Part shown: piece after piece, positions 1 to 64,000 of the stretch
Layout of the letters: every line of letters starts with the position of its first letter
How positions within the stretch are numbered: the first letter of the stretch is position 1
From: Bradyrhizobium sp. NFR13
Lineage (GTDB): Bacteria > Pseudomonadota > Alphaproteobacteria > Rhizobiales > Xanthobacteraceae
Reading direction: 5' to 3'
Length of the DNA: 64,000 bases
Assembly: GCF_900114605.1 (NCBI RefSeq)
Contig: NZ_FOTP01000004.1
Span: forward strand, 124,001-188,000
Translations under genes and position numbers: made by a program
The notes under the pieces: generated by a model
The model's input: the letters and a program-made list of their open reading frames with translations, nothing else
What the model was told of the DNA's origin: nothing
Databases searched by the model: none

Positions 1-1
1 C

Positions 2-220
2 AAGGAAGTGGGGCGCGGCAACGGCTCAGATGTCCTTGGCCATCCGCATCGTGCACTGGCTTGGCTTGCTAACCATCTCGCAGACCGAGGCAAGATGTTG
101 CGCGCCGGAGACTTCGTCTTGACGGGCAGTCTCGTACAGACGGCGTGGCTCAATGCCGGCGATCACGTCCGGATGGAGTTGCTCGGGCTGGGCAGCGTCG
201 AGGTCGATTTCAAGAGCTGA
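2..220 (+). CDS. 2-keto-4-pentenoate hydratase / fumarylacetoacetase-like protein, C-terminal fragment
   Basis: The reading frame is already open at the left edge, so only about the last 72 residues are seen. They contain a GNGSDVLGHPHRALAWLANH segment followed by RAGDFVLTGSLV, which is the usual end of the hydratase/decarboxylase branch of the fumarylacetoacetate hydrolase family (MhpD/XylJ type). These enzymes act on 2-keto-4-pentenoates in meta-cleavage of aromatics. The true start is outside the window; the GTG at 8 is internal. The gene is not part of the flagellar cluster and converges with flgH. The family call is fairly sure, the exact substrate is not. Confidence 0.8.
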   Translation, partial: KEVGRGNGSDVLGHPHRALAWLANHLADRGKMLRAGDFVLTGSLVQTAWLNAGDHVRMELLGLGSVEVDFKS

Positions 221-268
221 CATTCAGCGCTTCGCCTCACCGCGTTTAGAGGCCGCCCAAAACAACGA

Positions 269-299
269 GACCTTCCGCCAGGGGAGCTGACGGAAGGTC
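269..299 (-). terminator. Rho-independent terminator of the flgF-flgG-flgA-flgH operon
   Basis: A perfect 9-bp inverted repeat (GACCTTCCG / CGGAAGGTC, 13-nt loop) lies just past the flgH stop. On the minus strand the stem is followed by TCGTTGTTTT, a T-rich tract. On the plus strand no T run follows. It therefore most likely ends the minus-strand flagellar operon. Confidence 0.65.
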
Positions 300-355
300 G
301 CGTGTGAACACCTCACCGCGTGGGAGCACGATGAGATGTGGGAGCTCTCTGCGGG

Positions 356-1108
356 TTAGAAGGGCAGCAGCACGTCCATCACCTGCTGGCCGTAGCGCGG
401 CTGCTGGACATCCGAGATCTGGCCGCGGCCGCCATAGGCGATGCGGGCCTGCGCGATCTTGGCGCTGTCGATGGTGTTGTCGCTCTGAATGTCTTCCGGA
501 CGCACGATGCCGGCGACGATCAGTTCACGGATTTCGTAGTTGACGCGGATTTCCTGCTTGCCCTCGACCACGAGATTGCCGTTCGGCAGCAGTTGCGTGA
601 CCACCGCAGCGACGCTGGTCTGCAACGCTTCCTGCCGCGCTACCGAGCCCTTGCCGTCGCTCGACGACGATCCATCAGCCGTCAGAAGGCGACCCGGAAG
701 CACCGAAGTCGCCGGGTTCTGAATCAACTTGCTGCCGAGGAAGTCGGTGATGCCGGAGTTTTCCGTATTGGTGCGACTGCGCTGGGTCTCGTTGGCGATA
801 TTGGCCTTGTCGGTGAAGTTCACGGTGACCGTGAGGATGTCACCGATCTGGCGGGCGCGCTGATCCTTGAAGAAGGCGCGCGATCCGCTGCGCCATAGCG
901 AGTTGGCGTTGTAGGACGCGACCTCCGGCTTCGGCATCGGCATCTGCACCGGCTTGTAGCCGGGCTGTGTCGTCGGATTCTCGATCGCCGTGAGCGCTGG
1001 CTTCTCGCCGATGGAGGCGAGGCGGTCGATCGACGAGCAACCGCTGGCAGCAAAGCCGACCGCCAGAAGTGCAGCACCGGTGACGAAAGGACGATTGAAC
1101 TGGAACAT
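356..1108 (-). CDS. flgH: Flagellar L-ring protein FlgH
   Basis: FlgH is the outer-membrane lipoprotein that forms the L-ring bushing around the flagellar rod. The 250-residue product has a lipoprotein signal peptide ending in the lipobox-like FAASGC, then the family segments LWRSGSRAFFKDQRARQIGDILTV, the NLVVEGKQEIRVN strand and the C-terminal RYGQQVMDVLLPF. I chose the ATG at 1108; a TTG one codon upstream also keeps the frame. It is the last gene of the minus-strand operon, 5 bp after flgA, and a terminator follows. flgI, the usual P-ring partner, is not in this window. Confidence 0.95.
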   Translation of the reverse strand: MFQFNRPFVTGAALLAVGFAASGCSSIDRLASIGEKPALTAIENPTTQPGYKPVQMPMPKPEVASYNANSLWRSGSRAFFKDQRARQIGDILTVTVNFTDKANIANETQRSRTNTENSGITDFLGSKLIQNPATSVLPGRLLTADGSSSSDGKGSVARQEALQTSVAAVVTQLLPNGNLVVEGKQEIRVNYEIRELIVAGIVRPEDIQSDNTIDSAKIAQARIAYGGRGQISDVQQPRYGQQVMDVLLPF

Positions 1109-1113
1109 CAACT

Positions 1114-2262
1114 TTACTCAGCTTTTCGAGAAACAGGCGCGTGGTCGTTGGCGGCAAGAGCAACGGGAGAGGTGACAGCGGGAGAGTCGGCCAAGGGAGG
1201 TCTGGCCTGGGAGATTTTTTCGGACGGGAGAGAATCGCGGGTTGGAGCAGGAGTCGGTGCGGGAGTTTCGACTTGCGCTGGGAGACGCGGCGTCGGAGCA
1301 GACACGGCGACCTGGCCGCGGCCGACAACGACGCCGGCGACGGTGCGCTTGGATTGGAGGTTGATCACATTGACCACGTCACCTTCGGTCCCGCCTTCGA
1401 CAGCCTTGCCGCGGAGCGTGAGGTAGAGCCCGGCGGTTTCGTAGATCAGCGTCACTGCCTGATCGCGGGTGACCAGATCCGGCTTGGCGAGGTCGGCATT
1501 GCGGATGGCCTGACCGGCGCGCAATTGGCGGCGGCTCTGCATGCCCACGGCGCGGTCGCGCGTTGCGCCATCGTTACCGACTTCAGCTTTGGGACGACGC
1601 TCGATGACAACATCGGAAGACTTCAGCACTTCATTACGTTCGACGCCGCGGGCCAGCACCGCCGCTTCCACAGTCTCGACGGCCGTGCCGGTGAAGCGCA
1701 GCTTGGTGGCAGATACGTTGGAGTCGTTGCCGATCGCAAAGGTGACGTCGAAACGGCCACTACGCGCGTCGAAGCGGACCGCGACGGGCTGCAGCGCGCC
1801 GGTATTGCTGGCATCGAGCTGCAGGCCCTGGACTTCGCGGTCGAAAGTGAGGCTGAGATTGGCGGCGGCGCCAAGGCCGTGGCGGTTCTCGAGCGCCTGC
1901 GCGACCTGGTTCTCGATATCCTTGCTGTCGATGCTGCGCGACAGCCGCGTCACGGTGATGGACTTGAGCTCGCGTGTATCGATGCCGATTACCTGATGCT
2001 GCCGCAACGCCGCGATGACCTGCGCGGTCGATAGCGTGCCGACGGTCCCGAGGTCGGGCGCCCGATAAATCGCGATCTGCGCGGTGGGGCCGGCATTGTC
2101 GATGACATCGCCAATCCGCACCACGTCGCTGGACACTGTGACATTGGCGCGCAGCACCGGCGATGCGATGACCTCGTCGCGCTGCGCCTGGCCGAGCGCA
2201 GCGGTGGCCGCTGCAGCGAGCAGGGCGGTGGCAAGGAGAAGCGAGCGCATGGCTGCTGTCAT
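1114..2262 (-). CDS. flgA: Flagellar P-ring formation chaperone FlgA
   Basis: FlgA is a periplasmic chaperone that helps FlgI assemble the P-ring. The protein of about 382 residues starts with a signal peptide (RSLLLATALLAAAATAALG). Its C-terminal SAF-like domain carries AGQAIRNADLAKPDLVTRDQ and LYLTLRGKAVEGGTEGDVV, typical of FlgA. An extra N-terminal domain and a Pro/Thr-rich tail of about 60 residues make it longer than the enterobacterial protein (about 220). The GAGGAGA Shine-Dalgarno sits 8 nt before the ATG at 2262; an ATG at 2268 would be too close to it. It lies between flgG and flgH. Confidence 0.93.
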   Translation of the reverse strand: MTAAMRSLLLATALLAAAATAALGQAQRDEVIASPVLRANVTVSSDVVRIGDVIDNAGPTAQIAIYRAPDLGTVGTLSTAQVIAALRQHQVIGIDTRELKSITVTRLSRSIDSKDIENQVAQALENRHGLGAAANLSLTFDREVQGLQLDASNTGALQPVAVRFDARSGRFDVTFAIGNDSNVSATKLRFTGTAVETVEAAVLARGVERNEVLKSSDVVIERRPKAEVGNDGATRDRAVGMQSRRQLRAGQAIRNADLAKPDLVTRDQAVTLIYETAGLYLTLRGKAVEGGTEGDVVNVINLQSKRTVAGVVVGRGQVAVSAPTPRLPAQVETPAPTPAPTRDSLPSEKISQARPPLADSPAVTSPVALAANDHAPVSRKAE

Positions 2263-2273
2263 GATCATTCTCC

Positions 2274-3062
2274 TCAGCGGAACATGCCGGCGGTGGATTG
2301 CAGCATCTGGTCGGCGGCACTGATGACCTTGGCGTTCATCTCATAGGCGCGCTGCGCGGCGATCAGGTCCGAGATTTCGGTGACCACTTCGACATTGGCC
2401 ATTTCGAGGTTGCGCTGCTGCATGTCGCCGAAGCCGTCGACATTGGCGACGCCGTCCTGCGGTGGGCCAGAGGCCGGAGTTTCGGTGAACAGATTGTCGC
2501 CGATCGAATTGAGGCCGGCCTTGTTGATGAAGCGGGTGAGGCTGATCTGGCCGAGCACGGTTGGGGTCGTCGAGCCCGGCACGATCACCGAGACCTGGCC
2601 CTGTGCATTGATAGAGAGTTGCGACGACGCCTGGGGGATCGAGATCGTCGGCTGCAGCAGGTTGCCCTGTGCGTTGACGATGCGGCCCTGCTGGTCGGTG
2701 GAAAACGAACCATCGCGGGTATAGGCGAAGGTGCCATCGGTGAGCTGGATCTTGAAGAAGCCTTCACCGCGGACCGCGATATCGAGATCACCGCCGGTTG
2801 CCGACAGTGTGCCCTGGGTCATCATGCGCGGAGTACCGACGGTCTTCACACCGCCGCCGATATCGACGCCGACCGGAATGACCGTGCCCTGATCCGATGC
2901 CTGCGCGCCGACGCGGCGCACGTGATCGTAGATGAGGTCTTGGAATGCCGCCCGCTGCTTCTTGAAGCCGGTTGTGCGCATATTGGCGATGTTGTTGGAG
3001 ATGACCTGGACGTTGAGTTCCTGGGCCGCCATCCCGGTCGCTGCAGTGTAAAGAGCGCGCAT
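2274..3062 (-). CDS. flgG: Flagellar distal rod protein FlgG
   Basis: FlgG forms the distal rod of the flagellar basal body. The 262 residues match the family length. Visible marks are the N-terminal MRALYTAATGMAAQELNVQV and NNIANMRTTGFKKQRAAFQDL rod signature, the central GEGFFKIQLTDG and TRDGSFS segments, and the C-terminal ISDLIAAQRAYEMNAKVI. AAGGAA stands 8 nt before the ATG. It is 12 bp downstream of flgF and a few bases upstream of flgA, so all four genes are probably co-transcribed. Confidence 0.96.
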   Translation of the reverse strand: MRALYTAATGMAAQELNVQVISNNIANMRTTGFKKQRAAFQDLIYDHVRRVGAQASDQGTVIPVGVDIGGGVKTVGTPRMMTQGTLSATGGDLDIAVRGEGFFKIQLTDGTFAYTRDGSFSTDQQGRIVNAQGNLLQPTISIPQASSQLSINAQGQVSVIVPGSTTPTVLGQISLTRFINKAGLNSIGDNLFTETPASGPPQDGVANVDGFGDMQQRNLEMANVEVVTEISDLIAAQRAYEMNAKVISAADQMLQSTAGMFR

Positions 3063-3074
3063 GGGTCAGATTCC

Positions 3075-3839
3075 TTAAGCCGGAACGTCGGCAAGTTTTT
3101 CGATGGCGGAGCGCCGCGCGTCGCCCTGCGACTGCAGCATGTTGGATAGCTCGGTATAGGCGCGGGTGACGTCGATCATCCGGGTCATTTCGACGACCGA
3201 GCTGACGTTCGACTTTTCGATAAAGCCCTGATTGAGCTTCGACGTGGTGGATGGCTGCGGATTGGCGCCGGGGCCGGCCGAGAACAGGTTCGAGCCTTCC
3301 TTCACCAGCTGCTGGGGCTGCGCGAAGTTGACCATGCGGATCTTGCCGCGCACGGAGTCGATGCGATTGGTGCCTTCGAGGACCGTGACCGTGCCGTCCT
3401 GCGAGATGGTGATGTCGTGGTCGGTCTGCTGGAATACGATCGGGCCGTTGGCACCGAGCACCGGTGCGCCCGATGCGGTCACGAGCTGGCCCTGCGAATT
3501 GATCTGCATGCCGCCGTCGCGAGTGTAGCGTTCGCCGTTGGGAGTCTGCACCGCCAGGAAGGCGTTGCCGTCGATGGCGACGTCCAGCGGATTCTTGGTC
3601 TGCTCGAGGGCGCCGCCGGTGAAATCATGCATCGTGGCGCGGTCCTGCACGAAGGACACGCGGCGATCGCGGCCGACGAAGTTGTCTTCGCGCGCGCCTG
3701 GGCTCAGATATTCTTCGAACATCGTCCGCTCGGCCTTGAAGCCCGAGGTGTTGATATTCGCAATGTTGTTCGCCACGACGTCCATCTGACGCCGGAGCGT
3801 CATCTGCCGCGACAGTCCGACGAGAAGCATATTCTCCAT
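3075..3839 (-). CDS. flgF: Flagellar proximal rod protein FlgF
   Basis: FlgF is a proximal rod subunit. From the ATG at 3839, preceded by AGGGGAGAA, the product has 254 residues and begins MENMLLVGLSRQMTLRRQMD. It continues with the VVANNIANINTSGFKAERTMF rod signature and ends with VVEMTRMIDVTRAYTELSNM. The frame stays open 39 codons further upstream, but that stretch has no family similarity I can see and lies before the ribosome binding site. It is the first gene of the minus-strand rod/ring operon, divergent from fliL. Confidence 0.94.
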   Translation of the reverse strand: MENMLLVGLSRQMTLRRQMDVVANNIANINTSGFKAERTMFEEYLSPGAREDNFVGRDRRVSFVQDRATMHDFTGGALEQTKNPLDVAIDGNAFLAVQTPNGERYTRDGGMQINSQGQLVTASGAPVLGANGPIVFQQTDHDITISQDGTVTVLEGTNRIDSVRGKIRMVNFAQPQQLVKEGSNLFSAGPGANPQPSTTSKLNQGFIEKSNVSSVVEMTRMIDVTRAYTELSNMLQSQGDARRSAIEKLADVPA

Positions 3840-4202
3840 CGGTGGTTCTCCCCTAAGTTCCCGCGGTTCGCTCTCCCAAGCTCGCCGTGGATCCTGTAAA
3901 CCGCACAGCTCTCCCAAGCCGCGGTTCGCTAAGGTGAGTAGCGAAAGCCGTGCCAAGTCAAAAAGCTTATATTTTTCAATTTGTTGGTAGTTTTTGAGAT
4001 GCGAAAACGGGCGGCAGAAAGGTCTTGTTGACCATATTTGCCGGCAGAATTTTCCTAGTTGAGCGTTAAAAGAAAGATTCCGTTAACCATTGCGACCTAG
4101 CGTCACGATCACACAGGGCCTTGGGCGCTGGCAGCATTTGTATCGCGTCTTTAAAGCCTGCTTTGCAGCATCGAGCTCATCCCAACCCCGGACGGGCAGG
4201 CG
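3840..4202. promoter_or_regulatory. Divergent flgF / fliL intergenic region
   Basis: This 363-bp gap separates two divergent flagellar operons and should hold both promoters. It is AT-rich from about 3958 to 4090. It contains TTAACC at 4083-4088 and a GCCGGCAGAATTTTCCTAG segment at 4040-4058, which matches 14 of 19 positions with 13060-13078 before flgB. A second TTAA lies at 4066, but the 13-bp gap between the two half-sites is not the 7 bp of a classical CtrA box. No coding sequence is seen. Promoter assignment is inference. Confidence 0.45.
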
Positions 4203-4694
4203 ATGGCGGATACGGAAACTTCAGACGGCGTCCCGACCGGGGATGAAGCGGCAGCTCCCAAGAGCAAATTCAAACTGATCGCAATCGTCGCGGGTGTGCT
4301 CGTGCTCGCCGCGGGCGGTGGCGGCTGGTTCTTCCTGAAGGGGCATCCCAAGGAAGAGAAAAAAGAGGCGGCGCCGGCTGCGAAGCCGCTCGCCTTCATC
4401 GATGTGCCGGAGATACTGGTGAACCTTGCCGGTCAGCCCGGCGAGCGCGTGCAATATCTCAAGGCCAAGATCGTGCTCGAGGTGAAGGAAGCGCCGCTGG
4501 TGGCGCAGATCACGCCGTCGATGCCGCGCATCACCGACATGTTCCAGGTCTATCTCCGCGAACTCCGCACCACCGATCTGAATGGCTCCGTTGGCATGTT
4601 CCGGCTGAAGGAAGAGCTCACGCGGCGCGTCAATGCCGCGATCTCGCCCCATCACGTGAACGCCGTGCTGTTCAAGGAAATCCTCATTCAGTGA
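4203..4694 (+). CDS. fliL: Flagellar basal-body-associated protein FliL
   Basis: FliL is a single-pass inner-membrane protein that sits around the stator and supports motor torque. The 163-residue product has a short acidic cytoplasmic start, a membrane helix at about residues 27-46 (LIAIVAGVLVLAAGGGGWFF), a Lys/Glu/Ala linker, and a periplasmic domain with YLKAKIVLEV, ITDMFQVYLRELRTTDLNG and a C-terminal AVLFKEILIQ. It opens the fliL-fliM-DUF6468-MotE-like operon, 18 bp before fliM. Confidence 0.95.
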   Translation: MADTETSDGVPTGDEAAAPKSKFKLIAIVAGVLVLAAGGGGWFFLKGHPKEEKKEAAPAAKPLAFIDVPEILVNLAGQPGERVQYLKAKIVLEVKEAPLVAQITPSMPRITDMFQVYLRELRTTDLNGSVGMFRLKEELTRRVNAAISPHHVNAVLFKEILIQ

Positions 4695-4712
4695 GGAATT
4701 GGATTTAGGCTG

Positions 4713-5912
4713 ATGTCTACCGAACAGGTCGATCAAGACGCAATTGCCGCAGAATGGGAAGCGTCTCTGGATTCAGAGGATCCCGTTGAGGCGGCGAAAG
4801 CGGCTGCCGAAAACGAACTCACCGGCACCATGGCGGAGCAATGGGCCGCCATGGTCGAGGACGGCGGTCGCGATATCGGCGGCGGCAAGAACGGCGGCGA
4901 GCGCGTTCTCTCGCAGGAAGAAATCGACAATCTCCTCGGCTTCAGCGTCAACGAGGTCCATCTCGACGAAAATTCCGGCATTCGCGCCATCATCGATTCC
5001 TCGATGGTGTCGTATGAGCGTCTGCCGATGCTCGAAATCGTGTTCGACCGTCTGGTGCGGTTGATGACCACGAGCCTGCGCAATTTCACCTCCGATAACG
5101 TCGAAGTCTCGCTCGATCGCATCACTTCGGTGCGTTTCGGCGACTATATGAACTCGATTCCGCTGCCTGCCGTGCTGTGTGTGTTCAAGGCAGAGGAGTG
5201 GGAGAATTTCGGCCTTGCCACCGTCGATTCCAGCCTGATCTATTCGATGATCGACGTGCTGCTCGGCGGCCGTCGTGGTCAGGCCTCGCTGCGCATCGAG
5301 GGGCGTCCCTATACCACCATCGAAACCAATCTGGTGAAGCGCCTGATCGAAGTCGTGCTGGCCGATGCCGAGCAGGCGTTCCGGCCGCTGTCGCCCGTAG
5401 CCTTCACCATCGACCGGCTCGAGACCAATCCGCGCTTCGCCGCCATCAGCCGTCCGGCCAATGCCGCCATCCTGGTGCGCCTGCATATCGATATGGAAGA
5501 TCGCGGCGGCAATATCGAATTGCTGCTGCCTTATGCGACGATCGAACCGATCCGTGCCCTGCTCATGCAGATGTTCATGGGCGAAAAATTCGGTCGTGAT
5601 CCGATCTGGGAAAGCCATCTCGCCACTGAAATTGCTCAGGCCGAGATCGCCGTTGACGCCGTGTTGTATGAGGCGGAGATCCCGTTGAAGCAGCTGATGC
5701 TTCTCAAGGTGGGCGATACGCTGCCGCTGGAAATGCGGGCGGATACCCTTGTTGCCGTGCGTTGCGGAGCCGTCACTCTGACCGAAGGTCGGATGGGACG
5801 CGTCGGCGACCGCGTTGCCATTCGAGTCACGAAACAATTACGCAAGCCTAACACAACCTTCGCGATGTTTGAGAAGGCTGATGAGCAAACTAAATTAATG
5901 GAGGCACAATGA
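4713..5912 (+). CDS. fliM: Flagellar motor switch protein FliM
   Basis: FliM is the C-ring switch protein that binds phospho-CheY. The 399-residue product has LSQEEIDNLLGF near residues 66-78 (the conserved CheY-binding/N-terminal motif), a CheC-like middle domain (LPMLEIVFDRLVRLMTTSLRNF ... MIDVLLGGRRG), and a C-terminal SpoA/FliN-like domain with LKQLMLLKVGDTLPL. The extra 60 N-terminal residues are acidic and typical of rhizobial FliM. Its stop overlaps the next start as ATGA, which suggests translational coupling. Confidence 0.95.
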   Translation: MSTEQVDQDAIAAEWEASLDSEDPVEAAKAAAENELTGTMAEQWAAMVEDGGRDIGGGKNGGERVLSQEEIDNLLGFSVNEVHLDENSGIRAIIDSSMVSYERLPMLEIVFDRLVRLMTTSLRNFTSDNVEVSLDRITSVRFGDYMNSIPLPAVLCVFKAEEWENFGLATVDSSLIYSMIDVLLGGRRGQASLRIEGRPYTTIETNLVKRLIEVVLADAEQAFRPLSPVAFTIDRLETNPRFAAISRPANAAILVRLHIDMEDRGGNIELLLPYATIEPIRALLMQMFMGEKFGRDPIWESHLATEIAQAEIAVDAVLYEAEIPLKQLMLLKVGDTLPLEMRADTLVAVRCGAVTLTEGRMGRVGDRVAIRVTKQLRKPNTTFAMFEKADEQTKLMEAQ

Positions 5913-6346
5913 GTCATTCATTGGGAATTGTGATCGAAAGCTTGGTTGCGGTGCTTCTGATCCTGACCATCGCCTATTGCATGTTGCTCAACAAGCGCCT
6001 GAAGCGCCTCAAGGCGGACGAACAATCGCTGAAGGCCACGATCGGCGAGCTCATCACGGTGACCGAGATTGCCGAGCGTGCGATCGGCGGGCTGAAGCAC
6101 ACCGTGCGCGACGTCAATGAAAATCTCGGCAGCCAGATTTCTGCTGCGACGGCGCTGGCCGATCTGCTGAAAGCGCAGCTCGCCGAGAGTGACACTGTCG
6201 TGCGACGGTTGTCGAAGATCGCGGTAGCGGCACGGCCGCTCACCGAAACCGACCCTGATGCGCCGCGGGTGTCCGCAGCGCGGGCCAATGCCGCGGCAGC
6301 GCAGGCGTTTGCCGAGCGGAGGAGGCCTGACGGCATCGCTGCATGA
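5909..6346 (+). CDS. DUF6468 protein of the flagellar cluster
   Basis: This 145-residue protein has an N-terminal membrane helix (residues about 7-28), a basic NKRLKRLKADEQ segment and a long helical region with ITVTEIAERAIGGLKHTVRD and SQISAATALADLLKAQLAES. It resembles the DUF6468 family, which as I recall is confined to alphaproteobacterial flagellar loci. The function is not known to me. Overlapping ATGA junctions on both sides (with fliM and the MotE-like gene) tie it to motor assembly. A GGAGG stands before the start. An Ala-rich C-terminal tail looks disordered. Confidence 0.8.
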   Translation: MSHSLGIVIESLVAVLLILTIAYCMLLNKRLKRLKADEQSLKATIGELITVTEIAERAIGGLKHTVRDVNENLGSQISAATALADLLKAQLAESDTVVRRLSKIAVAARPLTETDPDAPRVSAARANAAAAQAFAERRRPDGIAA

Positions 6347-7116
6347 AAGCTTTTCGGGACGTTCGTATTCTTCCTGTCGTCTTGGTGGCGGTTTTCGGTC
6401 TGGCGATTCTCAAGATCGCCGGTCTGGTGATCGATGGCGGCTACGTGTTCAACTACGATCCGCAGCCACAGGCGCAGGCGAAAGGATCGTGGGCGCAGGA
6501 GATGTTCAACTTCCCGGGTGGCAAGCCGGCAGACGGCGATATTACCGGCTCGGTCCCTGCCAAGAAGGAAGAGCCGAAGCCCGCGGTGGCAGCGCCTGCA
6601 GCGATCGAACCGACCAGCAATCCGCCTGTCGAACTCTCTCCTCAAATCTCGCCCGCTGAACGCGCTATTCTCGAACGGCTGCAAGCGCGCCGTCAGGAGC
6701 TGGAAACGCGTGCCCGTGAGATCGACATTCGCGAGAGCCTGCTGAAGGCCGCCGAGAAGCGCATCGAAACCCGCGTCGATGAATTGAAGGGCGTCGAAGC
6801 CGGTATCAAGACGGCGAACGACCAGAAGAGCGAAGTCGATGCTGCCCGCTTCAAGGGTATCGTCACCATGTATGAAAGCATGAAGCCGAAGGACGCTGCG
6901 AAGATCTTCGACCGGCTGGAAATGCCGGTGCTGTTCGAGATCGCCTCGCAGATCGCGCCTCGGAAGATGTCCGACATTCTCGGTCTGATGCAGCCGGAGG
7001 CCGCTGAGCGCCTCACTGTCGAACTGGCGCGCCGCGCCTCGGGCGGCGAACGGTCTGCTGCGGCGACGGAACTGCCCAAGATCGAAGGCAGGCCGATCCA
7101 GCAGGGCCGGAATTAA
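6343..7116 (+). CDS. MotE-like flagellar protein with MgtE-N-type domain
   Basis: The 257-residue product has one N-terminal membrane helix (residues 8-29), a Pro-rich linker, a coiled coil (about 105-150, ERLQARRQELETRAREIDIR) and a C-terminal MgtE-N/FliG-like domain with YESMKPKDAAKIFDRL and APRKMSDILGLMQPEAAERL. This is the layout of alphaproteobacterial MotE, described as a chaperone for the periplasmic stator protein MotC. It is coupled to the DUF6468 gene by an ATGA overlap. motA, motB and motC are not here. The family call is solid, the exact role inferred. Confidence 0.82.
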   Translation: MKAFRDVRILPVVLVAVFGLAILKIAGLVIDGGYVFNYDPQPQAQAKGSWAQEMFNFPGGKPADGDITGSVPAKKEEPKPAVAAPAAIEPTSNPPVELSPQISPAERAILERLQARRQELETRAREIDIRESLLKAAEKRIETRVDELKGVEAGIKTANDQKSEVDAARFKGIVTMYESMKPKDAAKIFDRLEMPVLFEIASQIAPRKMSDILGLMQPEAAERLTVELARRASGGERSAAATELPKIEGRPIQQGRN

Positions 7117-7125
7117 AGAAAATAA

Positions 7126-7156
7126 TTAACAAATCCTTAGAGGGCGGAATCTAGAT
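7126..7156 (+). promoter_or_regulatory. Candidate promoter of the large TPR gene
   Basis: TTAAC at 7126 is followed 24 bp later by TCTAGATTC. Before flgB the same arrangement is TTAACC then CCTAGCTC 25 bp later. CTAG plus TTC resembles the GCTANAWC -10 of alphaproteobacterial sigma-73 promoters. Only one TTAA half-site with the right spacing is present, so CtrA control is a guess. Confidence 0.3.
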
Positions 7157-7214
7157 TCGACACAGGGCGGACGATCGGCCGTCCTTCGAGCATCTGGCTG
7201 AGAGACATTTCTGA

Positions 7215-10200
7215 ATGGCACGGACGGCTGCCGTTGCATGTTGGACGCAAGCTCGCGCATGGACGCGGGCCGTTCGACGTTGCGCAGGTCTCGCCACCGT
7301 TGTGTGTCTCGCGCTGTCGTTTTCCGATGCCGCATCTGCGCAAGCGGTGAAGGGCACTGCCAGCATGGGCACGTCGGGCGGCTATGGCCGCATCGTGCTG
7401 AAGCTTGCCGAGGACGTGGAGTCCGAGGTGACGCAGGCCGGTACAATTCTCGTCATTCGCTTCAAGCGGCCGGTGGATATTCCCGTCGAGATTCTCGGTG
7501 ACGCCGCCCCCGACTATATCGGCTCTGCACGCCGCGATCCCGATGGCACGGCGATCCGTCTCGCTTTGTCACGCAGGGTGACCATCAATTCGATGACGGC
7601 GGGCGAGCGCATCTTCATCGATCTGTTGCCCGACACCTGGAAGGGCATGCCGCCCGGCCTGCCGCAGGATGTGGTCAAGGAATTGTCGGAGCGCGCGCGC
7701 GCGGCAGAGCGCGCCTTGCGCCAGCAACGCGCTGCCGCGGAAAGCCAGAAGAAGCCGCCGATCCGCGTGCGCGCATCCGTGCAGCCGACCTTCGTGCGCT
7801 TCGTGTTCGAGACCGGCGGCGTCGGTGTGTCGTCGGTGCTGAACGAGAAGACGCTGACGCTGACCTTCAACGCCGGTCTGGTGTTCGATCTCGCCGATGC
7901 CAAACTGTCTGCACCCGCCAATGTCGCATCGATCGGTCAGGCGATGGACGGCAACCGGACCGCCGTCGAGATCGGCTTGATCGGCGACGTCGATGTGAAG
8001 TCGTTCCGCGAGGACAAGAGCTACGTCGTCGACATCGGCTTCCAGCAGAATGAAAAGCCGTCGCCGCTGGCCAAGCTGCCGGTGGCCGCTCCTGCGGACG
8101 AGAAACCGCCGGTCGCGGCGAAGCCTCCCGAGGTCGAGAAGCCCGCCAGCGTTCCGGCACAGCGCTCCGGCGAGATCGTGCCGCCGACCTCCGAGACGAT
8201 CGCAAGAGAGATCGTTCCGGAGAAGAAGGTCGAGGTTGCGACGGCTGCACCGGCAGCGCCCGTCGCGGCAGCGAAGCCGGAAGAGCCGAAGCCAGAGGCG
8301 GCCAAGGTCGCTGAGTCACCCAAGCCTGCGCCGGCAGCCGAGCCTGTTGTCGTAGCTCCTGCGAAAGAAACACCGCCGCCAGCGCCTGTCGTTGCGGCGG
8401 CCCCTGCTGCTGCACCCGTTGCTGCTGCGCCGACCGAACCGGCGGGCATGCCGGTTGAGGTCAAGCGCAGCAGCGACGGCGTGCGCATAGCCTTTGCCTT
8501 TCCATCGCAAACGCCGGTCGCTTTGTTTCGTCGCGGCGATATCCTGTGGCTGGTGGCAGATTCGACGCGGCCCATCGACACCGCGCCGATCCGCCGCGAC
8601 AGCGGATCGATCATTGCCGATGTGAGCACGATCCCGCTGGAGAAGGGGCAGGCGATCCGCATCCGCCTTAATCGCCCACAACTGGCTTCGCTCACGACCG
8701 ACGATCCTGCCGGCGCGGGACAGGCCTGGTCGCTGATGCTGGCCGATACACGTCAGACACCGTCGCAGCCGCTGTCCGCCGTGCGCAACATTGCCGATCC
8801 CTCGCGCGCCAGCGTGCAGGTGCCGTTGGCCAAGCCCGGTCTCAAGCATCGCCTGGTTGATCCGGATGCCGGCGATACGCTCAATATCATCACCGCGCTG
8901 CCACCATCGCGCGGCTTCATCCGTCGCCAGGACTTTGTCGAATTCTCGTTGCTTGAATCCATTCACGGCGTGGTGGTTCAGGTGAACTCCGACGACGTGT
9001 CCGTTGAAGCAAGTATCGACAAGGTGATGCTCACCAAGCCCGGCGGCCTGACGCTGTCGGCAGCCGATGCAGCGCCGCAGCGCGCCTCGACGGTCGCCCG
9101 GCCGATCTTCGATGTCGGCCAGTGGCGCAAGGACCAAGAAGGCCCATTCAACGCACGCTTCGACGAGTTGATCGACGCGATGTCATCAGCCGAAGCCAGC
9201 TCGCTGCCGCAGGTACGAATGGATCTGGCCAAATTCTACATGGCGCGCGGCATGTATCACGAGGCCAAGGGCGTCGCCGATCTCGCGATCGCGGACACCA
9301 AGGTCGGCGAGGAAAGCCCTGTCGCGCTGATCGTCCATGCGGTGGCCAGCGCGATGATGGGGCGTCCCGAACAGACCCTGAAGGATATCGCCAATCCGGT
9401 GCTCGGGCCGGGTTACGATGGTGAATTGTGGAAGGCGCTCGCCTACGCCAAGCAGGAAAAATGGGTCGAGGCGCGCGAGCGTTTCAAGAATGCCGAGTTC
9501 ACGCTCGCCGCGCTGCCGGCCGATCTGCAGCGTGCGGCCCTGATGCTCGCGCTGCGGGCCTCGCTCGAGGTCAAGGACTATGCCGGCGCGTCGTCGCGCG
9601 GCAGTGAGCTCGAAACGGTCGGCATCTCGCCGGAGATCAAGCCCGCGGCCATGCTGCTCAGCGGCTGGCTCGATGAGGCGCTCGGCCGCGAGAAGGATGC
9701 GCTGTCGAAGTATCAGGACGTCACCGGGTCGGTGGATCGTCAATCCGCAGCGGAAGCCAAGCTGCGCGAAATCAATTTGCGCCAGAAGCGCAACGAGATC
9801 AGTAGCGAGGACGCGCTGCATGATCTCGAAGTGCTGGCGGTGACATGGCGCGGCGACGGCACGGAAGTGCAGGTGCTGCAGATCCTGTCGCGCATGTATG
9901 CCGAACTCGGCCGCTACAATGACTCGCTGCTGGCCGCCCGTACGGCCACCGAGCGCCAGGCCAACAGCGAAGCCGCGCGCCAGGTGCAGGACGAGGCGCA
10001 AGCGCTGTTCTCGCAAATTTATCTGTCGCCAAAGGGCGACAGCCTGCCGCCGGTCGATGCGCTGGCGATGTTCTACGAGTTTCGCGAGCTGACCCCGATC
10101 GGCCGCCGCGGCGACGAAATGATCCGCCGTCTTGCAGATCGTCTCGTGGCCGTCGATCTGCTCGACCAGGCCGCCGAGCTTCTGCAGTATCAGGTCGATC

Positions 10201-10895
10201 ACCGTCTCGAGGGCGCTGCACGCTCGCAGGTCGCTGCGCGTCTAGCGATGGTCTATCTGATGAGCCGCAAGCCCGACCGCGCCATCGCCGCGCTGCGCAC
10301 CACGCGGATCGCCGATCTCAATGGCGAGCTGCGCCAGCAGCGGCTGCTGCTCGAGGCGCGGGCGCAGAGTGACATTGGCCGCCGTGAGCTGGCTCTCGAC
10401 ATCATCTCTCATGTCACCGGGCGCGAAGCGATCCGGCTCCGCTCGGATATCTACTGGTCGTCGCGGCGCTGGCGCGAGGCCTCCGAACAGATCGAACTCT
10501 ATTATGGCGACCGCTGGCGGGATTTCTCGCCGCTGACGCCAAGCGAAAAGAGCGACATCATCCGTGCGGTCGTGGGTTATGCGCTGGCGGAAGACGCCCT
10601 CGGTCTCGCACGCTTCCGCGAAAAGTATGCGCCGCTGATGAATGTCGGTGCCGACAAGATCGCCTTCGACACCGCGAGCAAGCCGACTTCGACCAACTCT
10701 TCGGAATTCGCCGCCATTGCCAAGATGGCCGCGTCCGTCGATACGCTCGACGGCTTCCTGCGCGAGATGAAGACGCGTTTCCCTGAAAGCAGCGCCAAGG
10801 CGATCCTGCCCGGCGCCAGTGCCGATCCGATGCCGACCGGCTCGCTGAAGCCGCAGCCGGTGGTCAATGTCCGCAAGATCGAGATGACGCGGTAG
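7215..10895 (+). CDS. Large exported TPR protein of the flagellar cluster
   Basis: This 1226-residue protein has a signal peptide (about 1-43, ending DAASAQA), an AMIN-like beta-rich region (about 50-290), an Ala/Pro/Glu-rich low-complexity linker (about 290-415), a second beta-rich region (about 415-600) and a long alpha-helical C-terminal part (about 620-1200) read as degenerate TPR repeats, for example LAMVYLMSRKPDRAIAAL. It should be periplasmic. It follows the MotE-like gene by about 100 bp and converges with fliP. Similar long TPR proteins occur in flagellar loci of Bradyrhizobium relatives. I cannot name a function; MotC-like stator or motor scaffold roles are speculative. Confidence 0.8.
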   Translation: MARTAAVACWTQARAWTRAVRRCAGLATVVCLALSFSDAASAQAVKGTASMGTSGGYGRIVLKLAEDVESEVTQAGTILVIRFKRPVDIPVEILGDAAPDYIGSARRDPDGTAIRLALSRRVTINSMTAGERIFIDLLPDTWKGMPPGLPQDVVKELSERARAAERALRQQRAAAESQKKPPIRVRASVQPTFVRFVFETGGVGVSSVLNEKTLTLTFNAGLVFDLADAKLSAPANVASIGQAMDGNRTAVEIGLIGDVDVKSFREDKSYVVDIGFQQNEKPSPLAKLPVAAPADEKPPVAAKPPEVEKPASVPAQRSGEIVPPTSETIAREIVPEKKVEVATAAPAAPVAAAKPEEPKPEAAKVAESPKPAPAAEPVVVAPAKETPPPAPVVAAAPAAAPVAAAPTEPAGMPVEVKRSSDGVRIAFAFPSQTPVALFRRGDILWLVADSTRPIDTAPIRRDSGSIIADVSTIPLEKGQAIRIRLNRPQLASLTTDDPAGAGQAWSLMLADTRQTPSQPLSAVRNIADPSRASVQVPLAKPGLKHRLVDPDAGDTLNIITALPPSRGFIRRQDFVEFSLLESIHGVVVQVNSDDVSVEASIDKVMLTKPGGLTLSAADAAPQRASTVARPIFDVGQWRKDQEGPFNARFDELIDAMSSAEASSLPQVRMDLAKFYMARGMYHEAKGVADLAIADTKVGEESPVALIVHAVASAMMGRPEQTLKDIANPVLGPGYDGELWKALAYAKQEKWVEARERFKNAEFTLAALPADLQRAALMLALRASLEVKDYAGASSRGSELETVGISPEIKPAAMLLSGWLDEALGREKDALSKYQDVTGSVDRQSAAEAKLREINLRQKRNEISSEDALHDLEVLAVTWRGDGTEVQVLQILSRMYAELGRYNDSLLAARTATERQANSEAARQVQDEAQALFSQIYLSPKGDSLPPVDALAMFYEFRELTPIGRRGDEMIRRLADRLVAVDLLDQAAELLQYQVDHRLEGAARSQVAARLAMVYLMSRKPDRAIAALRTTRIADLNGELRQQRLLLEARAQSDIGRRELALDIISHVTGREAIRLRSDIYWSSRRWREASEQIELYYGDRWRDFSPLTPSEKSDIIRAVVGYALAEDALGLARFREKYAPLMNVGADKIAFDTASKPTSTNSSEFAAIAKMAASVDTLDGFLREMKTRFPESSAKAILPGASADPMPTGSLKPQPVVNVRKIEMTR

Positions 10896-10907
10896 GGGCG
10901 AGCTTCG

Positions 10908-11660
10908 CTACTGCCCGTAACTCTGCACCAGACTGCCCGCGACCAGCGACCAGCCATCCACCAGCACGAAGAAGATCAGCTTGAACGGCAGTGACACCAC
11001 CGCCGGTGGCAGCATCATCATGCCCATCGCCATCAAGACCGAGGCGACCACGAGATCGATGATCAGGAAGGGCAGGAACAGCAGGAAGCCGATCTCGAAA
11101 GCGCGCTTCAGCTCGGAGATCATGAAGGCTGGCACAAGGATGCGGAGCGACAGGTCGTCAGGCGTCGCTGGAATTGGCTCGCCCGACAAGTCCATGAACA
11201 GCTTGAGATCCTTCTCGCGCACGTTCTTCTGCATGAAGCCGCGCAGCGGAATGGATGCGCGCACCAAAGCTTGTTCGACGGTGATGTCGTTGGAGATCAG
11301 CGGCTTGATACCGTCGTCATAGGAACGTTGTAGCACCGGCCCCATCACGAAAGCCGTAAGGAACATCGCCAGCGCGATGATCACCGAGTTCGGCGGAGCC
11401 GTCGCTGTACCCAATGCGGTGCGCAGCAGCGACAGCACGACCACGATGCGTGTGAACGACGTCATCATGATCAGGATCGACGGTGCTATCGACAGCACCG
11501 TCAACAACGCGATCATCTGCACGGCGCGCTCGGTGACGCCGCCGCCACCGCCGCCGAGATTGATGCTGATGTCCTGCGCCATCGCGGGACCTGCGAAGGT
11601 CCCGGCGGCGATCAGAACGGAAAGGAAAAATACTCTACGCGGGAGGTTCGCCGAACTCAC
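10908..11660 (-). CDS. fliP: Flagellar type III export gate protein FliP
   Basis: FliP is a membrane subunit of the flagellar export gate. The 250 residues include a cleavable signal peptide (ending PAMAQD), a Gly-rich stretch, the TFLI-type MMTSFTRIVVVLSLLRTALG segment and the C-terminal IDLVVASVLMAMGMMMLPPAVVSLPFKLIFFVLVDGW signature, with four membrane segments. It starts with GTG, overlapping the fliO stop as GTGA, so it is coupled to fliO. The 3' end converges with the TPR gene. Confidence 0.96.
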   Translation of the reverse strand: MSSANLPRRVFFLSVLIAAGTFAGPAMAQDISINLGGGGGGVTERAVQMIALLTVLSIAPSILIMMTSFTRIVVVLSLLRTALGTATAPPNSVIIALAMFLTAFVMGPVLQRSYDDGIKPLISNDITVEQALVRASIPLRGFMQKNVREKDLKLFMDLSGEPIPATPDDLSLRILVPAFMISELKRAFEIGFLLFLPFLIIDLVVASVLMAMGMMMLPPAVVSLPFKLIFFVLVDGWSLVAGSLVQSYGQ

Positions 11661-12739
11661 GAACTGGACTTCGGCCGACCCAGCAGGGAGGCCATCTCGT
11701 CTTCGAGATTTTCAAAACCCGATTTGACCGGCGGGACGACCGGCGGCGCCTCTGCGCGGGCAGGGCTGGCGATCGAGACTTCCGGCGACCGCGAAGCTGG
11801 GCGGATCGATGGTGCCTCAGGCGCTACCGACGGAGCGCCGACCCGAGGCTCAGGCGCAGTATCCTGGCGGGCTTCGCCAGCAGGGCGGCGCAAGGCGGCT
11901 TCGAGACGCTGCGCCATATCGGCGAGGTTCTGGTCGGCAGACGACACGGCAACTGCCGGAGCGGGCGCAGGGGCAGGCGTCGGTGCGGGTGGCGCAACGA
12001 CAGGGGCGGGAGCCGGGGCGACAACCTGAGCAGGCGGGGGCGGCGCTGCCGCGACGGGACGGTCCGGCGTGCGGGGCTGCGGCATGGTGCGGATCGGCGG
12101 ATCGGCACGCATCGGGCGCGGCATCATCGGCTCGCTACGCGGTGTCTCGCTACGTGGCATTTCACTTCGCGGAATCGGCCGCTGCGGGAAGAGGTCGTTG
12201 CGTGGCGCCGGTTCGGCGCGCGGCGCGGGTTCCGGCGCGAGGCTCGCGACCGGATCGGGACGACGCTCCGGCAAAGGCGCGGCCGGGCGACGTGGCTCTT
12301 CGATAAAGGAGGGGCGGGCGGGACGCGGCGCCGGCTCCGGCACATGCGGTTCGGAATCGAAGCCGGAGTCGCTGCTCTCTGCCCAGCTCGGGGCCTCAGG
12401 CAGCGATGGGCCACGGCTTGCCACATCGGCGGCGAGGCCGCCGCGCTGCGGGGCCTGTTCGCGGCCGGGCATGGCGCGGACGATATTGGGCTCGACGACG
12501 ATGTCCGAGGGGCCACCGATCATCAGCAGGTGTTCGACATTGTCGCGGCGGACCAGCACCAGGCGGCGGCGGCCGTCCACGGCCGCGGCGTCGATCACTG
12601 CGAGCCGCGGCAGGCGCCCGCGGCTGGTGTTGTTGCCCAGCCGGTTGCCGGCGAATCGGCGCACCAGCCAGGCCGTAAGCCCGATCAGCGCCAGCACGAC
12701 AACGAAGGCCAAGATAAATTGCACCGATGATTGCATCAT
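11657..12739 (-). CDS. fliO: Flagellar export protein FliO with long proline-rich tail
   Basis: FliO helps assemble the FliP ring. From the ATG at 12739 the product has 360 residues: a membrane helix (about 4-24, FILAFVVVLALIGLTAWLVR), a compact FliO domain (RLPRLAVIDAAAVDGRRRLVLVRRDNVEHLLMIGG) to about residue 90, then some 270 residues rich in Pro, Ala, Arg and Glu with repeated RSEMPRSETPRSEP. Classical FliO has 100-140 residues, so the tail is an unusual extension. Translation is coupled to fliP. The start is weakly supported; an ATG at 12736 is equally possible. Confidence 0.85.
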   Translation of the reverse strand: MMQSSVQFILAFVVVLALIGLTAWLVRRFAGNRLGNNTSRGRLPRLAVIDAAAVDGRRRLVLVRRDNVEHLLMIGGPSDIVVEPNIVRAMPGREQAPQRGGLAADVASRGPSLPEAPSWAESSDSGFDSEPHVPEPAPRPARPSFIEEPRRPAAPLPERRPDPVASLAPEPAPRAEPAPRNDLFPQRPIPRSEMPRSETPRSEPMMPRPMRADPPIRTMPQPRTPDRPVAAAPPPPAQVVAPAPAPVVAPPAPTPAPAPAPAVAVSSADQNLADMAQRLEAALRRPAGEARQDTAPEPRVGAPSVAPEAPSIRPASRSPEVSIASPARAEAPPVVPPVKSGFENLEDEMASLLGRPKSSS

Positions 12740-13114
12740 AAAGTCCCCAGCCAGACAGGGTGGCTGCAACGGCCACATCCAGAGTTGCGGGTGTCATAGC
12801 CCCGCACGCTCCGCACGCAGCGTGAATCACGCCCCATCTGTTAACGCCCCACGGCAGAACCTGCCGTTGGTTAATAATAAACTATGAATCGCTGCAGCCA
12901 AAACGACTTCTGCCGCCCCGTCGTATGGCTCATGGGAATGGTTAATCGGCCAATTCAGGCGAAAAAGCGTTGGCATGTGCGAAAAACGTCAATTTTGCAG
13001 CATTCATTTACGGTTCGGTAACAAGTACCACCGGAAATTAACTTCGTATTAACCATGCAGGCGGCAAATTCTGCCTAGCTCAGGACGCTTCGTCCGGGCG
13101 GGCGGAGAAGGCCG
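12740..13114. promoter_or_regulatory. Divergent fliO / flgB intergenic region
   Basis: This 375-bp gap separates fliO-fliP from the flgB operon. It contains a perfect 7-bp inverted repeat ACGGCAG/CTGCCGT at 12851-12867, several TTAA motifs (12840, 12871, 12942) and the full CtrA box at 13038. The sequence is clearly more AT-rich than the flanking genes. No coding sequence is seen. Confidence 0.5.
13038..13054 (+). promoter_or_regulatory. CtrA-binding box upstream of flgB
   Basis: TTAA, seven bases (CTTCGTA), then TTAACC is an exact match to the CtrA consensus TTAA-N7-TTAAC. It lies 61 bp before the flgB start. A possible -10 (CCTAGCTC, like GCTANAWC) follows at 13074-13081, which places the box over the -35 region as in CtrA-activated promoters of Caulobacter. 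The operon it precedes is followed by cckA, the kinase that feeds CtrA. The match is seen; binding is inferred. Confidence 0.65.
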
Positions 13115-13528
13115 ATGGCGATCAGCGACATGCCGATGTTGTCGGCGCTGCGCACCAAGATGCAGTGGCACCAGGAGCGCCAGCGTGTGCTGGCCGAAAA
13201 CATCTCCAATTCGGACACTCCGAACTTCCGCCCCCGCGATCTCGTGGAACCGAAGTTCGACAAGGCGGGCAATACCTCCGTCATCGCTGGTGGCATGGGC
13301 TCGCTGCCGATGATGCGCGCCGCCGGCACCAATATCCTGCCGACCGGCGGCTCGGCCTCCTTCAACCAGAACAGCCGGGTCGGCTACGAGACCCGCCCCG
13401 CCGGCAACGCCGTCAATCTGGAAGACGAGATGCTCAAGGTCTCGGCCAACCAGATGGACTATGCCGCCGCGACCTCGCTCTACACCCGCAGCCTCGGTCT
13501 GTTGAAGACCGCCATCGGCAAGCGCTGA
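13115..13528 (+). CDS. flgB: Flagellar proximal rod protein FlgB
   Basis: FlgB is a proximal rod subunit. The 137 residues begin MAISDMPMLSALRTKMQWHQ and carry the rod signature AENISNSDTPNFRPRDLVEP and the C-terminal YAAATSLYTRSLGLLKTAIG. The length is normal. GGAGAAGG lies just upstream of the ATG. It opens the flgB-flgC-fliE-fliQ-fliR-flhB operon behind a CtrA box. Confidence 0.96.
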   Translation: MAISDMPMLSALRTKMQWHQERQRVLAENISNSDTPNFRPRDLVEPKFDKAGNTSVIAGGMGSLPMMRAAGTNILPTGGSASFNQNSRVGYETRPAGNAVNLEDEMLKVSANQMDYAAATSLYTRSLGLLKTAIGKR

Positions 13529-13557
13529 CGCCGCCGCGCGCATAAAGGGATCTCATC

Positions 13558-13983
13558 ATGGCCGACGATATCAGCGACTTCTCGCGCTCCATGGGCATCG
13601 CGACCTCCGGTCTGCGCGCCCAGGCGGGGCGCATGCGGGTGATTTCGGAAAACATCGCCAATGCACAGTCCACAGCGCAGAACGCCGGCGGAGACCCCTA
13701 TCGTCGCAAGGTGCCGACCTTCAAATCCGAGCTGGACCGCTCGCTGGATGCCCGCGTCGTTGGTCTCGGCCGCATCAGGCCCGACCAGTCTGCGTTTCCC
13801 ACGCGCTACGAGCCCGGTAATCCCGCGGCGGATGCTGCTGGCAACGTCAAATACCCCAACGTGAACTCGTTGGTGGAAATGACGGACATGAAGGAAGCGC
13901 AGCGCTCCTACGAAGCCAATCTCAACATCATCAGCGCCACGCGCCGGATGATTCAACGCACGCTCGACATCCTCAAGGCCTGA
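13558..13983 (+). CDS. flgC: Flagellar proximal rod protein FlgC
   Basis: FlgC is a proximal rod subunit. The 141 residues show the N-terminal SMGIATSGLRAQAGRMRVIS with SENIANAQSTAQNAGGDPYR, a YEPGNPAADAAGNVKYPNVN segment and the C-terminal EMTDMKEAQRSYEANLNIIS, all classical for FlgC. AAGGGAT precedes the ATG. It lies 29 bp after flgB and 16 bp before fliE. Confidence 0.96.
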   Translation: MADDISDFSRSMGIATSGLRAQAGRMRVISENIANAQSTAQNAGGDPYRRKVPTFKSELDRSLDARVVGLGRIRPDQSAFPTRYEPGNPAADAAGNVKYPNVNSLVEMTDMKEAQRSYEANLNIISATRRMIQRTLDILKA

Positions 13984-13999
13984 ACAGGACAGCTGAACC

Positions 14000-14326
14000 A
14001 TGGCAACTCCCTCTGTCGCCGCCAATGCTTACTCGGCTCTCTCGCGCATTATGGACGCCGGTGGTGGCGTTGGTGGCGGTCTCAACAAGGCGGCGGATGC
14101 CGGTGGCGGTCAGTCGTTCGGCGCGGTCCTCAAGGATGCGCTTGGCAGCGTGCTCGATGCCGGCCGCAAGTCGGATGCGCAGACCATCGCAATGGCCAAC
14201 GGCAAGGCCAATGTGATGGACGTGGTTACGGCAGTTGCGGAAACCGACGTCGCGGTGTCGACGCTGGTCTCGGTGCGCGATCGCGTCATCCAGTCCTACG
14301 AAGACATCATGAAAATGCCGATCTGA
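14000..14326 (+). CDS. fliE: Flagellar hook-basal body protein FliE
   Basis: FliE links the MS ring to the proximal rod. The 108 residues have a Gly/Ala-rich N-terminus, FGAVLKDALGSVLDAGRKSD and the conserved C-terminal block VMDVVTAVAETDVAVSTLVSVRDRVIQSYEDIMKMPI. Its place directly after flgB and flgC is the standard order. The length agrees with the family. Confidence 0.95.
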   Translation: MATPSVAANAYSALSRIMDAGGGVGGGLNKAADAGGGQSFGAVLKDALGSVLDAGRKSDAQTIAMANGKANVMDVVTAVAETDVAVSTLVSVRDRVIQSYEDIMKMPI

Positions 14327-14368
14327 TCCTCCTCACCACGAACAGCGCGTAACACAAGGATTCATGCA

Positions 14369-14632
14369 ATGACCGGCCCCGAAACTCTCGACGTTGCCCG
14401 CGACGCGATCTGGACGATTGTGATCGTGTCCGGCCCGCTGATGGTCGTGGGCCTCCTGGTCGGTGTCGTGGTATCGCTGGTGCAGGCGCTAACCCAGATC
14501 CAGGAACAGTCGCTGGTCTTCGTACCGAAGATTCTCGCGGTCTTTGCCACCATGATGCTCGCGTTACCATTCATGGGGGACGCATTGTCGAGCTACATGC
14601 TACGGATATCGTCGCGAATCATCGGGGGGTGA
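14369..14632 (+). CDS. fliQ: Flagellar type III export gate protein FliQ
   Basis: FliQ is a small two-helix subunit of the export gate. The 87 residues contain ARDAIWTIVIVSGPLMVVGLL, VVSLVQALTQIQEQSLVFVPK and a second hydrophobic helix, which is the full family pattern. ACAAGGA lies before the ATG. It is 13 bp upstream of fliR. Confidence 0.96.
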   Translation: MTGPETLDVARDAIWTIVIVSGPLMVVGLLVGVVVSLVQALTQIQEQSLVFVPKILAVFATMMLALPFMGDALSSYMLRISSRIIGG

Positions 14633-14645
14633 TGCACAATCCCGT

Positions 14646-15416
14646 ATGCGCATCGATGTCTCGCTCCTGCCCGTTCTCGCCGCTGCCTTCATGCTGGCCT
14701 TTGCCCGTATCGGCACAATGGTGATGTTGATGCCCGGGTTCGGCGAGAGCAACATTCCCGCGCGGACCAAGCTGTCGATCGCATTGGGGCTGACCCTCAT
14801 CATGCTGCCGGCCCATCGCGGCGCCTACAACGTCGATATGGGGTCGATCGTGCCGCTGCTGGTGATGCTGGTGCATGAGATCATCATCGGCGTTGTGCTC
14901 GGCGCCACCGCGCGCGTCACGCTGTCGGCGTTGCAGGTTGCCGGATCGATCATCGCGCAGCAACTCGGTCTCGGCTTTGTGACCTCGGTGGATCCGACGC
15001 AGGGTCAGCAGGGCGTGCTGATCGGCAATTTTCTCACGATGCTCGGCATTACGCTGCTGTTCGCCACCGATACGCATCACCTTGTGATCGCCGCCATCAA
15101 TGACAGCTACAGGATCTTTGCGCCGGGCGAACTCATGTCGACGGGCGATGTGGCCAAGCTTGCGACCAATGCCTTCGCGGCAGCCTTCAAGATCGGCACG
15201 CAGCTTGCCGCGCCTTTCCTTGTGTTCGGCCTCGTCTTCAATATGGGGCTTGGCGTGCTGGCGCGGCTGATGCCGCAGATGCAGGTCTATTTCGTCGGCG
15301 TGCCGCTTTCGATCATGATCGGATTCCTGATCTTCGCCGTCGTGCTCGCGACCATGATGGGGACCTACCTCGAATACGTCACCGGCGTCATGCAACAAAT
15401 GATGTCGCGGATATAG
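14646..15416 (+). CDS. fliR: Flagellar type III export gate protein FliR
   Basis: FliR completes the FliPQR export gate. The 256 residues are a multi-pass membrane protein with MLAFARIGTMVMLMPGFGES, VHEIIIGVVLGATARVTLSA, QQLGLGFVTSVDPTQGQQG and GLVFNMGLGVLARLMPQMQVYFVGVPLSI, all recognised FliR segments. It stands directly before flhB, the usual order. Confidence 0.96.
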   Translation: MRIDVSLLPVLAAAFMLAFARIGTMVMLMPGFGESNIPARTKLSIALGLTLIMLPAHRGAYNVDMGSIVPLLVMLVHEIIIGVVLGATARVTLSALQVAGSIIAQQLGLGFVTSVDPTQGQQGVLIGNFLTMLGITLLFATDTHHLVIAAINDSYRIFAPGELMSTGDVAKLATNAFAAAFKIGTQLAAPFLVFGLVFNMGLGVLARLMPQMQVYFVGVPLSIMIGFLIFAVVLATMMGTYLEYVTGVMQQMMSRI

Positions 15417-15425
15417 GGGGCACGG

Positions 15426-16499
15426 ATGTCCGACGACGATTCCGAGAAGACACATGACCCCACGCAAAAAAAGCTCGACGACGCTCACCAACGCGGCGAC
15501 GTAGCCAAAAGCCAGGAGGTCAACACCTGGTTCCTGCTGGCCGGCGCGACGCTGGTCTTGTCGACCTTCAACGGCTCGGTCGGCGGCGGGCTGCAGACAC
15601 CGCTTAAGAACCTTCTGCAAAATTCCTGGATGATACGGACCGACGGGCCCGGACTTCTGATGTTGGCCAAGAGCCTCTGCGTGTCCATCCTGTCCACCAT
15701 GGGCATGCCGATCCTGTTTCTCGTGATCGCAGCGCTTGCCGGCAATCTGATCCAGCACCGGCTGGTGTTCTCCACCGAAGGTCTGGTGCCGAAGTTCAGC
15801 AAGCTGTCGCCGATGGAAGGCGCCAAGCGCCTCTTCGGCAAGCAGGCGTTCGCCAATTTCCTGAAGGGACTGTTCAAGCTCGTTCTGCTCGGCGCCGTGA
15901 TGTGCGCGGTGCTGTGGCCCGAGCGTTTTCGTCTGGATGCGTTGATCCACATCGATCCGTCGGCGATCCTCGGCATCACCACATCGCTGACGCTGCAGCT
16001 GATGGGGTCGGTGGTGGCGATGCTTGCCTTCGTCGCCATTGCCGACTTCTTCTTCCAGTACCGCACCTGGTACGAGAAGCTGAAAATGTCGCTGCAGGAA
16101 GTGAAGGAAGAATACAAGCAGTCCGAGGGTGACCCCCACATCAAGGGCAAGATCAAGCAGCTGCGTCAGCAGAATATGAAGAAGCGCATGATGGCCGCGG
16201 TGCCGAAGGCGTCGGTGATCATCACCAACCCGACGCACTACGCCGTGGCGCTGTCCTATGAACGCGGCATGACTGCGCCGATCTGTGTCGCCAAGGGCGT
16301 CGACAATATCGCGCTGAAGATCAGGGAAGTGGCCAGCAAGCACGACATTCCGATCGTCGAAAACGTGCCGCTGGCGCGCGCGCTTTACGCCACCGTCGAG
16401 ATCGACGAGGAAATTCCGGGCGAACACTACCATGCGGTGGCCGAAGTCATTGGCTACGTGATGAGCCTGAAGCGCGGACTGTCCGGGCGCATGCAATGA
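15426..16499 (+). CDS. flhB: Flagellar export switch protein FlhB
   Basis: FlhB controls the export substrate switch and cleaves itself. The 357 residues begin with the soluble SEKTHDPTQKKLDDAHQRG motif, span four membrane helices, and carry the autocleavage motif NPTH within ASVIITNPTHYAVALSYERG in the cytoplasmic domain. The end, VIGYVMSLKRGLSGRMQ, is also typical. It is the last flagellar gene in the window and lies 160 bp before cckA. Confidence 0.97.
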   Translation: MSDDDSEKTHDPTQKKLDDAHQRGDVAKSQEVNTWFLLAGATLVLSTFNGSVGGGLQTPLKNLLQNSWMIRTDGPGLLMLAKSLCVSILSTMGMPILFLVIAALAGNLIQHRLVFSTEGLVPKFSKLSPMEGAKRLFGKQAFANFLKGLFKLVLLGAVMCAVLWPERFRLDALIHIDPSAILGITTSLTLQLMGSVVAMLAFVAIADFFFQYRTWYEKLKMSLQEVKEEYKQSEGDPHIKGKIKQLRQQNMKKRMMAAVPKASVIITNPTHYAVALSYERGMTAPICVAKGVDNIALKIREVASKHDIPIVENVPLARALYATVEIDEEIPGEHYHAVAEVIGYVMSLKRGLSGRMQ

Positions 16500-16659
16500 T
16501 TCGCGAAAGCGCCGGGCAAGGGGCCGGGAACGTGTTGCGAATCGGCGGATTGGAAGCGAATAGGCCGACGCGGCGCTTGCGCAAGGCCAGCCGATTGATG
16601 CACTCAGGAGGCGCGCAAACCCGCGCTGCCGCAACTGCCAACAGGCAACGAACCGTCCG

Positions 16660-19233
16660 ATGACCGCCGAGACCGACCACGATCGCCAATCGATGACGGC
16701 GCAGAATCCGGTTCTGCACGAGCCGGCCCGGCGCAGCGGCAGCATTGTGCTGGTGCTGCTGATTGCCGCCGCGATCATCGCCTGCGCCGTGGCGTTCATG
16801 ACTCTCGGCCGCGCCCAGGCGCAGCCTTATATTCTGGGCCTGCTGGCGCTGCTGGCGATGGTCGGGCTGTTCGTGTTGTTCGCCTTTGCCGCCGGTATTG
16901 TCCGCTTTGCCGATCGCGCCTCTGACGATCCGATCATGCGCACCGTGGCCGATAACGCCTTTGACGGTATCGCGGTCACCGATGCGCGGGGCCATGTGGT
17001 CTATGCCAATGCTGCCTATCTCAATTTGACCGGCGCGGCCTCCGCGCAGGATGCGCGACCGGTCGAGCGCGTCTTCATCGGTAATCCCGATGTCTCCGAA
17101 GCCGTCTTCCGCCTGCTCAAGGCTGCCCGCGAGGGCAAGCGCCAGCAGGAGGAGGTCCGTGTTGCGGCGCCTGACGGCAGTCATGGCCGCTGGCTGCGCA
17201 TGCGCGTGCGTCCGCTGGGTGAAGGCAAGCGCGAGGCCAAATCCACGGTGTGGTCGGTGGCCGATATTTCCCGCGATCGGCAACGCCAGGAAGACGTTTT
17301 CCAGGAATTGCAACACGCCATCGAATATCTCGATCATGCGCCTTGCGGCTTCTTCTCGGTCAATCCAAAGGGCGAGCTGGTTTACGTCAACGCCACACTG
17401 GCGAACTGGCTCGATCACGATCTTGCCGAGATCGGCTCCGGCGGCCTGAAGCTGACCGACATCGTCTCCGGCGACGGCGCCTCGTTGCTGACGTCCATTG
17501 TGCCGATGCCCGGCGAAGTCAAAACCGAAGTCTTCGACATCGACCTGCGCATGCGCAATGGCAAGACCATGCCGGTGCGGCTCTATCACAAGCTCGCTTT
17601 CGGTGCCGACGGCGTGCCGGGTGCGTCGCGCACTCTTGTCATCAGCCGCGCCCGCGACGAGCGTTCGGATCCGCAGCGCGCCGCCGAAGTGCGCTTCATG
17701 CGCTTCTTCGACCACACGCCGATGGCGATTGCGACCGTGGACCGCGACGGCAACGTGGTGCGCGGCAATGCCCGTTTCGCCAAGCTGGCGCAAAGCCTGA
17801 GCACATCGGGCGCGGTCAACAAGTCGATCCTCGCCGCGGTCAGTGACCGCGACCGCAATCAGCTGGTCTCGGCCATCGGCCACGCCGCACAAGGGCAGGG
17901 CGATATCCCGCCGGTGGAAGCGCTGCTGGAAGGCGCCAAGGAGCGCTGGGGCCAGTTCTTCGTCACCGCCGTGGAGGAGAACGAGCGCGAGACCGAAGCC
18001 GCCATCGTCTACATGCTGGAGACCACCGAGCGCCGCACGCTCGAGAACCAGGTCAACCAGGCGCAGAAGATGGACACCATCGGCCAGCTGGCCGGCGGCA
18101 TCGCGCATGACTTCAACAACGTGCTCTCCGCCATCATGATGGCCAACGACTTCCTGCTGAACGCGCACAAGCCGACCGATCCGTCGTTCCAGGACATCAT
18201 GCAGATCAAGCAGAATGCGACGCGCGCGGCGACGCTGGTGCGCCAGCTGCTGGCGTTCTCGCGCCGCCAGACGCTGCGGCCGACCGTACTCAATCTCGGC
18301 GATGCCCTCTCCGATATCGATCTGCTGCTGAAGCGACTGATCGGCGAAAAGGTCAAACTCGAAGTCGTGCACGGCCGCGATCTATGGCCGGTGAAGGTCG
18401 ACATTTCGCAATTCGAACAGGTGATCGTGAATCTCGCGGTCAATGCGCGCGACGCGATGCCGGATGGCGGCGCACTGACCGTGCGTACGGTGAATGTTTC
18501 GGCCGAGGAAGCCGGACGGCTATCCTACAAGGGCATGCCGCCATCGGATTATGTGCGGATCGATGTCAGCGACACCGGCACCGGCATTCCCGCCGATATC
18601 CTAGAAAAGATCTTCGAGCCGTTCTTCTCCACCAAGGACGTCGGCAAGGGCACCGGCCTCGGCCTTTCCACGGTCTACGGCATCGTCAAGCAGACCGGCG
18701 GTTTCGTCTACGTCGATTCAGAGCCGGGCAAAGGCACCACGTTCCGTATCTTCCTGCCGCGCCATCATCAGGAAAAGGAAGTTGCTCCCGACCCGGCGAT
18801 CGCGGCCGCTGTCGCTGCGAAGGAAGCCGCGGCCGACGCCAAGCCGCGCGCGGACCTGACCGGGCAGGGTACCATCCTGCTGGTCGAGGACGAAGAAGGC
18901 CTGCGCGCGCTGAACGCCCGCGGTCTGCGCTCGCGCGGCTACACGGTGGTCGAAGCCGGCAACGGCGTCGAGGCGATGGAGGTGTTCGACGAGCAGAACG
19001 GCGCCATCGATCTCGTGGTTTCCGATGTCGTGATGCCGGAGATGGACGGGCCGACGCTGCTCAAGGAAATGCGCGCACGTAATGCGGACATTCGCATCAT
19101 TTTCGTGTCAGGCTATGCCGAGGAAGCCTTCGAAAAGAGCCTGCCGGAAAACCAGCAATTCGCCTTCCTGGCCAAGCCGTTCGCCCTGAGCGCGCTGATC
19201 GCCAAGGTCAAGGAAACCATGGCGCCGAACTAG
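16660..19233 (+). CDS. cckA: Cell-cycle hybrid histidine kinase CckA
   Basis: CckA is the inner-membrane hybrid kinase/phosphatase that, through ChpT, sets CtrA phosphorylation. The 857 residues show two membrane helices (about 22-46 and 55-82), three PAS-like domains (about 90-430), a HisKA domain with the phospho-accepting His near 483 in [15 protein letters not shown], an HATPase domain ([33 protein letters not shown]), and a receiver domain with the acceptor Asp near 789 ([13 protein letters not shown]). It follows flhB, and the CtrA box before flgB fits the regulatory link. Confidence 0.95.
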
Positions 19234-19440
19234 GGCACGCCGTCACAAAAGGGCTTGGTTTCAAATGCGCCCCAAACTTCGCAATGCACCATAAGTATTT
19301 GAAAGCAAGGTGACTCCTCCGCCAAAGGTTCAATCCCCAGCCGCGACCGAGGGCCGCAGCGTTTACCATGGAACGGTGCTTCCCTTTTAGGCTGGGGTAG
19401 CCATGTTAGGGGTGTTTTCCCCCTGCCGGGGATTGAGGGA

Positions 19441-20484
19441 ATGACCATGACTTTCACGTTCAGCATGCGCGGCGTCGTCAAGACGATGGCCGTTGTCCTG
19501 TCGCTGGCGATGCCGCTCACGATTGCAATCTCCTCTGCCGACGCCCGCGTTGGCGGTGGCAGCAGCTCGGGTTCGCGCGGCAACCGCACGTTCTCGGCCC
19601 CGCCGAGCACGTCGACGGCGCCTAACGCGGCTCAGCCGTTCAACCGTACCATGCAGCAGCCAGGTTCGCCCGGCATGAACAGCGCGACCACGGGCGCAGC
19701 CAGCAAGGGCGGTTTCTTCAACCGTCCGGGCATGGGCATGCTTGGCGGTCTCGCCGCTGGCTTCCTCGGCGCAGGCCTGCTCGGCATGCTGTTCGGCGGC
19801 GGTCTGTTCAGCGGTCTCGGTGGTATCTCGTCGATCATCGGCTTGCTGCTACAGGTCGGCCTGATCATCATCGTCGTCCGTCTCGCGATGTCCTGGTGGC
19901 AGCGTCGTAACCAGACGGCGTCCGCCTATGCCGGTCCGGCCAACTCGGCCTATACCGGTCCGGGCAATGCTCCTGACCAGAATCAGGCGCACATGAACCA
20001 GGCGCAGCAGGGTTATGGTGCGCAGCCGACCCAGCGCAGTGGTCTCGGTGGCTTTGGTTTCGGCGGTGGTTCGAATGACAAGCCGCTCGATATCGTGCCG
20101 CAGGACTACGAGACCTTTGAGCGTCTGCTTGGCGAAATCCAGGCCGCCTGGTCGAACGAAGATGTCGAGAAGCTCGGCAAGCTGTCGACGCCGGAAATGG
20201 TGTCGTACTTCGCCAAGGATCTCGCCGAGAACAAGGCGCGCAACGACATCAACAAGGTGTCGGATGTGAAGCTGCTGCAGGGTGACCTCGCGGAAGCCTG
20301 GCGCGAAGGCGACACCGACTATGCGAGCGTTGCGATGCGCTTCTCGCTGGTCGACAAGACGCTGGAGCGCGGCACCAATCGTCTGGTGGCTGGCAGCGAA
20401 ACGCCGATCGAAGCGACCGAGATCTGGACCTTCGTGCGCCCGCGCGGCGCCGATTGGGAATTGTCGGCGATCCAGCAGGCGTAA
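19441..20484 (+). CDS. Tim44-like domain membrane protein
   Basis: The 347-residue protein begins with an export signal (VVKTMAVVLSLAMPLTIAISSADAR), followed by a Ser/Gly/Asn-rich stretch, a Gly-rich hydrophobic region (about 97-155, two membrane segments), a Gln/Ala/Gly-rich linker and a C-terminal Tim44-like domain from about 215 (YETFERLLGEIQAAWSNEDVEKLGKLSTPEM ... FVRPRGADWELSAIQQA). Bacterial Tim44-domain proteins are linked to membranes, but their role is poorly known. A strong terminator follows. The family call is good, the function unknown. Confidence 0.85.
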   Translation: MTMTFTFSMRGVVKTMAVVLSLAMPLTIAISSADARVGGGSSSGSRGNRTFSAPPSTSTAPNAAQPFNRTMQQPGSPGMNSATTGAASKGGFFNRPGMGMLGGLAAGFLGAGLLGMLFGGGLFSGLGGISSIIGLLLQVGLIIIVVRLAMSWWQRRNQTASAYAGPANSAYTGPGNAPDQNQAHMNQAQQGYGAQPTQRSGLGGFGFGGGSNDKPLDIVPQDYETFERLLGEIQAAWSNEDVEKLGKLSTPEMVSYFAKDLAENKARNDINKVSDVKLLQGDLAEAWREGDTDYASVAMRFSLVDKTLERGTNRLVAGSETPIEATEIWTFVRPRGADWELSAIQQA

Positions 20485-20505
20485 GCCTTGCCGCACAGAA
20501 ATCGG

Positions 20506-20537
20506 AAAGCGCCGCGGATCATTCCGCGGCGCTTTTT
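20506..20537 (+). terminator. Rho-independent terminator after the Tim44-like gene
   Basis: A 13-bp stem (AAAGCGCCGCGGA / TCCGCGGCGCTTT) with a 4-nt loop ends in a run of five T, 22 bp after the stop codon. This is a textbook intrinsic terminator. The arms are flanked by A and T, so it could work in both directions. Confidence 0.9.
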
Positions 20538-20667
20538 GTTGGCCTCATGCGTGTGCATTGCCAGGTGATGATCTCAGAGCGGGAATAATCCGCCGGATAC
20601 TGTGTTGGTCAGTTGCGTCCCATCGCGACTGGCGTTGCGTGGCTACAAAAACAAATTGGAGGAATCG

Positions 20668-21357
20668 ATGCCCACTATTCTCTCGACTATAACCCGTCTT
20701 GGTATCTGTGCCGGTGCTGTCGTCGTCTCGCTTGCAGCAACGTCGCCATCGTTTGCGCAAGGCACGGATACAAGCTTCTTCGTCACCAGCAATGGCATCG
20801 GCAATGGCGGCAATCTCGGCGGCCTTGCCGGTGCTGACAATCATTGCCAGACGCTGGCGCAGGCTGCAGGTGCGGGCGCCAAGACCTGGCGCGCTTATCT
20901 CTCGACGCAGGCCGCGGACGGCAAGCCCGCGATCAATGCCAAGGACCGGATCGGCAACGGCCCATGGAAGAATGCCAAGGGCGTCGTCGTCGCCAAGGAT
21001 GTCGCCGATCTGCACGGCGCCAGCAACAACCTCTCCAAGCAAACCTCGCTCAGTGAGAAGGGCGAGGTCATCAATGGTCGCGGTGATACGCCGAATCGCC
21101 ATGACGTACTGACCGGCTCGCAGGCCGACGGCACAGCCTTTGCCGCTGGTGAGGATCGCACCTGCAAGAACTGGACGAGCAGCACCCAGGGGGCCGCCAT
21201 GGTCGGCCATATCGATCGTACGGGGCTGAACGAAGAGCCGCCGGCGAAGTCATGGAACACGTCGCATCCATCGCGCGGCCCCGATGGCGGCTGCTCGCAG
21301 AACGACCTGAAGAGCACCGGCGGCGACGGTCTGCTGTACTGCTTCGCCTCGAATTGA
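20668..21357 (+). CDS. Secreted lectin-like (endostatin/NC10-fold-like) protein
   Basis: From the ATG at 20668, preceded by TTGGAGGAA, the 229-residue product has a signal peptide ending SPSFAQG. The mature part has FFVTSNGIGNGGNLGGLAGADNHCQTLAQAAG and KTWRAYLST, DRIGNGPW and a Cys-rich end (DRTCKNWTS, GPDGGCSQN, LLYCFASN). This resembles the collagen NC10/endostatin-like C-type-lectin fold found in proteobacterial exported proteins. Four Cys residues could form two disulfides in the periplasm. The role is unknown. Confidence 0.75.
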   Translation: MPTILSTITRLGICAGAVVVSLAATSPSFAQGTDTSFFVTSNGIGNGGNLGGLAGADNHCQTLAQAAGAGAKTWRAYLSTQAADGKPAINAKDRIGNGPWKNAKGVVVAKDVADLHGASNNLSKQTSLSEKGEVINGRGDTPNRHDVLTGSQADGTAFAAGEDRTCKNWTSSTQGAAMVGHIDRTGLNEEPPAKSWNTSHPSRGPDGGCSQNDLKSTGGDGLLYCFASN

Positions 21358-21539
21358 GTTCCATTGCGATAGACCAGCAGCAACACACTCCGCCATGGCC
21401 GGGCCTGTCCCGGCCATGGCGCGTTTTGCGGCGATAGCTGGACGACGGCGCGGAGTTCTGGCCGGACCAGCGCTGCGAACGAATTCCGCGGTGAGCAGTT
21501 ACCCTGGCACCCCTGACGCGACATTTGGCGAGGTTTCGC

Positions 21540-22247
21540 ATGCGATATGAGCTGTATTACTGGCCGACGATCCAGGGCCGCGGCGAATTCGTGCGCCTGG
21601 CGCTCGAAGATGCCGGCGCGGACTACCGAGATATGGCGCGCGGCAAGGGCGGCATGGCCGCAATGACGAGGATGCTCGACAGCAAGAAAGGCATTCCGCC
21701 ATTCGCGCCGCCATTCCTCAAGGCGGGCAGTATGGTGATCGGCCAGACTGCCAACATCCTGTTCTACCTCGGCCCACGTCACGGTCTGGCGCCGAAGTCC
21801 GAAGCGGCGCGACTGCAACTGCATGAACTCCAGCTCACGATCACCGATTTCATCGCCGAAGTGCACGACACCCATCACCCGATCGGCGTGTCGCTCTATT
21901 ACGAGGATCAGAAAGGCCCGGCCAAAAAGCGCAGCGCTGAATTCCTGAAAGAGCGCGTGCCGAAATATCTCGGCTATTTCGAGCGGATATTAAAAGCCAG
22001 CGATGGCGCCTATGTCACCGGCCGCAAGGCGACCTATGTCGATCTGTCGCTGTTTCAGATCGTTGAAGGACTGCGCTACGCATTTCCGAAACGCATGACA
22101 AAATTCGAGCGGGAGATTCCGGGCCTGATCGATTTGCATAACCGCGTGGCGGTTCGCCCAAACATCAAGGCCTATCTCGACAGCGACCGCCGCATTGCCT
22201 TCAACAAGGACGGCATCTTCCGGCACTACAAGGCACTGGATAAATAG
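21540..22247 (+). CDS. Glutathione S-transferase family protein
   Basis: The 235-residue protein begins MRYELYYWPTIQGRGEFVRL, the thioredoxin-like beta-alpha-beta start of a GST, with a Tyr available as catalytic residue. GQTANILFYLGPRHGLAP marks the glutathione-binding GQ(T/S)xAI site and domain boundary. The C-terminal helical domain has YVTGRKATYVDLSLFQIVEGL. The ATG at 21540 lies after GGCGAGG; a TTG five codons upstream is less likely. It stands alone between a lectin-like gene and a convergent methyltransferase. The substrate is unknown. Confidence 0.9.
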   Translation: MRYELYYWPTIQGRGEFVRLALEDAGADYRDMARGKGGMAAMTRMLDSKKGIPPFAPPFLKAGSMVIGQTANILFYLGPRHGLAPKSEAARLQLHELQLTITDFIAEVHDTHHPIGVSLYYEDQKGPAKKRSAEFLKERVPKYLGYFERILKASDGAYVTGRKATYVDLSLFQIVEGLRYAFPKRMTKFEREIPGLIDLHNRVAVRPNIKAYLDSDRRIAFNKDGIFRHYKALDK

Positions 22248-22271
22248 CGTCGCGCAGCTCGCGTGGCGGGG

Positions 22272-22946
22272 TTACCACAGCCCCGGACACAGACGATAGC
22301 GGACGCGCGTCGTATAGTCGGTGTAGCCGGGGAGGCCGTCCCGCAAGGTGCGCTCTTCGGCTGTCGTGCGCCATGCGAACAGCACGGCCATGATCAGCGT
22401 CAGCGCGGCACTCCACCACGAGCCAAGCCAGAGGGATGTGCCGAGGAAAAACAGGATGGCGCCGCTATACATGGGATGACGCACGAGATGATACGGACCG
22501 GTATCGATGACGTGCTGGCCGCGGTCGCGTTGAAGCTTGATGACCGGTGCGGCGAAACTGTTTTCGCGCAGGACCCAGAATGAGATTGCCATTCCCGTGA
22601 TTGCGAGTGCCGTACCCGCGACCTGGACGCCAACGGTCATTTGCGAAAGACCGAAGCGCTGATCCAGCCCCGCAACGATCAGCCAGACCAGTGCCACGGT
22701 AAAGAACGCCACCATGAAGACGCGGTCCGCTGTGGGCTGCCCCTGCTGTACGACGGGGCGCATGCGTTCTTCAAACAGCGCGGGATCGATCTGGATCAGC
22801 CACAGGCCGCCGCCAAGGCCGAGCAGGATCATGAAGAGCAGAAATGACCACGCCGCCGGCCATTGCCAGGTCCCGGCGGCGGTGAATAAAACAGCGCCGA
22901 TCACGCCGAACCAGACCAGCGTCCGTATCACGAGACGAACGATCAT
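22272..22946 (-). CDS. Isoprenylcysteine carboxyl methyltransferase (ICMT)-like membrane protein
   Basis: The 224-residue protein has about five membrane helices and ends with the phospholipid/isoprenylcysteine methyltransferase pattern: TGPYHLVRHPMYSGAILFFLG, then WRTTAEERTLRDGLPGYTDYTTRVRYRLCPGLW. The RHPMY and EER/E-L motifs bind S-adenosylmethionine in this family. I took the inner ATG (MIVRLVIRTLVWFG) because the 22 preceding codons look non-coding. Bacterial members may methylate lipids or small molecules. The target here is unknown. Confidence 0.85.
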   Translation of the reverse strand: MIVRLVIRTLVWFGVIGAVLFTAAGTWQWPAAWSFLLFMILLGLGGGLWLIQIDPALFEERMRPVVQQGQPTADRVFMVAFFTVALVWLIVAGLDQRFGLSQMTVGVQVAGTALAITGMAISFWVLRENSFAAPVIKLQRDRGQHVIDTGPYHLVRHPMYSGAILFFLGTSLWLGSWWSAALTLIMAVLFAWRTTAEERTLRDGLPGYTDYTTRVRYRLCPGLW

Positions 22947-23049
22947 GCCGAACCCCCAAGCTGCGCATCCGATACCAGATTCGCGGCAGTGATGGGGCAG
23001 GCCTCGCGTCAACGCGACCGGCGGCTGGTTTCTGTCCGACGGTGCCGAG

Positions 23050-23220
23050 TTAAGCGAGCTGATCGATCCGGGTGCCCTGGCCGGGCGGCAGTGCTGCGCG
23101 CGGTGGGGGCGGCGCGGTGCGGCTGTCGTTGTCGTCGTTCTTCTTCGGCTCCGGCGGCTTTGCCTCGATCGGCTTTACCTCAGCGACCGGTGGTGCGCTG
23201 CTCACGCTTGAAACGCTCAT
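23050..23220 (-). CDS. Small proline-rich hypothetical protein
   Basis: A 56-residue frame starts at an ATG behind an AACAGGGAA stretch and reads MSVSSVSSAPPVAEVKPIEA, then Lys/Pro/Asp/Arg-rich sequence ending GQGTRIDQLA. It has no membrane segment and looks disordered. Its position alone between two annotated genes, its codon composition and a plausible ribosome binding site support it. No function can be given. Confidence 0.45.
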   Translation of the reverse strand: MSVSSVSSAPPVAEVKPIEAKPPEPKKNDDNDSRTAPPPPRAALPPGQGTRIDQLA

Positions 23221-23376
23221 TACAAATTCCCTGTTTCCAACTTTTGCAGTCGGACAATGGGGTGTGCGCCAACAAGGAGTTGGTAAATCAGGCGCTGCAA
23301 TTTGCATCAATCGGGGCGGATCGGAAACGGTGGTAAACGCGCCGTCCAGGACTTCACTACAATTGAAACGAAATAC

Positions 23377-23850
23377 TCATTCGTCCTTGCCGCGGGAGAT
23401 CGTGATGTTCGCCGATGTTTTGTTGCGGGTGCAGCGCAGGTCAAGCCGGCGATAGCGGAGCTTGACGTCATCGCCGCGGAAAATCCCCATGCGGCCGAGA
23501 CATCGCGTGGTGCCCTTCACCGTATCCGGTTTGGGGATCGTGAAGATGACGGCTGCCGCACTGGCGACGAGGTCCGTGAACGCCGGCGCCGGCTTGCGGG
23601 TCGCGGAGGCCGCATAGAGCTCGTTGCTGAAATTGCGACTGGCGCAGCCAAGCCGCAATTGCTTTGCCGCCGGATGCGACAGGTAGATCACATTGGCTGC
23701 GGTGCGCCCGACGCTGAGCCCGTCGATCTGGCTCTTGAGCTGCCGCGCGAGATCATCGCAACGATCGGCGCGGGCAGGCGAAACGGCAAGGGTTACGGTG
23801 GCGAGCAGCGCCACAGCCGAAAAAATGCCGCGCAGGCGGTCGATAGACAT
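23377..23850 (-). CDS. Exported hypothetical protein
   Basis: The 157-residue product has a clear signal peptide (IFSAVALLATVTLAVSPARA). The mature part carries four Cys residues (DRCDDLARQ, RLGCASRNF, TTRCLGRMG, LDLRCTRNK) that could form two disulfides, so it is probably periplasmic. I recognise no domain. It is divergent from the fumarase gene. Confidence 0.7.
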   Translation of the reverse strand: MSIDRLRGIFSAVALLATVTLAVSPARADRCDDLARQLKSQIDGLSVGRTAANVIYLSHPAAKQLRLGCASRNFSNELYAASATRKPAPAFTDLVASAAAVIFTIPKPDTVKGTTRCLGRMGIFRGDDVKLRYRRLDLRCTRNKTSANITISRGKDE

Positions 23851-24050
23851 TCCAGATTCTCCTCAATCCCCGGCCGCACTGAAACGCGGGACGCCACTTT
23901 ATGCAAGGCGCGGCGGGCGCAGCCGGTTACTGCTGGAACGGGGGATTATCCCCGCGATTGCGGGCCTGTCCCTCTGTTTTGAACCCTTCAAAACTGTCCG
24001 GAAACCGCCTACAAGGGCCTCAAATCCCCTCCCTTTTTGAGGCCCCATCC

Positions 24051-25703
24051 ATGAACGCTCCCACCGCTTTCCCTGATCCAAAGCCCGTCCCGCCCTACAA
24101 GCACACGCCACTGTTTCCGCTGGGCGCGGATACCACGCCCTACAAGAAGGTCACCACCGAGGGGGTGCGGGTCGAGAAAGTGCTGGGCAGGGACATGCTG
24201 GTGGTGTCGCGGGATGCGCTGAAGGCGCTCTCGGAGGCCGCGTTCGGCGACATCAACCACTATCTGCGCCCCGGCCATCTGCAGCAGCTGCGCAACATCC
24301 TGGACGACAGCGAAGCCAGCCCGAATGACAAATTCGTGGCCTTCGACTTCCTCAAGAATGCGAACATCGCCGCAGGCGGCGTGCTGCCGATGTGCCAGGA
24401 CACCGGCACCGCGATCATCATGGGCAAGAAGGGCTGCAACGTCATCACCGATGGCGACGATGAGGCGGCACTCTCGGAAGGCGCCCGCGACGCCTATCTG
24501 CGCCGCAACCTGCGCTATTCGCAGGTCGCGCCGCTGACCATGTATGAAGAGAAGAACACGGCCAACAACATGCCGGCACAGTGCGAGATCTATGCCGAGG
24601 GCGACGACGCCTACAAGTTCATGTTCATGGCCAAGGGCGGCGGCTCCGCCAACAAGAGCTTCCTGTTCCAGGCGACGCCGTCCGTTCTGACCAAGGATCG
24701 TCTGCTCGCTTTCCTCAAGGAAAAGATCATGACGCTGGGCACCGCTGCGTGCCCGCCGTACCACCTCGCCATCGTCATCGGTGGCACCTCGGCCGAGCTG
24801 TGCATGAAGACGGTGAAGCTCGCTTCCGCGCGTTACCTCGACGCGCTGCCCACGCAAGGTTCGCCGGATGGCAACGCCTTCCGCGATCTCGAGATGGAGC
24901 AGGAAATCCTCAAGATGACGCAGTCGTCCGGCGTCGGCGCGCAGTTCGGCGGCAAGTACTTCTGCCACGACGTTCGCGTCATCCGCCTGCCGCGCCACGG
25001 CGCGTCGCTGCCCATCGGCCTCGGCGTGTCGTGCTCGGCGGATCGCCAGGTGCTCGGCAAGATCACCAAAGACGGTGTCTATCTCGAAGAGCTCGAACAT
25101 AACCCGGCGCAGTATCTGCCGCAGGTGGAGCAGGCGCTCGGCGGCGAGGTCGTGAAGATCGATCTCAACCAGCCGATGAAGGACATTCTGGCGACGCTGT
25201 CGAACTACCCCACCAAGACGCGCCTGTCGCTCACCGGCACCATGATCGTCGCGCGCGACTCGGCGCATGCCAAGCTGCGCGATCGCCTTGAGAAGGGCGA
25301 GCCGCTGCCGGATTACTTCAAGAACCACCCGGTCTATTACGCCGGCCCCGCCAAGACGCCCGAAGGCTATGCCTCCGGCGCCTTCGGCCCGACCACGGCC
25401 GGCCGCATGGATTCCTTCGTCGACCAGTTCCAGGCCGCCGGCGGCTCCATGGTGATGGTTGCCAAGGGCAACCGCGCCGTCGCCGTGCGCGAAGCCTGCA
25501 AGAAGCATGGCGGCTTCTATCTCGGCTCGATCGGCGGCTCGGCGGCCAACCTCGCCGAACACTGCATCAAGAAGGTCGAGGTGGTCGAATATCCCGAACT
25601 CGGCATGGAAGCGATCTGGCGCATCGACGTCGTGGATTTCCCGGCCTTCATCATTATCGATGACAAGGGCAACGACTTCTTCAAGGAATTGAATCTCGGT
25701 TGA
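24051..25703 (+). CDS. fumA: Class I (iron-sulfur) fumarate hydratase
   Basis: This enzyme interconverts fumarate and malate in the TCA cycle, using an oxygen-sensitive [4Fe-4S] cluster. The 550 residues match FumA/FumB (about 548). Three Cys in conserved contexts should bind the cluster: [38 protein letters not shown] and [14 protein letters not shown]. The C-terminal beta domain has [20 protein letters not shown] and [13 protein letters not shown]. The ATG at 24051 fits the family start; the upstream open frame does not. The gene is monocistronic, followed by a palindromic repeat. Confidence 0.95.
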
Positions 25704-25720
25704 TGCTGCGACCTCTTGGC

Positions 25721-25803
25721 GTCATTGCGAGCGCAGCGAAGCAATCCAGAAAGCTACAAGCGAAGACTGGATTGCTTCGTTGCAAGATGCTCCACGCAAT
25801 GAC
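25721..25803. repeat. Bradyrhizobium-type extragenic palindromic repeat
   Basis: GTCATTGCGAGCGCAGCGAA followed by GCAATCCAG is mirrored downstream by CTGGATTGCTTCG and, past an 11-base insertion, by GCAATGAC. The whole can fold into a long imperfect hairpin. I recall this GTCATTGCGAGCG...GCAATCC motif as a very common intergenic repeat in Bradyrhizobium and Rhodopseudomonas genomes. It sits 17 bp after the fumarase stop and ends 15 bp before the next gene. Confidence 0.75.
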
Positions 25804-25818
25804 GGCTGAGAGGATGTC

Positions 25819-26493
25819 GTGACCTTCATTGGCCTCGATGGCTTTAGCAAAGGCTGGGTCGCCGTCACACTCGACGGCGACCACCGCTACATCGATTTCA
25901 TCAGCGATATCTCCTGGCTTGCGACGCAGCGCTTTGCCCGTGCGGCCATCGATATTCCCATCGGTCTCGGCGATGACGGTGTGCGCTGCTGCGATCAACT
26001 CGCGCGCAAGAAGCTCAGTCCGCATGGCTCACGCGTCTTTTCCGGTGGGCGCCGCTGGCTGTGGCAGGATTTCAGCGATCCCGATCTTGCCAATGCGGAA
26101 GCGGACAAACGCGGGCAGAAGAAGGTCTCGCGCCAGCTCTGGCATCTCGGACCGAAGATCATGGAGGTCGATGGCTTCGTGCTGGAGCACCGCGATCTCG
26201 ATATCCGCGAAGCGCATCCTGAACTTGTCTTTCTCCGTCTGAATGGCGATGTGCCGCTGCCGTCCAAACATGCGGAGGAGGGGCTCGCGCTGCGTCGTCA
26301 TCTGCTGATAGTGAACGGCTTCAGCGATCTCGACGACTGGCTGACCGGCAAGCGCACGCGCACCGGCGCAAAGCGGGATGATGTGCTCGATGCCTGTGCG
26401 GTGGCGCTGGCCGCGCGCGATTGCGTGGGCTGTCTGCCGGAAGGCAATGCACCGCGTGATGCGCTGGGTGTGCCACAGCAAATCTGGTTCTAG
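25819..26493 (+). CDS. DUF429 family protein
   Basis: The 224-residue protein begins FIGLDGFSKGWVAVTLDGD, an RNase H-like strand with a likely metal Asp. It continues with AAIDIPIGLGDDGVRCCDQLARK, then a REAHPELVFLRLNGD motif and an end with TGAKRDDVLDACAVALAARD. This is the pattern of the DUF429 predicted nuclease-like family. The acidic residues fit a metal site, but no activity is known to me. Its stop lies one base from the stop of the convergent SH3 gene. Confidence 0.85.
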   Translation: MTFIGLDGFSKGWVAVTLDGDHRYIDFISDISWLATQRFARAAIDIPIGLGDDGVRCCDQLARKKLSPHGSRVFSGGRRWLWQDFSDPDLANAEADKRGQKKVSRQLWHLGPKIMEVDGFVLEHRDLDIREAHPELVFLRLNGDVPLPSKHAEEGLALRRHLLIVNGFSDLDDWLTGKRTRTGAKRDDVLDACAVALAARDCVGCLPEGNAPRDALGVPQQIWF

Positions 26494-26494
26494 C

Positions 26495-27484
26495 TCAACT
26501 GCAATTCGTCACCTGGCTCGAGCACAGCCGTCGCCACCAGCCGCGGACGCCGTCGTGGCTTTCCACCAGCGCCCAGAAGCCGCTGCAGGCGAGAACGCGC
26601 TTGGGGCCACCGTCGGCGCTGATCTCGCTGCCACCTTCGCCTTTGGCCGGTGTCCATTGCGCGTCCACATGCGGCGCCTGGAACAGTCCGCCCATCTGCG
26701 TGTCGCCATTGGCATACTGCGCGCCGACCTTGCTGGCTGAGACCCAGCCGCGGCCGCCATAGGGTTTTGGATGATTGCGCGGATAGACGCTCGCGTCTTC
26801 GTAGTCCTTGCCGGGCGGCGTTGCGCCTTCGATCAGGAACCAGCCGTCCTTGAAGCCGATGATGGAAAATTCCGTCAGCCAGCCTCCGTCAGGCACGTTC
26901 TCACCTTTGCTCTTGAATTTGTAGGGCGGCGGCAGTGTGCCGAGCACCTTGGCCTTCGTCGATGGCCCGGCGCGCACATTCAATCCGTTGGGGTCGCGGT
27001 CGGTTGACCAGCCATGGATATCGCAGGGAATGGCGCCATCCGGCAGCGTGCCGCGCGTCTTCAGCAATTCGGCGTGGAGTTGGCGATATTCCGCATCGTC
27101 ATGCGCAGCGCTCAGTACACGCGGGATGTTGCTGTTCAGCGTGACGTCACGCGAGCGCAGCTCGGCTGACAGGGCGGTCAGCTTGCCGTCTCTGCGCACG
27201 AGTTTTGCGACCAGCATCTCACCGGCATCGAAGGCGCTTGCCGCTGTCTTGGGATCGTTAGCACCGGCTGGATAGATCGCGACATATCCGACCGGCGCCT
27301 GCGGATCGGACATGTCGACATGAAACGCCTGACCGGCCACGCGGTCCGGCGGCACGAAAGCACGCGCGCTCGCAAACCACTCCGGTGTCTCCTGCGATAG
27401 CAGCTCCGGTGGTGGCGTTAGCGGTTGCGCAAAGGCGGTGCCGGCGCAGATGAGGCCGGCGATCAGGATGGCGATTCGGGTCAT
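26495..27484 (-). CDS. Exported SH3-domain protein
   Basis: From the ATG at 27484 the 329-residue product has a signal peptide (MTRIAILIAGLICAGTAFAQ). A bacterial SH3-like domain lies in the middle, with DRDPNGLNVRAGPSTKAKVLGTLPPP (about 165-190) and a second, more divergent unit with GWFLIEGATPPG and GRGWVSASKVGAQYANGD. The C-terminal part has FWALVESHDGVRGWWRRLCSSQ. It is probably a periplasmic binding protein; cell-wall or peptide ligands are common for such domains. The target is unknown. Confidence 0.82.
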   Translation of the reverse strand: MTRIAILIAGLICAGTAFAQPLTPPPELLSQETPEWFASARAFVPPDRVAGQAFHVDMSDPQAPVGYVAIYPAGANDPKTAASAFDAGEMLVAKLVRRDGKLTALSAELRSRDVTLNSNIPRVLSAAHDDAEYRQLHAELLKTRGTLPDGAIPCDIHGWSTDRDPNGLNVRAGPSTKAKVLGTLPPPYKFKSKGENVPDGGWLTEFSIIGFKDGWFLIEGATPPGKDYEDASVYPRNHPKPYGGRGWVSASKVGAQYANGDTQMGGLFQAPHVDAQWTPAKGEGGSEISADGGPKRVLACSGFWALVESHDGVRGWWRRLCSSQVTNCS

Positions 27485-27881
27485 GGTTTTGTGTCGCGGC
27501 ACCAGCGATTTGGTTCGACAAAACGCGACTCAGGCTTGCAGCGACCCCGCTGAATTTCGATCTGTGCGCGGGACTCGATTCTCCGGTGACTCGCAAGGAT
27601 GCGGAGGAAAAAGAAAAGCGGTGACGACTCAGGCGGCGCTGTTCCAATAGCGAACAGACTGCAGATGAATTCGAGGCCGCGCCATGTTGGATGCTCTGAA
27701 GCTGAATGCGACGGTGGTGACGTTGTTGGCCGCAGCCAGTGCCGTCAACGGGATCATGTTTTATCAGTATCTGTGACGAATTGTTCACATCGGCATGCGG
27801 CCTCTCCGCATCCGGTTTTGCGTTGAACCTTTTCGCCGGCCGCGCGCCTCATCCCAGGGGTGGCTAACCGGAGCGTAACAG
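27485..27881. other. Intergenic region with one possible small gene
   Basis: This 397-bp stretch lies between the divergent SH3 and Ig-like genes. It should contain both promoters, but I see no clear -35/-10 pair. A possible 30-residue membrane peptide is encoded at 27684-27776. No repeat or RNA gene is evident. Confidence 0.4.
27684..27776 (+). CDS. Possible 30-residue membrane peptide
   Basis: An ATG-started frame reads MLDALKLNATVVTLLAAASA then VNGIMFYQYL. Its hydrophobic core with a small polar start is typical of single-helix small membrane proteins. CGAGG lies about 9 nt before the ATG. The length is too short for coding statistics, so it stays uncertain. Confidence 0.35.
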   Translation: MLDALKLNATVVTLLAAASAVNGIMFYQYL

Positions 27882-28583
27882 GTGAACAATTTTCATCTGG
27901 TCGTTGTTACTGCATGTGTGCTTGCAAGTCCGACCGCAGTCCGCGCCCAATCCATTATCCACTCCGAACAGACCCGCACCACGCTGGCGGCGTCCATCGA
28001 TGTAGCCGGCCGCACGACACTGACGGCGTCCGTGACCAGTGAACGCGGTGGGGGCGTCCCGGGCGGCATCGTCCGCTTTGTCGATGAGACGACGCTCATG
28101 GTGCTTGGCTGGGTCGATGTGGCCCATCCGTCGCTGGTGGTCCAGCGACTGCCGCCGGGTCCGCATCGCTTCCGTGCGGATTATATGGGGACGTCCAACT
28201 ATCTGCCTGTCGTGGTGCAGCCGAGCCAATCCGCGGTGGTGGAGGAAACCATACGCGTCATGCCGGCGGTGGCGCTGTCGTCGTCCGAGAATCCTTGTCC
28301 GTCTGGAGCGGTGGTCACGTTGACGGCCGCGATTGCCGGCGGTGTTGGCATTCCGAAAGGTGCCGTGACGTTTCGTGATGGTGAGCAGATTCTCGCAGCC
28401 CATGTCGGCCTCGACCGCGCCGGCACGGCGTCGTTCACCACCTCGGCGCTGGCGGATGGCACGCGCTGGATCACGGCTGAATATGAGGGCGACACGGTTC
28501 ATGCGCCCGCGGCATCGCCGCCGCTGACGGTGGATGTCGGAGTAGCCCGTTTGCGAAGCTCGCTGTTGCGTACGAGCGACTAG
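27882..28583 (+). CDS. Exported protein with tandem bacterial Ig-like domains
   Basis: The 233-residue product starts at GTG with GGAG eight bases upstream. It has a signal peptide (HLVVVTACVLASPTAVRAQ). Two Ig-like repeats follow: TTLTASVTSERGGGVPGGIVRFVDE with GPHRFRADYMGTSNYLP, and VVTLTAAIAGGVGIPKGAVTFRDGE with TRWITAEYEGDTVHAPA. These match the Big_5-type repeat (G-x-V-x-F-x-D ... Y-x-G-x-x-x-x-x-P). It is probably extracytoplasmic, with adhesion or structural roles possible. Its 3' end converges with the YciB gene, with the stops overlapping by 4 nt. Confidence 0.8.
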   Translation: MNNFHLVVVTACVLASPTAVRAQSIIHSEQTRTTLAASIDVAGRTTLTASVTSERGGGVPGGIVRFVDETTLMVLGWVDVAHPSLVVQRLPPGPHRFRADYMGTSNYLPVVVQPSQSAVVEETIRVMPAVALSSSENPCPSGAVVTLTAAIAGGVGIPKGAVTFRDGEQILAAHVGLDRAGTASFTTSALADGTRWITAEYEGDTVHAPAASPPLTVDVGVARLRSSLLRTSD

Positions 28584-29152
28584 GCGCCCATCTGCGGCGC
28601 CGTCGCTGCAGCTGCGCGAAGCTTGCGGCCGACGATCACCCGGAACACGACATACTGGATCGCGAAGGCCAGCACCTTGGCGCCAATGGCTACGACCGAC
28701 ACATAGAACGCCCACAGCTTCATATCGCCGGTCATGGCCACAGCGATGACACCGGCGCCAAGCGCGAACATCAGCGCGGCCCAGGCATAGCCCGCAGCGG
28801 TCACATATTCAGGGATCGTCTCGCTGACGATGGGTGGCAGGTAGCGCAGCATCCAGCCCTTGCGCAGCATGATCGCGCCGATGGCGAAATGTCCAATGCT
28901 GGGCTTGGCCAACACGAAGCGCGGATCCTTGGTCAGCAGCGTCGCGCCACCGAGGACGACCACCAGCGCGAGACTGGCATAGGTCATTACGTCAAGCTTC
29001 TGCCCCTTGACGCGGGCATAGACGAACTGTGCGACGGCACCCGCAATCGCCACGCAGGTCGCCAGAAGGACGTCACCGGTGACGAGATAGAGCACCAGGA
29101 AGACGATGGTGGAGAAGAAATCCTGGCCAAGTTTGGCGAATACGTCCTTCAT
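28580..29152 (-). CDS. YciB-family inner-membrane protein (septation protein A-like)
   Basis: The 190-residue product has about five or six membrane helices and the YciB marks KDPRFVLAKPSIGHFAIGAI, LRKGWMLRYLPP and a C-terminal AIQYVVFRVIVGRKL. YciB proteins are linked to envelope integrity and division in other bacteria, but the biochemistry is unclear. The start is the ATG at 29152; the frame further upstream overlaps the next gene and is not used. It is the last gene of a three-gene operon whose first product is a half-length paralogue. The operon promoter carries the TetR-type operators at 30312 and 30367. Confidence 0.85.
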   Translation of the reverse strand: MKDVFAKLGQDFFSTIVFLVLYLVTGDVLLATCVAIAGAVAQFVYARVKGQKLDVMTYASLALVVVLGGATLLTKDPRFVLAKPSIGHFAIGAIMLRKGWMLRYLPPIVSETIPEYVTAAGYAWAALMFALGAGVIAVAMTGDMKLWAFYVSVVAIGAKVLAFAIQYVVFRVIVGRKLRAAAATAPQMGA

Positions 29153-29208
29153 CGCAGTGCTCCCAATGCAGTCGAGATGGTCAGGCGTAGATTTGCGGGC
29201 GAAGTGGA

Positions 29209-29784
29209 TCAGGGCTTCAGCGGTTCTGCCGGCTTCGCAGCGCCGTATTTTGCGCGGCGATATTGCGGATACCATTTGGTGAAGGCAACGGCAGAGTTGC
29301 GAGCGGCAAAAGCCACCGCAAAGCCGATCCATAGCGGCAGCGAGGGCATGTAAATGATCAGCATATCCGCCACCAGCATCAGCACAAATGCGCCGGCCCA
29401 GGCCCAGGTGAGGATGTAGTTCGCCTTCATGAAGCCGGGCAGCTTCGAGGTTTCGGCGTCGACCATCTCGCGGGCATATTGCAGGGTGAAGGGCAGGCGG
29501 ATCGCCAGCGACAGCAGCACGATTGAGAGCAGGCCGACATCGACGGCGAGGCGGACGGCCACCGCGCTCCAATTGCCGTCGACCAGCGTGATGTAGCAGC
29601 CGAGCGCGCTGAAGATCAGCACCGAGCCTGCTGCGAGCATCTTCAGCGAGCCGCCGCGGATCACGTCCCCGACCACGATGCCGAGCGACAGCGCGGCTGC
29701 GGCGAAGAGGCTGATCGCGACCGATGACACCATCATCAGGATGGCGAAAGCACCGAACGGGGCGATGATGAGAAAGGAAGCCAT
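29209..29784 (-). CDS. Multi-pass membrane protein of unknown function
   Basis: The 191-residue protein has four to five membrane helices (about 5-35, 45-66, 78-98, 125-145, 148-165) and a basic C-terminal tail (KWYPQYRRAKYGAAKPAEP). I recognise no family. It lies 56 bp upstream of the YciB gene and 90 bp downstream of the half-YciB gene, all in the same direction, so the three are probably one transcript. Confidence 0.75.
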   Translation of the reverse strand: MASFLIIAPFGAFAILMMVSSVAISLFAAAALSLGIVVGDVIRGGSLKMLAAGSVLIFSALGCYITLVDGNWSAVAVRLAVDVGLLSIVLLSLAIRLPFTLQYAREMVDAETSKLPGFMKANYILTWAWAGAFVLMLVADMLIIYMPSLPLWIGFAVAFAARNSAVAFTKWYPQYRRAKYGAAKPAEPLKP

Positions 29785-29874
29785 GACGTTTCCAGTTCGG
29801 GCTATCTTGACGTTGTGAAGGTGCGTTGCGGGCTCGCTTATGAAGTCGTTGCGTCGCTGTGCAGCAGCCTGCGA

Positions 29875-30198
29875 TCATATATCTTGTTGTGAGAGCGGGC
29901 AGACATTGCCGACCGGCGTGAAAACTTCATGAGAAGCCGAGGCGGCCGCGCCTGATGGTTCGATACCGACGAGCGTGGTCCCGGTCACAACCAGCACGAG
30001 GGCCAGGCTGCCCCAGCTTGCCGTCCGGGTCATCATGTCCGGCCTGCGATATGCGGTTCGTGCGAGAACGAACTGCGTAGCAGCGCTTGCGATGGCGACG
30101 GCAGTCGCGATCAGCACGTCTCCTGCGACCGCAAAGGTCGTGAAAAAGGCGATGGTGGAAAGGAAGCCGATGGCCAGTTTGGCGAGGACGTTGATCAT
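29875..30198 (-). CDS. Half-length YciB paralogue
   Basis: The 107 residues begin MINVLAKLAIGFLSTIAFFT and align with the first 75 residues of the YciB protein encoded at 28580-29152 (MKDVFAKLGQDFFSTIVFLV). Shared segments are the FAVAGDVLIATAVAIASAAT / YLVTGDVLLATCVAIAGAVA helix and the MMTRTASWGSLALVLVVTG / VMTYASLALVVVLGG helix. The C-terminal half is missing; a short unrelated tail ends it. It could be a truncated duplicate or a small functional partner. It is the first gene after the operator-bearing promoter. Confidence 0.65.
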   Translation of the reverse strand: MINVLAKLAIGFLSTIAFFTTFAVAGDVLIATAVAIASAATQFVLARTAYRRPDMMTRTASWGSLALVLVVTGTTLVGIEPSGAAASASHEVFTPVGNVCPLSQQDI

Positions 30199-30311
30199 GG
30201 CGTGGTTCCGCGCGCTTGTTGTCGAATGAGTACTTTGTCGTTGTGCTTCAGGAGGCGGTGGCAGCCGCGCCGATCATGAGAAAGGACGGCACGCTATTTT
30301 CCCATCGCTCC

Positions 30312-30385
30312 ATCTTTACGATGTCAAGATTTCCTCTAGGCCTTGCCAGCGGACTCGTCAACAAAAATCTTTACACTGTCAAAAT
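30312..30385. promoter_or_regulatory. Operator pair A before the YciB-type operon
   Basis: Two 19-bp imperfect palindromes, ATCTTTACGATGTCAAGAT (30312-30330) and ATCTTTACACTGTCAAAAT (30367-30385), are 55 bp apart centre to centre. On the minus strand TTGACG (30361-30356) and TAGAGG (30338-30333), spaced 17 bp, form a weak promoter pointing to the half-YciB gene, so one operator covers the start site and the other lies upstream of the -35. The same arrangement occurs at 31849-31919 next to tetR, which suggests TetR control. Confidence 0.6.
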
Positions 30386-30425
30386 TATGTGAGCCGAGAT
30401 GTTTAACTGTCATTGGATCAATGGT

Positions 30426-31829
30426 TTATACGGAATAAACCCAGTTGCCGTGGAAGCCTGCTGGTACCCGGTGACCGAGCTGGACAAGGGCGATCGGCCC
30501 CGCGGCGACATCGGTGGCGTTGAACACTGCCAGATCGCTGCGGTTCTGCCGGGCGCGCCACACCACAGCGAGCAGCCAGCCGTCGCCTTCGGCTGCATCC
30601 TTGCCGCGCGCGACGAAGACCGGCTCGGAGATGCTGTCGCCGAGCGGCAGCATATATTGGCCGAGCCTGACGCCGTCGCGCCAGACATGTGTGATCCCGG
30701 AAAAGGCCTTGCTGGCGCCCGGTGCCGGATTATCGCAGGCGTACCAGCCTTGCGTGCTGACGAGGCCAGAGCGGCGTTCGTCGATGCGCGGGAATTCGCC
30801 GGTGACGTCGTCGAGATAGGTGCGGGTGAAACGATCGGTATTGGCGGCCAGATCGAAGGTCCACCGACAAAGTCGCGCATTGGATTTCGCAGGATCTGTC
30901 GGCGAGCCGTCGGGATGCGTGAACAGCGGCGCTTCCTCGGACTGCATGACGTCGGCGATGATGCGGTCGCCTTCCTCCCACGCATTCATCACATGGAAGA
31001 CGTAGCAGGCCTCGGCGCGAAACCACTTGATATCATCGGCACTGCCGCCGCGTTTCATCACGCCGACATAAGACCCCTTGTCCGGCTCCCACGCATAAGG
31101 TGGGCGGCCCGAGCGTGCGCGGTCCATGCTGCCGGTGATCGGCAGGATCGGAAACAGCAGGTAGTTCTCCGTGACGATGAAGTCGTGCACCATGCTGGCA
31201 TAGGGCGCATCGAAACGTTCGAAGCGCGTCACGATGCCCGATGAATCGATTGCGCCGAACGAGATCGTCGGACTGAAGATTCCCCGGGCATTATAGCCGA
31301 AGAAATTCATCTCTCCGGTAACGGGATCGATCTTCGGATGCGCGGTGAATGGTCCGCCAATGCGCCCGCTATAGTTCTGATAGCCGAGCGTCTTTAGCGT
31401 GCCCGGTTCGATCTCGGTCGGAGGATGGCCTTCCTCCAGCGCGAGCAGGCGGCCGGCATGAAAGACGATGTTGGTATTGGCCGCGCCTGAGTCATTCCCA
31501 AGCGAAGCGGGGGCATCCGGCATTTTCTGGCCGAAGCCGCGATAGAGCGCGCGGCCGGCATCGTGCTCGGCGAGAAATTTCGGCGTGTGGATCCAGCGAT
31601 TGCGATAGCTCGCGCGGCCGTCCTCGATGTGAAAGGCATGCAGCATGCCGTCGCCGACAAACCAGTGCGAGCCTTTGGTTTCGAATTGAGGATTGGGGCC
31701 GTTGCGGTAGAGCGTGCCGTTGAGCTCACGTGGCAGTTCACCGACGACTGTCAGGAACGGCGCGTCGCACTCCATCGGGATCGGCGCAAGATTGTCATGA
31801 GCAGCCTCGATCGGGTCCAGCAGCGCCAT
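30426..31829 (-). CDS. Carotenoid oxygenase (carotenoid/stilbene cleavage dioxygenase)
   Basis: Members cleave a C=C bond of carotenoids, apocarotenoids or lignostilbenes with a non-haem Fe(II). The 467-residue product has the four iron-binding His: 164 in FTAHPKIDPVTGEMNFFGY, 215 in MVHDFIVTENYLL, 279 in CYVFHVMNAWEEGDRI and 460 in GFHGNWVYSV. The N-terminal GTLYRNGPNPQFE is also a family mark. The ATG at 31829 gives the normal start. It is divergent from a tetR gene, with an operator pair between them. Whether the substrate is a carotenoid or a stilbene cannot be read from the sequence. Confidence 0.92.
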   Translation of the reverse strand: MALLDPIEAAHDNLAPIPMECDAPFLTVVGELPRELNGTLYRNGPNPQFETKGSHWFVGDGMLHAFHIEDGRASYRNRWIHTPKFLAEHDAGRALYRGFGQKMPDAPASLGNDSGAANTNIVFHAGRLLALEEGHPPTEIEPGTLKTLGYQNYSGRIGGPFTAHPKIDPVTGEMNFFGYNARGIFSPTISFGAIDSSGIVTRFERFDAPYASMVHDFIVTENYLLFPILPITGSMDRARSGRPPYAWEPDKGSYVGVMKRGGSADDIKWFRAEACYVFHVMNAWEEGDRIIADVMQSEEAPLFTHPDGSPTDPAKSNARLCRWTFDLAANTDRFTRTYLDDVTGEFPRIDERRSGLVSTQGWYACDNPAPGASKAFSGITHVWRDGVRLGQYMLPLGDSISEPVFVARGKDAAEGDGWLLAVVWRARQNRSDLAVFNATDVAAGPIALVQLGHRVPAGFHGNWVYSV

Positions 31830-31848
31830 CGTCGTCTCCCATGCTGTT

Positions 31849-31919
31849 ATCTTTACGTTGTCTAGATTGCTAGATGTGAGCGGTCGGCCCGTCAAGCAAA
31901 ATCTTTACAGTGTAAAAAT
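31849..31919. promoter_or_regulatory. Operator pair B between the carotenoid oxygenase gene and tetR
   Basis: ATCTTTACGTTGTCTAGAT (31849-31867) and ATCTTTACAGTGTAAAAAT (31901-31919) are 52 bp apart. All four operators of pairs A and B share the left half ATCTTTAC; the right half is close to GTCAAGAT. For the oxygenase gene, TTGACG (31895-31890) and TAGCAA (31872-31867) on minus, 17 bp apart, give a promoter whose start site falls in the first operator. The second operator covers the -35 of tetR. Autoregulation plus repression of the oxygenase is the simplest reading. Confidence 0.65.
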
Positions 31920-31938
31920 GACGACCTATAACATCACC
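31904..31938 (+). promoter_or_regulatory. Predicted tetR promoter, possibly giving a leaderless transcript
   Basis: TTTACA (31904-31909) and TATAAC (31927-31932) are 17 bp apart. The expected start site, 6-8 bp after the -10, falls on or next to the ATG at 31939. The -35 lies inside the operator at 31901-31919. Confidence 0.45.
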
Positions 31939-32673
31939 ATGACGAAGCAGACCAAGATCGCGAAACCGCGCGCCGTGCCGCAAGACCGCCGCAAGAAGGC
32001 CGCAGGAAATCCGCAAGCCAGGGCCGCGGCGAAAAAAAACGCCGGCGCCGAATCTCCCTATCATCATGGGGACTTGCACGGCGCGCTGCTGAAAGCCGCG
32101 GAGATCGTGCTGGAGCGCGATGGACTATCTGGCCTGACGCTGCGCGCCGTCGCCCGCGAAGCCGGCGTCTCGCATGCGGCTCCGACGCATCACTTCGGCG
32201 ATCTCACTGGCCTCGTCAGCGAACTCGCTGCTATCGGCTTTCGCAACTTCAACGCCACAATGACTGCGGCTGGTGCGAGCGGCACGACGCCGCTCGAAAG
32301 CGCGCTCGCCCGCGCCAAGGCCTATCTCGCTTATGCACGTGCGCAGCCTGGCATGTATCAGCTGATGTTTCGCACCGAACGGCTCGACATGACCCGGCCT
32401 AATCTGCGCGAAGCAGCCAATGCATCCTTCGCCGGTCTCGCCAGCGTGGTCGGCGCGCAGCATCCCGGCAACATCGCCACCGATGCATTGACCATCGAGC
32501 AGGCTGCGCAGATCGCGCGGACATGGTCGCTGGTGCATGGTTTCACCATGCTGACCCTCGATGGCCGGCTCACTGACATCCTGCGCCGCTTGCCTGATGG
32601 CACCGACGCAGAGAAGCTGTTCGTCGAGATGCTGAAGATTACTGTTGCCAGGGTGATGGAAACGCCGAAGTAG
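31939..32673 (+). CDS. TetR-family transcriptional regulator
   Basis: The 244-residue protein has a basic tail of about 40 residues, then a TetR DNA-binding domain: YHHGDLHGALLKAAEIVLER, DGLSGLTLRAVAREAGVSHA and APTHHFGDLTGLVSELAA. The ligand-binding domain contains LAYARAQPGMYQLMFRTERL and WSLVHGFTMLTLDGRL, as in the C-terminal domain common to TetR/AcrR members that sense hydrophobic compounds. I chose the ATG at 31939 from the predicted promoter; an ATG at 31918 would add 7 residues but lies inside the operator. It is divergent from the carotenoid oxygenase gene. Confidence 0.88.
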   Translation: MTKQTKIAKPRAVPQDRRKKAAGNPQARAAAKKNAGAESPYHHGDLHGALLKAAEIVLERDGLSGLTLRAVAREAGVSHAAPTHHFGDLTGLVSELAAIGFRNFNATMTAAGASGTTPLESALARAKAYLAYARAQPGMYQLMFRTERLDMTRPNLREAANASFAGLASVVGAQHPGNIATDALTIEQAAQIARTWSLVHGFTMLTLDGRLTDILRRLPDGTDAEKLFVEMLKITVARVMETPK

Positions 32674-32734
32674 CGAAACTCTTCGCCCACGTTCAGTCGG
32701 TGCGGCAGCGCTATCGCAAAATCAACAAGATCGC

Positions 32735-33352
32735 CTAGCGCGATGCCATTGCCAGCGATGCAACGCGACCACTCATGCCAACAACGCTGATCTTGTCCGT
32801 CTTGCAATCGAAGCCGCGTGCCAGCTCGTCGGCAGCCTGGCGCGCGGCTTTATTGGCGTCGCGCGTGCCGTTCACTTCGATATGAGCGACGTGGCACACC
32901 GCGCCCGGCGGCAGGCGGGTCACAACCAGTACCTGTCGTGTTTTTGGTGCTTTTTTTGACTGGCTGCCATCGCCGACGGCCACATGCCAGCGCTGGATCA
33001 TCGCGAATGGCTTGCCGCCGCTGAGACGCCATTCGATCGTATTGGTGGTTGAATTGAAGGCGGCAAAGCCCTGTGACGCGGCCGGTTCGTCCTCGGCGGC
33101 CTTCAACGTGCGGCCGACGGTGATGGTTTCGCGCAAATCGCCTTCGGTCTTCACGACGACGAGGCCCGCAGGCCCGCGGCAGGTCCACTGGGCGCTGTCA
33201 TCGGCATCGACTTCGCCGGCTGCGACGGGCATCTTGCGGCAATCCTTCGCTGCCGTGGAGCTGTATATGCTCGTGATGTCGCTGGCCGCCGCAAGGGATG
33301 TGGCGGAGATGACGGCGGCCAGAGCGGCGGCGAAAACGGGAAATCGTTGCAT
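32735..33352 (-). CDS. Exported hypothetical protein
   Basis: From the ATG at 33352 the 205-residue product has a signal peptide (FPVFAAALAAVISATSLAAA). The mature part carries STAAKDCRKMP, SAQWTCRGPAGLVVVKTEGD, GAVCHVAHIEVNGTRDANKA and ELARGFDCKTDKI, with four Cys. The ANKAARQAADELARGFDC ending resembles a small periplasmic family common in Bradyrhizobium, but I cannot assign a function. It faces the tetR gene tail to tail. Confidence 0.7.
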   Translation of the reverse strand: MQRFPVFAAALAAVISATSLAAASDITSIYSSTAAKDCRKMPVAAGEVDADDSAQWTCRGPAGLVVVKTEGDLRETITVGRTLKAAEDEPAASQGFAAFNSTTNTIEWRLSGGKPFAMIQRWHVAVGDGSQSKKAPKTRQVLVVTRLPPGAVCHVAHIEVNGTRDANKAARQAADELARGFDCKTDKISVVGMSGRVASLAMASR

Positions 33353-33501
33353 GCGAAGGCATCCGGACAAACAGGTGACGATGCTTTGACGTTCACAAAC
33401 TGGGGAAGGTTCAACGGAAGCGGCTGACAAAGCTGGCTGAATCGCGCTAAACAGCTTGGTCAGCCTTCATTTTGTCTCCAGCAGCGTCAGTTCCTCATCC
33501 C

Positions 33502-34173
33502 ATGCCCGCCTCGACTTCCGCCAAGCCATATCGCATCGGCCGCTCCAAAACAGGTCTCGGTCTTTTCGCCACCCAGCCGATCAAGAAGGGCGTCAAGATC
33601 ATCCGCTACTTCGGGCCTTTGCTGGATTCGAAGAACGAGAAACACGACGCGATCGAGAACAAGTACCTGTTCCAGATCAGCAAGCGCTGGACCGTCGACG
33701 GTTCGATCCGCAAGAACATCGCGCGCTATATCAACCATGCCTGCAAGCCGAACGCCGAATCCGACGTCAACGCGACAAAGAAGAGGATCACCATCCGCTC
33801 GATCAAGAAGATCGAGCCGGGCGAAGAGATCAACTACGATTACGGCACGGAGTATTTCAAGGAATACCTGAAGCCGATCGGCTGCAAATGCGATGCCTGC
33901 GAGAAGAAGCGCAAGAAGAAGCGGGCCGAGGCGCGCGCCGAAAAACTGAAGGCCAAGGAAAAGGCCGAGCGCAAGGCGCTGAAGAAGGAAGAAAAGGCGA
34001 AGGCCAGGAAAGCGAAGGCCAAGGCCAAGAAGGCGAAGTCTTCAGGCAAGGCGGCTTCGGGCAAAGCCAAGACGACCAAGGCCGCCGCGAAGAAGACCTC
34101 CGCAGCGACCAGGGCCAAGTCGGTTAAGTCCGGTAAAGCAAAGGCCGGCAAGGCCAGGAGCAAGGCGGCTTAA
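33502..34173 (+). CDS. SET-domain lysine methyltransferase with histone-H1-like tail
   Basis: The 223 residues form a SET domain (about 8-135) with RSKTGLGLFATQPIKKGVKI, the RYINHACKPNAE motif (75-86, matching RFxNHSCxPN), GEEINYDYG (107-115) and a post-SET CKCDAC zinc motif (128-133). The tail (134-223) is almost only Lys, Ala, Glu and Arg, with KAKAKAKKAKSSGKAA-like repeats as in bacterial histone-H1-like proteins. S-adenosylmethionine-dependent methylation of a DNA-associated or own lysine target is likely. The ATG at 33502 is preferred over a TTG at 33472. Confidence 0.85.
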   Translation: MPASTSAKPYRIGRSKTGLGLFATQPIKKGVKIIRYFGPLLDSKNEKHDAIENKYLFQISKRWTVDGSIRKNIARYINHACKPNAESDVNATKKRITIRSIKKIEPGEEINYDYGTEYFKEYLKPIGCKCDACEKKRKKKRAEARAEKLKAKEKAERKALKKEEKAKARKAKAKAKKAKSSGKAASGKAKTTKAAAKKTSAATRAKSVKSGKAKAGKARSKAA

Positions 34174-34574
34174 GCCGCCTGCGCGGCTGCGCTCCGGCGC
34201 AGCCCGATATATTGCAACTCCGCAAACACACCGACAGTGATCGCCTGCGCCGCCACGAAGATCTGGCCGAGCAGGTTCGGTGTCACCGCGTCTGAGAACA
34301 GCAGGCCGATGCTGCCCAGCGTCCACAGCGCATTGCCGATGATAATCACGAGCACCAGCAGCTTCGGCATGGTCGCACGGGTGCCGAGCCAGCCGACCAG
34401 CGCTGCGTAGGCGATCAGAAACAGGCCGGATTCCAGCAGCAGCGCTTCAGGCAGATGCAGCAGCGGCGCCAGCATGCCGGCGGCAAAACTCAGCAGTAGG
34501 GCCATGGCGCCTGAGACGACGGCGTCGATCTGGATGGCGCGGCGGAGCAGGAGAGAGGGATTGATCATGGTCAT
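34170..34574 (-). CDS. Four-helix membrane protein
   Basis: The 134-residue protein has four membrane helices (about 15-35, 42-62, 70-92, 100-122) and short basic ends. It resembles small integral membrane proteins of unknown role in Rhizobiales. GAAGGATA lies directly before the ATG. It is divergent from an XRE regulator gene 110 bp away, which may control it. Its stop codon overlaps that of the SET gene. Confidence 0.75.
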   Translation of the reverse strand: MTMINPSLLLRRAIQIDAVVSGAMALLLSFAAGMLAPLLHLPEALLLESGLFLIAYAALVGWLGTRATMPKLLVLVIIIGNALWTLGSIGLLFSDAVTPNLLGQIFVAAQAITVGVFAELQYIGLRRSAAAQAA

Positions 34575-34684
34575 TATCCTTCGGTTGGTCGTTGTGAATG
34601 TCTCGACAATGACGGCGCCGCGGAGCCAAATCGATTACCTGTGAGGTCATGGAAGCTGCGAAACTCGCGTGTTAGCTTTTTGCC

Positions 34685-35503
34685 ATGAGCACACAACTAG
34701 CAGCGACCTCCGGAACATCCCGGCCTGCCGGAATCGGCCATCATCTGCGCGAATGGCGGCAGCGCCGCCGCCTGAGCCAGCTCGATCTAGCCGGCGATGC
34801 CGAGATTTCCACGCGTCATCTGAGTTTCTTGGAGACCGGCCGCGCCTCGCCGTCGCGCGAGATGGTGTTGCGGCTGGCCGAGCGGCTCGACGTGCCGCTG
34901 CGAGAGCGCAATGTCTTGCTGGTGGCTGCTGGCTTCGCACCGGCCTTTCCGCAGCGTGCGCTGGACGATCCCGCGCTGAATTCAGCGCGACAGGCCATTG
35001 ACCTCGTGCTGAAGGCCCATGAGCCCAATCCGGCGCTGGCGGTCGATCGGCACTGGAATCTCATGTCCGCCAACCGAATGGTGATGCCGCTGCTGGAAGG
35101 CATCGCGCCGCGCTTGCTCGGGCAGCCCTTCAACGTGCTGCGGCTGAGCTTTCATCCGGAGGCGTTGGCCCCGCGCACTGTCAATCTTGGTGAATGGTGC
35201 GCGCATCTGCTGGAGCGGTTGCATCGACAATGCGAGGCGACCGCCGATCCGGAGTTATTGAAGCTGTATCAGGAGCTGAAGACCTATCCGATTCCGGCGC
35301 GCTCGGCGCCGATTGCGGCCGACAGCGTCGTGGTGCCATTCCGCATGAAGCTCGGCGACGACGTGCTGAGCTTCATGTCGACGACCATGACCTTCGGGAC
35401 GCCGCTGGATATCACCCTGTCGGAAATCGCCATCGAGACGTTCTTTCCGGCAGATGACGTCACGGCGAACAGGCTCCGGGAGATCGCTTCAAAGAGGAAC
35501 TGA
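34685..35503 (+). CDS. XRE-family regulator with MmyB-like ligand domain
   Basis: The 272 residues start with a helix-turn-helix of the Xre type (GIGHHLREWRQRRRLSQLDL, AGDAEISTRHLSFLETGRAS, PSREMVLRLAERLDVPL). The rest is an MmyB-like domain with NPALAVDRHWNLMSANRMV and LLEGIAPRLLGQPFNVLRLSF, a PAS-like fold that binds small hydrophobic ligands in some members. It is divergent from the four-helix membrane protein gene, the most likely target. Confidence 0.88.
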   Translation: MSTQLAATSGTSRPAGIGHHLREWRQRRRLSQLDLAGDAEISTRHLSFLETGRASPSREMVLRLAERLDVPLRERNVLLVAAGFAPAFPQRALDDPALNSARQAIDLVLKAHEPNPALAVDRHWNLMSANRMVMPLLEGIAPRLLGQPFNVLRLSFHPEALAPRTVNLGEWCAHLLERLHRQCEATADPELLKLYQELKTYPIPARSAPIAADSVVVPFRMKLGDDVLSFMSTTMTFGTPLDITLSEIAIETFFPADDVTANRLREIASKRN

Positions 35504-35566
35504 CGGCCTTGTCCGTGATGTCCATGACGCCTATTTGTGGGCGGAACAAATACAGGGAGCCCGCCC

Positions 35567-36232
35567 ATGAGCACCATCAAGCCGCTTCAGATCGATATCG
35601 TCTCCGACGTCGTGTGCCCATGGTGCTATATCGGCAAGCGCCGGATCGAGAATGCGCTGGCGCTGGTCCCCGACGTGCCGGTGCATGTCAATTGGCGGCC
35701 GTTCTTCCTCAATCCGTGGATCCCGCGCGAGGGCATTGATCGCTCGATCTATCTGGAGACCAAATTCGGTTCTGTCGAAGCCTACAAAGGCATTGCCGGC
35801 CGTGTCGTCGATGCGGCCGAGCAGGAGGGCCTGACCTACCGGCCGGACAGCGTGAAGCGCCAGCCGAACACCATCGATTGCCACCGGCTGATCCATTGGG
35901 CCGAAGCCTCCGGCAAGTCGGCCGAGGTCAAGCAGCGGCTGATGGAATTGTATTTCCGCGATGGCGGAGATCTCACGCAGAGTGAGACGCTGGTGCAGGC
36001 TGCGGCCTATGTCGGGCTCGATGCGGACGATATCCGCAAGCGCCTCGCCACTGATGAGGACGTCGAGCTGATCTCAGGCAACGCCAAGGAAGCCGCCGAC
36101 AAGGGCATTTCCGGCGTGCCGACTTTCGTGTTCGCCGGCAAATATGCGGTGTCCGGTGCGCAGGATGCGGAGAAGCTCGCGCGCGCGATCCGTCAGGTCT
36201 CGGCGGAAGTGAACGCGGAGGCGGCCGAGTAA
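35567..36232 (+). CDS. DsbA-family oxidoreductase (FrnE-like)
   Basis: The 221-residue thioredoxin-fold protein has no signal peptide and carries an active-site CPWC in DIVSDVVCPWCYIGKRRIEN, the FrnE/2-hydroxychromene-2-carboxylate isomerase-like pattern. The C-terminal cis-Pro region is GISGVPTFVFAGKYAVSGAQ. It is probably a cytoplasmic disulfide reductase/isomerase or a GST-kappa-like enzyme. The ATG at 35567 follows CAGGGAG. It lies downstream of the XRE gene in the same direction. Confidence 0.9.
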   Translation: MSTIKPLQIDIVSDVVCPWCYIGKRRIENALALVPDVPVHVNWRPFFLNPWIPREGIDRSIYLETKFGSVEAYKGIAGRVVDAAEQEGLTYRPDSVKRQPNTIDCHRLIHWAEASGKSAEVKQRLMELYFRDGGDLTQSETLVQAAAYVGLDADDIRKRLATDEDVELISGNAKEAADKGISGVPTFVFAGKYAVSGAQDAEKLARAIRQVSAEVNAEAAE

Positions 36233-36242
36233 GGGCGCGCGC

Positions 36243-37187
36243 TTACGCGCCCTTCAGATAGTAGTTCGCCTTCTTGCCGAGCGCGATGCGCCGCAGCAGT
36301 TTGCGCATGGCCAGCGAACTACGCAGCGGTTTGATCGTCGTGGTCACCGTCCGGTAGAAGGCGAGCTTCAGCATATCCAGCACCGGCTGCTGGCCCGGCG
36401 GCTTCTGCGGCAAGCCGATGCCGCGCAGTATCGAGTTGAAGAAGTGCAGGTCGTTGATGCGGCGCACTTCCTTGGTCTTCCAGGTGATTGCCATCGAGAT
36501 CGAGAACGATCCGGCCGTGCGCACCCAGTGCGGCCACTGATAGGGCACATAGCAGCCGTCGCCATCGAACATGTGAAACTCGACGGCGCGCGGTGCGAAG
36601 CTGTCGTCGAATTTGAGGTTGCGGTGCTTGGTCATCGAACGCTCGATCTCGTCGTCGGAGACGATCGCGCGGTCTTTGTTGTCATAGATCGTGAAGAACT
36701 TCTCGCCGTGGATCTGGACGAAGAAGTTATCCTCGCTGTCGAGATGGAACGGCGTGGTCGAATTCGGCGACGACACGAACAGGAAGCCTTCGAGCTGTTC
36801 GAAGCCGGCATCGAGCAGGCTGTTGAAGCCGCGGGCGCGCGCCACCGACAGCAGCGTGTCTTCGAGCAGTTGACGATACTCGGGCGAGTTCTCGATCCGC
36901 TTCAACACCATCCATGCACCAGCGGTCTCGATACGATTGACCACCTCAACGGGATCGAGATCCACCGACGGGATCGCGTCGGGGTCCTGGCTGATCGCGA
37001 CCTTGCCCGAATTGTATTCGATGAGATCGCGCGGCAGTTCGGATGCGAGCTGCGCGATACGCTGCAGCGTCAGCAGCGGATGTCCGGCGAGCTTGTGCTT
37101 GATGGCGAACGGCTTCAGCGGAAAATCGTTCTTGAGCGATTGATTGGCGGCCGAGATCACCGGCGCGACGTCAGTTGCAGCGTTCAT
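36243..37187 (-). CDS. Cupin-like (JmjC-type) Fe(II)/2-oxoglutarate oxygenase family protein
   Basis: The 314-residue protein has FLFVSSPNSTTPFHLDSEDN with the metal motif HLD, then FFVQIHGEKFFTIYD, and a later His in YVPYQWPHWVRTAGSFSISM. This H-x-D ... H layout is that of JmjC/cupin-8 hydroxylases. The N-terminal IQRIA-like segment and ENSPEYRQLLEDTLLS helix are typical of the bacterial branch. It follows an acyltransferase gene by 18 bp, so the two probably act together. The substrate is unknown. Confidence 0.8.
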   Translation of the reverse strand: MNAATDVAPVISAANQSLKNDFPLKPFAIKHKLAGHPLLTLQRIAQLASELPRDLIEYNSGKVAISQDPDAIPSVDLDPVEVVNRIETAGAWMVLKRIENSPEYRQLLEDTLLSVARARGFNSLLDAGFEQLEGFLFVSSPNSTTPFHLDSEDNFFVQIHGEKFFTIYDNKDRAIVSDDEIERSMTKHRNLKFDDSFAPRAVEFHMFDGDGCYVPYQWPHWVRTAGSFSISMAITWKTKEVRRINDLHFFNSILRGIGLPQKPPGQQPVLDMLKLAFYRTVTTTIKPLRSSLAMRKLLRRIALGKKANYYLKGA

Positions 37188-37205
37188 GGTTGAACTCCTG
37201 GATAT

Positions 37206-38492
37206 CTATCGGAGGCGGTTGCGGATGGAGCGGGCGACGCGTCGCAGTGGCTCGCGGATGGAGCGACGCAGGGTCAGCGCGCCGTGGATGAGTGAGACGA
37301 GCGGGTCGTGTTTGCGCAGCGGAATCAGCACGTCGCCGATGGCAAGGCGGCCGCGCCAGATCGGGTCAATCATGGGATGACCGGCATTAGCCGTGGAGTC
37401 GGCGCAGGCAATCGCAGGATCGGCGCAAAGATGTCGCGTCACGTCGAGTGTGAGTTGCACGCCGGGGGACAGTTTGGCGAAGCGCTCATCGACACCAAGC
37501 TTGAAATAGAACGCACGGTCGAGATGCCTGAGCAGTACACCGGCAGCGACCGGAGTGTCCCCGGCGCGTAGTGTGACGATCTCGCATTGTCCGCGTTCGG
37601 CGAGTGCCTTCGTGGCGCTGCGGATGAAAGCACTGTCGCCGGCATCCTGCATCAAGGCGGTGCCGCGTTTGCCCTTCCATCCGCTCGCTTCCAGCGTCAG
37701 GAACGTGTCGATGGTCGCCGCGATCTCGGCCGGTGTGTGCGCGATCTCGAATGTCACATCGCCGTGTTCGGCGAGACGGTTGCGCTGGCGACGTAGTTCT
37801 TTCAGCTTCTTCGCGCCGAGCGCATCGCGCAGCAATTCGTCAGCGTCGCGCGTGGCGTCGAGACAGGCGCGGGCGTGGGATTGCAGGATGCGCGGCGTGA
37901 GATCCTGCATGGCGAGCGACTCGCGGATGGCCTGCATCGCGGCGCCATCGAGGGAGACGTTCTCGAGGATCAGCGCATGCGCGCCGGCCTTGCGGGCCTG
38001 CTGCATCAGGCGCGTGACAGCATCCGAGGCCATGTCGCGATCGAGCAGCGGTGTGGAGAGCGTGCCATAGGGATCGGCGCTGACGAGTGCCGGGAGAGGA
38101 AGGCGATAGGCGCGCCGCGCCGTGATCACCGGTAGCAGTCCGATCAAGCGGGGCGTTGCGGTATCGCTCATCCAGGCGCTGAGAGCGGCGACATCGGTGC
38201 GGCCGCGCGCGGATGCATTCACGGCGAGTTCCCAGTCGGCGAGGTAGTAGCCGTTCGGCTCGATGGCCTGCTGCGCCAGCGCGCGCCACGGCTCCGGCGC
38301 GATCGTCGTCAGCGGCGCGAGCGCATCGGGCGCAGACGCTAGGCGGCTCGCCGCGGTCATCCCGGCGCCCGTTGTTCTGCTGCCATGCATGCCGGCTGGG
38401 TTTGCAATGTCGACCACGTCCCCGATCCCCGTCGCAAGGAAGGCGGCGCATGCCGCTGCTCCATTGCTGTCTGCGGAGGTTAGGAGAAACAT
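37206..38492 (-). CDS. GNAT/FemAB-like acyltransferase (CelD/BioF2-type)
   Basis: The 428 residues have PWRALAQQAIEPNGYYLADW early, and a GNAT-like second half with AKKLKELRRQRNRLAEHGDV, LTLEASGWKGKRGTALMQDA, ARAFYFKLG-like AFYFKLGVDERFAKLSPGVQ and ANAGHPMIDPIWRGRLAIGD. These are the marks of the Acetyltransf_6 family (BioF2/CelD), related to FemAB aminoacyltransferases, often in exopolysaccharide or peptidyl-donor contexts. The stop is 18 bp before the cupin gene. The acceptor is unknown. Confidence 0.8.
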   Translation of the reverse strand: MFLLTSADSNGAAACAAFLATGIGDVVDIANPAGMHGSRTTGAGMTAASRLASAPDALAPLTTIAPEPWRALAQQAIEPNGYYLADWELAVNASARGRTDVAALSAWMSDTATPRLIGLLPVITARRAYRLPLPALVSADPYGTLSTPLLDRDMASDAVTRLMQQARKAGAHALILENVSLDGAAMQAIRESLAMQDLTPRILQSHARACLDATRDADELLRDALGAKKLKELRRQRNRLAEHGDVTFEIAHTPAEIAATIDTFLTLEASGWKGKRGTALMQDAGDSAFIRSATKALAERGQCEIVTLRAGDTPVAAGVLLRHLDRAFYFKLGVDERFAKLSPGVQLTLDVTRHLCADPAIACADSTANAGHPMIDPIWRGRLAIGDVLIPLRKHDPLVSLIHGALTLRRSIREPLRRVARSIRNRLR

Positions 38493-38728
38493 TCGAATAT
38501 CCGGTTTTTCCGGAGACGAAATTTGACTGGAATGTGCAACGGATCGTTCACCAAACGGTCGCTGAAAAGCCTGTGTTTTCAGCGGATATGGGCGGGGCAG
38601 GGTGGCCGGCGCCGGAGAATTCGCGCGTTTCCGGGGACGGGCGGACCTGCGGTCGATGGTCGCGGCCTCGCCATGTTGGGGCTGGAAAATGGCCCATACG
38701 TCAGGCTATCAAGGCGCCGGAGGGACCC

Positions 38729-38971
38729 ATGATGAGAGCATTGGTATTGGCGATCGCGGCACTGGCGCTTCTGGCCGTGCCGGCGACAGCGCAGATGGGC
38801 GGCGGCGGCAAGCGCGGCGCCGATCATGCGCCTGCGCCCGAAAAGCCGAAGATCGACGAGAAGGCCTACAAGGCTGCCTTGGAGCGCGTTCCGACTCCCA
38901 AGGAAAAATACGATCCCTGGGGCGGCGTCGCGCCTGCTCCCGCGCCTGCAACGGCCGCGAAGAAAAAGTAG
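38729..38971 (+). CDS. Small exported protein, paralogue 1 (EKAY...DPWG type)
   Basis: The 80-residue product has a signal peptide (ALVLAIAALALLAVPATAQ) and a mature part of about 58 residues: a Gly/Ala/Pro-rich start, then IDEKAYKAALERVPTPKEKY DPWGGV and a Pro/Ala/Lys tail. GGAGGG stands before the ATG at 38729 (38732 is also possible). The core matches that of the product at 41488-41769. Small periplasmic proteins of this kind occur in Bradyrhizobium relatives; the function is unknown. Confidence 0.75.
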   Translation: MMRALVLAIAALALLAVPATAQMGGGGKRGADHAPAPEKPKIDEKAYKAALERVPTPKEKYDPWGGVAPAPAPATAAKKK

Positions 38972-39144
38972 TCTTCGGACAGCACATATCGCATGCGGTT
39001 CCCGTGAACCGCGTTTGCGTTCATTACGACCAAATTGGGCAGCGGCAGGCCGTCGCATTGTTGGCGTACGGCCATCCTGGTTTCATTTGAAGCAGGCGGG
39101 GAATTGTCCGTCGCGCAAACCGGCTCGTCCGGGGAGAGTGTTCG

Positions 39145-40548
39145 ATGGCTCGTCCTGTCATTCGCAGCGCGATCGTTGCAGCCACGGTGATGCTCGGCTC
39201 GCAAGCCGCATGGGCCGAAAGTCGTCTGGCGCTGGTGATCGGGCAATCCTCCTATCGGTCCATCGCGCCGCTCCCCAATCCCGTCAATGACGCCAAGGCC
39301 ATGGCGCAGATGCTCGGCGATGCCGGCTTCGAGGTGCAGTCGGCGACGGATCTGTCGCAGACCGATCTACGCGCCAGGATCGCCGGCTTCGCCGCCAATG
39401 TGTCCGCCAAGGGGCCCGACACCGTGGCGCTGGTGTTCTATGCCGGCCATGGTCTGCAGATCGACGGCGAGAACTATCTGGTGCCGGTCGATATCGATCC
39501 GAAGCGCGAAGCCGATATTCCGCTGCAGGCGGTCCGGCTCAACGATATCCTGAACACGCTGACATCCGTGCCGAGCAAGAGCCGCATCATTCTGCTCGAT
39601 GCCTGCCGCAACAATCCGTTTCCGGCCATCAGCAAGACCACCGGACACGGGCTCGCCCAGGTCGACGTGAAATTCGGCACGCCCGGCACGCTGCTGTCAT
39701 TCTCGACATCGCCCGGCGCCGAAGCCGAAGATGGCAAGGACGGCAACAGCCCCTATACGACGGCGCTCCTGAAGGCCGGCCGCGAGCCGGGCCTGCCGAT
39801 CGAGGATGCCTTCAAGCGCGTACGGCTGTCGGTCAATCAGGCGACCGAAGGCCGACAGACGCCGTGGGAGAGCTCATCGCTCGTCAATGACTTCCGCTTC
39901 TTTGGCACTGATGCGGGCGCCAAGCCTGCGGTGGCCAAGAAGACTGTCTATCAGTGGCGCAAGGAGCTGCAGGGTAAGCCGGTGCAGGACGCCAACAACC
40001 TGATCGTGTCGGATGGTTCGGTGGAAGCCTATGAAGCCTTTGTCGGCCTCTATGCCGAGCCGCCACTCGGCCCGCAGGCGAAAGAATGGCTCGACCGTCA
40101 CTACAAGATGGTGGCGTGGAATAACGCCGTCATCACCAACACCGCGCCGTCCTATCGCGATTTCCTGGCGAAGTATCCCGACAGCGATCTGACATCGACC
40201 GCGCAGAAGCTCGAGGAGCGCACGCGCAACAAGCCGGTGCCGGTTGTTGCAACAAATACGCCGGCCAATGTCGCATTGGCTGGACCGGGCCCGACATGCC
40301 CGTGCGGCACGCCGCCCGCGGCAGCGCCTGCATCGAAGAAGGCCGAGAAAACCACCGAGCCTGCGAAGAAGCGCGCCGACAAGCCATCACCACCGCCGCG
40401 GCGCGGCCGTGAGATCGTGGAGGAAGAGATCGTTATTCGCCGTGCTCCGCCGCAGGTCTATTACGAGCCGGTGCCGCGCATCTATTACGGTGGAGGAGGC
40501 TATGGCGGTTATGGCGGCGGCAACTATGGCGGCCGCGGGCGCTATTGA
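39145..40548 (+). CDS. Exported caspase-like (peptidase C14) protein
   Basis: The 467 residues have a signal peptide (ending QAAWA), then a caspase-fold p20 domain: ALVIGQSSYRSIAPLPNPVN, the catalytic His near 102 in YAGHG and the catalytic Cys near 154 in LLDACRNNPF. The middle has VAWNNAVITNTAPSYRDFLA, often found after such domains. A Pro/Lys-rich linker and a Gly/Tyr-rich tail (GGGYGGYGGG) end it. It is probably periplasmic. Bacterial members may cleave Arg/Lys sites or act as scaffolds. GGGGAGAG precedes the ATG. Confidence 0.9.
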   Translation: MARPVIRSAIVAATVMLGSQAAWAESRLALVIGQSSYRSIAPLPNPVNDAKAMAQMLGDAGFEVQSATDLSQTDLRARIAGFAANVSAKGPDTVALVFYAGHGLQIDGENYLVPVDIDPKREADIPLQAVRLNDILNTLTSVPSKSRIILLDACRNNPFPAISKTTGHGLAQVDVKFGTPGTLLSFSTSPGAEAEDGKDGNSPYTTALLKAGREPGLPIEDAFKRVRLSVNQATEGRQTPWESSSLVNDFRFFGTDAGAKPAVAKKTVYQWRKELQGKPVQDANNLIVSDGSVEAYEAFVGLYAEPPLGPQAKEWLDRHYKMVAWNNAVITNTAPSYRDFLAKYPDSDLTSTAQKLEERTRNKPVPVVATNTPANVALAGPGPTCPCGTPPAAAPASKKAEKTTEPAKKRADKPSPPPRRGREIVEEEIVIRRAPPQVYYEPVPRIYYGGGGYGGYGGGNYGGRGRY

Positions 40549-40557
40549 CGGGCGCGT

Positions 40558-40821
40558 TTACTCGAACGCCACGCCAAGCTGGCGGTCCGTGTTCCACACC
40601 GGCCGGCAGCGGCGGATGAACTGATCCGCCTCGATCACCAGCATGAAGTTCTGCGGCAGGCCGAGAGGGCTTGCGATATCGACACGCGCGCCGGAGGCCG
40701 AGAGGTTGCGGACGGTGCAATCGATACCACCGCCGCCAAAGGCCAGCGTGCCGCGTTTCAGAACCCGGTGTCGTGGAGCCGCTCGTTTCTCGATCATGGC
40801 CGTCGTCCGCATCGTCTGCAT
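40558..40821 (-). CDS. PilZ-domain protein (possible c-di-GMP receptor)
   Basis: The 87-residue single-domain protein has the RxxxR motif in EKRAAPRHRVLKRGTL and the NxSxxG motif in CTVRNLSASGARVDI, both used to bind cyclic di-GMP, and ends with RPVWNTDRQLGVAFE. Such short PilZ proteins act as adaptors for motility or exopolysaccharide enzymes. The start is unclear: ATG at 40821, 40812 or 40797 are all possible, none with a clear Shine-Dalgarno. It converges with the caspase-like gene. Confidence 0.85.
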   Translation of the reverse strand: MQTMRTTAMIEKRAAPRHRVLKRGTLAFGGGGIDCTVRNLSASGARVDIASPLGLPQNFMLVIEADQFIRRCRPVWNTDRQLGVAFE

Positions 40822-41031
40822 GCGCGATGTCTAGCACCGCGGTCTTGCCGGCCGATAAAGCCGATTGCAGAGATCCGGACCCGGCTGTTCATCTTTCATG
40901 AAGTTCTGACCGGGGACGATCAGAAGATTTCATAAAAATATCAGATCAAGGAAACAGGCCCCATGATACCGTCCGGCTGTGAGCGCTCGGGCCAGCCACG
41001 GGCCGGCGTCATTTTTCCGGGGAAGAGGACC

Positions 41032-41325
41032 ATGATGAAGATCGCCTGCGCGTTGTTGACTGCCGTTGCCATGTTCTCTGCTGCGCCGGCCCAGGCTGTC
41101 GTACTCGATCTGTCCACCATGTCCTGCAAGCAATTCGTCGACTCCGGCCCCGACGAGATCAAGATGGTGCTGACCTGGATGGACGGCTGGTACAAGGGCG
41201 ACTCGGACGATGCGATCATCGACACCGAAGTGTTCGTCGAAAACGCCAAGAAGTTCGGCACCTATTGCGCGGCCCACCCGACCATCAGCATCGTGACGGC
41301 TGCGGAGAAAGTACTGGGCAATTAG
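41032..41325 (+). CDS. HdeA/HdeB-like periplasmic protein
   Basis: The 97-residue product has a signal peptide (ALLTAVAMFSAAPAQA). The mature part has two Cys in LSTMSCKQFVDSGPDEIKMV and KKFGTYCAAHPTISIV, the spacing of the HdeA/HdeB acid-stress chaperone family. GAGGACC precedes the ATG at 41032. It is probably a small periplasmic helical protein with one disulfide; a chaperone role is by family only. Confidence 0.82.
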   Translation: MMKIACALLTAVAMFSAAPAQAVVLDLSTMSCKQFVDSGPDEIKMVLTWMDGWYKGDSDDAIIDTEVFVENAKKFGTYCAAHPTISIVTAAEKVLGN

Positions 41326-41487
41326 GCCCCAGTCCGGGCCGGTGCTTGGGCATCCCGGTTTTCGGGTTTCCCGGTTTCCGAAGGTTTCAACCTGCGTGAG
41401 ACACGATGGTGTGCCCTGCGCCAGGTGCTTGGCGGGCTCGAATGGCCAGTGGTATAACGCCTCCGAAATTCACGGAGCTTTGGTGCC

Positions 41488-41769
41488 ATGAAACTGTCCC
41501 GCAAGTTATTCGGCGTCGTCGCAGCGCTCGCGCTTCTAACCGGACCGGCCGCCGCGCAGATGATGAATCTGATGCCGGAGGTGAAGACCAAGTCGGCGGA
41601 GGAGAAGGAGCAGGACGCGATCACCGAGAAGGCCTATCGCGAGTCGCTGCGCAAGATTCCCGACACCAAGGCTGCTGCCGATCCGTGGGGCAATGTGCGT
41701 AGCGATACGCCGAAGGCGGCTGCGCCCGCGAAACAGCCGCGCACCAAGACCGGCAGCGCTGCGAATTGA
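41488..41769 (+). CDS. Small exported protein, paralogue 2 (EKAY...DPWG type)
   Basis: The 93-residue product has a signal peptide (KLFGVVAALALLTGPAAAQ) and the core ITEKAYRESLRKIPDTKAAA followed by DPWGNV. It matches paralogue 1 at 38729: EKAY, a Leu four residues on, then (I/V)P, a Lys three residues later, and DPWG-x-V. The tail is Ala/Lys-rich. Both sit in the same 3-kb neighbourhood, separated by caspase-like, PilZ and HdeA-like genes. The function is unknown. Confidence 0.75.
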   Translation: MKLSRKLFGVVAALALLTGPAAAQMMNLMPEVKTKSAEEKEQDAITEKAYRESLRKIPDTKAAADPWGNVRSDTPKAAAPAKQPRTKTGSAAN

Positions 41770-41864
41770 TCAGGCGGTGACCGTGGCATCGCATCGGCGG
41801 CTCAAGCCGCCGGTCGCGAAAATAGACTGAAGCCTGCGCGCGGCCACTGGCATATGCGCATGTG

Positions 41865-42074
41865 TCAGTTGCTCCAGGACAGCGGCACTTCGAACAATCC
41901 GCCGCTGTCTTCGTTCTCGACGACGATCGCGCCCTTTATCGTGCCGATGCTGCGCACCATCTCCATTGCGAGCTGACGTGCGTGCAGCATCGCTTCCTGA
42001 TCGTCCTTGAAGTTCGTTCCTTCATCGTCGAGGAACGTGTTTTCGGCGATAATATGAAAGAAAAATCGAGTCAC
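41865..42074 (-). CDS. DUF6894 family small protein
   Basis: The 69-residue protein reads MTRFFFHIIAENTFLDDEGT with EAMLHARQLAMEMVRSIG and a C-terminal VVENEDSGGLFEVPLSW. I read it as a member of the small DUF6894 family, common in Rhizobiales. It starts with GTG at 42074 and no strong Shine-Dalgarno is visible. The function is unknown to me. Confidence 0.65.
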   Translation of the reverse strand: MTRFFFHIIAENTFLDDEGTNFKDDQEAMLHARQLAMEMVRSIGTIKGAIVVENEDSGGLFEVPLSWSN

Positions 42075-42375
42075 GGGAAACGACCACAGCTGGCGCGCGC
42101 GTATATGGCCTGCAGCACCTGAGGTTGCTGTAAGACGATGATACCGCTAGACCAACTTGTTCCGCGCGTCGATAGAAATGTGCAAATTTTGCGGCAAATG
42201 AACGGTTTTTTTTGGCACAGCCAGCTTCGCGTCGGGTTGCGATCCCGGAACCTGATGCAGCTCCGGATTGCCGATTGAGAAAGGCCGGCGCCGTCGCGAC
42301 ATTGTCGCCATATGACGAGGTCGTTCCGCTTCGGCATGACACAACGCGCCGCCAGCGGCTCGCCTGCAAGGAGAG
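42075..42375. other. Intergenic region without a recognised gene
   Basis: This 301-bp stretch separates the divergent DUF6894 and membrane protein genes. It has an AT-rich part around 42160-42220 with a run of eight T, which may hold promoters. No RNA gene, repeat or open frame with a good start is apparent. Confidence 0.4.
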
Positions 42376-42696
42376 ATGATGTTGGCAGCCGATCTCGTAT
42401 TTGCATGTGCCCTGGTCGTGATGATCGGCTGCAATCTCTATGTCGCACCACGCATCCCGCATGCGCGCATCGCGATGCAATGGGGCTTCGACGGCAAGCC
42501 GACATGGGATGCGCCGAAGCGCATCGCGCTGTGGGGCATGGTTGTCTTCATGCTGATCGTGCGCCTGATCATCTGGACGGCGGTGACATTCGCGCCGGAC
42601 AAGGTTCATGGTGCGGAGCTCGGACTGGTGCTGGCCTCGGTGATCGTCGCGGCGTCGCACATCTTCATCGTCCTGCAAGCCATCAGGCGCGCGTAA
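42376..42696 (+). CDS. Small multi-pass membrane protein, DUF1648-like
   Basis: The 106 residues have three membrane helices (about 5-25, 50-72, 82-102) and RIPHARIAMQWGFDGKPTWD between the first two. This resembles the P-x-H-(F/W)-x-x-x-G-x-x-D motif of DUF1648 proteins. AAGGAG lies before two adjacent ATG codons (42376 and 42379); the second has the better spacing. The function is unknown. Confidence 0.7.
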   Translation: MMLAADLVFACALVVMIGCNLYVAPRIPHARIAMQWGFDGKPTWDAPKRIALWGMVVFMLIVRLIIWTAVTFAPDKVHGAELGLVLASVIVAASHIFIVLQAIRRA

Positions 42697-42798
42697 ACTG
42701 CGACAGGACGTCTCCGTGCGGCGGCTGGCCTTGCTGCCCGAGACCGGCTAGGGAGCATAAGGGCGGAGATCGAAGCCGCCGTCATAGGCGAGGGGCAT

Positions 42799-43236
42799 AT
42801 GTCGCGCGACCGGTTCTGGTTCTTCCACCCGTTTCGGGTGCGCTATTCCGAGATCGATGGCCAGGGCGTCGTGTTCAACGCGCATTATCTCACCTACTTC
42901 GATACGACCATCACCGAATATTTTCGCGCGCTCGGCTATGACCAGTTTGCCGATGCCAAAGCGAGCGGCGTCGACTTTCACGTCGTCAAATCGGTGATCG
43001 AATACAAGGCGCCGATCCTGTTCGATCAGGAGCTCGATGTTGCCGCGCGCGTGGCGCGGATTGGTAATTCCAGTCTGGTGTTCGAACTCGGCATCTTCGC
43101 GCGCGCAGCCGATGATCTGTTTGCCACCGGCGAGATCGTCTGGGTCAATACCGATCAGAAGACACATCGCCCGGTGGCGATCGCGCAACCGATCCGCGAT
43201 CTGATCGCCACGCGCGAAACGCATCTCGCGGGATGA
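42799..43236 (+). CDS. Hot-dog-fold acyl-CoA thioesterase (4HBT/YbgC type)
   Basis: The 145-residue protein has RVRYSEIDGQGVVFNAHYLT YFD, the 4-hydroxybenzoyl-CoA thioesterase signature with the catalytic Asp in EIDGQGVVFNAHY, and LVFELGIFARAADDLFATGE. These enzymes hydrolyse acyl-CoA thioesters in the cytoplasm. AGGCGAGG precedes the ATG. The nearest genes offer no pathway hint, so the substrate is open. Confidence 0.9.
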   Translation: MSRDRFWFFHPFRVRYSEIDGQGVVFNAHYLTYFDTTITEYFRALGYDQFADAKASGVDFHVVKSVIEYKAPILFDQELDVAARVARIGNSSLVFELGIFARAADDLFATGEIVWVNTDQKTHRPVAIAQPIRDLIATRETHLAG

Positions 43237-43277
43237 TGTACAGGTTCAATGGGCCCGGTGCATGGCGCCGGGCGACT

Positions 43278-43592
43278 CTAGACTGACTCGTCCAGATCGT
43301 AGAAGTGGGTGAGGCCCCGGCTGATTTCCATCAGCCTGTCCCGAAACGGGGTCTGGGCCGGATCCGAATAGCTCACAATGATCCGCCAGCTATCATCCAG
43401 CGAATAAATGATCACGCTCATGTTCTTGGGCCATGGCCCGGCAATGGCGGAAGCTTCCCGGATAATCTTCTGAAGTTCGGCGGCGGTTTTCTTTGGCTTG
43501 GGCAATCCACGCTCCCTGGCTAGAAGCGTTCTAAAGTGGCGCCGCAGGCCTGTCCAGTCTCCGTCACGGCGCGAAAACACCTTTTCCTTCAA
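43278..43592 (-). CDS. Hypothetical protein
   Basis: A 104-residue frame starts at TTG (43592) and reads MKEKVFSRRDGDWTGLRRHF, with a KKTAAELQKIIREASAIAGP helix and WRIIVSYSDPAQTPFRDRLM. No family is recognised. The start is weak; an upstream frame remains open without a good start. It lies in a 1-kb patch of small orphan genes before recA. Confidence 0.5.
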   Translation of the reverse strand: MKEKVFSRRDGDWTGLRRHFRTLLARERGLPKPKKTAAELQKIIREASAIAGPWPKNMSVIIYSLDDSWRIIVSYSDPAQTPFRDRLMEISRGLTHFYDLDESV

Positions 43593-43646
43593 TGGAATCG
43601 ATGAGGGCGGGTCGTCGTTGCGGAAAGGCCGTCCGCGAAGGCGGCA

Positions 43647-43832
43647 TTACTTCCTCGGCAGTAGCCGCAAGGTCATCCACGGGAGAGGAAAGAGCGGGAA
43701 GAGCAACGCCCCCAGGAGGAACCAGGCGGGCTCGGAGCGGCCTCTCTCGGCCGCATATATCGCGGTGAAGCGCCCCGCCAAAAGCGCCACGGCGAGAACG
43801 GGGATCGCGATGAAGATGATCCAGGACAACAT
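43647..43832 (-). CDS. Small two-helix membrane protein
   Basis: The 61-residue product has two hydrophobic helices (about 3-22 and 36-53) with a basic turn (AERGRSEP) between them and RLLPRK at the end. AGAGAACG precedes the ATG. It resembles small membrane proteins of unknown role. Its orphan neighbourhood limits inference. Confidence 0.5.
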   Translation of the reverse strand: MLSWIIFIAIPVLAVALLAGRFTAIYAAERGRSEPAWFLLGALLFPLFPLPWMTLRLLPRK

Positions 43833-43894
43833 CGGCGTTCTCTGAATGCTTCTGCTGAAGCATATGTATCAAACTTAAATTGGGGCGTTCTCGA

Positions 43895-44330
43895 TTTCAA
43901 ACAAGGCCACCAGCTACGGAGCCAGACCGCTACCATCAGGAACTAACAACGCGGTCTAACGAAGAAGCCGCCCAGAGGCGGCCTTACTTCTTTGGATTGA
44001 AGCGCCCACCAAGCGTTTTGATACTTCCGGCCGAAGGTTGCGTCTTTGTGAACTCGGCTATGGCCTTGGCCAGCTCAGCATCCGACATCGGGTTGACGGG
44101 CTGATGCAACGAGCCGTCCCGAAAGCTACGCTCGATGGCAGCGTAGTGTTCAGACTCATCTACAAGAATGAGCTTTTTAATCCGGGCCAGGATTGCAGAG
44201 AAGGGCATGGCGCGACTTCGGTAAGTTCGAATTCGTGAGACAACCTACCTGTCGGGTGCGACGGGCAACATATCCAAAATAGGCCTCCGCCATTTTCAAA
44301 CTAGGCCACCGTCGTCGGAAACAGGCCAGT
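43895..44330. mobile_element. Possible IS21-type terminal-repeat remnants
   Basis: TTTCAAACAAGGCCACC (43895-43911) and TTTCAAACTAGGCCACC (44294-44310) are direct repeats with one mismatch, 399 bp apart. Around the second lie two degenerate copies, CCAAAATAGGCCTCC (44274-44288) and CGGAAACAGGCCAGT (44317-44331), at 20-24 bp steps. Multiple terminal repeats of this shape with a TTTCAAACTxGGCCACC core are, from memory, typical of IS21-family ends in Rhizobiales. No istA or istB is between them, only a 74-residue orphan gene. A decayed element or a solo end is the likely reading. Confidence 0.4.
43984..44208 (-). CDS. Hypothetical protein between IS-like repeats
   Basis: The 74-residue product reads MPFSAILARIKKLILVDESE with an SDAELAKAIAEFTKTQPSAG helix and a basic end (GGRFNPKK). 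No family is recognised and no clear Shine-Dalgarno is seen. It sits between two direct repeats resembling IS21-type ends, so it may be an accessory gene brought in by transposition. Confidence 0.45.
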   Translation of the reverse strand: MPFSAILARIKKLILVDESEHYAAIERSFRDGSLHQPVNPMSDAELAKAIAEFTKTQPSAGSIKTLGGRFNPKK

Positions 44331-44346
44331 ACCCAAAATTCCAAAA

Positions 44347-44361
44347 GAACATATTGCGAAC
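44347..44361 (+). promoter_or_regulatory. LexA (SOS) box of recA
   Basis: GAAC-ATATTGC-GAAC is an exact GAAC-N7-GAAC direct repeat, the alphaproteobacterial LexA box. It overlaps the predicted -35 (TTGCGA, 44354-44359), and a -10 TACATT follows 17 bp on (44377-44382), which is the right place for repression. Confidence 0.75.
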
Positions 44362-44463
44362 ATAGAACAGATAGGGTACATTGTTTTCAACCTGAACAGC
44401 GCCGCCATCCTTGGCGCTTGCCGTTTGTCCCTGTCGCGAATCCCTTCATAAGGAGCTAGATCA

Positions 44464-45567
44464 ATGGCTACCACTCCGACTGCCCTGCGTATCGTTGAAG
44501 GATCCTCCATGGACAAGACCAAGGCCCTGTCGGCCGCGCTCTCCCAGATCGAGCGCCAGTTCGGCAAGGGCTCGGTGATGAAGCTCGGCAAGAACGACCG
44601 GTCGATGGACATCGAGGTGATTTCGTCGGGCTCGCTCGGCCTCGATATCGCGCTCGGCGTCGGTGGCCTGCCGAAGGGCCGCGTGATCGAGATTTACGGA
44701 CCTGAATCCTCGGGCAAGACGACGCTGGCACTGCATTGCGTGGCCGAAGCCCAGAAGAAGGGCGGCATCTGTGCCTTCATCGACGCCGAACACGCGCTCG
44801 ATCCGGTCTATGCCCGCAAGCTGGGCGTCAATGTCGATGAGCTCCTGATCTCGCAGCCGGACCACGGCGAACAGGCGCTGGAAATCGCCGATACGCTGGT
44901 GCGCTCCGGCGCGGTGGATGTGCTGATCGTCGACTCCGTGGCGGCCCTAGTGCCGCGCGCCGAACTCGAAGGCGAAATGGGCGACGCGCTGCCCGGACTT
45001 CAAGCGCGGTTGATGAGCCAGGCGCTGCGCAAGCTGACCGCCTCGATCAACAAGTCCAATACGATGGTGATCTTCATCAACCAGATCCGCATGAAGATCG
45101 GTGTGATGTATGGTTCGCCGGAAACCACCACCGGCGGCAACGCGCTGAAATTCTACGCCTCGGTCCGTCTCGACATCCGCCGCATCGGCGCGATCAAGGA
45201 GCGCGACGAGGTGGTTGGCAACTCGACCCGCGTCAAGGTGGTGAAGAACAAGCTGGCGCCGCCGTTCAAGCAGGTCGAATTCGACATCATGTATGGCGAG
45301 GGCGTCTCCAAGATGGGCGAAATCCTCGATCTCGGCGTCAAGGCCGGCATCGTCGAGAAGTCCGGCGCCTGGTTCTCCTATGACAGTCAGCGCCTCGGTC
45401 AGGGCCGCGAGAATTCCAAGGCCTTCCTGAAAGCCAATCCGGATATGACCGCCAAGATCGAAGCCTCGATCCGGCAGAATTCGGGTCTGATCGCCGAGCA
45501 GATTCTCGCCGGTCCCGTCGAGCGCGATGAAGACGGCGGTGACGGCGAGGAGCCGGCGGAAGATTAA
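44464..45567 (+). CDS. recA: Recombinase RecA
   Basis: RecA drives homologous recombination and SOS induction. The 367 residues carry [20 protein letters not shown], Walker [10 protein letters not shown] (79-87), Walker [11 protein letters not shown]-like [20 protein letters not shown], the L2 loop [20 protein letters not shown] and an acidic tail ([15 protein letters not shown]). AGGAGCT precedes the ATG. It is controlled by the LexA box upstream. Confidence 0.99.
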
Positions 45568-45587
45568 TTGGATCGGGTCCGGTGACG

Positions 45588-45607
45588 CACTGCGTTCATG
45601 CGCAGTG
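45588..45607. terminator. Possible terminator hairpin after recA
   Basis: CACTGCG-TTCATG-CGCAGTG is a perfect 7-bp stem with a 6-nt loop, 20 bp after the recA stop. No T tract follows on either strand, so it is a weak candidate between recA and the convergent transporter operon. Confidence 0.35.
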
Positions 45608-45749
45608 ACCTTGCCGGGCCGATCTTGCAGCCGGGATTTTGGGCTGAATGATTTCGCGGTGGGTGCTGTGGGGGTCTGTTGCCGATTCCCTGCAGTGCCT
45701 GCCGCGTTGTAGTTTCAGGCGCTATGATCTCAGTGTGCCCTGATCGCAA

Positions 45750-46763
45750 CTAGCGCCGCGCGGCGGGGACAGCATCGGCCGGTGGTGCGATCAGTTTATT
45801 GACCGCATGACAGGCGACGCCGTCGACGAGATCCGGCACGACCTTGCGACAGAGATCGAACACCTCCGGGCAGCGCGGATGAAACGTGCAGCCCGATGGC
45901 GGGTCGATCGGATTCGGAATCTCGCCTGACACCGCGATGCGCGCGCGGCCTGACATGGCGAGATCCGGCACGGCGCCAAGCAGCATGCGCGTATAGGGCA
46001 TGCGCGGTGCGCGGAAGAGTTCGCGGCCTTCCGCGATCTCCACGATTCGCCCGAGATACATCACACCGATCCGGTCGGCCATGTGCCTGACCACAGCCAG
46101 GTTGTGGCTGATGAACAGATAGGTCAGGCCGAACCTGTCCTGCAGTTCGCGCATCAGGTTGAGAATCTGCGCCTGCACCGAGACATCCAGCGCCGAGGTC
46201 GGCTCGTCGCAGACGATGAACTCGGCCTCCGATGCGAGCGCGCGGGCAATGGCGATGCGCTGGCGCTGGCCGCCGGAAAACTGATGCGGAAATTTCGTGC
46301 CGTCATCGGGATGCAGCCCCACCAGCGTCAGCAATTCGCCAACTCGCGCGCGGATGTCGCGCTCGCCCTGAATGAGATCGAAGGCGCGAATCGGCTCGGC
46401 GATGATCGCATCGACGCGCAGCCGCGGATTCAGGCTCGCATAGGGATCCTGAAAGATCATCTGGATGCGCTTACGCAGCAGTTTTCGCGCAGCCGCCTGC
46501 TTCGGGTCGCTCATCGAGACGCCGTCGATGATGACCTCACCGGAGGTCGGTGGCAGCAGCCCGACCACCATCCGCGCCACCGTGCTCTTGCCCGAACCGG
46601 ATTCGCCGACCAGTGCAAAGGTCTCGCCGCGTTTGATCTCGAAGGAGACGCCGTCGACCGCTTTGAGAAATTCCATCGGGCAGCGCTCGATCACGCGGTT
46701 GAGCCACGGCTTCGAGACGTTGAAGGCGCGCTTGAGATCGCGGACCTGGACCAATGCCATCAT
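45750..46763 (-). CDS. Dipeptide/oligopeptide ABC transporter ATP-binding protein (DppF/OppF-like)
   Basis: One of two ATPases that power the peptide importer. The 337 residues contain Walker A GESGSGKST, the DPYASLNPRLRV Q-loop region, signature FSGGQRQRIAIARAL, Walker B EFIVCDEPTSALD and the oligopeptide-transporter C-terminal domain with GCTFHPRCPEVFDLC, whose Cys residues may bind an iron-sulfur cluster. It overlaps the upstream ATPase gene as ATGA and is last in the operon. Confidence 0.94.
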   Translation of the reverse strand: MMALVQVRDLKRAFNVSKPWLNRVIERCPMEFLKAVDGVSFEIKRGETFALVGESGSGKSTVARMVVGLLPPTSGEVIIDGVSMSDPKQAAARKLLRKRIQMIFQDPYASLNPRLRVDAIIAEPIRAFDLIQGERDIRARVGELLTLVGLHPDDGTKFPHQFSGGQRQRIAIARALASEAEFIVCDEPTSALDVSVQAQILNLMRELQDRFGLTYLFISHNLAVVRHMADRIGVMYLGRIVEIAEGRELFRAPRMPYTRMLLGAVPDLAMSGRARIAVSGEIPNPIDPPSGCTFHPRCPEVFDLCRKVVPDLVDGVACHAVNKLIAPPADAVPAARR

Positions 46764-47776
46764 GCCGCGCTCTCTGCATGGACCTGGTCATGGACATGAT
46801 CGGGGTCATAGAGATGGCAGGCGACCTGCTGCGCGCCGACGGCGATGGGCTCGGGGCGCTCCACGCGGCAGCGGTCAAACGCAAAGCTGCAGCGCGGATT
46901 GAAGGCGCAGCCGGGCGGGATCGCCGACAGTCGCGGCATTGAGCCTGGAATCTGCACGAGCCGCTGCGCGGCGTCGCCGGTCAGCGTCGGGATGGCGCCC
47001 ATCAGCCCTTTGGCATAGGGATGCAGCGGGTTCTGCACCACGTCCCGCACCGGACCGATCTCGGCGATGCGCCCGGAATACATCACGGCCACGCGGTCCG
47101 ATGTCTCCGCGATCACGCCCATGTCGTGGGTCACCAGCATCACCGCTGTGCCATGGTCGCGGCCGAGCCGCTTGATCAGCGCGATGATCTGCGCCTGCAC
47201 GGAGACATCGAGCGCGGTGGTCGGCTCATCGGCGATGATCAGTTCCGGTTCGGCCGCGATCGCCAGCGCGATCACCACGCGCTGCCGCATGCCGCCGGAG
47301 AATTCATGCGGATAGGCATCGACGCGCCTGTCCGGCGCGGGAATGCCGACCTCGGCGAGCAGATCCACTGCGCGCTTGCGCGCCTGCGTCTCGTTCAAGT
47401 TGAGATGGGTGCGGATGGTCTCCACCAGCTGGTCGCCGATGCGATACAGCGGATTGAGGCTGGTCAGCGGGTCCTGAAAGATCATGGCGATGCGCTTGCC
47501 GCGAATGCGGCGCATCTCCTCTGCCGGCAGGTTGTCGATGCGCAGGCCCGACAACAGGATCTCGCCGCCTGCGATCCGCCCGGGCGGATCGATCAGCCCG
47601 ATGGCGGCAAGTCCCGTCACCGATTTCCCGGCGCCGGATTCGCCGACGACGCCCAGCACCTCGCCCTTGGCGATATCGAAGGACACACCGTCGATGGCCC
47701 GGAGCGCGCCCCGCCGGCTGGCGAATTCGACGCGGAGATTGCGTACGGAGAGGACGGGCACGCTCATGTCGGGCAC
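46760..47776 (-). CDS. Dipeptide/oligopeptide ABC transporter ATP-binding protein (DppD/OppD-like)
   Basis: The second ATPase of the importer. The 338 residues contain Walker A GESGAGKSV, FQDPLTSLNPLYRIGDQL, signature FSGGMRQRVVIALAI, Walker B LIIADEPTTALD and a C-terminal CAFNPRCSFAFDRC domain as in DppD. It follows the DppC-like gene by 17 bp and is coupled to the DppF-like gene by overlap. Confidence 0.94.
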   Translation of the reverse strand: MPDMSVPVLSVRNLRVEFASRRGALRAIDGVSFDIAKGEVLGVVGESGAGKSVTGLAAIGLIDPPGRIAGGEILLSGLRIDNLPAEEMRRIRGKRIAMIFQDPLTSLNPLYRIGDQLVETIRTHLNLNETQARKRAVDLLAEVGIPAPDRRVDAYPHEFSGGMRQRVVIALAIAAEPELIIADEPTTALDVSVQAQIIALIKRLGRDHGTAVMLVTHDMGVIAETSDRVAVMYSGRIAEIGPVRDVVQNPLHPYAKGLMGAIPTLTGDAAQRLVQIPGSMPRLSAIPPGCAFNPRCSFAFDRCRVERPEPIAVGAQQVACHLYDPDHVHDQVHAESAA

Positions 47777-47792
47777 TGTGTGAGGTGAGGCA

Positions 47793-48731
47793 TCATTGCA
47801 GTTTCGGGTTCAGCGCATCGCGCAGCCAGTCGCCCAGCAAGTTGATTGACAGGATCAGCGAGGCCAGCGCGAGACCGGGGAAGGCGATCACCCACCATTC
47901 GCCGGAGAACAGATAGTTGTTGCCGATGCGGATCAGCGTGCCCAGCGAAGGCATCGTGTCCGGCATGCCGGAGCCGAGGAACGACAGCGTCGCCTCGGTG
48001 ATGATGGCCAGCGCGAGATTGATGGTGGCGATCACCAGGATCGGCCCCATCGTGTTGGGCAACACGTGGCGGATCATGATCACGCGGGCGGGCAGGCCGA
48101 TCAGCTGCGCTGCGGCCACATAGTCCTTGTTCTTCTCCACCATCACCGAGCCGCGCACGGTGCGGGCATATTGCACCCAGAAACTCAGCCCGATGGCCAC
48201 CACCAGCACGATCAGCGTGGTCGAGGCGTCGAGATGATTGCCGAGCGCCGATTTCACGACGCCGTCGATCAGCAATGCGATCAGGATGGCCGGAAAAGTG
48301 AGCTGCACGTCCGCAATGCGCATGATCAGACTGTCGACGGCACCGCCGACATAGCCTGCGATCAGGCCGAGCCCGATGCCGAGCACCGCCGCAAAGCTCA
48401 CGCCGAGCACGCCGACCACCAGCGAGATGCGCATGCCGTAGAGGATCGCCGAATAGATGTCGCGCCCCTGTTCGTCGGTGCCGAGCAGGAACGGCTTCTG
48501 GCCTTCCGCAGTCCAGAGCGGCGCGATGCGGGAATTGATCAGTTCGAGCTGCGCCGGATCGAACGGATTCTGCACCACCAGCACGGGCGCTAACAGCGCC
48601 ATCATCAGCAGCAGAAACACGATCGCGGCTGAGACCATTGTGAGCTTCGAGCGGCGGAACGAATAGAAGATGTCGCTGTCGATGGTGCGGGCGAGGAGGG
48701 AGGGCGTGCGGGGGATGGGCGCGTCGGTCAT
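47793..48731 (-). CDS. Dipeptide/oligopeptide ABC transporter permease (DppC-like)
   Basis: A permease of the importer. The 312 residues have six membrane helices, an N-terminal OppC-type domain (RRSKLTMVSAAIVFLLLMMA), LLGTDEQGRDIYSAILYGMR and the EAA loop AAAQLIGLPARVIMIRHVLP. The end, GDWLRDALNPKLQ, is the usual DppC terminus. It is 10 bp after the DppB-like gene. Confidence 0.94.
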   Translation of the reverse strand: MTDAPIPRTPSLLARTIDSDIFYSFRRSKLTMVSAAIVFLLLMMALLAPVLVVQNPFDPAQLELINSRIAPLWTAEGQKPFLLGTDEQGRDIYSAILYGMRISLVVGVLGVSFAAVLGIGLGLIAGYVGGAVDSLIMRIADVQLTFPAILIALLIDGVVKSALGNHLDASTTLIVLVVAIGLSFWVQYARTVRGSVMVEKNKDYVAAAQLIGLPARVIMIRHVLPNTMGPILVIATINLALAIITEATLSFLGSGMPDTMPSLGTLIRIGNNYLFSGEWWVIAFPGLALASLILSINLLGDWLRDALNPKLQ

Positions 48732-48740
48732 GTCACACCC

Positions 48741-49721
48741 TCATGCCGGCCGGTTGATCGTCGCGCGCAGGCGCGGATCGACGATGGTGTAGAGGATGTC
48801 CACGATCAGGTTGATGGTGACGAAGATCAGTGACACCACGAGCAGATAGGCCGCCATGATCGGGATATCGACATTCTGCACGGCCTGCACGAACAAGAGC
48901 CCCATGCCCGGCCACTGAAACACCGTTTCGGTGATGATCGCAAAGGCGATCACCGAACCGAATTGCAATCCGGCCACGGTGATGACGGGCACCAGCGTAT
49001 TCTTCAGCGCATGACCGAAATGGATCGCCCGCGTGGTCAGTCCGCGGGCGCGCGCGAAGCGGATATAGTCGGTGCGCAACACTTCCAGCATCTCGGCGCG
49101 GACAAGCCGCATGATCAGCGTCATCTGGAACAGGCCGAGCGTGACCGACGGCATGATCAGCGCCTTCAGGCCGGAGATCGTCAGCAGCCCGGTGGTCCAC
49201 CAGCCGAATTTCACGACATCGCCGCGCCCAAAGGATGGCAGCCAGCCGAGCGTCACCGCGAAGAGATAGATCAGCAGAATGCCGATCAGGAAGGTCGGCA
49301 GCGAGATGCCGATCAGCGACACCGCCTGCAGCACCTTGGCGAAGAACGAATCCTTTCGCAGCGCCGAATAGATGCCCATCAGGATGCCGAAGACGAGCGC
49401 GATCACGGTAGCGCAGGTGGCGAGCTCCAGCGTTGCCGGCATGCGTTCCTTCAGCAGCGCCGAGACCGGCTGGCGAAACTGGTAGGAGACGCCGAACTTG
49501 AACTGCACGGCATTGATGAAGTAGCGCGCGAATTGCACCGGGACGGGGTCGTCGAGGCCGAGCGATGCGCGCACCTCGGCGCGCTGCGCCGGCGTGGTGT
49601 CGATGGCCACCATCTGGTTCACGGGATCGCCGGCGAAGCGGAACATGGTGAAGGCGATGATGCCGACGGCGATCATCACTCCGATGGACTGCAAGGCGCG
49701 GCGCAGGATGAAAGCGAGCAT
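48741..49721 (-). CDS. Dipeptide/oligopeptide ABC transporter permease (DppB-like)
   Basis: The other permease. The 326 residues begin MLAFILRRALQSIGVMIAVG, have six membrane helices, the EAA loop RFARARGLTTRAIHFGHALK, and end VDPRLRATINRPA. This is the full DppB pattern. It lies 181 bp downstream of the binding protein gene, with a palindromic repeat in the gap. Confidence 0.94.
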   Translation of the reverse strand: MLAFILRRALQSIGVMIAVGIIAFTMFRFAGDPVNQMVAIDTTPAQRAEVRASLGLDDPVPVQFARYFINAVQFKFGVSYQFRQPVSALLKERMPATLELATCATVIALVFGILMGIYSALRKDSFFAKVLQAVSLIGISLPTFLIGILLIYLFAVTLGWLPSFGRGDVVKFGWWTTGLLTISGLKALIMPSVTLGLFQMTLIMRLVRAEMLEVLRTDYIRFARARGLTTRAIHFGHALKNTLVPVITVAGLQFGSVIAFAIITETVFQWPGMGLLFVQAVQNVDIPIMAAYLLVVSLIFVTINLIVDILYTIVDPRLRATINRPA

Positions 49722-49757
49722 GGCCTATTTCGCTTTCTGTTATTGAAACATCTGGGA

Positions 49758-49860
49758 CCTCATGGTGAGGAGGCGCTTCTTCAGCGCCGTCTCGAACCAT
49801 GAGATGATGCAGGCCACCATCCTTCGAGATGCGGCGAAGGCGCCGCTCCTCAGGATGAGG
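49758..49860. repeat. Palindromic repeat pair in the transporter operon
   Basis: CCTCATGGTGAGGAGGCGCT ... CGTCTCGAACCATGAG (49758-49803) and CCATCCTTCGAGATGCGGCG ... CTCCTCAGGATGAGG (49817-49860) are two copies of the same hairpin-forming element in opposite orientation. I recall this CCTCATCCTGAGGAG...CTCGAAGGATGG motif as abundant in Bradyrhizobium and Rhodopseudomonas intergenic DNA. Placed between the binding-protein and permease genes, it may lower read-through or stabilise the upstream mRNA. Confidence 0.7.
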
Positions 49861-49902
49861 ACTGAGATCGGGGCGACCTGGCCTTCCACGCGGATGCCAA
49901 AC

Positions 49903-51510
49903 CTATTCCGACTTCACCGCCCAGTATGGCAGCACCTGATTGTCCGGGCGCTGTACGATCTTCACCTTCTTGGAGACGCCCCAGGCCAGTGCCTGCTGAT
50001 GCAGCGGGATATAGGCCCAGTCCTTGGCGGCGATCTCATAGGCCTGCTTGATGAGCTGGTCGCGCTTGGTTGTGTCGGTCTCCTGCAGCACCTGATCGGT
50101 GAGGGCGTCGAACTGCTTGTTGCAATAGCCGCCGAGATTGGTGGCGCCGCGCGGGCTTGCCGGATCATCCCGGCAGCCCATGATGTCATGCATCACATTG
50201 TGCGAATCCTGCGTGCCCGGTGTCCAGCCGAGCAGATAGAATGAGGTGTTGAAGCCGCCGGTCTTGAAGACCTTGGCGAAATACAGCGCCTTCGGCTGCG
50301 CGTTCAGGATCACCTTCACCCCGATGCGTGCGAGCATGCCGACCACGGCCTGGCAGATCGCGGCATCGTTGACATAGCGGTCGTTCGGGCAATCCATGCC
50401 GACTTCGAACCCGTCGGGATAACCGGCATCGGCCAGCAGTTTCTTGGCGCCGTCGGCGTCGTATTTCGGCCGCGTGAAGTCGCCGGACAGCTTGAACAGC
50501 GGCGGCGCAATCATCAATGCGGATGGTGTCGACAGACCGCGCATGACGCGGCTCTTGATCAGTTCGATGTCGATGGCCTTGTAGAAGGCCTCGCGGACGC
50601 GGATGTCCTTGAACGGATTCTTGCCCTTGATGTTCGAGAACAGCAGCTCGTCGCGGATCTGGTCCATGCCGAGGAAGATGGTGCGCAGCTCCGGCCCGGC
50701 CATCACCGCTGCATTGGCCGATCCATTGACACGGGCGATGTCCTGCACCGGCACCGGCTCGATGATATCGACTTCGCCCGACAGCAGCGCCGCGACGCGG
50801 GTGGCATCGGAGGCGATCGGCGTGAAGATGATCTCCTTGAGATTATGCTCGGGCTTGCCCCACCAGTTCGCGTTGACCTTGAAGACGGTCTTCACGCCCG
50901 GCTGATGGCTTTCGATGGTGAAGGGGCCCGTGCCATTCGCATTCAGTGACGCGAAACTGGGCGAGGTCGCCGCGGCCGGTGTGGGCGCGTTCGCATTGTT
51001 CGCCTCTGCCCATTTCTTGTCCATGATGTACCAGACGTCCCATTGCGACGTCAGGATGGGATTGGGCTTAGTCAGCACGAAATCGACGGTGTAGTCGTCG
51101 ATCTTGAGCACCTTGGCATCGGCCGGAATGACCGTCGTGAAGTCGGAGCCCTTGGCGCGCACGCGATCGGCGGAGAACACGACATCATCGGCCGTGAAGG
51201 CGTCGCCGTTGTGGAATTTGACACCCTTGCGGAGATGGAAGCGCCAGCGCGTCGGCTCCGGTGTTTCCCAGCTCTCGGCAAGCGCCGGGATGATCTGCAG
51301 ATCCTTGCCGCGCCCGACAAGGCCTTCATAGACTTGGCCGTGATGGGCGATCGTCGTGGTCTCGCGCAGCGTATAGGGATCGAGCGATTTTAGGTCGCCC
51401 TGATTGGCATAGCGCAGCGTTTGTGCGGAGGCGGGCAGTACGGAGGCAGAAACTGTGGCAAAGGCGATCAGCGATGCAGCGGCGGCAATGAACGTCTGAC
51501 GGATCGACAT
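49903..51510 (-). CDS. Peptide ABC transporter substrate-binding protein
   Basis: The periplasmic receptor of the importer. The product of about 535 residues has a signal peptide (FIAAAASLIAFATVSASVLPASA). It has the SBP_bac_5 signature region PALAESWETPEPTRWRFHLRKGVKFHNGDAFTADDV, and ends AYIPLHQQALAWGVSKKVKI. The ATG at 51510 has GGAGAAG upstream; an ATG at 51525 is also possible. First gene of the operon, divergent from a D-amino-acid-dehydrogenase-like gene. Di- or oligopeptide or opine uptake is likely. Confidence 0.93.
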   Translation of the reverse strand: MSIRQTFIAAAASLIAFATVSASVLPASAQTLRYANQGDLKSLDPYTLRETTTIAHHGQVYEGLVGRGKDLQIIPALAESWETPEPTRWRFHLRKGVKFHNGDAFTADDVVFSADRVRAKGSDFTTVIPADAKVLKIDDYTVDFVLTKPNPILTSQWDVWYIMDKKWAEANNANAPTPAAATSPSFASLNANGTGPFTIESHQPGVKTVFKVNANWWGKPEHNLKEIIFTPIASDATRVAALLSGEVDIIEPVPVQDIARVNGSANAAVMAGPELRTIFLGMDQIRDELLFSNIKGKNPFKDIRVREAFYKAIDIELIKSRVMRGLSTPSALMIAPPLFKLSGDFTRPKYDADGAKKLLADAGYPDGFEVGMDCPNDRYVNDAAICQAVVGMLARIGVKVILNAQPKALYFAKVFKTGGFNTSFYLLGWTPGTQDSHNVMHDIMGCRDDPASPRGATNLGGYCNKQFDALTDQVLQETDTTKRDQLIKQAYEIAAKDWAYIPLHQQALAWGVSKKVKIVQRPDNQVLPYWAVKSE

Positions 51511-51763
51511 ACTGAGCTTCTCCATTGCATTGCCGCGGTTGCATCACCACGCGGCCGCCCGACAGTTGAGCGAGTGTCACATTGTTGGCGGAGATTGCAC
51601 GCCGCGCAAGCAGCATTTGTCAGCTATGCGCTGCACAATGAAGTGGCTGGCGCAATCCTTGCTAGGATTGGATATAAGCAATTCTACGCATTGCGCGCGT
51701 GCATCATTCGGTCACGACACAGCGCTAACAGAACCGCCAGAACGGCAAGATTTCGGAGCAGGA

Positions 51764-53017
51764 ATGGCGGAACTCAAGGCTGATGTGCTTGTGCTCGGCG
51801 CAGGTATGGTCGGTGTGTCGGCGGCGCTGCATCTGCAGGCACGCGGCCGCAACGTGGTGCTGGTCGACCGGCATGAGAAGGCCGGCGAGGAAACCAGCTA
51901 TGGCAATGCCGGGCTGATCCAGTGCTGTTCGGTTTTTCCCTATATGCTGCCGCGCGACCTCACCAAGCTGTTTAGATATGCACTGAACCGCGCGCCCGAG
52001 GTGCACTATCATCTCAACGCGCTGCCCGGCATGCTGCCATGGATCGTCAGATATTTCCTGAACTCGTCGCCTGAGGGCGCACTCCGCAGTGCGATGGCGG
52101 CGCTGCCGCTGATCCAGCGTAGCCTGACCGAGCACGAGGCGCTGATCGCGGAGGCAGGCGTGCCGGAGCTTCTGCGCCGGATGGGATGGATCAACGCGTT
52201 TCGCTCTGAAGCTACCCTTGCGAAAGGCATCGCGGATCTCGAACGCCATCGCGCCTATGGCGTGCCGGGCGACGTCCTGGATGCCGCCGCCATTGCGGAG
52301 CAGGAGCCGAACCTGTCCACCGATTTTGCCGGTGCCATCCACTGGACTTCGCCAGGCTTCGTGCCTGATCCCGGCGGCCTCGCGAAAGCCTATGCCGCAC
52401 TTTTCATCCGCAAGGGCGGTCGCTTCATTGCCGCCGACGCCCGGACGCTGGAGCAGAGCGACGGCAAATGGCGCGTGGCCGGGCCGAATGGCGCGCTGGT
52501 CGCGCGCGATGTGGTGCTCGCCATGGGGCCATGGTCGGATCAGGTGTTTCGGCCGCTCGGCTACAACATCCCGCTCAAGAGCAAGCGCGGCTATCACATC
52601 CATCTGGCGCCATCCGGCAATGCGGTGCTGCGCCATCCGGTGCTCGATGCCGATCGCGGCTATCTGCTGGCGCCGATGAATCGCGGCATCCGCCTGACCA
52701 CCGGCGCTGAATTCGCGCTCCGCGATGCGCCGCCGACGCCGGCGCAGATCGAGCGGGCGCTGCCGATCGCACGGCGGACCTTCCCGCTCGGCAATCCTGT
52801 CGAGGACAAGCCCTGGATGGGCGCGCGGCCATGCCTGCCGGACATGCTGCCGGTGATCGGCAAGGCGCCGCGCCACAAGGGCCTGTGGTTCGATTTCGGC
52901 CACCAGCATCATGGCTTCACGCTGGGGCCGGTAACCGGCCGTCTGATCGCGGACATGGTGACGGGCACCACGCCTTTCACCGATCCCAAGGCCTTCGCGG
53001 CCGAACGCTTCGGCTGA
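51764..53017 (+). CDS. FAD-dependent D-amino-acid dehydrogenase-like oxidoreductase (DadA family)
   Basis: The 417 residues begin with a Rossmann FAD-binding motif (DVLVLGAGMVGVSAALHLQA), then GRNVVLVDRHEKAGEETSYG NAGLIQ, a DadA family mark. The C-terminal part has DMLPVIGKAPRHKGLWFDFG HQHHGFTLGPVTGRLIADM. Such enzymes oxidise D-amino acids to keto acids. The ATG at 51764 follows CGGAGCAGGA. The frame upstream is open but overlaps the promoter region. It is divergent from the transporter operon, so imported D-peptides or D-amino acids are a reasonable substrate. Confidence 0.88.
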   Translation: MAELKADVLVLGAGMVGVSAALHLQARGRNVVLVDRHEKAGEETSYGNAGLIQCCSVFPYMLPRDLTKLFRYALNRAPEVHYHLNALPGMLPWIVRYFLNSSPEGALRSAMAALPLIQRSLTEHEALIAEAGVPELLRRMGWINAFRSEATLAKGIADLERHRAYGVPGDVLDAAAIAEQEPNLSTDFAGAIHWTSPGFVPDPGGLAKAYAALFIRKGGRFIAADARTLEQSDGKWRVAGPNGALVARDVVLAMGPWSDQVFRPLGYNIPLKSKRGYHIHLAPSGNAVLRHPVLDADRGYLLAPMNRGIRLTTGAEFALRDAPPTPAQIERALPIARRTFPLGNPVEDKPWMGARPCLPDMLPVIGKAPRHKGLWFDFGHQHHGFTLGPVTGRLIADMVTGTTPFTDPKAFAAERFG

Positions 53018-53133
53018 CATCTCGCAACTGCAATGTAGATGTCACATCGCTTGCATCGGGCAGGCGTCAGCGGCGATACTGTCGCTGCGCCGCCATGTTC
53101 GCGTGAGCGGCGGATTTGCCTTGGGAGCTGAGA

Positions 53134-53385
53134 ATGAAAGTGATCGTCACCGTGGACTGCACGCCGCTCGAGGCGCGCGAATTCCTGGGGCTGCCGGATG
53201 TGCAGCCGATGCAGTCGGCGATGATGGATCAGATGCAGAAGAAGATGATGGACAACATCGACAAGTTCTCGCCGGAGTCCATCATGCAGAGCTGGTTCTC
53301 ATTCGACCCGAAAATGGGCGAGCGCTTTCAGGAGATGTTCGCCAACATGGCGGGGCTGGGTGCGCGGCCGAAGGACAAGAAGTAG
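53134..53385 (+). CDS. DUF6489 family small protein
   Basis: The 83-residue protein begins MKVIVTVDCTPLEAREFLGL PDVQPMQ and continues with Met-rich helices (SAMMDQMQKKMMDNIDKFSP, KMGERFQEMFANMAGLG). I read it as DUF6489, a small Rhizobiales family. GGGAGCTGAGA precedes the ATG. It converges with the hydrolase gene. The function is unknown. Confidence 0.7.
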   Translation: MKVIVTVDCTPLEAREFLGLPDVQPMQSAMMDQMQKKMMDNIDKFSPESIMQSWFSFDPKMGERFQEMFANMAGLGARPKDKK

Positions 53386-53393
53386 ACGCGGGC

Positions 53394-54371
53394 TTAACCC
53401 GCTCGGCGCGCATTGGCCTGCAGCGGCTGCTGCAACTTCGCACCATGCGCATGCCGCGAGATGGCGTCGATCACCATGGACCACATCGAGATCGGCAGTG
53501 CATGGCCCATCCGGTCAACCATCATGAGCTTTGCGCCGGGAATTGACGCGGCCGTGTCGCGGCCGGCGGCCGGATGCACCAGAGGATCGATCTTGCCGTG
53601 GATCACCAGCGTCGGCGCGGTGACCTTGGCGAGTCTTTCCTTGCGGCTGCCCGACGCGAGGATGGCACGGAGCTGCCGACCGACGCCCTCCGGATTGAGC
53701 CCGCGGGCATAGGTCCGCTCGGCGCGGTCGAGATCCCTCGCTTCGTCGTCGGGGAAACTGCCTACGCGCAAGAACAGCCAGGTCTGCTTGAAACGTTCGA
53801 GGAACGCCTCGTAGCCTACCGGCTGCGGCTTCAGCAGCAACAGTGACACCGCGCGACTCGGCTGCGGCAGGCGCGGATTGCCCGTGGTCGACATGATCGA
53901 GGTCAGCGAGCGCAGACGCTCCGGATAGGTGATCGCTATCTCCTGCGCGATCATGCCACCCATGGAGGCGCCGACCACATGCGCGGAGCGGATGCGCAAC
54001 ACGTCGAGCAGGGCCACCACGTCGGTCGCCATGTCGCTCAGCTTGTAGGGGGCGGAGACGGGCGTACCGAGGAAGCGCAGCTTCGCCAACTCGAACAGCG
54101 TAAACGGCTTGCCGCCGGCCATCTTGGAGGACAGTCCGATATCGCGGTTGTCGAAACGGATCACGCGAAAGCCGCGGGCGGCCAGTTCGCGGCAGAAGTC
54201 GTCGTCCCAATGGATCATCTGGGCGCCGAGGCCCATGATCATCACCATCGGTTCTGCATCCGAATAGCCAAACACATCGAAACAGATATCGATCCCGTTC
54301 GCGCGCGCCATCTGTGGCGGCTCGTACGGGATATCAATCGGTTCAGGGGATCGGGCGGAACGTGAGCTCAT
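53394..54371 (-). CDS. Alpha/beta hydrolase
   Basis: The 325 residues form an alpha/beta-hydrolase with MGLGAQMIHWDDDFCRELAA, the nucleophile Ser in VVGASMGGMIAQEIAITYPE, the acid in LVIHGKIDPLVHP and the catalytic His in MVDRMGHALPISMW. An esterase or lactonase is likely. I chose the ATG at 54371; frames from 54380 or 54422 are alternatives. It lies 166 bp downstream of the CYP102 gene, in the same direction, behind a run of TGTGACA repeats. Confidence 0.85.
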   Translation of the reverse strand: MSSRSARSPEPIDIPYEPPQMARANGIDICFDVFGYSDAEPMVMIMGLGAQMIHWDDDFCRELAARGFRVIRFDNRDIGLSSKMAGGKPFTLFELAKLRFLGTPVSAPYKLSDMATDVVALLDVLRIRSAHVVGASMGGMIAQEIAITYPERLRSLTSIMSTTGNPRLPQPSRAVSLLLLKPQPVGYEAFLERFKQTWLFLRVGSFPDDEARDLDRAERTYARGLNPEGVGRQLRAILASGSRKERLAKVTAPTLVIHGKIDPLVHPAAGRDTAASIPGAKLMMVDRMGHALPISMWSMVIDAISRHAHGAKLQQPLQANARRAG

Positions 54372-54514
54372 GTCAAACATATGACACGGAAAGTCATTGT
54401 GAAAAAGTGACAACCGCGTCATGCGCCAAACAAATCGTCGCAGCGCTTAACGAGTGATTGCGCGTGCAGCAATTGTGACAGCGTGGGCGGGTTTTTGTGA
54501 CAGCGATTGTGACA
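54371..54514. promoter_or_regulatory. TGTGACA repeat cluster before the alpha/beta hydrolase
   Basis: TGTGACA occurs at 54474, 54496 and 54508 (22 and 12 bp apart), with a near copy AGTGACA at 54406. TGTCA-N6-TGACA (54371-54386) forms an inverted repeat over the hydrolase start codon. This density and roughly helical spacing suggest binding sites of one regulator, but no regulator gene adjoins them. They could also act on read-through from the CYP102 gene. Confidence 0.4.
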
Positions 54515-54537
54515 ATGGAACTGGTATCAGTCTCTCG

Positions 54538-57500
54538 CTAGCTCCCGGCCCAGACGTCGAGCACGTAGCGATTGCGCGTGCCGAGGTCATCGATCCAGGT
54601 CAGCGCCGCAGCGTCATCGCCGCCGCTGCGTTCGCGCTGGATCGCCATCAACGCCGCCTTCACGTCCGGCTCCATCTTGCCGCCATCGCCGCAGACGTAG
54701 GTAATGGCGCCTTGCTGGATCAGATCCCAGACGCGATCCTTCTGCTTGGTGATGAGGTGCTGCACATAGGTCTTCGGTGCATCGCCGCGCGAGAAGGCGG
54801 TGTGTAGTTCGCAGATACCATCGGCGGCGAAACCCTTCAGCTCCTCGGCATAGAGAAAGTCCTGATCGGGATGGCGGCAGCCGAAGAACAGCAGCGCAGG
54901 GCCAAGCGTCGCACCTTGCGCCTTGAGTGCGGCGCGTTCCTGCAGGAAGCCGCGGAACGGCGCGAGACCTGTTCCCGGTCCGATCATGATCAGCGGCACC
55001 AAGGGATCGGCAGGCAAGCGGAAGCCGGCCTTGGTCTCGCGCACGATGGCATGCACGGTATCGCCGGAGCGGCGGCCGCTGAGATAGTTCGAGCAGACGC
55101 CCTTATAGATGCCGCGGCCCGAATGCGCCGGGCCATGAACGACGGCCGTGGTGACGCTGCAGCGTGACGTCTCGCCCTGCGGCGACGACGAGATCGAGTA
55201 ATAGCGCGGTGCCAGCAGCGACAGCATTTCCAGATAGGTGTGGAACGGCAACTCGCAGGCCGGATGTTCGTCGAGGAGGTCGAACACCGATTTGCGTTTG
55301 GCAAGGATGTCGCTGCGATAGCGCTCGCTGGCGGCGGGATCGTCGCCGACATAACCGAGCAGTTTCGGCTTGGTCATCGGGCAGCGGGTGTTCTCCGCCA
55401 TGATCTGGATCTGCTTGCGGGTGGCGACCTGCTGCAACTCGACGAATTCTGTCAGTAATCGGCCGACTGAGACAACATCGCCGACAGGTAGCTGCGCGCG
55501 GCGACCTTCCGCGACCTGCAACCGGATCTGGTCGTCCGGGAGGAATCCGAAGCGACGCGCGACGGCGTCGACCAAAGCGGGATCGTTGCGCGGCACGACG
55601 CTGAGATGATCGCCTACACGGTAGCTTACGCCCGCCGGCAGTTCGATCTCGATATGCCGGGTCGAGCGATCCGATGCGCCGTTCTGCAGTTCGCGATTGC
55701 CCAGCACCTTCATCGGCACCACGCCGCCGAGGGCGACGACGGTGTTCACCGCGCTCGGCGCCACCGGCTCGATCTGATACAGCGGCGCATCGTCGGCGCT
55801 GCGCTCGAATCCGGTATCGAGGCCGAACTCCTTCACCGCAAGCGGACGCAGTTTCGCGAACCAGTCCTCGAACTGGCCGTCGAGATCGTCGCGCGCATCG
55901 CCTTCGCCGCGCACATAGGCGTTGATCGCGCCATGTTCGCGCAGCTTGTCGTCGATATAGCGGGGGATCGACTGATAAGTGGCGAGCCAGTCGCTATTGC
56001 CGCAGCCGAACACGGCGTAGCGGACCTTGGCGAAGGCATCCTTGGGCAGAGCGGTGCCTAGCCAGTTGACGAATTGCGTGGCGTTATCGGGTGCCGCGCC
56101 GTTATAGGACGCGCAGAAAATGAGAACGCCGCCTTCGGTCGGCAGTTTGCCGACAAAATCATCCAGCGGCGCGAGTTTGGTCGCGAAGCCGTTGACCTCG
56201 GCGAGATCGGCCACGCGCGTTGCCAGTTCCTCGGCGGTGCCTAGATTGGAGCCGTATAGCACCAGCAGCGGCGTGTTGTGGCTCGGCCGTGCACGGCCGG
56301 TAGCGACGGGCGCGAGCGGCGCGGCCGCAGTGGCCGCACTTGTGCGGCCGGCAAATGCGCCGCGTTCGTGATCGTGGCGCGGTCGCACCTTGATCTTGAA
56401 ACCATCGGGCTTGATGGTCAGCGTTTCCTTCAGCACCATCTGGTAGCGCTTGTGGTCGGTCATCTTGAAACGCTGCAAGATCATGCCGAGCGCCAGCGCC
56501 GCTTCATGCATGGCGAAGCCGCGGCCGATACAGGCGCGCTGGCCGTTGCCGAACGGCTTCCACGCATTGATCGGCCGTGCGGCTTCGGCTTCCTTAGAGA
56601 AATTCTCGGGGTCGAACGCGTCGGGATTGGGTCCCCACACCGAAGGATCGCGATGCAGCGCCAGCACCAGGATGGTCACGAAGGTGCCCTTGCGGAGCTT
56701 GTACTTGCCGCCGCCGATGGTTTCGTCCTGCACCGGTGCGATGCCATAGGCCGGTGCCGGCGGCCACAGCCGCAGCGACTCTTTCAGGATCTGCGTGATG
56801 TAATGAAGCTGCGTGACCTGCTGATAGGTCGGCTTGGCATTCACATCGGGGCCGAAGACGCGGTCGACTTCCTCATAAGCCCTCTTCAGCACCTCCGGAT
56901 GTTTCAGCATCGCGTAGATCGCACATGACAGCAGACCCGACGTGGTCTCGTGGCCGGCGATCAGGAAGGTGTTGATCTGGTAGCGGATATTGACGTCGTC
57001 GAGCTGCTCGCCGGTGGCGCGGTCGACACCCGTCATCATCGCTGCCAGCATGTCCTTCTTGCCGTCCGCTGCCTCGACGGCCTTGCGGCGCTCGGCAATG
57101 ATCTCGTCGACCATGGAGTTCATGAAGGCGACGTCGCCGGCGAGATCGCGGCGGCGCTTCTGCATCCACAGGCTTTCCAGCGGCAGGCCGCGGGTCATCA
57201 TGATGGTTTCGAGCGAGCGCACCAGCGATTCCACGAAGGGGTGGTAGTCGCTCCGGTAGAACGAGTTGAAGCGATAGTCGAAGCCGCACAGGCCGATCGT
57301 GTCGAGGGTCAGCGCCGTCATGTCATGGACGACGTCGATCTCCTCGTCGGTGTTGAGGCGTTCCCATTTCTTCACCAGCTGCTCGGCGATATCCACCATG
57401 CTCTGGTGATAGGACTGCATCGCGCGATTGCCGAAGGGCTGCAGCAGGATGTTGTGTGCCTTGGTCCAGTTCGGCTCTTTGGTGTCCGCCGTGAACAGTC

Positions 57501-57768
57501 CGTCGCCGCCGACGGCGCGCACCCGGCGCAACGCGCCGCGCACCGCCTTGTCGAAGCGCTTCTCGTCGCTGAGCTCGTCCACCAGATCATGGCCGCCGAC
57601 GATCACGATGGGCGAGCCCATCATGTCCAGCCAGAAGATCGGCCCGAGTTCCTTGCTCAGCCGCGCCAGATCCTGCACCGGCGCATTGGCGTCCAGCGAC
57701 AGCATGTTGCCGACGACCGGTTTCTTCGGCGGATGCGGGATCGGGGCGAGTTTGTTGGTGGACGTCAT
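54538..57768 (-). CDS. CYP102-type self-sufficient cytochrome P450 (P450-reductase fusion)
   Basis: This single-chain enzyme hydroxylates fatty acids with NADPH and O2, as P450 BM3 does. The 1076 residues comprise a P450 domain with the I-helix AGHETTS (271-277), the K-helix ESLRLWP and the haem-binding FGNGQRACIGRGFA with Cys near 413. After a linker at about 470-500 come an FMN domain (LVLYGSNLGTAEELATRVAD) and a FAD/NADPH domain (RYYSISSSPQGE, MIGPGTGLAPFRGFLQERAA, TYVCGDGGKMEPDVKAAL, ending VLDVWAGS). The length equals BM3 (about 1048). It is downstream of an epoxide hydrolase and a WS/DGAT gene. Confidence 0.95.
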   Translation of the reverse strand: MTSTNKLAPIPHPPKKPVVGNMLSLDANAPVQDLARLSKELGPIFWLDMMGSPIVIVGGHDLVDELSDEKRFDKAVRGALRRVRAVGGDGLFTADTKEPNWTKAHNILLQPFGNRAMQSYHQSMVDIAEQLVKKWERLNTDEEIDVVHDMTALTLDTIGLCGFDYRFNSFYRSDYHPFVESLVRSLETIMMTRGLPLESLWMQKRRRDLAGDVAFMNSMVDEIIAERRKAVEAADGKKDMLAAMMTGVDRATGEQLDDVNIRYQINTFLIAGHETTSGLLSCAIYAMLKHPEVLKRAYEEVDRVFGPDVNAKPTYQQVTQLHYITQILKESLRLWPPAPAYGIAPVQDETIGGGKYKLRKGTFVTILVLALHRDPSVWGPNPDAFDPENFSKEAEAARPINAWKPFGNGQRACIGRGFAMHEAALALGMILQRFKMTDHKRYQMVLKETLTIKPDGFKIKVRPRHDHERGAFAGRTSAATAAAPLAPVATGRARPSHNTPLLVLYGSNLGTAEELATRVADLAEVNGFATKLAPLDDFVGKLPTEGGVLIFCASYNGAAPDNATQFVNWLGTALPKDAFAKVRYAVFGCGNSDWLATYQSIPRYIDDKLREHGAINAYVRGEGDARDDLDGQFEDWFAKLRPLAVKEFGLDTGFERSADDAPLYQIEPVAPSAVNTVVALGGVVPMKVLGNRELQNGASDRSTRHIEIELPAGVSYRVGDHLSVVPRNDPALVDAVARRFGFLPDDQIRLQVAEGRRAQLPVGDVVSVGRLLTEFVELQQVATRKQIQIMAENTRCPMTKPKLLGYVGDDPAASERYRSDILAKRKSVFDLLDEHPACELPFHTYLEMLSLLAPRYYSISSSPQGETSRCSVTTAVVHGPAHSGRGIYKGVCSNYLSGRRSGDTVHAIVRETKAGFRLPADPLVPLIMIGPGTGLAPFRGFLQERAALKAQGATLGPALLFFGCRHPDQDFLYAEELKGFAADGICELHTAFSRGDAPKTYVQHLITKQKDRVWDLIQQGAITYVCGDGGKMEPDVKAALMAIQRERSGGDDAAALTWIDDLGTRNRYVLDVWAGS

Positions 57769-57796
57769 TTCAAAAATCTTTCCTGCCCGTATGCGC

Positions 57797-58792
57797 TTAA
57801 CCGAACCGCCGGCGCCGCCAGTCGATCAGCACCTGGCTGACCTCGTCGGGCTTCTCCTGCTGGGTCCAGTGACCGCTGTCCTTCACCAGATATTTCTCCA
57901 GATCGGGAATGATGTTTTCCATGCCGTCGGCTGAGGAGGGCGGCAGCACTGCGTCGTTCTCCGCCATGATCATCAGCGATGGCACGCGCACGGTGTGATC
58001 GAGCCCTTTGGCGCGCTCCCAGTTGGCGCTCATGTTGCGATACCAGTTGATGCCGCCGGTGAAGCCGGATTCCTTGAAGGCGTCGACGAAGATTTGCTTT
58101 TCCTCGTCGGAGAGAATCTTCTGGCGCGGGTCCTTCGCGGGATCGTAGCCTGCCACCATTTGCGGAAATGCCAGATTGGTCTTTGACGACGCGCCGATGC
58201 CGCCGACGGGCGCCTCGCCGACATTGGGTTGCTTGCGCGGCATCGGCTTGCGCATGAAGAAGTCGAACGCCTTGTCGACATTCTCGCCGAAGATGCGATC
58301 CGGCTCGCGCGCGGGATCCTGGAACTGGACGATATACATCGTCTCGCCGAAGCGCTTTTTATAGATCTGCAATGGATCGACCGGCGCGCGATCGGTGTGC
58401 GGCGTATTCACGCCGACCACGCCGGCGACGCGATCGCGATGCCGCAGCGGCATCTGCCAGACGATGAAGCCGCCCCAGTCATGGCCGACGAAAATTGCCT
58501 TGTCGATCTTGAGATGATCGAGCAATGCGACGAGATCGCCGGTGAGATGTTCGATGCTGTAATCCTCGACGGCGTCGGGCCGCGACGTCGCGCCATAGCC
58601 CCGCTGGTCCGGCGCGATGACACGGATGCCGGCTGCGGCCAGCGCCTTGATCTGATGCCGCCAGGAGAACGCCATTTCCGGCCAGCCATGGCACAACACT
58701 ATCGGCGGTGTGTCGCTCATGGGGCCGGCATCGTAATATCCCATGCGAATGCCGTTCAGCTTGGCGAACTGCAACGGGGGCATTTCAATCAT
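57797..58792 (-). CDS. Epoxide hydrolase-like alpha/beta hydrolase
   Basis: The 331 residues show HGWPEMAFSWRHQI (oxyanion motif HGxP), the nucleophile Asp in FVGHDWGGFIVWQMP (about residue 106), a cap-domain region and the catalytic His in LVKDSGHWTQQEKPDEVSQV. These are soluble epoxide hydrolase hallmarks; Asp in place of Ser separates it from esterases. It opens fatty epoxides, which fits the neighbouring P450. It lies 9 bp after the WS/DGAT gene and 28 bp before the P450 gene. Confidence 0.9.
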   Translation of the reverse strand: MIEMPPLQFAKLNGIRMGYYDAGPMSDTPPIVLCHGWPEMAFSWRHQIKALAAAGIRVIAPDQRGYGATSRPDAVEDYSIEHLTGDLVALLDHLKIDKAIFVGHDWGGFIVWQMPLRHRDRVAGVVGVNTPHTDRAPVDPLQIYKKRFGETMYIVQFQDPAREPDRIFGENVDKAFDFFMRKPMPRKQPNVGEAPVGGIGASSKTNLAFPQMVAGYDPAKDPRQKILSDEEKQIFVDAFKESGFTGGINWYRNMSANWERAKGLDHTVRVPSLMIMAENDAVLPPSSADGMENIIPDLEKYLVKDSGHWTQQEKPDEVSQVLIDWRRRRFG

Positions 58793-58801
58793 GATGAGTC
58801 C

Positions 58802-60343
58802 CTAGCTGGCGGTCTTGAGAGCGTCGGGCGGCACAAACGCCGCCTGCAGCAGCGCGAATTCATCCGGCATCATGTCGGCCAGCACCTGCACATGCGGGAT
58901 GATGTTGGCGCCGGCGATGAAGCCGAAATCGAGCTGGTCGCGGTAACTCTGCACGGTGATGTTCAATGCCAGTCCGTGAGTCGAGATCGACACCGGGAAA
59001 ATGTGCAGCAGCTCGGCACCGGCCGCATACAAAGTCTGGCGCGGGCCCGGCACGTTGGACACGGTGATGTTCGCCGCCGGCGGGAGCACGTCGGAGAGGT
59101 TGGTGCGGCTGTAGAGCAGCGTCAGGATCTGCACCATGATCGGAGCGCCCAGCATGGAGATGTTGGAGACCTGCGGCATCAATGCGCGCAGCGGATGCGA
59201 CATCTCCTTGGACTTGGTCGATTGCGCGATGATCGCTTCCAGCCGCTCCTTGGGATCCTCGATATTGCTGGCGATCGAGCAGATCATGCCGAACACCTGA
59301 TTGTTGGAGTCGGTGTTGCCTTCCTCGCGCAGCGAGATCGGCACCGCCGCCGTCATCGCCTTTGCGGGCAAGGCGCCTCTCTCTTTCAGGTAGCGCCGAA
59401 CCACGCCTGATGAGAGGGCCAGCACCACGTCGTTGAGCTTGCCGCCTGCCTGTTTCGCCACCGCCTTCGCAGCCGAGAGCGGTACCGAGACGCCGGCAAA
59501 GCTGCGCTCCGACGAGATCGTCTTGTTGAGCAGCGTCGGCGGCGACAACATGCTGTTGAGACTGTCGCGCGATTTCGGATCGGCGATCTTCGCCATCACG
59601 TCGGATGCGCTCTTCACCATGGTCGGGATCGAGCCGGCGAATTTCACCGCACTCTCGATCTGGAACATGGCGTTGTCGAACAGGATCGATCCGATATCGC
59701 TCTTGCCCGAGCGCGGCAGTTCGATGCCCTTGGCGGTGCCTTCCAGCGGCTGACGCCAGAGTTGCTGATAAGAGTCGATGAAACTCGCTGCGATATCGCG
59801 GGGCTCCTGACGCTGCTTGGCGCGCACTTCCGGCTTTTCGATCTCGCGCGGGATCGGCGTCACGTCATAGATCATGCTGGTGAGGGCTGCGCCGGCGCCG
59901 CCGTCGATGCAGGCATGATGCATCTTCGAATACAGGCCGATCTCGTTGTCCTTCATGCCCTCGAAGACATAGAACTCCCACAGCGGCCGTGCCCGGTTGA
60001 GCAGTTTGGCATGCATCCAGCCGACGATGCGCTCCAGCGTGGCGCGGTCATGCGGGGCGGGGAGGCTGCCGCGGAAGATGTGACGGTCGATGTCGAATTG
60101 GTCGTCCTCGACCCAGGAGGGATGGTCGATATCCAGCGGGGCTTTTTCCAGCCGAGCCTTGAGGATCGGCGCGATGTGCAGCCGAGAGGCGATCATCGCC
60201 TTGAAGTCCTCGAAGAAGTCGCCCTTGTAATCGTCGGGCAGGCGAAAGATCGCCATGCTGCCGACATGCATCGGCATCTCCGGCGTTTCCAGATACAGAA
60301 ACGACGCGTCCATTGAGGACAGCTTCCTGCTGGCTTCCGCCAT
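58802..60343 (-). CDS. Wax ester synthase / diacylglycerol acyltransferase (WS/DGAT)
   Basis: The enzyme esterifies an acyl-CoA to a fatty alcohol or diacylglycerol. The 513 residues begin RKLSSMDASFLYLETPEMPMHVGSM and carry the catalytic HHACIDG motif (142-148, HHxxxDG). The second half has LNDVVLALSSGVVRRYL, then NITVSNVPGPRQTLYAAGAE. The length is normal. It opens the minus-strand unit WS/DGAT - epoxide hydrolase - CYP102, which hints at storage or modification of hydroxylated or epoxidised acyl chains. Confidence 0.93.
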   Translation of the reverse strand: MAEASRKLSSMDASFLYLETPEMPMHVGSMAIFRLPDDYKGDFFEDFKAMIASRLHIAPILKARLEKAPLDIDHPSWVEDDQFDIDRHIFRGSLPAPHDRATLERIVGWMHAKLLNRARPLWEFYVFEGMKDNEIGLYSKMHHACIDGGAGAALTSMIYDVTPIPREIEKPEVRAKQRQEPRDIAASFIDSYQQLWRQPLEGTAKGIELPRSGKSDIGSILFDNAMFQIESAVKFAGSIPTMVKSASDVMAKIADPKSRDSLNSMLSPPTLLNKTISSERSFAGVSVPLSAAKAVAKQAGGKLNDVVLALSSGVVRRYLKERGALPAKAMTAAVPISLREEGNTDSNNQVFGMICSIASNIEDPKERLEAIIAQSTKSKEMSHPLRALMPQVSNISMLGAPIMVQILTLLYSRTNLSDVLPPAANITVSNVPGPRQTLYAAGAELLHIFPVSISTHGLALNITVQSYRDQLDFGFIAGANIIPHVQVLADMMPDEFALLQAAFVPPDALKTAS

Positions 60344-60833
60344 GATACGTCCCTCCCTCGCATGGTCACCGACGCCTTTGCGGCGTTCTACCGATGAGTG
60401 TGCCTGCGCGGGGGGCGAATATGCAATGGCAAAGGCGAGGCGGGAGGCTGGCCAGGCCCACGACTTAAGGCTGGGGTCGCCGAGGCGTTGCGAGGTAGGT
60501 TTGCCGACTTAAAGGGCAGATGCCATTTGCCTTGCCCGGTTGGATATCCGAAGAATCCACGGTTCGAAATGCTAAATTATAAAGCTAAATCAACGCGTCA
60601 GTTGCTCTTTTGCTTCAGGGCTCTGGCGGTAGCCAGTTAATGCATCAGGTGCCGCCTGATTACAGTGCAGATCACGGATTTGTGATGTTGCGATGCACCA
60701 TTGATGTTGCAGTGCATTATTTACTATGTCATAGAAGTTGCACCCCGGGCCCACAACGGCGGGACGGGGAGAGCCGAGCCTTATTTCAAGGATGGCTGAA
60801 ACCCGAGGATGAACCCCGAGGATGGAGACGAAC
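60344..60833. promoter_or_regulatory. Divergent WS/DGAT / phasin intergenic region
   Basis: This 490-bp gap separates WS/DGAT (minus) from the phasin gene (plus). From about 60560 to 60730 it is AT-rich and contains ATCAGG-TGCCG-CCTGAT (60644-60660) and two direct repeats GATGTTGC(GA/AG)TGCA at 60684 and 60703, 19 bp apart. No coding sequence is credible. It should contain the phasin promoter and probably its operators. Confidence 0.45.
60684..60716 (+). promoter_or_regulatory. Candidate regulator-binding repeats of the phasin gene
   Basis: GATGTTGCGATGCA (60684-60697) and GATGTTGCAGTGCA (60703-60716) are 19 bp apart, so they lie on nearly the same helix face. Each contains TTGC-N2-TGCA. PhaR-type PHA repressors bind TGC/GCA-rich sites before phasin genes in other alphaproteobacteria; that link is inference. 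Confidence 0.4.
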
Positions 60834-61322
60834 ATGACGATCGAGACCGAAACCAATTCCGTGCTGAACAACGTCAAGCAGGCTTTCGCGCCCGTCACCG
60901 AGGCGTTCACCAAGCTGCAGAACCTGGAAGTGCCCGAAGCAACCCGTGACTTCGTCAAGCGCGCTGCCGGCACTGCCAAGGACAAGGCCGCCGACTTCCA
61001 GGCCAATTCCGAGAAGGTGACCTCCGCCATCGAGACCGCCGTGTCGAACTCGGTCAGCGAAGCCACCAAGATCAGCCGCAACGTTCAGGACGCGTTCTAT
61101 GCGGACGTCCAGTCGTTCTTCGCTGGCATCGACAAGCTTGCTTCTGCCAAATCGCTGAGCGAAGCCTTCCAGGTGCAGACCGATCTCGTGCGCGCCCATG
61201 GCGAAGTGCTGAGCTCGCGCGCCAAGGCGTCGACCGAATATCTCGGCAAGCTCGTGTCGGAAAGCGCCAAGACCGCGCAGGACAACTTCTCGAAGGCGAC
61301 GTCGTTCGCCAAGAGCGCCTGA
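60834..61322 (+). CDS. Phasin family protein
   Basis: Phasins coat polyhydroxyalkanoate granules. The 162-residue protein is highly helical and amphipathic with few aromatic residues: NSVLNNVKQAFAPVTEAFTK LQNLEVPEATRDFVKRAAGT, then QDAFYADVQSFFAGIDKLAS AKSLSEAFQVQTDLVRAHGE, a typical Phasin_2 end. GGAG lies 6 nt before the ATG at 60834; an ATG at 60822 is less likely. A strong terminator follows. A PHA granule function is by family; no pha synthase gene is in the window. Confidence 0.9.
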   Translation: MTIETETNSVLNNVKQAFAPVTEAFTKLQNLEVPEATRDFVKRAAGTAKDKAADFQANSEKVTSAIETAVSNSVSEATKISRNVQDAFYADVQSFFAGIDKLASAKSLSEAFQVQTDLVRAHGEVLSSRAKASTEYLGKLVSESAKTAQDNFSKATSFAKSA

Positions 61323-61367
61323 TATAGCAAGCGCCTGATCCACACCGGATCGAGTGACATGAATTCG

Positions 61368-61394
61368 AAAGGCCCGCGTAAGCGGGCCTTTTTT
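61368..61394 (+). terminator. Rho-independent terminator after the phasin gene
   Basis: GGCCCGC-GTAA-GCGGGCC, with AAA before the stem and six T after it, forms a perfect intrinsic terminator 46 bp after the phasin stop. The AAA/TTT flanks lengthen the stem. Confidence 0.9.
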
Positions 61395-61439
61395 GTCGTT
61401 CTAGCAGGGCAGGCTGTGCATCTCTCGTCGGACGCATGC

Positions 61440-61865
61440 TCACTTGATCGTCACGGTAATCTTGTTCGAGACGAGTGGCGGGTTGAAGGGATAATGAGCG
61501 CCGTCTCCGAGCACGAGCTGGAGCGTATGTTTGCCGGGGGGCAATTCGATGCGTGCTTCGGTCTGGCCGGCGCCGAAATGGAGATGCGACTTGTCCTGCG
61601 GGATCGGTTCCTTGGGATCGAGCGGGTCATTCACATCGATCAGCAAATGATGATGGCCGCTGTTCTGAAAATTATCGCCGGCATGAGTGACACCCATGTT
61701 GCGTAGACCGAAACGACACCAGAACGCGCCCTTGATCACCGCTTTGTCCTGCGGCCACACGAAATAGAGAACCGCATCTTTCGGGGCGGGCTTTCCTTGC
61801 GCATGGACTGCAGTGGGCGCCATTGACAGCATTGCGGACAACACGACGAGCCCGGTGATCCTCAT
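61440..61865 (-). CDS. DUF4399 exported protein
   Basis: The 141 residues have a signal peptide (ITGLVVLSAMLSMAPTAVHAQ) and a mature domain with AVLYFVWPQDKAVIKGAFWC, NMGVTHAGDNFQNSGHHHLL and LHFGAGQTEARIELPPGKHT LQLVLGDGAHYPFNPP, the DUF4399 pattern. The HHH and nearby His residues suggest a metal site. It is probably periplasmic and of unknown role. It lies directly downstream of the cyclase-fusion gene. Confidence 0.85.
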   Translation of the reverse strand: MRITGLVVLSAMLSMAPTAVHAQGKPAPKDAVLYFVWPQDKAVIKGAFWCRFGLRNMGVTHAGDNFQNSGHHHLLIDVNDPLDPKEPIPQDKSHLHFGAGQTEARIELPPGKHTLQLVLGDGAHYPFNPPLVSNKITVTIK

Positions 61866-61891
61866 GACGCATCCTTTCGTTCGGGGCGGTC

Positions 61892-63418
61892 TCAGGACGA
61901 AATGGCAATCCGGAAGCCGTGGGTCGGATATCGCACATTGGTGTCGTAGCTATCGCGGCTTGCGGGCCGGACGTAACGCGCATCGTTTTTCCAGGAGCCT
62001 GATCGAATGACGTGCGAGACGCAGTCGTTCTCGACCCATGGCGCGCCATTCTGCGGGGCACCCTGATAGTTCTTGTGCCAGCAATCCTCTGTCCATTGAT
62101 TGACGCCGCCACCCATATCGTAGAGCCCGAATGGGTTTGGCTTCAGGCTGCCGAGCTTGAGCGGCTGTTCGGCGGTGGCATCCGTGCAGTTCTTGCAATT
62201 GGCCATGCCGGGCTGGAGCTGATCGCCCCACCAGTATTTCGTTTGCGTGCCGCCACGCGCGGCGTATTCCCATTCAGCTTCACTCGGGAGCCGAAAGGCT
62301 TTTTGCGTTTCCTTTGCAAGCCACGCGACAAACTGCTTGGCATCGGTCCAGCTCACATCCGTGACCGGAATGTCGTCCCGCCCAGTCACCAGGAACGGGC
62401 ATGCATTTGCAGCAGCGCACGCGTTCCACTCCCGAACCGAGACCGGATACTTGCTGATCGCGAAGGGCTTGATCGTGACCTGATGTATCGGTTTTTCCGA
62501 TATGTCGTCATTGCTGCCCATCGTGAAGGTCCCGCCGGGGAGCGGGATCATGACAGGCTCTATGACCGGCTTTGGTGGTGCTGGCGGCGGGGGCGGGGCA
62601 GGCGTGACGACCGGAGCAGGTTCAGACCGGGCTTGCTTGGCGGCGGGCGCCGATCGGGGGGCTGCATTCCCTGTCTCTTGCGGAGGCGCTGCGGGAGCCG
62701 ACGCCTGATTGCCGATATCACTGCGCGGATAGGTCCTCATGTACCAGACGCCGGCGCCTGCGATCGCCAGCAGGATGGCGCAAAACGAAGCGATCAGAAC
62801 AAGTTCACGTCGCTTCCGTACCTTGTTGAACGCCGCGGGATCAGGAAGCACCCGGTAAACGCGCACGGGGTCGGTAATGTTTTTGATCTTCCGATCTCCA
62901 AGGGACTCATAGCCGCAGACGAGCTTGTGCTTGATCTGCTCGTAGATGCCACCCGAGATGTACACCTGGCCGGGGTCGGCAATGCCCTCGAGGCGCGCAG
63001 CTATATTGACGCCATCGCCGAAGACATCATTGGGCTCGATGATCACGTCTCCCAGATTGACCCCAATGCGATATTCGATCCATGAATTCTTTGGCAGCGC
63101 CGCGTTGCGCCCGATCATGCTTTGCTGGATGACGATGCCGCATCGAACGGCTTCGACCGGACTGTCGAAGATCGCAATGAACCCATCGCCAGTCGTCTTG
63201 ACGAGTTTGCCGTCATGCTCGGTAATGGTCGGCTCGATGAGGTCACGCTCGATGCGCTTCACGCGCGCATGCGTTTCTTCCTCGTCGAGTTCCATGAGGC
63301 GGCTATAACCGCAGATGTCTCCCACAACGATCGCCGCAAGGCGACGCGGCGATCCGGCGCGTGGGGCTGCGGGGTCCTTGCCCCTGCCAGAATTGATGTC
63401 ACGAATCTCGCCGCGCAT
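61892..63418 (-). CDS. Membrane-bound adenylate/guanylate cyclase fused to a SUMF1/FGE-type domain
   Basis: The 508 residues have a class III cyclase domain (about 25-195) with metal-binding Asp 34 in VVGDICGYSRLM and Asp 78 in KTTGDGFIAIF, and Asn 138/Arg 142 in FGDGVNIAARLE. One membrane helix (about 205-227) and a Pro/Ala linker precede a formylglycine-generating-enzyme-like domain (about 288-508: PGGTFTMGSNDD, PSEAEWEYAARGG, RSGSWKNDARYVRPASRDSY, GFRIA). The Cys pair usual near GGSW in active FGE is absent, so oxidase activity is doubtful. The first domain should make a cyclic nucleotide inside the cell. Confidence 0.9.
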   Translation of the reverse strand: MRGEIRDINSGRGKDPAAPRAGSPRRLAAIVVGDICGYSRLMELDEEETHARVKRIERDLIEPTITEHDGKLVKTTGDGFIAIFDSPVEAVRCGIVIQQSMIGRNAALPKNSWIEYRIGVNLGDVIIEPNDVFGDGVNIAARLEGIADPGQVYISGGIYEQIKHKLVCGYESLGDRKIKNITDPVRVYRVLPDPAAFNKVRKRRELVLIASFCAILLAIAGAGVWYMRTYPRSDIGNQASAPAAPPQETGNAAPRSAPAAKQARSEPAPVVTPAPPPPPAPPKPVIEPVMIPLPGGTFTMGSNDDISEKPIHQVTIKPFAISKYPVSVREWNACAAANACPFLVTGRDDIPVTDVSWTDAKQFVAWLAKETQKAFRLPSEAEWEYAARGGTQTKYWWGDQLQPGMANCKNCTDATAEQPLKLGSLKPNPFGLYDMGGGVNQWTEDCWHKNYQGAPQNGAPWVENDCVSHVIRSGSWKNDARYVRPASRDSYDTNVRYPTHGFRIAISS

Positions 63419-63631
63419 GACCCTGCGCCTCTACAACTGACACACGAGGTTCATTAGCCGTTCGGCCGACCGTCATGACGCTACGCTCAACGTCTCCGTC
63501 AGACAATTAGCTGAAATCGCCAATCGCATGATCCCGGAGCAGCCGCGCGGTAGCGAGATGACGAAGTCCCTCGCATTCGCTGTATCGATATACCCGGCGC
63601 CGATAGAATACCGCGGCAGCAGAACAGGTTC

Positions 63632-64000
63632 TCAGTTTACCTGCCGCTCTTTCCCGACCCAATACGGATCGCGCAATTGTCGTCGCAGGATCTTGCCCGA
63701 CGCATTCCGCGGCAATGCTGCAATGAAGTCGATCGTCTTCGGCGCCTTGAATCCCGCGATGCGCTCGCGCGTGAACTTCATCAGGTCGGTTGCGCTGAGC
63801 TCCTTGCCGGGTTTCAGCACCACCACGGCCTTCACCGCTTCGCCCCAAGTATCGTCGGGAATACCGATGACGGCGACCTCCGCCACATCCGGATGATCGC
63901 AGATCGCGCTTTCGACTTCGGCGGGATAGATGTTCTCGCCGCCGGAAATGATCATGTCCTTGATGCGGTCGTGGATGTAGAGGAAGCCGTCGCTGTCGAG
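63632..64000 (-). CDS. Acyl-CoA synthetase (AMP-forming), C-terminal fragment
   Basis: The frame runs off the right edge, so only the last 122 residues are present. They read [33 protein letters not shown], then [24 protein letters not shown] and the catalytic-Lys region [19 protein letters not shown], the end of ANL-family acyl-CoA ligases. The motif points to a fatty- or aryl-acyl-CoA synthetase; the substrate domain is outside the window. About 210 bp of non-coding DNA separate it from the cyclase fusion gene. Confidence 0.88.

Follow-up and report, generated by a model that had tools for sequence, protein, structure and literature searches.

A predicted TetR-family regulon of small membrane-protein genes and an optional carotenoid-oxygenase gene, delineated by paired operators

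Local TetR-family repressors combine a helix-turn-helix with a ligand domain, face a divergent target gene, recognise palindromic operators and are expected to regulate their own expression. The locus described here matches that layout in its two domains, divergent target and palindromic candidate operators, but differs from it in two respects: two operators at a near-fixed distance bracket one promoter, an arrangement repeated for each unit, and the targets are small membrane proteins without known function. Where an oxygenase gene is concerned, the closest described system is that of Mycobacterium kansasii, in which the TetR-family protein CcoR represses the divergent cco1 gene, whose transcript is 100-fold higher in a ccoR mutant (PMC9861118). 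Mycobacterium tuberculosis, called a non-carotenoid producer in the same paper, has the orthologous locus Rv0653c-Rv0654 (PMC9861118). Our locus resembles CcoR-Cco1 in gene layout, tetR being adjacent to and divergent from an oxygenase gene; a second likeness is that no CrtI over the cut-off is found in its genome, M. tuberculosis being classed as a non-producer. The difference is that section 2.4 of the mycobacterial paper describes no operator and places no membrane-protein genes in the CcoR regulon.

Since CcoR represses a divergent oxygenase gene, the oxygenase half of our finding belongs, by analogy, to a kind already described. For the membrane-protein half, the use of two operators at each unit, a distal member encoding a DUF2306 protein and the covariation of specificity, no precedent was found among the literature matches listed. 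No paper treating a carotenoid oxygenase, TetR and YciB jointly was found in the open-access literature, and no TetR of this type joined to these membrane genes was among the open-access matches listed. The preliminary description of this DNA, which knew of no system joining these genes, therefore put the case too strongly for TetR with an oxygenase; for TetR with these membrane proteins no such system was seen among the matches listed. Our comparison indicates that TetR very probably controls its own gene, a small set of membrane-protein genes and, in some species, the oxygenase gene, through conserved paired sites. What results is a regulon, defined by sequence, that takes in several families of membrane proteins with no known function, together with a one-residue/one-base code predicted to set specificity in a TetR subfamily; the ligand, if found, would bear on the role of carotenoid-family oxygenases in bacteria without evident carotenoid synthesis, and would provide a compact biosensor whose operator architecture is known.

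Predicted operators and promoters at the locus

The window, by which we mean the whole 64,000-nucleotide stretch analysed, encodes a 251-aa TetR-family regulator on the plus strand (tetR, 31918..32673, likely start ATG 31918) and, on the minus strand, a 467-aa carotenoid-oxygenase (RPE65/CCO) family protein (30426..31829) followed by three small membrane proteins, M1 (107 aa, 29875..30198), M2 (191 aa, 29209..29784) and M3 (190 aa, 28580..29152); no tRNA was found in it. The regulator scores above gathering for both PF00440 (32.9 bits, cut-off 24) and PF13305, TetR_C_33 (52.5 bits, cut-off 26.8), and its recognition helix, VSHAAPTHHFGD, carries His91.

Four palindromes with matching half-sites begin at 30312, 30367, 31849 and 31901, and the pair spacings are 55 and 52 bp, one pair lying between tetR and the oxygenase gene and the other before the three membrane-protein genes, all as the preliminary description had stated. 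The shared half-site, ATCTTTAC, has exactly four copies on both strands of the window (0.32 expected); neither four copies of it nor ten matches to the full pattern were reached in any of 100 shuffles that preserved the window's dinucleotides. Operator 1a (ATCTTTACAGTGTAAAAAT, 31901..31919, weight-matrix score 35.6) has the form ATCTTTAC-AGT-GTAAAAAT and overlaps the likely tetR start codon, and operator 1b (ATCTTTACGTTGTCTAGAT, 31849..31867, score 29.7), of the form ATCTTTAC-GTT-GTCTAGAT, abuts the -10 of the oxygenase promoter. The second pair comprises operator 2a (ATCTTTACACTGTCAAAAT, 30367..30385, score 34.3; ATCTTTAC-ACT-GTCAAAAT) and operator 2b (ATCTTTACGATGTCAAGAT, 30312..30330, score 34.2; ATCTTTAC-GAT-GTCAAGAT). 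None of the four is assigned a strand.

Across the genome of 6,224,354 bases, the pattern ATCTTTACNNNGTNNARAT without mismatch matches solely these four sites. With up to two mismatches it gives 23 forward and 17 reverse matches versus 6 and 7 in a reversed control, and because the control also yields matches, most of the weaker ones are not evidence. The stricter ATYTTKACRNYGTMAARAT matches 12 places in the genome at up to two mismatches and none in the reversed control; five of the 12 are reached at up to one mismatch, namely the four window sites and one place on another contig (G000:C7:218980).

Between the operators of each pair a promoter of the form TTGACG-N17-TAG can be read directly on the minus strand, so that both promoters point away from tetR. 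The one between operators 1a and 1b (TTGACG-N17-TAGCAA, 31867..31895) is directed towards the oxygenase gene, and the one between 2a and 2b (TTGACG-N17-TAGAGG, 30333..30361) towards the membrane-protein genes. Both have poor -10 boxes and neither was reported by a generic sigma-70 consensus scan; it is the conserved position of TTGAC in orthologs that supports these promoter calls.

This conservation was seen in a set of 56 loci, consisting of the window, 15 loci from the genus and 40 from the family, the last hand-picked to span genera from a list of 68 TetR matches in other genera. A script detects 68 operator pairs with a spacing of 51-56 bp in 50 of these loci and 0 pairs in the reversed sequence. 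Of the 68 pairs, 61 have a TTGAC starting 5 bp behind their upstream operator. Two dimers bound about five turns apart and flanking one promoter would be expected to produce such a spacing and such a placing of TTGAC. No pair is found by this rule in six loci (L122, L136, L137, L139, L140 and L145). A weight matrix recovers a degenerate pair at a spacing of 54 bp in both L122 and L145 and a variant pair at 53 bp in L137; in L140 it picks up two weak sites spaced by 33 bp, in L136 nothing, and L139 stops at a contig edge.

Association of the sites with TetR

Comparison between genomes shows the sites, how they pair and are spaced, that they go with TetR and that its recognition helix covaries with them. 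In the 18 Tardiphaga genomes that form the genus set, a TetR match of some kind occurs in all 18 at E<=1e-20, and an ortholog (60-100% identical) in 16; the remaining two, which are among the less complete assemblies, show a paralog alone. Within the family, 83 of 296 genomes contain a TetR match at E<=1e-35. A lack of co-occurrence of the motif with tetR in relatives had been named beforehand as one of two results that would refute the proposed regulon, but the two do co-occur: the motif, at up to one mismatch, is present in 77 of the 83 TetR-positive genomes vs 1 of the 213 TetR-negative ones. The separation is nearly complete, and the Fisher p of 1e-62, uncorrected for relatedness, overstates independence because the genomes are related. 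Six TetR-positive genomes have no site at this threshold; the loci of five of them (L122, L136, L137, L140 and L145, described above) were inspected, the sixth being G174.

The nearest paralogs, 35-38% identical and with the helix APYRHF, show no such site in 14 distinct loci (15 were listed, but L035 and L056 denote one locus). Homologs from other families, about 35-51% identical, have a best upstream site that beats all 300 base shuffles in 15 of 15 class-level loci, with a second site scoring at least 13 in 14 of them (L157 is the exception); most spacings there fall at 20-24, 32-33 or 54-55 bp. In another five loci at class level, two sites are spaced by 26-35 bp, and the second site of L185 is weak.

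A further link comes from residue 91 of the recognition helix. With operator base 3 excluded from site scoring, the count covers 72 of 76 loci, L053 and L139 being omitted since their helix is unreadable by our rule and L136 and L157 since they have no site at the threshold. The majority base at position 3 is C in 67 of the 68 loci whose regulator has His, A in all three with Asn (L114, L137 and L151) and G in the single one with Arg (L182). Counted by half-site, the proportions are 217/274 for C with His (57 half-sites being without C), 9/12 for A with Asn (the other three having G) and 4/4 for G with Arg. Two such regulators, L113 and L114, occur in one genome with differing operators. On these counts the identity of residue 91 and that of operator base 3 vary together, a sequence correlation in which the three Asn/A loci may share one origin and Arg/G is seen in one locus.

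Taken together, the co-occurrence, the paralogs without a site, the distant homologs with one and the covariation of residue 91 with base 3 tie the sites to this regulator, and its predicted binding to them is strongly supported by sequence comparison. The earlier proposal that one TetR serves all four sites gains support from the same co-occurrence, the conserved pairs and the helix/operator covariation.

Gene content and breadth of the predicted regulon

Among the 56 loci, M2 is present in 42, M3 in 44 and an intact oxygenase in 24, the other 32 having none. Loci with both oxygenase and M2 have two pairs in 15 of 16 cases (L123 has one), and those with M2 and no intact oxygenase have one pair in 24 of 26; the exceptions here are L045, which keeps just the last part of the oxygenase, and L113, in which the oxygenase is split between frames. 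Where an oxygenase occurs and no M2 was found there is one pair in 7 of 8 loci, the exception being L144, a 4,824-base contig cut off past its second pair. Of six loci with neither gene, three have one pair and three have none. Because pair number tracks the presence of oxygenase and M2 in this manner, the oxygenase looks like an option that would come with an operator pair of its own, and the membrane genes are the more frequent partner.

It could be objected that the two pairs belong to different regulators, or that the membrane genes hitch-hike, given that neighbouring genes could gain repeated promoters through duplication. However, where no intact oxygenase is present, one pair of this kind is found between tetR and M2, and across genera the pairs go with the units, so that this reading is already largely refuted and we regard it as most improbable. 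Control of both the oxygenase gene and the membrane-gene unit by TetR, which the preliminary description had proposed, is supported by the same behaviour of the pairs. It further suggested that carotenoid cleavage is linked to membrane proteins; cleavage is not the constant part of the system, an intact oxygenase being less frequent than M2.

The likeness of these membrane proteins to the YciB/IspZ septation protein lies in M3, a paralog that exceeds the gathering threshold of the IspA/YciB family (PF04279, 57.8 bits). M1, a half-length YciB/IspA-like protein, reaches 23.8 bits for PF04279, below the gathering value of 28.7, and covers model positions 2-67 of 176. The difference is that both fall below the cut-off of the IspZ model TIGR00997 (165.2; M3 49.7 and M1 18.6 bits), and a canonical IspZ with 201.1 bits lies elsewhere in the genome (G000:C6:1220752). 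The last gene, earlier named YciB, encodes a paralog far under the IspZ cut-off. A septation role for M3 was considered and rejected, since M3 is a paralog and the true IspZ is located elsewhere. For M2, no Pfam or NCBIfam match was found, and an AlphaFold model built from 8 sequences has a pLDDT of 48.

The predicted regulon is wider than first proposed and includes a DUF2306 membrane-protein gene. Nine distal sites were found in the genus, seven of which precede this gene near gyrA (7 of 18 genus genomes); the two that do not, in L078 and L079, were treated as chance. DUF2306 also adjoins homologs of TetR in L137, together with an OsmC-family gene, and in L151 and L154, and in L114 a paralogous regulator faces DUF6790 plus an oxygenase. 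At 20 class-level loci the divergent partner could be named in nine, being ABA4-like in five, DUF2306 in two (L151 and L154) and an oxygenase in two (L180 and L182). In six others (L153, L155, L159, L160, L161 and L163) the divergent ORF, from crude ORF calls, has no Pfam match, and L152, L157, L183, L184 and L185 lie outside the partner search. In plants, ABA4 takes part in neoxanthin synthesis. Profile comparison of M2 with the ABA4-like protein, the second gene of the ABA4 loci, DUF2306 and YciB gave probabilities of 0.0-0.3%, and that of M3 with the ABA4-like protein gave 0.2%; with 4-8 sequences each, the profiles are too thin to speak against a distant relationship.

The oxygenase, its possible substrate and the regulatory model

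Judged by its sequence, the oxygenase is a true RPE65-family protein (PF03055, 440.7 bits, cut-off 27), four His of which, taken to be the iron ligands, align with His of three solved relatives, lignostilbene dioxygenases among them. Lignostilbene dioxygenases are among its nearest solved sequences, and its best NCBIfam score is for the lignostilbene-alpha,beta-dioxygenase model NF053778, with 420.6 bits against a cut-off of 800; for the 8'-apo-carotenoid 13,14-cleaving dioxygenase model NF052295 it has 309 bits against 675. In a docking model of PbLSD (PMC6097328), the hydroxyl of resveratrol is contacted by a pocket Lys, close to which lies a Tyr. The solved lignostilbene dioxygenase 6ojw has a Lys and a Tyr that on our reading are equivalent to those of PbLSD; they align with Glu132 and Phe99 of the window protein, and the latter residues are kept in 24 of 24 orthologs. 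The protein thus shares its family and aligned histidines with NOV1, NOV2, LsdA and PbLSD, but has Glu/Phe for the pocket Lys/Tyr and scores far under the model cut-offs. A stilbene had earlier been put forward as a possible inducer; that a phenolic stilbene or lignin-derived compound is both inducer and substrate would agree with the nearest solved relatives and the best NCBIfam score, but is disfavoured by the distance of that score from its cut-off and by the uniform pocket replacements, and we think it improbable.

No CrtI over the cut-off was found in the window's genome (best 83.7 vs 238.1 bits), and on this CrtI result a home-made carotenoid was set aside as substrate. Where the oxygenase at the locus is intact (24 genomes), CrtI exceeds the cut-off in 4 and not in the other 20; among the 80 TetR-positive genomes searched out of 83 (G059, G100 and G127 being left out) it does so in 11, so few that such a substrate is not evident in most of these genomes. 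These counts weigh on the idea that the regulator senses a carotenoid or apocarotenoid and that the regulon serves carotenoid breakdown, as with mycobacterial CcoR-Cco1. The pairing of TetR with an oxygenase at 24 of 56 loci and at two of the 20 class-level loci, that of a paralogous regulator with an oxygenase at L114, the ABA4-like partners at five of those 20 and the repression of cco1 by CcoR (PMC9861118) speak for it. Against it are the missing CrtI and the 32 loci without an intact oxygenase, and we hold it as possible but tentative.

The regulon might instead respond to envelope stress from membrane-active or peroxidised lipids, with the oxygenase as an accessory. The greater frequency of M2 and M3 and the homolog in L137 beside OsmC-family and DUF2306 genes would fit, but the OsmC case is single, M2, M3 and DUF2306 are without known function, and the recurrent pairing with an oxygenase is left unexplained. 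We hold this, too, as tentative: a membrane-stress signal is nearly as plausible as an apocarotenoid or other exogenous polyene. A common function would most likely be to take up, handle or remove an unsaturated, membrane-soluble compound that comes from outside. We would go further only speculatively, and consider it rather unlikely, that the TetR subfamily with the helix SHxAPx[H/N/R]HF and the His/Asn/Arg-to-C/A/G code senses a plant or soil membrane-soluble polyene or apocarotenoid, and that M2, the YciB-like, DUF2306, DUF6790 and ABA4-like proteins and the oxygenases form one guild binding, isomerising, moving or cleaving such compounds. If true, this would supply a first function for several families of unknown role and mark the TetR subfamily as an undescribed alphaproteobacterial sensor.

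As to mechanism, we are confident in reading TetR as a local repressor that controls its own gene within a very small regulon and would act through operator pairs. Every 8-3-8 palindrome would be occupied by a TetR dimer. Of the two operators at a target promoter, one would lie immediately before the -35 box and the other at the -10 or start site; about five DNA turns apart, they would jointly cover the promoter they flank. The upstream operator of the tetR/oxygenase promoter also overlaps the likely tetR start codon, which makes autoregulation of tetR likely. A small, probably hydrophobic ligand would then release the repressor and switch on the oxygenase, M1-M2-M3 and the DUF2306 membrane protein of the distal site together, with tetR plus the small membrane proteins as the commoner module and the oxygenase as an option.

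Besides the distal site before the DUF2306 gene, one more site absent from the preliminary description was observed, a weak operator-like sequence before M2 (ATCTTGACGTTGTGAAGGT, 29804..29822, strand unassigned, score 16.8). It has 2, 3 and 4 mismatches in the close relatives L042, L044 and L043, respectively, and no counterpart at up to 4 mismatches in L041. Because its score is weaker and close relatives show mismatches in it or no counterpart, it is probably a decaying operator.

Three operators upstream of distant tetR homologs

Two class-level loci that harbour more distant tetR homologs, L156 and L158, each carry three operators (19-bp palindromes, the predicted binding sites of the TetR product) upstream of tetR, at offsets of 0, 33 and 55 in L156 and of 0, 32 and 54 in L158. 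In both loci TTGAC lies inside the middle operator of the three. The three-operator layout may be ancestral, and its middle operator may be the source of the -35 box in loci with two operators, where the pair flanks the promoter and TTGAC stands behind the upstream one.

Candidate operators of related TetR proteins

The nearest paralog of the window TetR (35-38% identity, helix APYRHF) is found without the window-type operator. The palindrome-like ATGTTAAAGCCCTTCACAT or a near variant is among the two best matches in 10 of its 14 distinct loci, and sequence of this type is located ~26-29 bp upstream of the aligned paralogous tetR start (L028-L030, L032-L037 and L039). It may be the operator of the paralogous TetR itself. 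A third TetR (30-33% identity, helix AAYKHF), present in L128, L129, L131 and L141, is divergent from another carotenoid oxygenase (37-38%). Palindromes unlike the window operators are present at these loci as well, namely ATGTAACCG[C/G]TGTTTACAT in L128, L129 and L131, and ATGTAATTGATGTTTACAT in L141.

Neighbouring genes

Downstream of tetR, the gene at 33472-34173 (+) encodes a SET-domain protein (PF00856, 83.3 bits) whose long tail is rich in lysine and alanine; no operator stands in front of this gene. It is close to tetR in 35 of the 40 loci from the family and 11 of the 15 from the genus, but is absent from the stretch covered around tetR in L041-L044, the four closest relatives. Many relatives also retain, between this gene and tetR, a gene for a 205-aa protein (32735-33352, -; no Pfam match). 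The gene for a 233-aa protein that, by eye, appears to have Ig-like repeats (27882-28583, +), present in 7 of 15 genus loci, overlaps by 4 bases the end of the opposite-strand YciB/IspA-like membrane protein gene M3 (28580-29152, -).

Window positions 1-16499 carry what is, by likeness of the ORFs, a probable flagellar gene cluster (FlgH, FlgA, FlgG, FlgF, FliM, FliP, FliO, FliR and FlhB-like), followed by an ORF resembling a PAS-domain hybrid histidine kinase (16660-19233).
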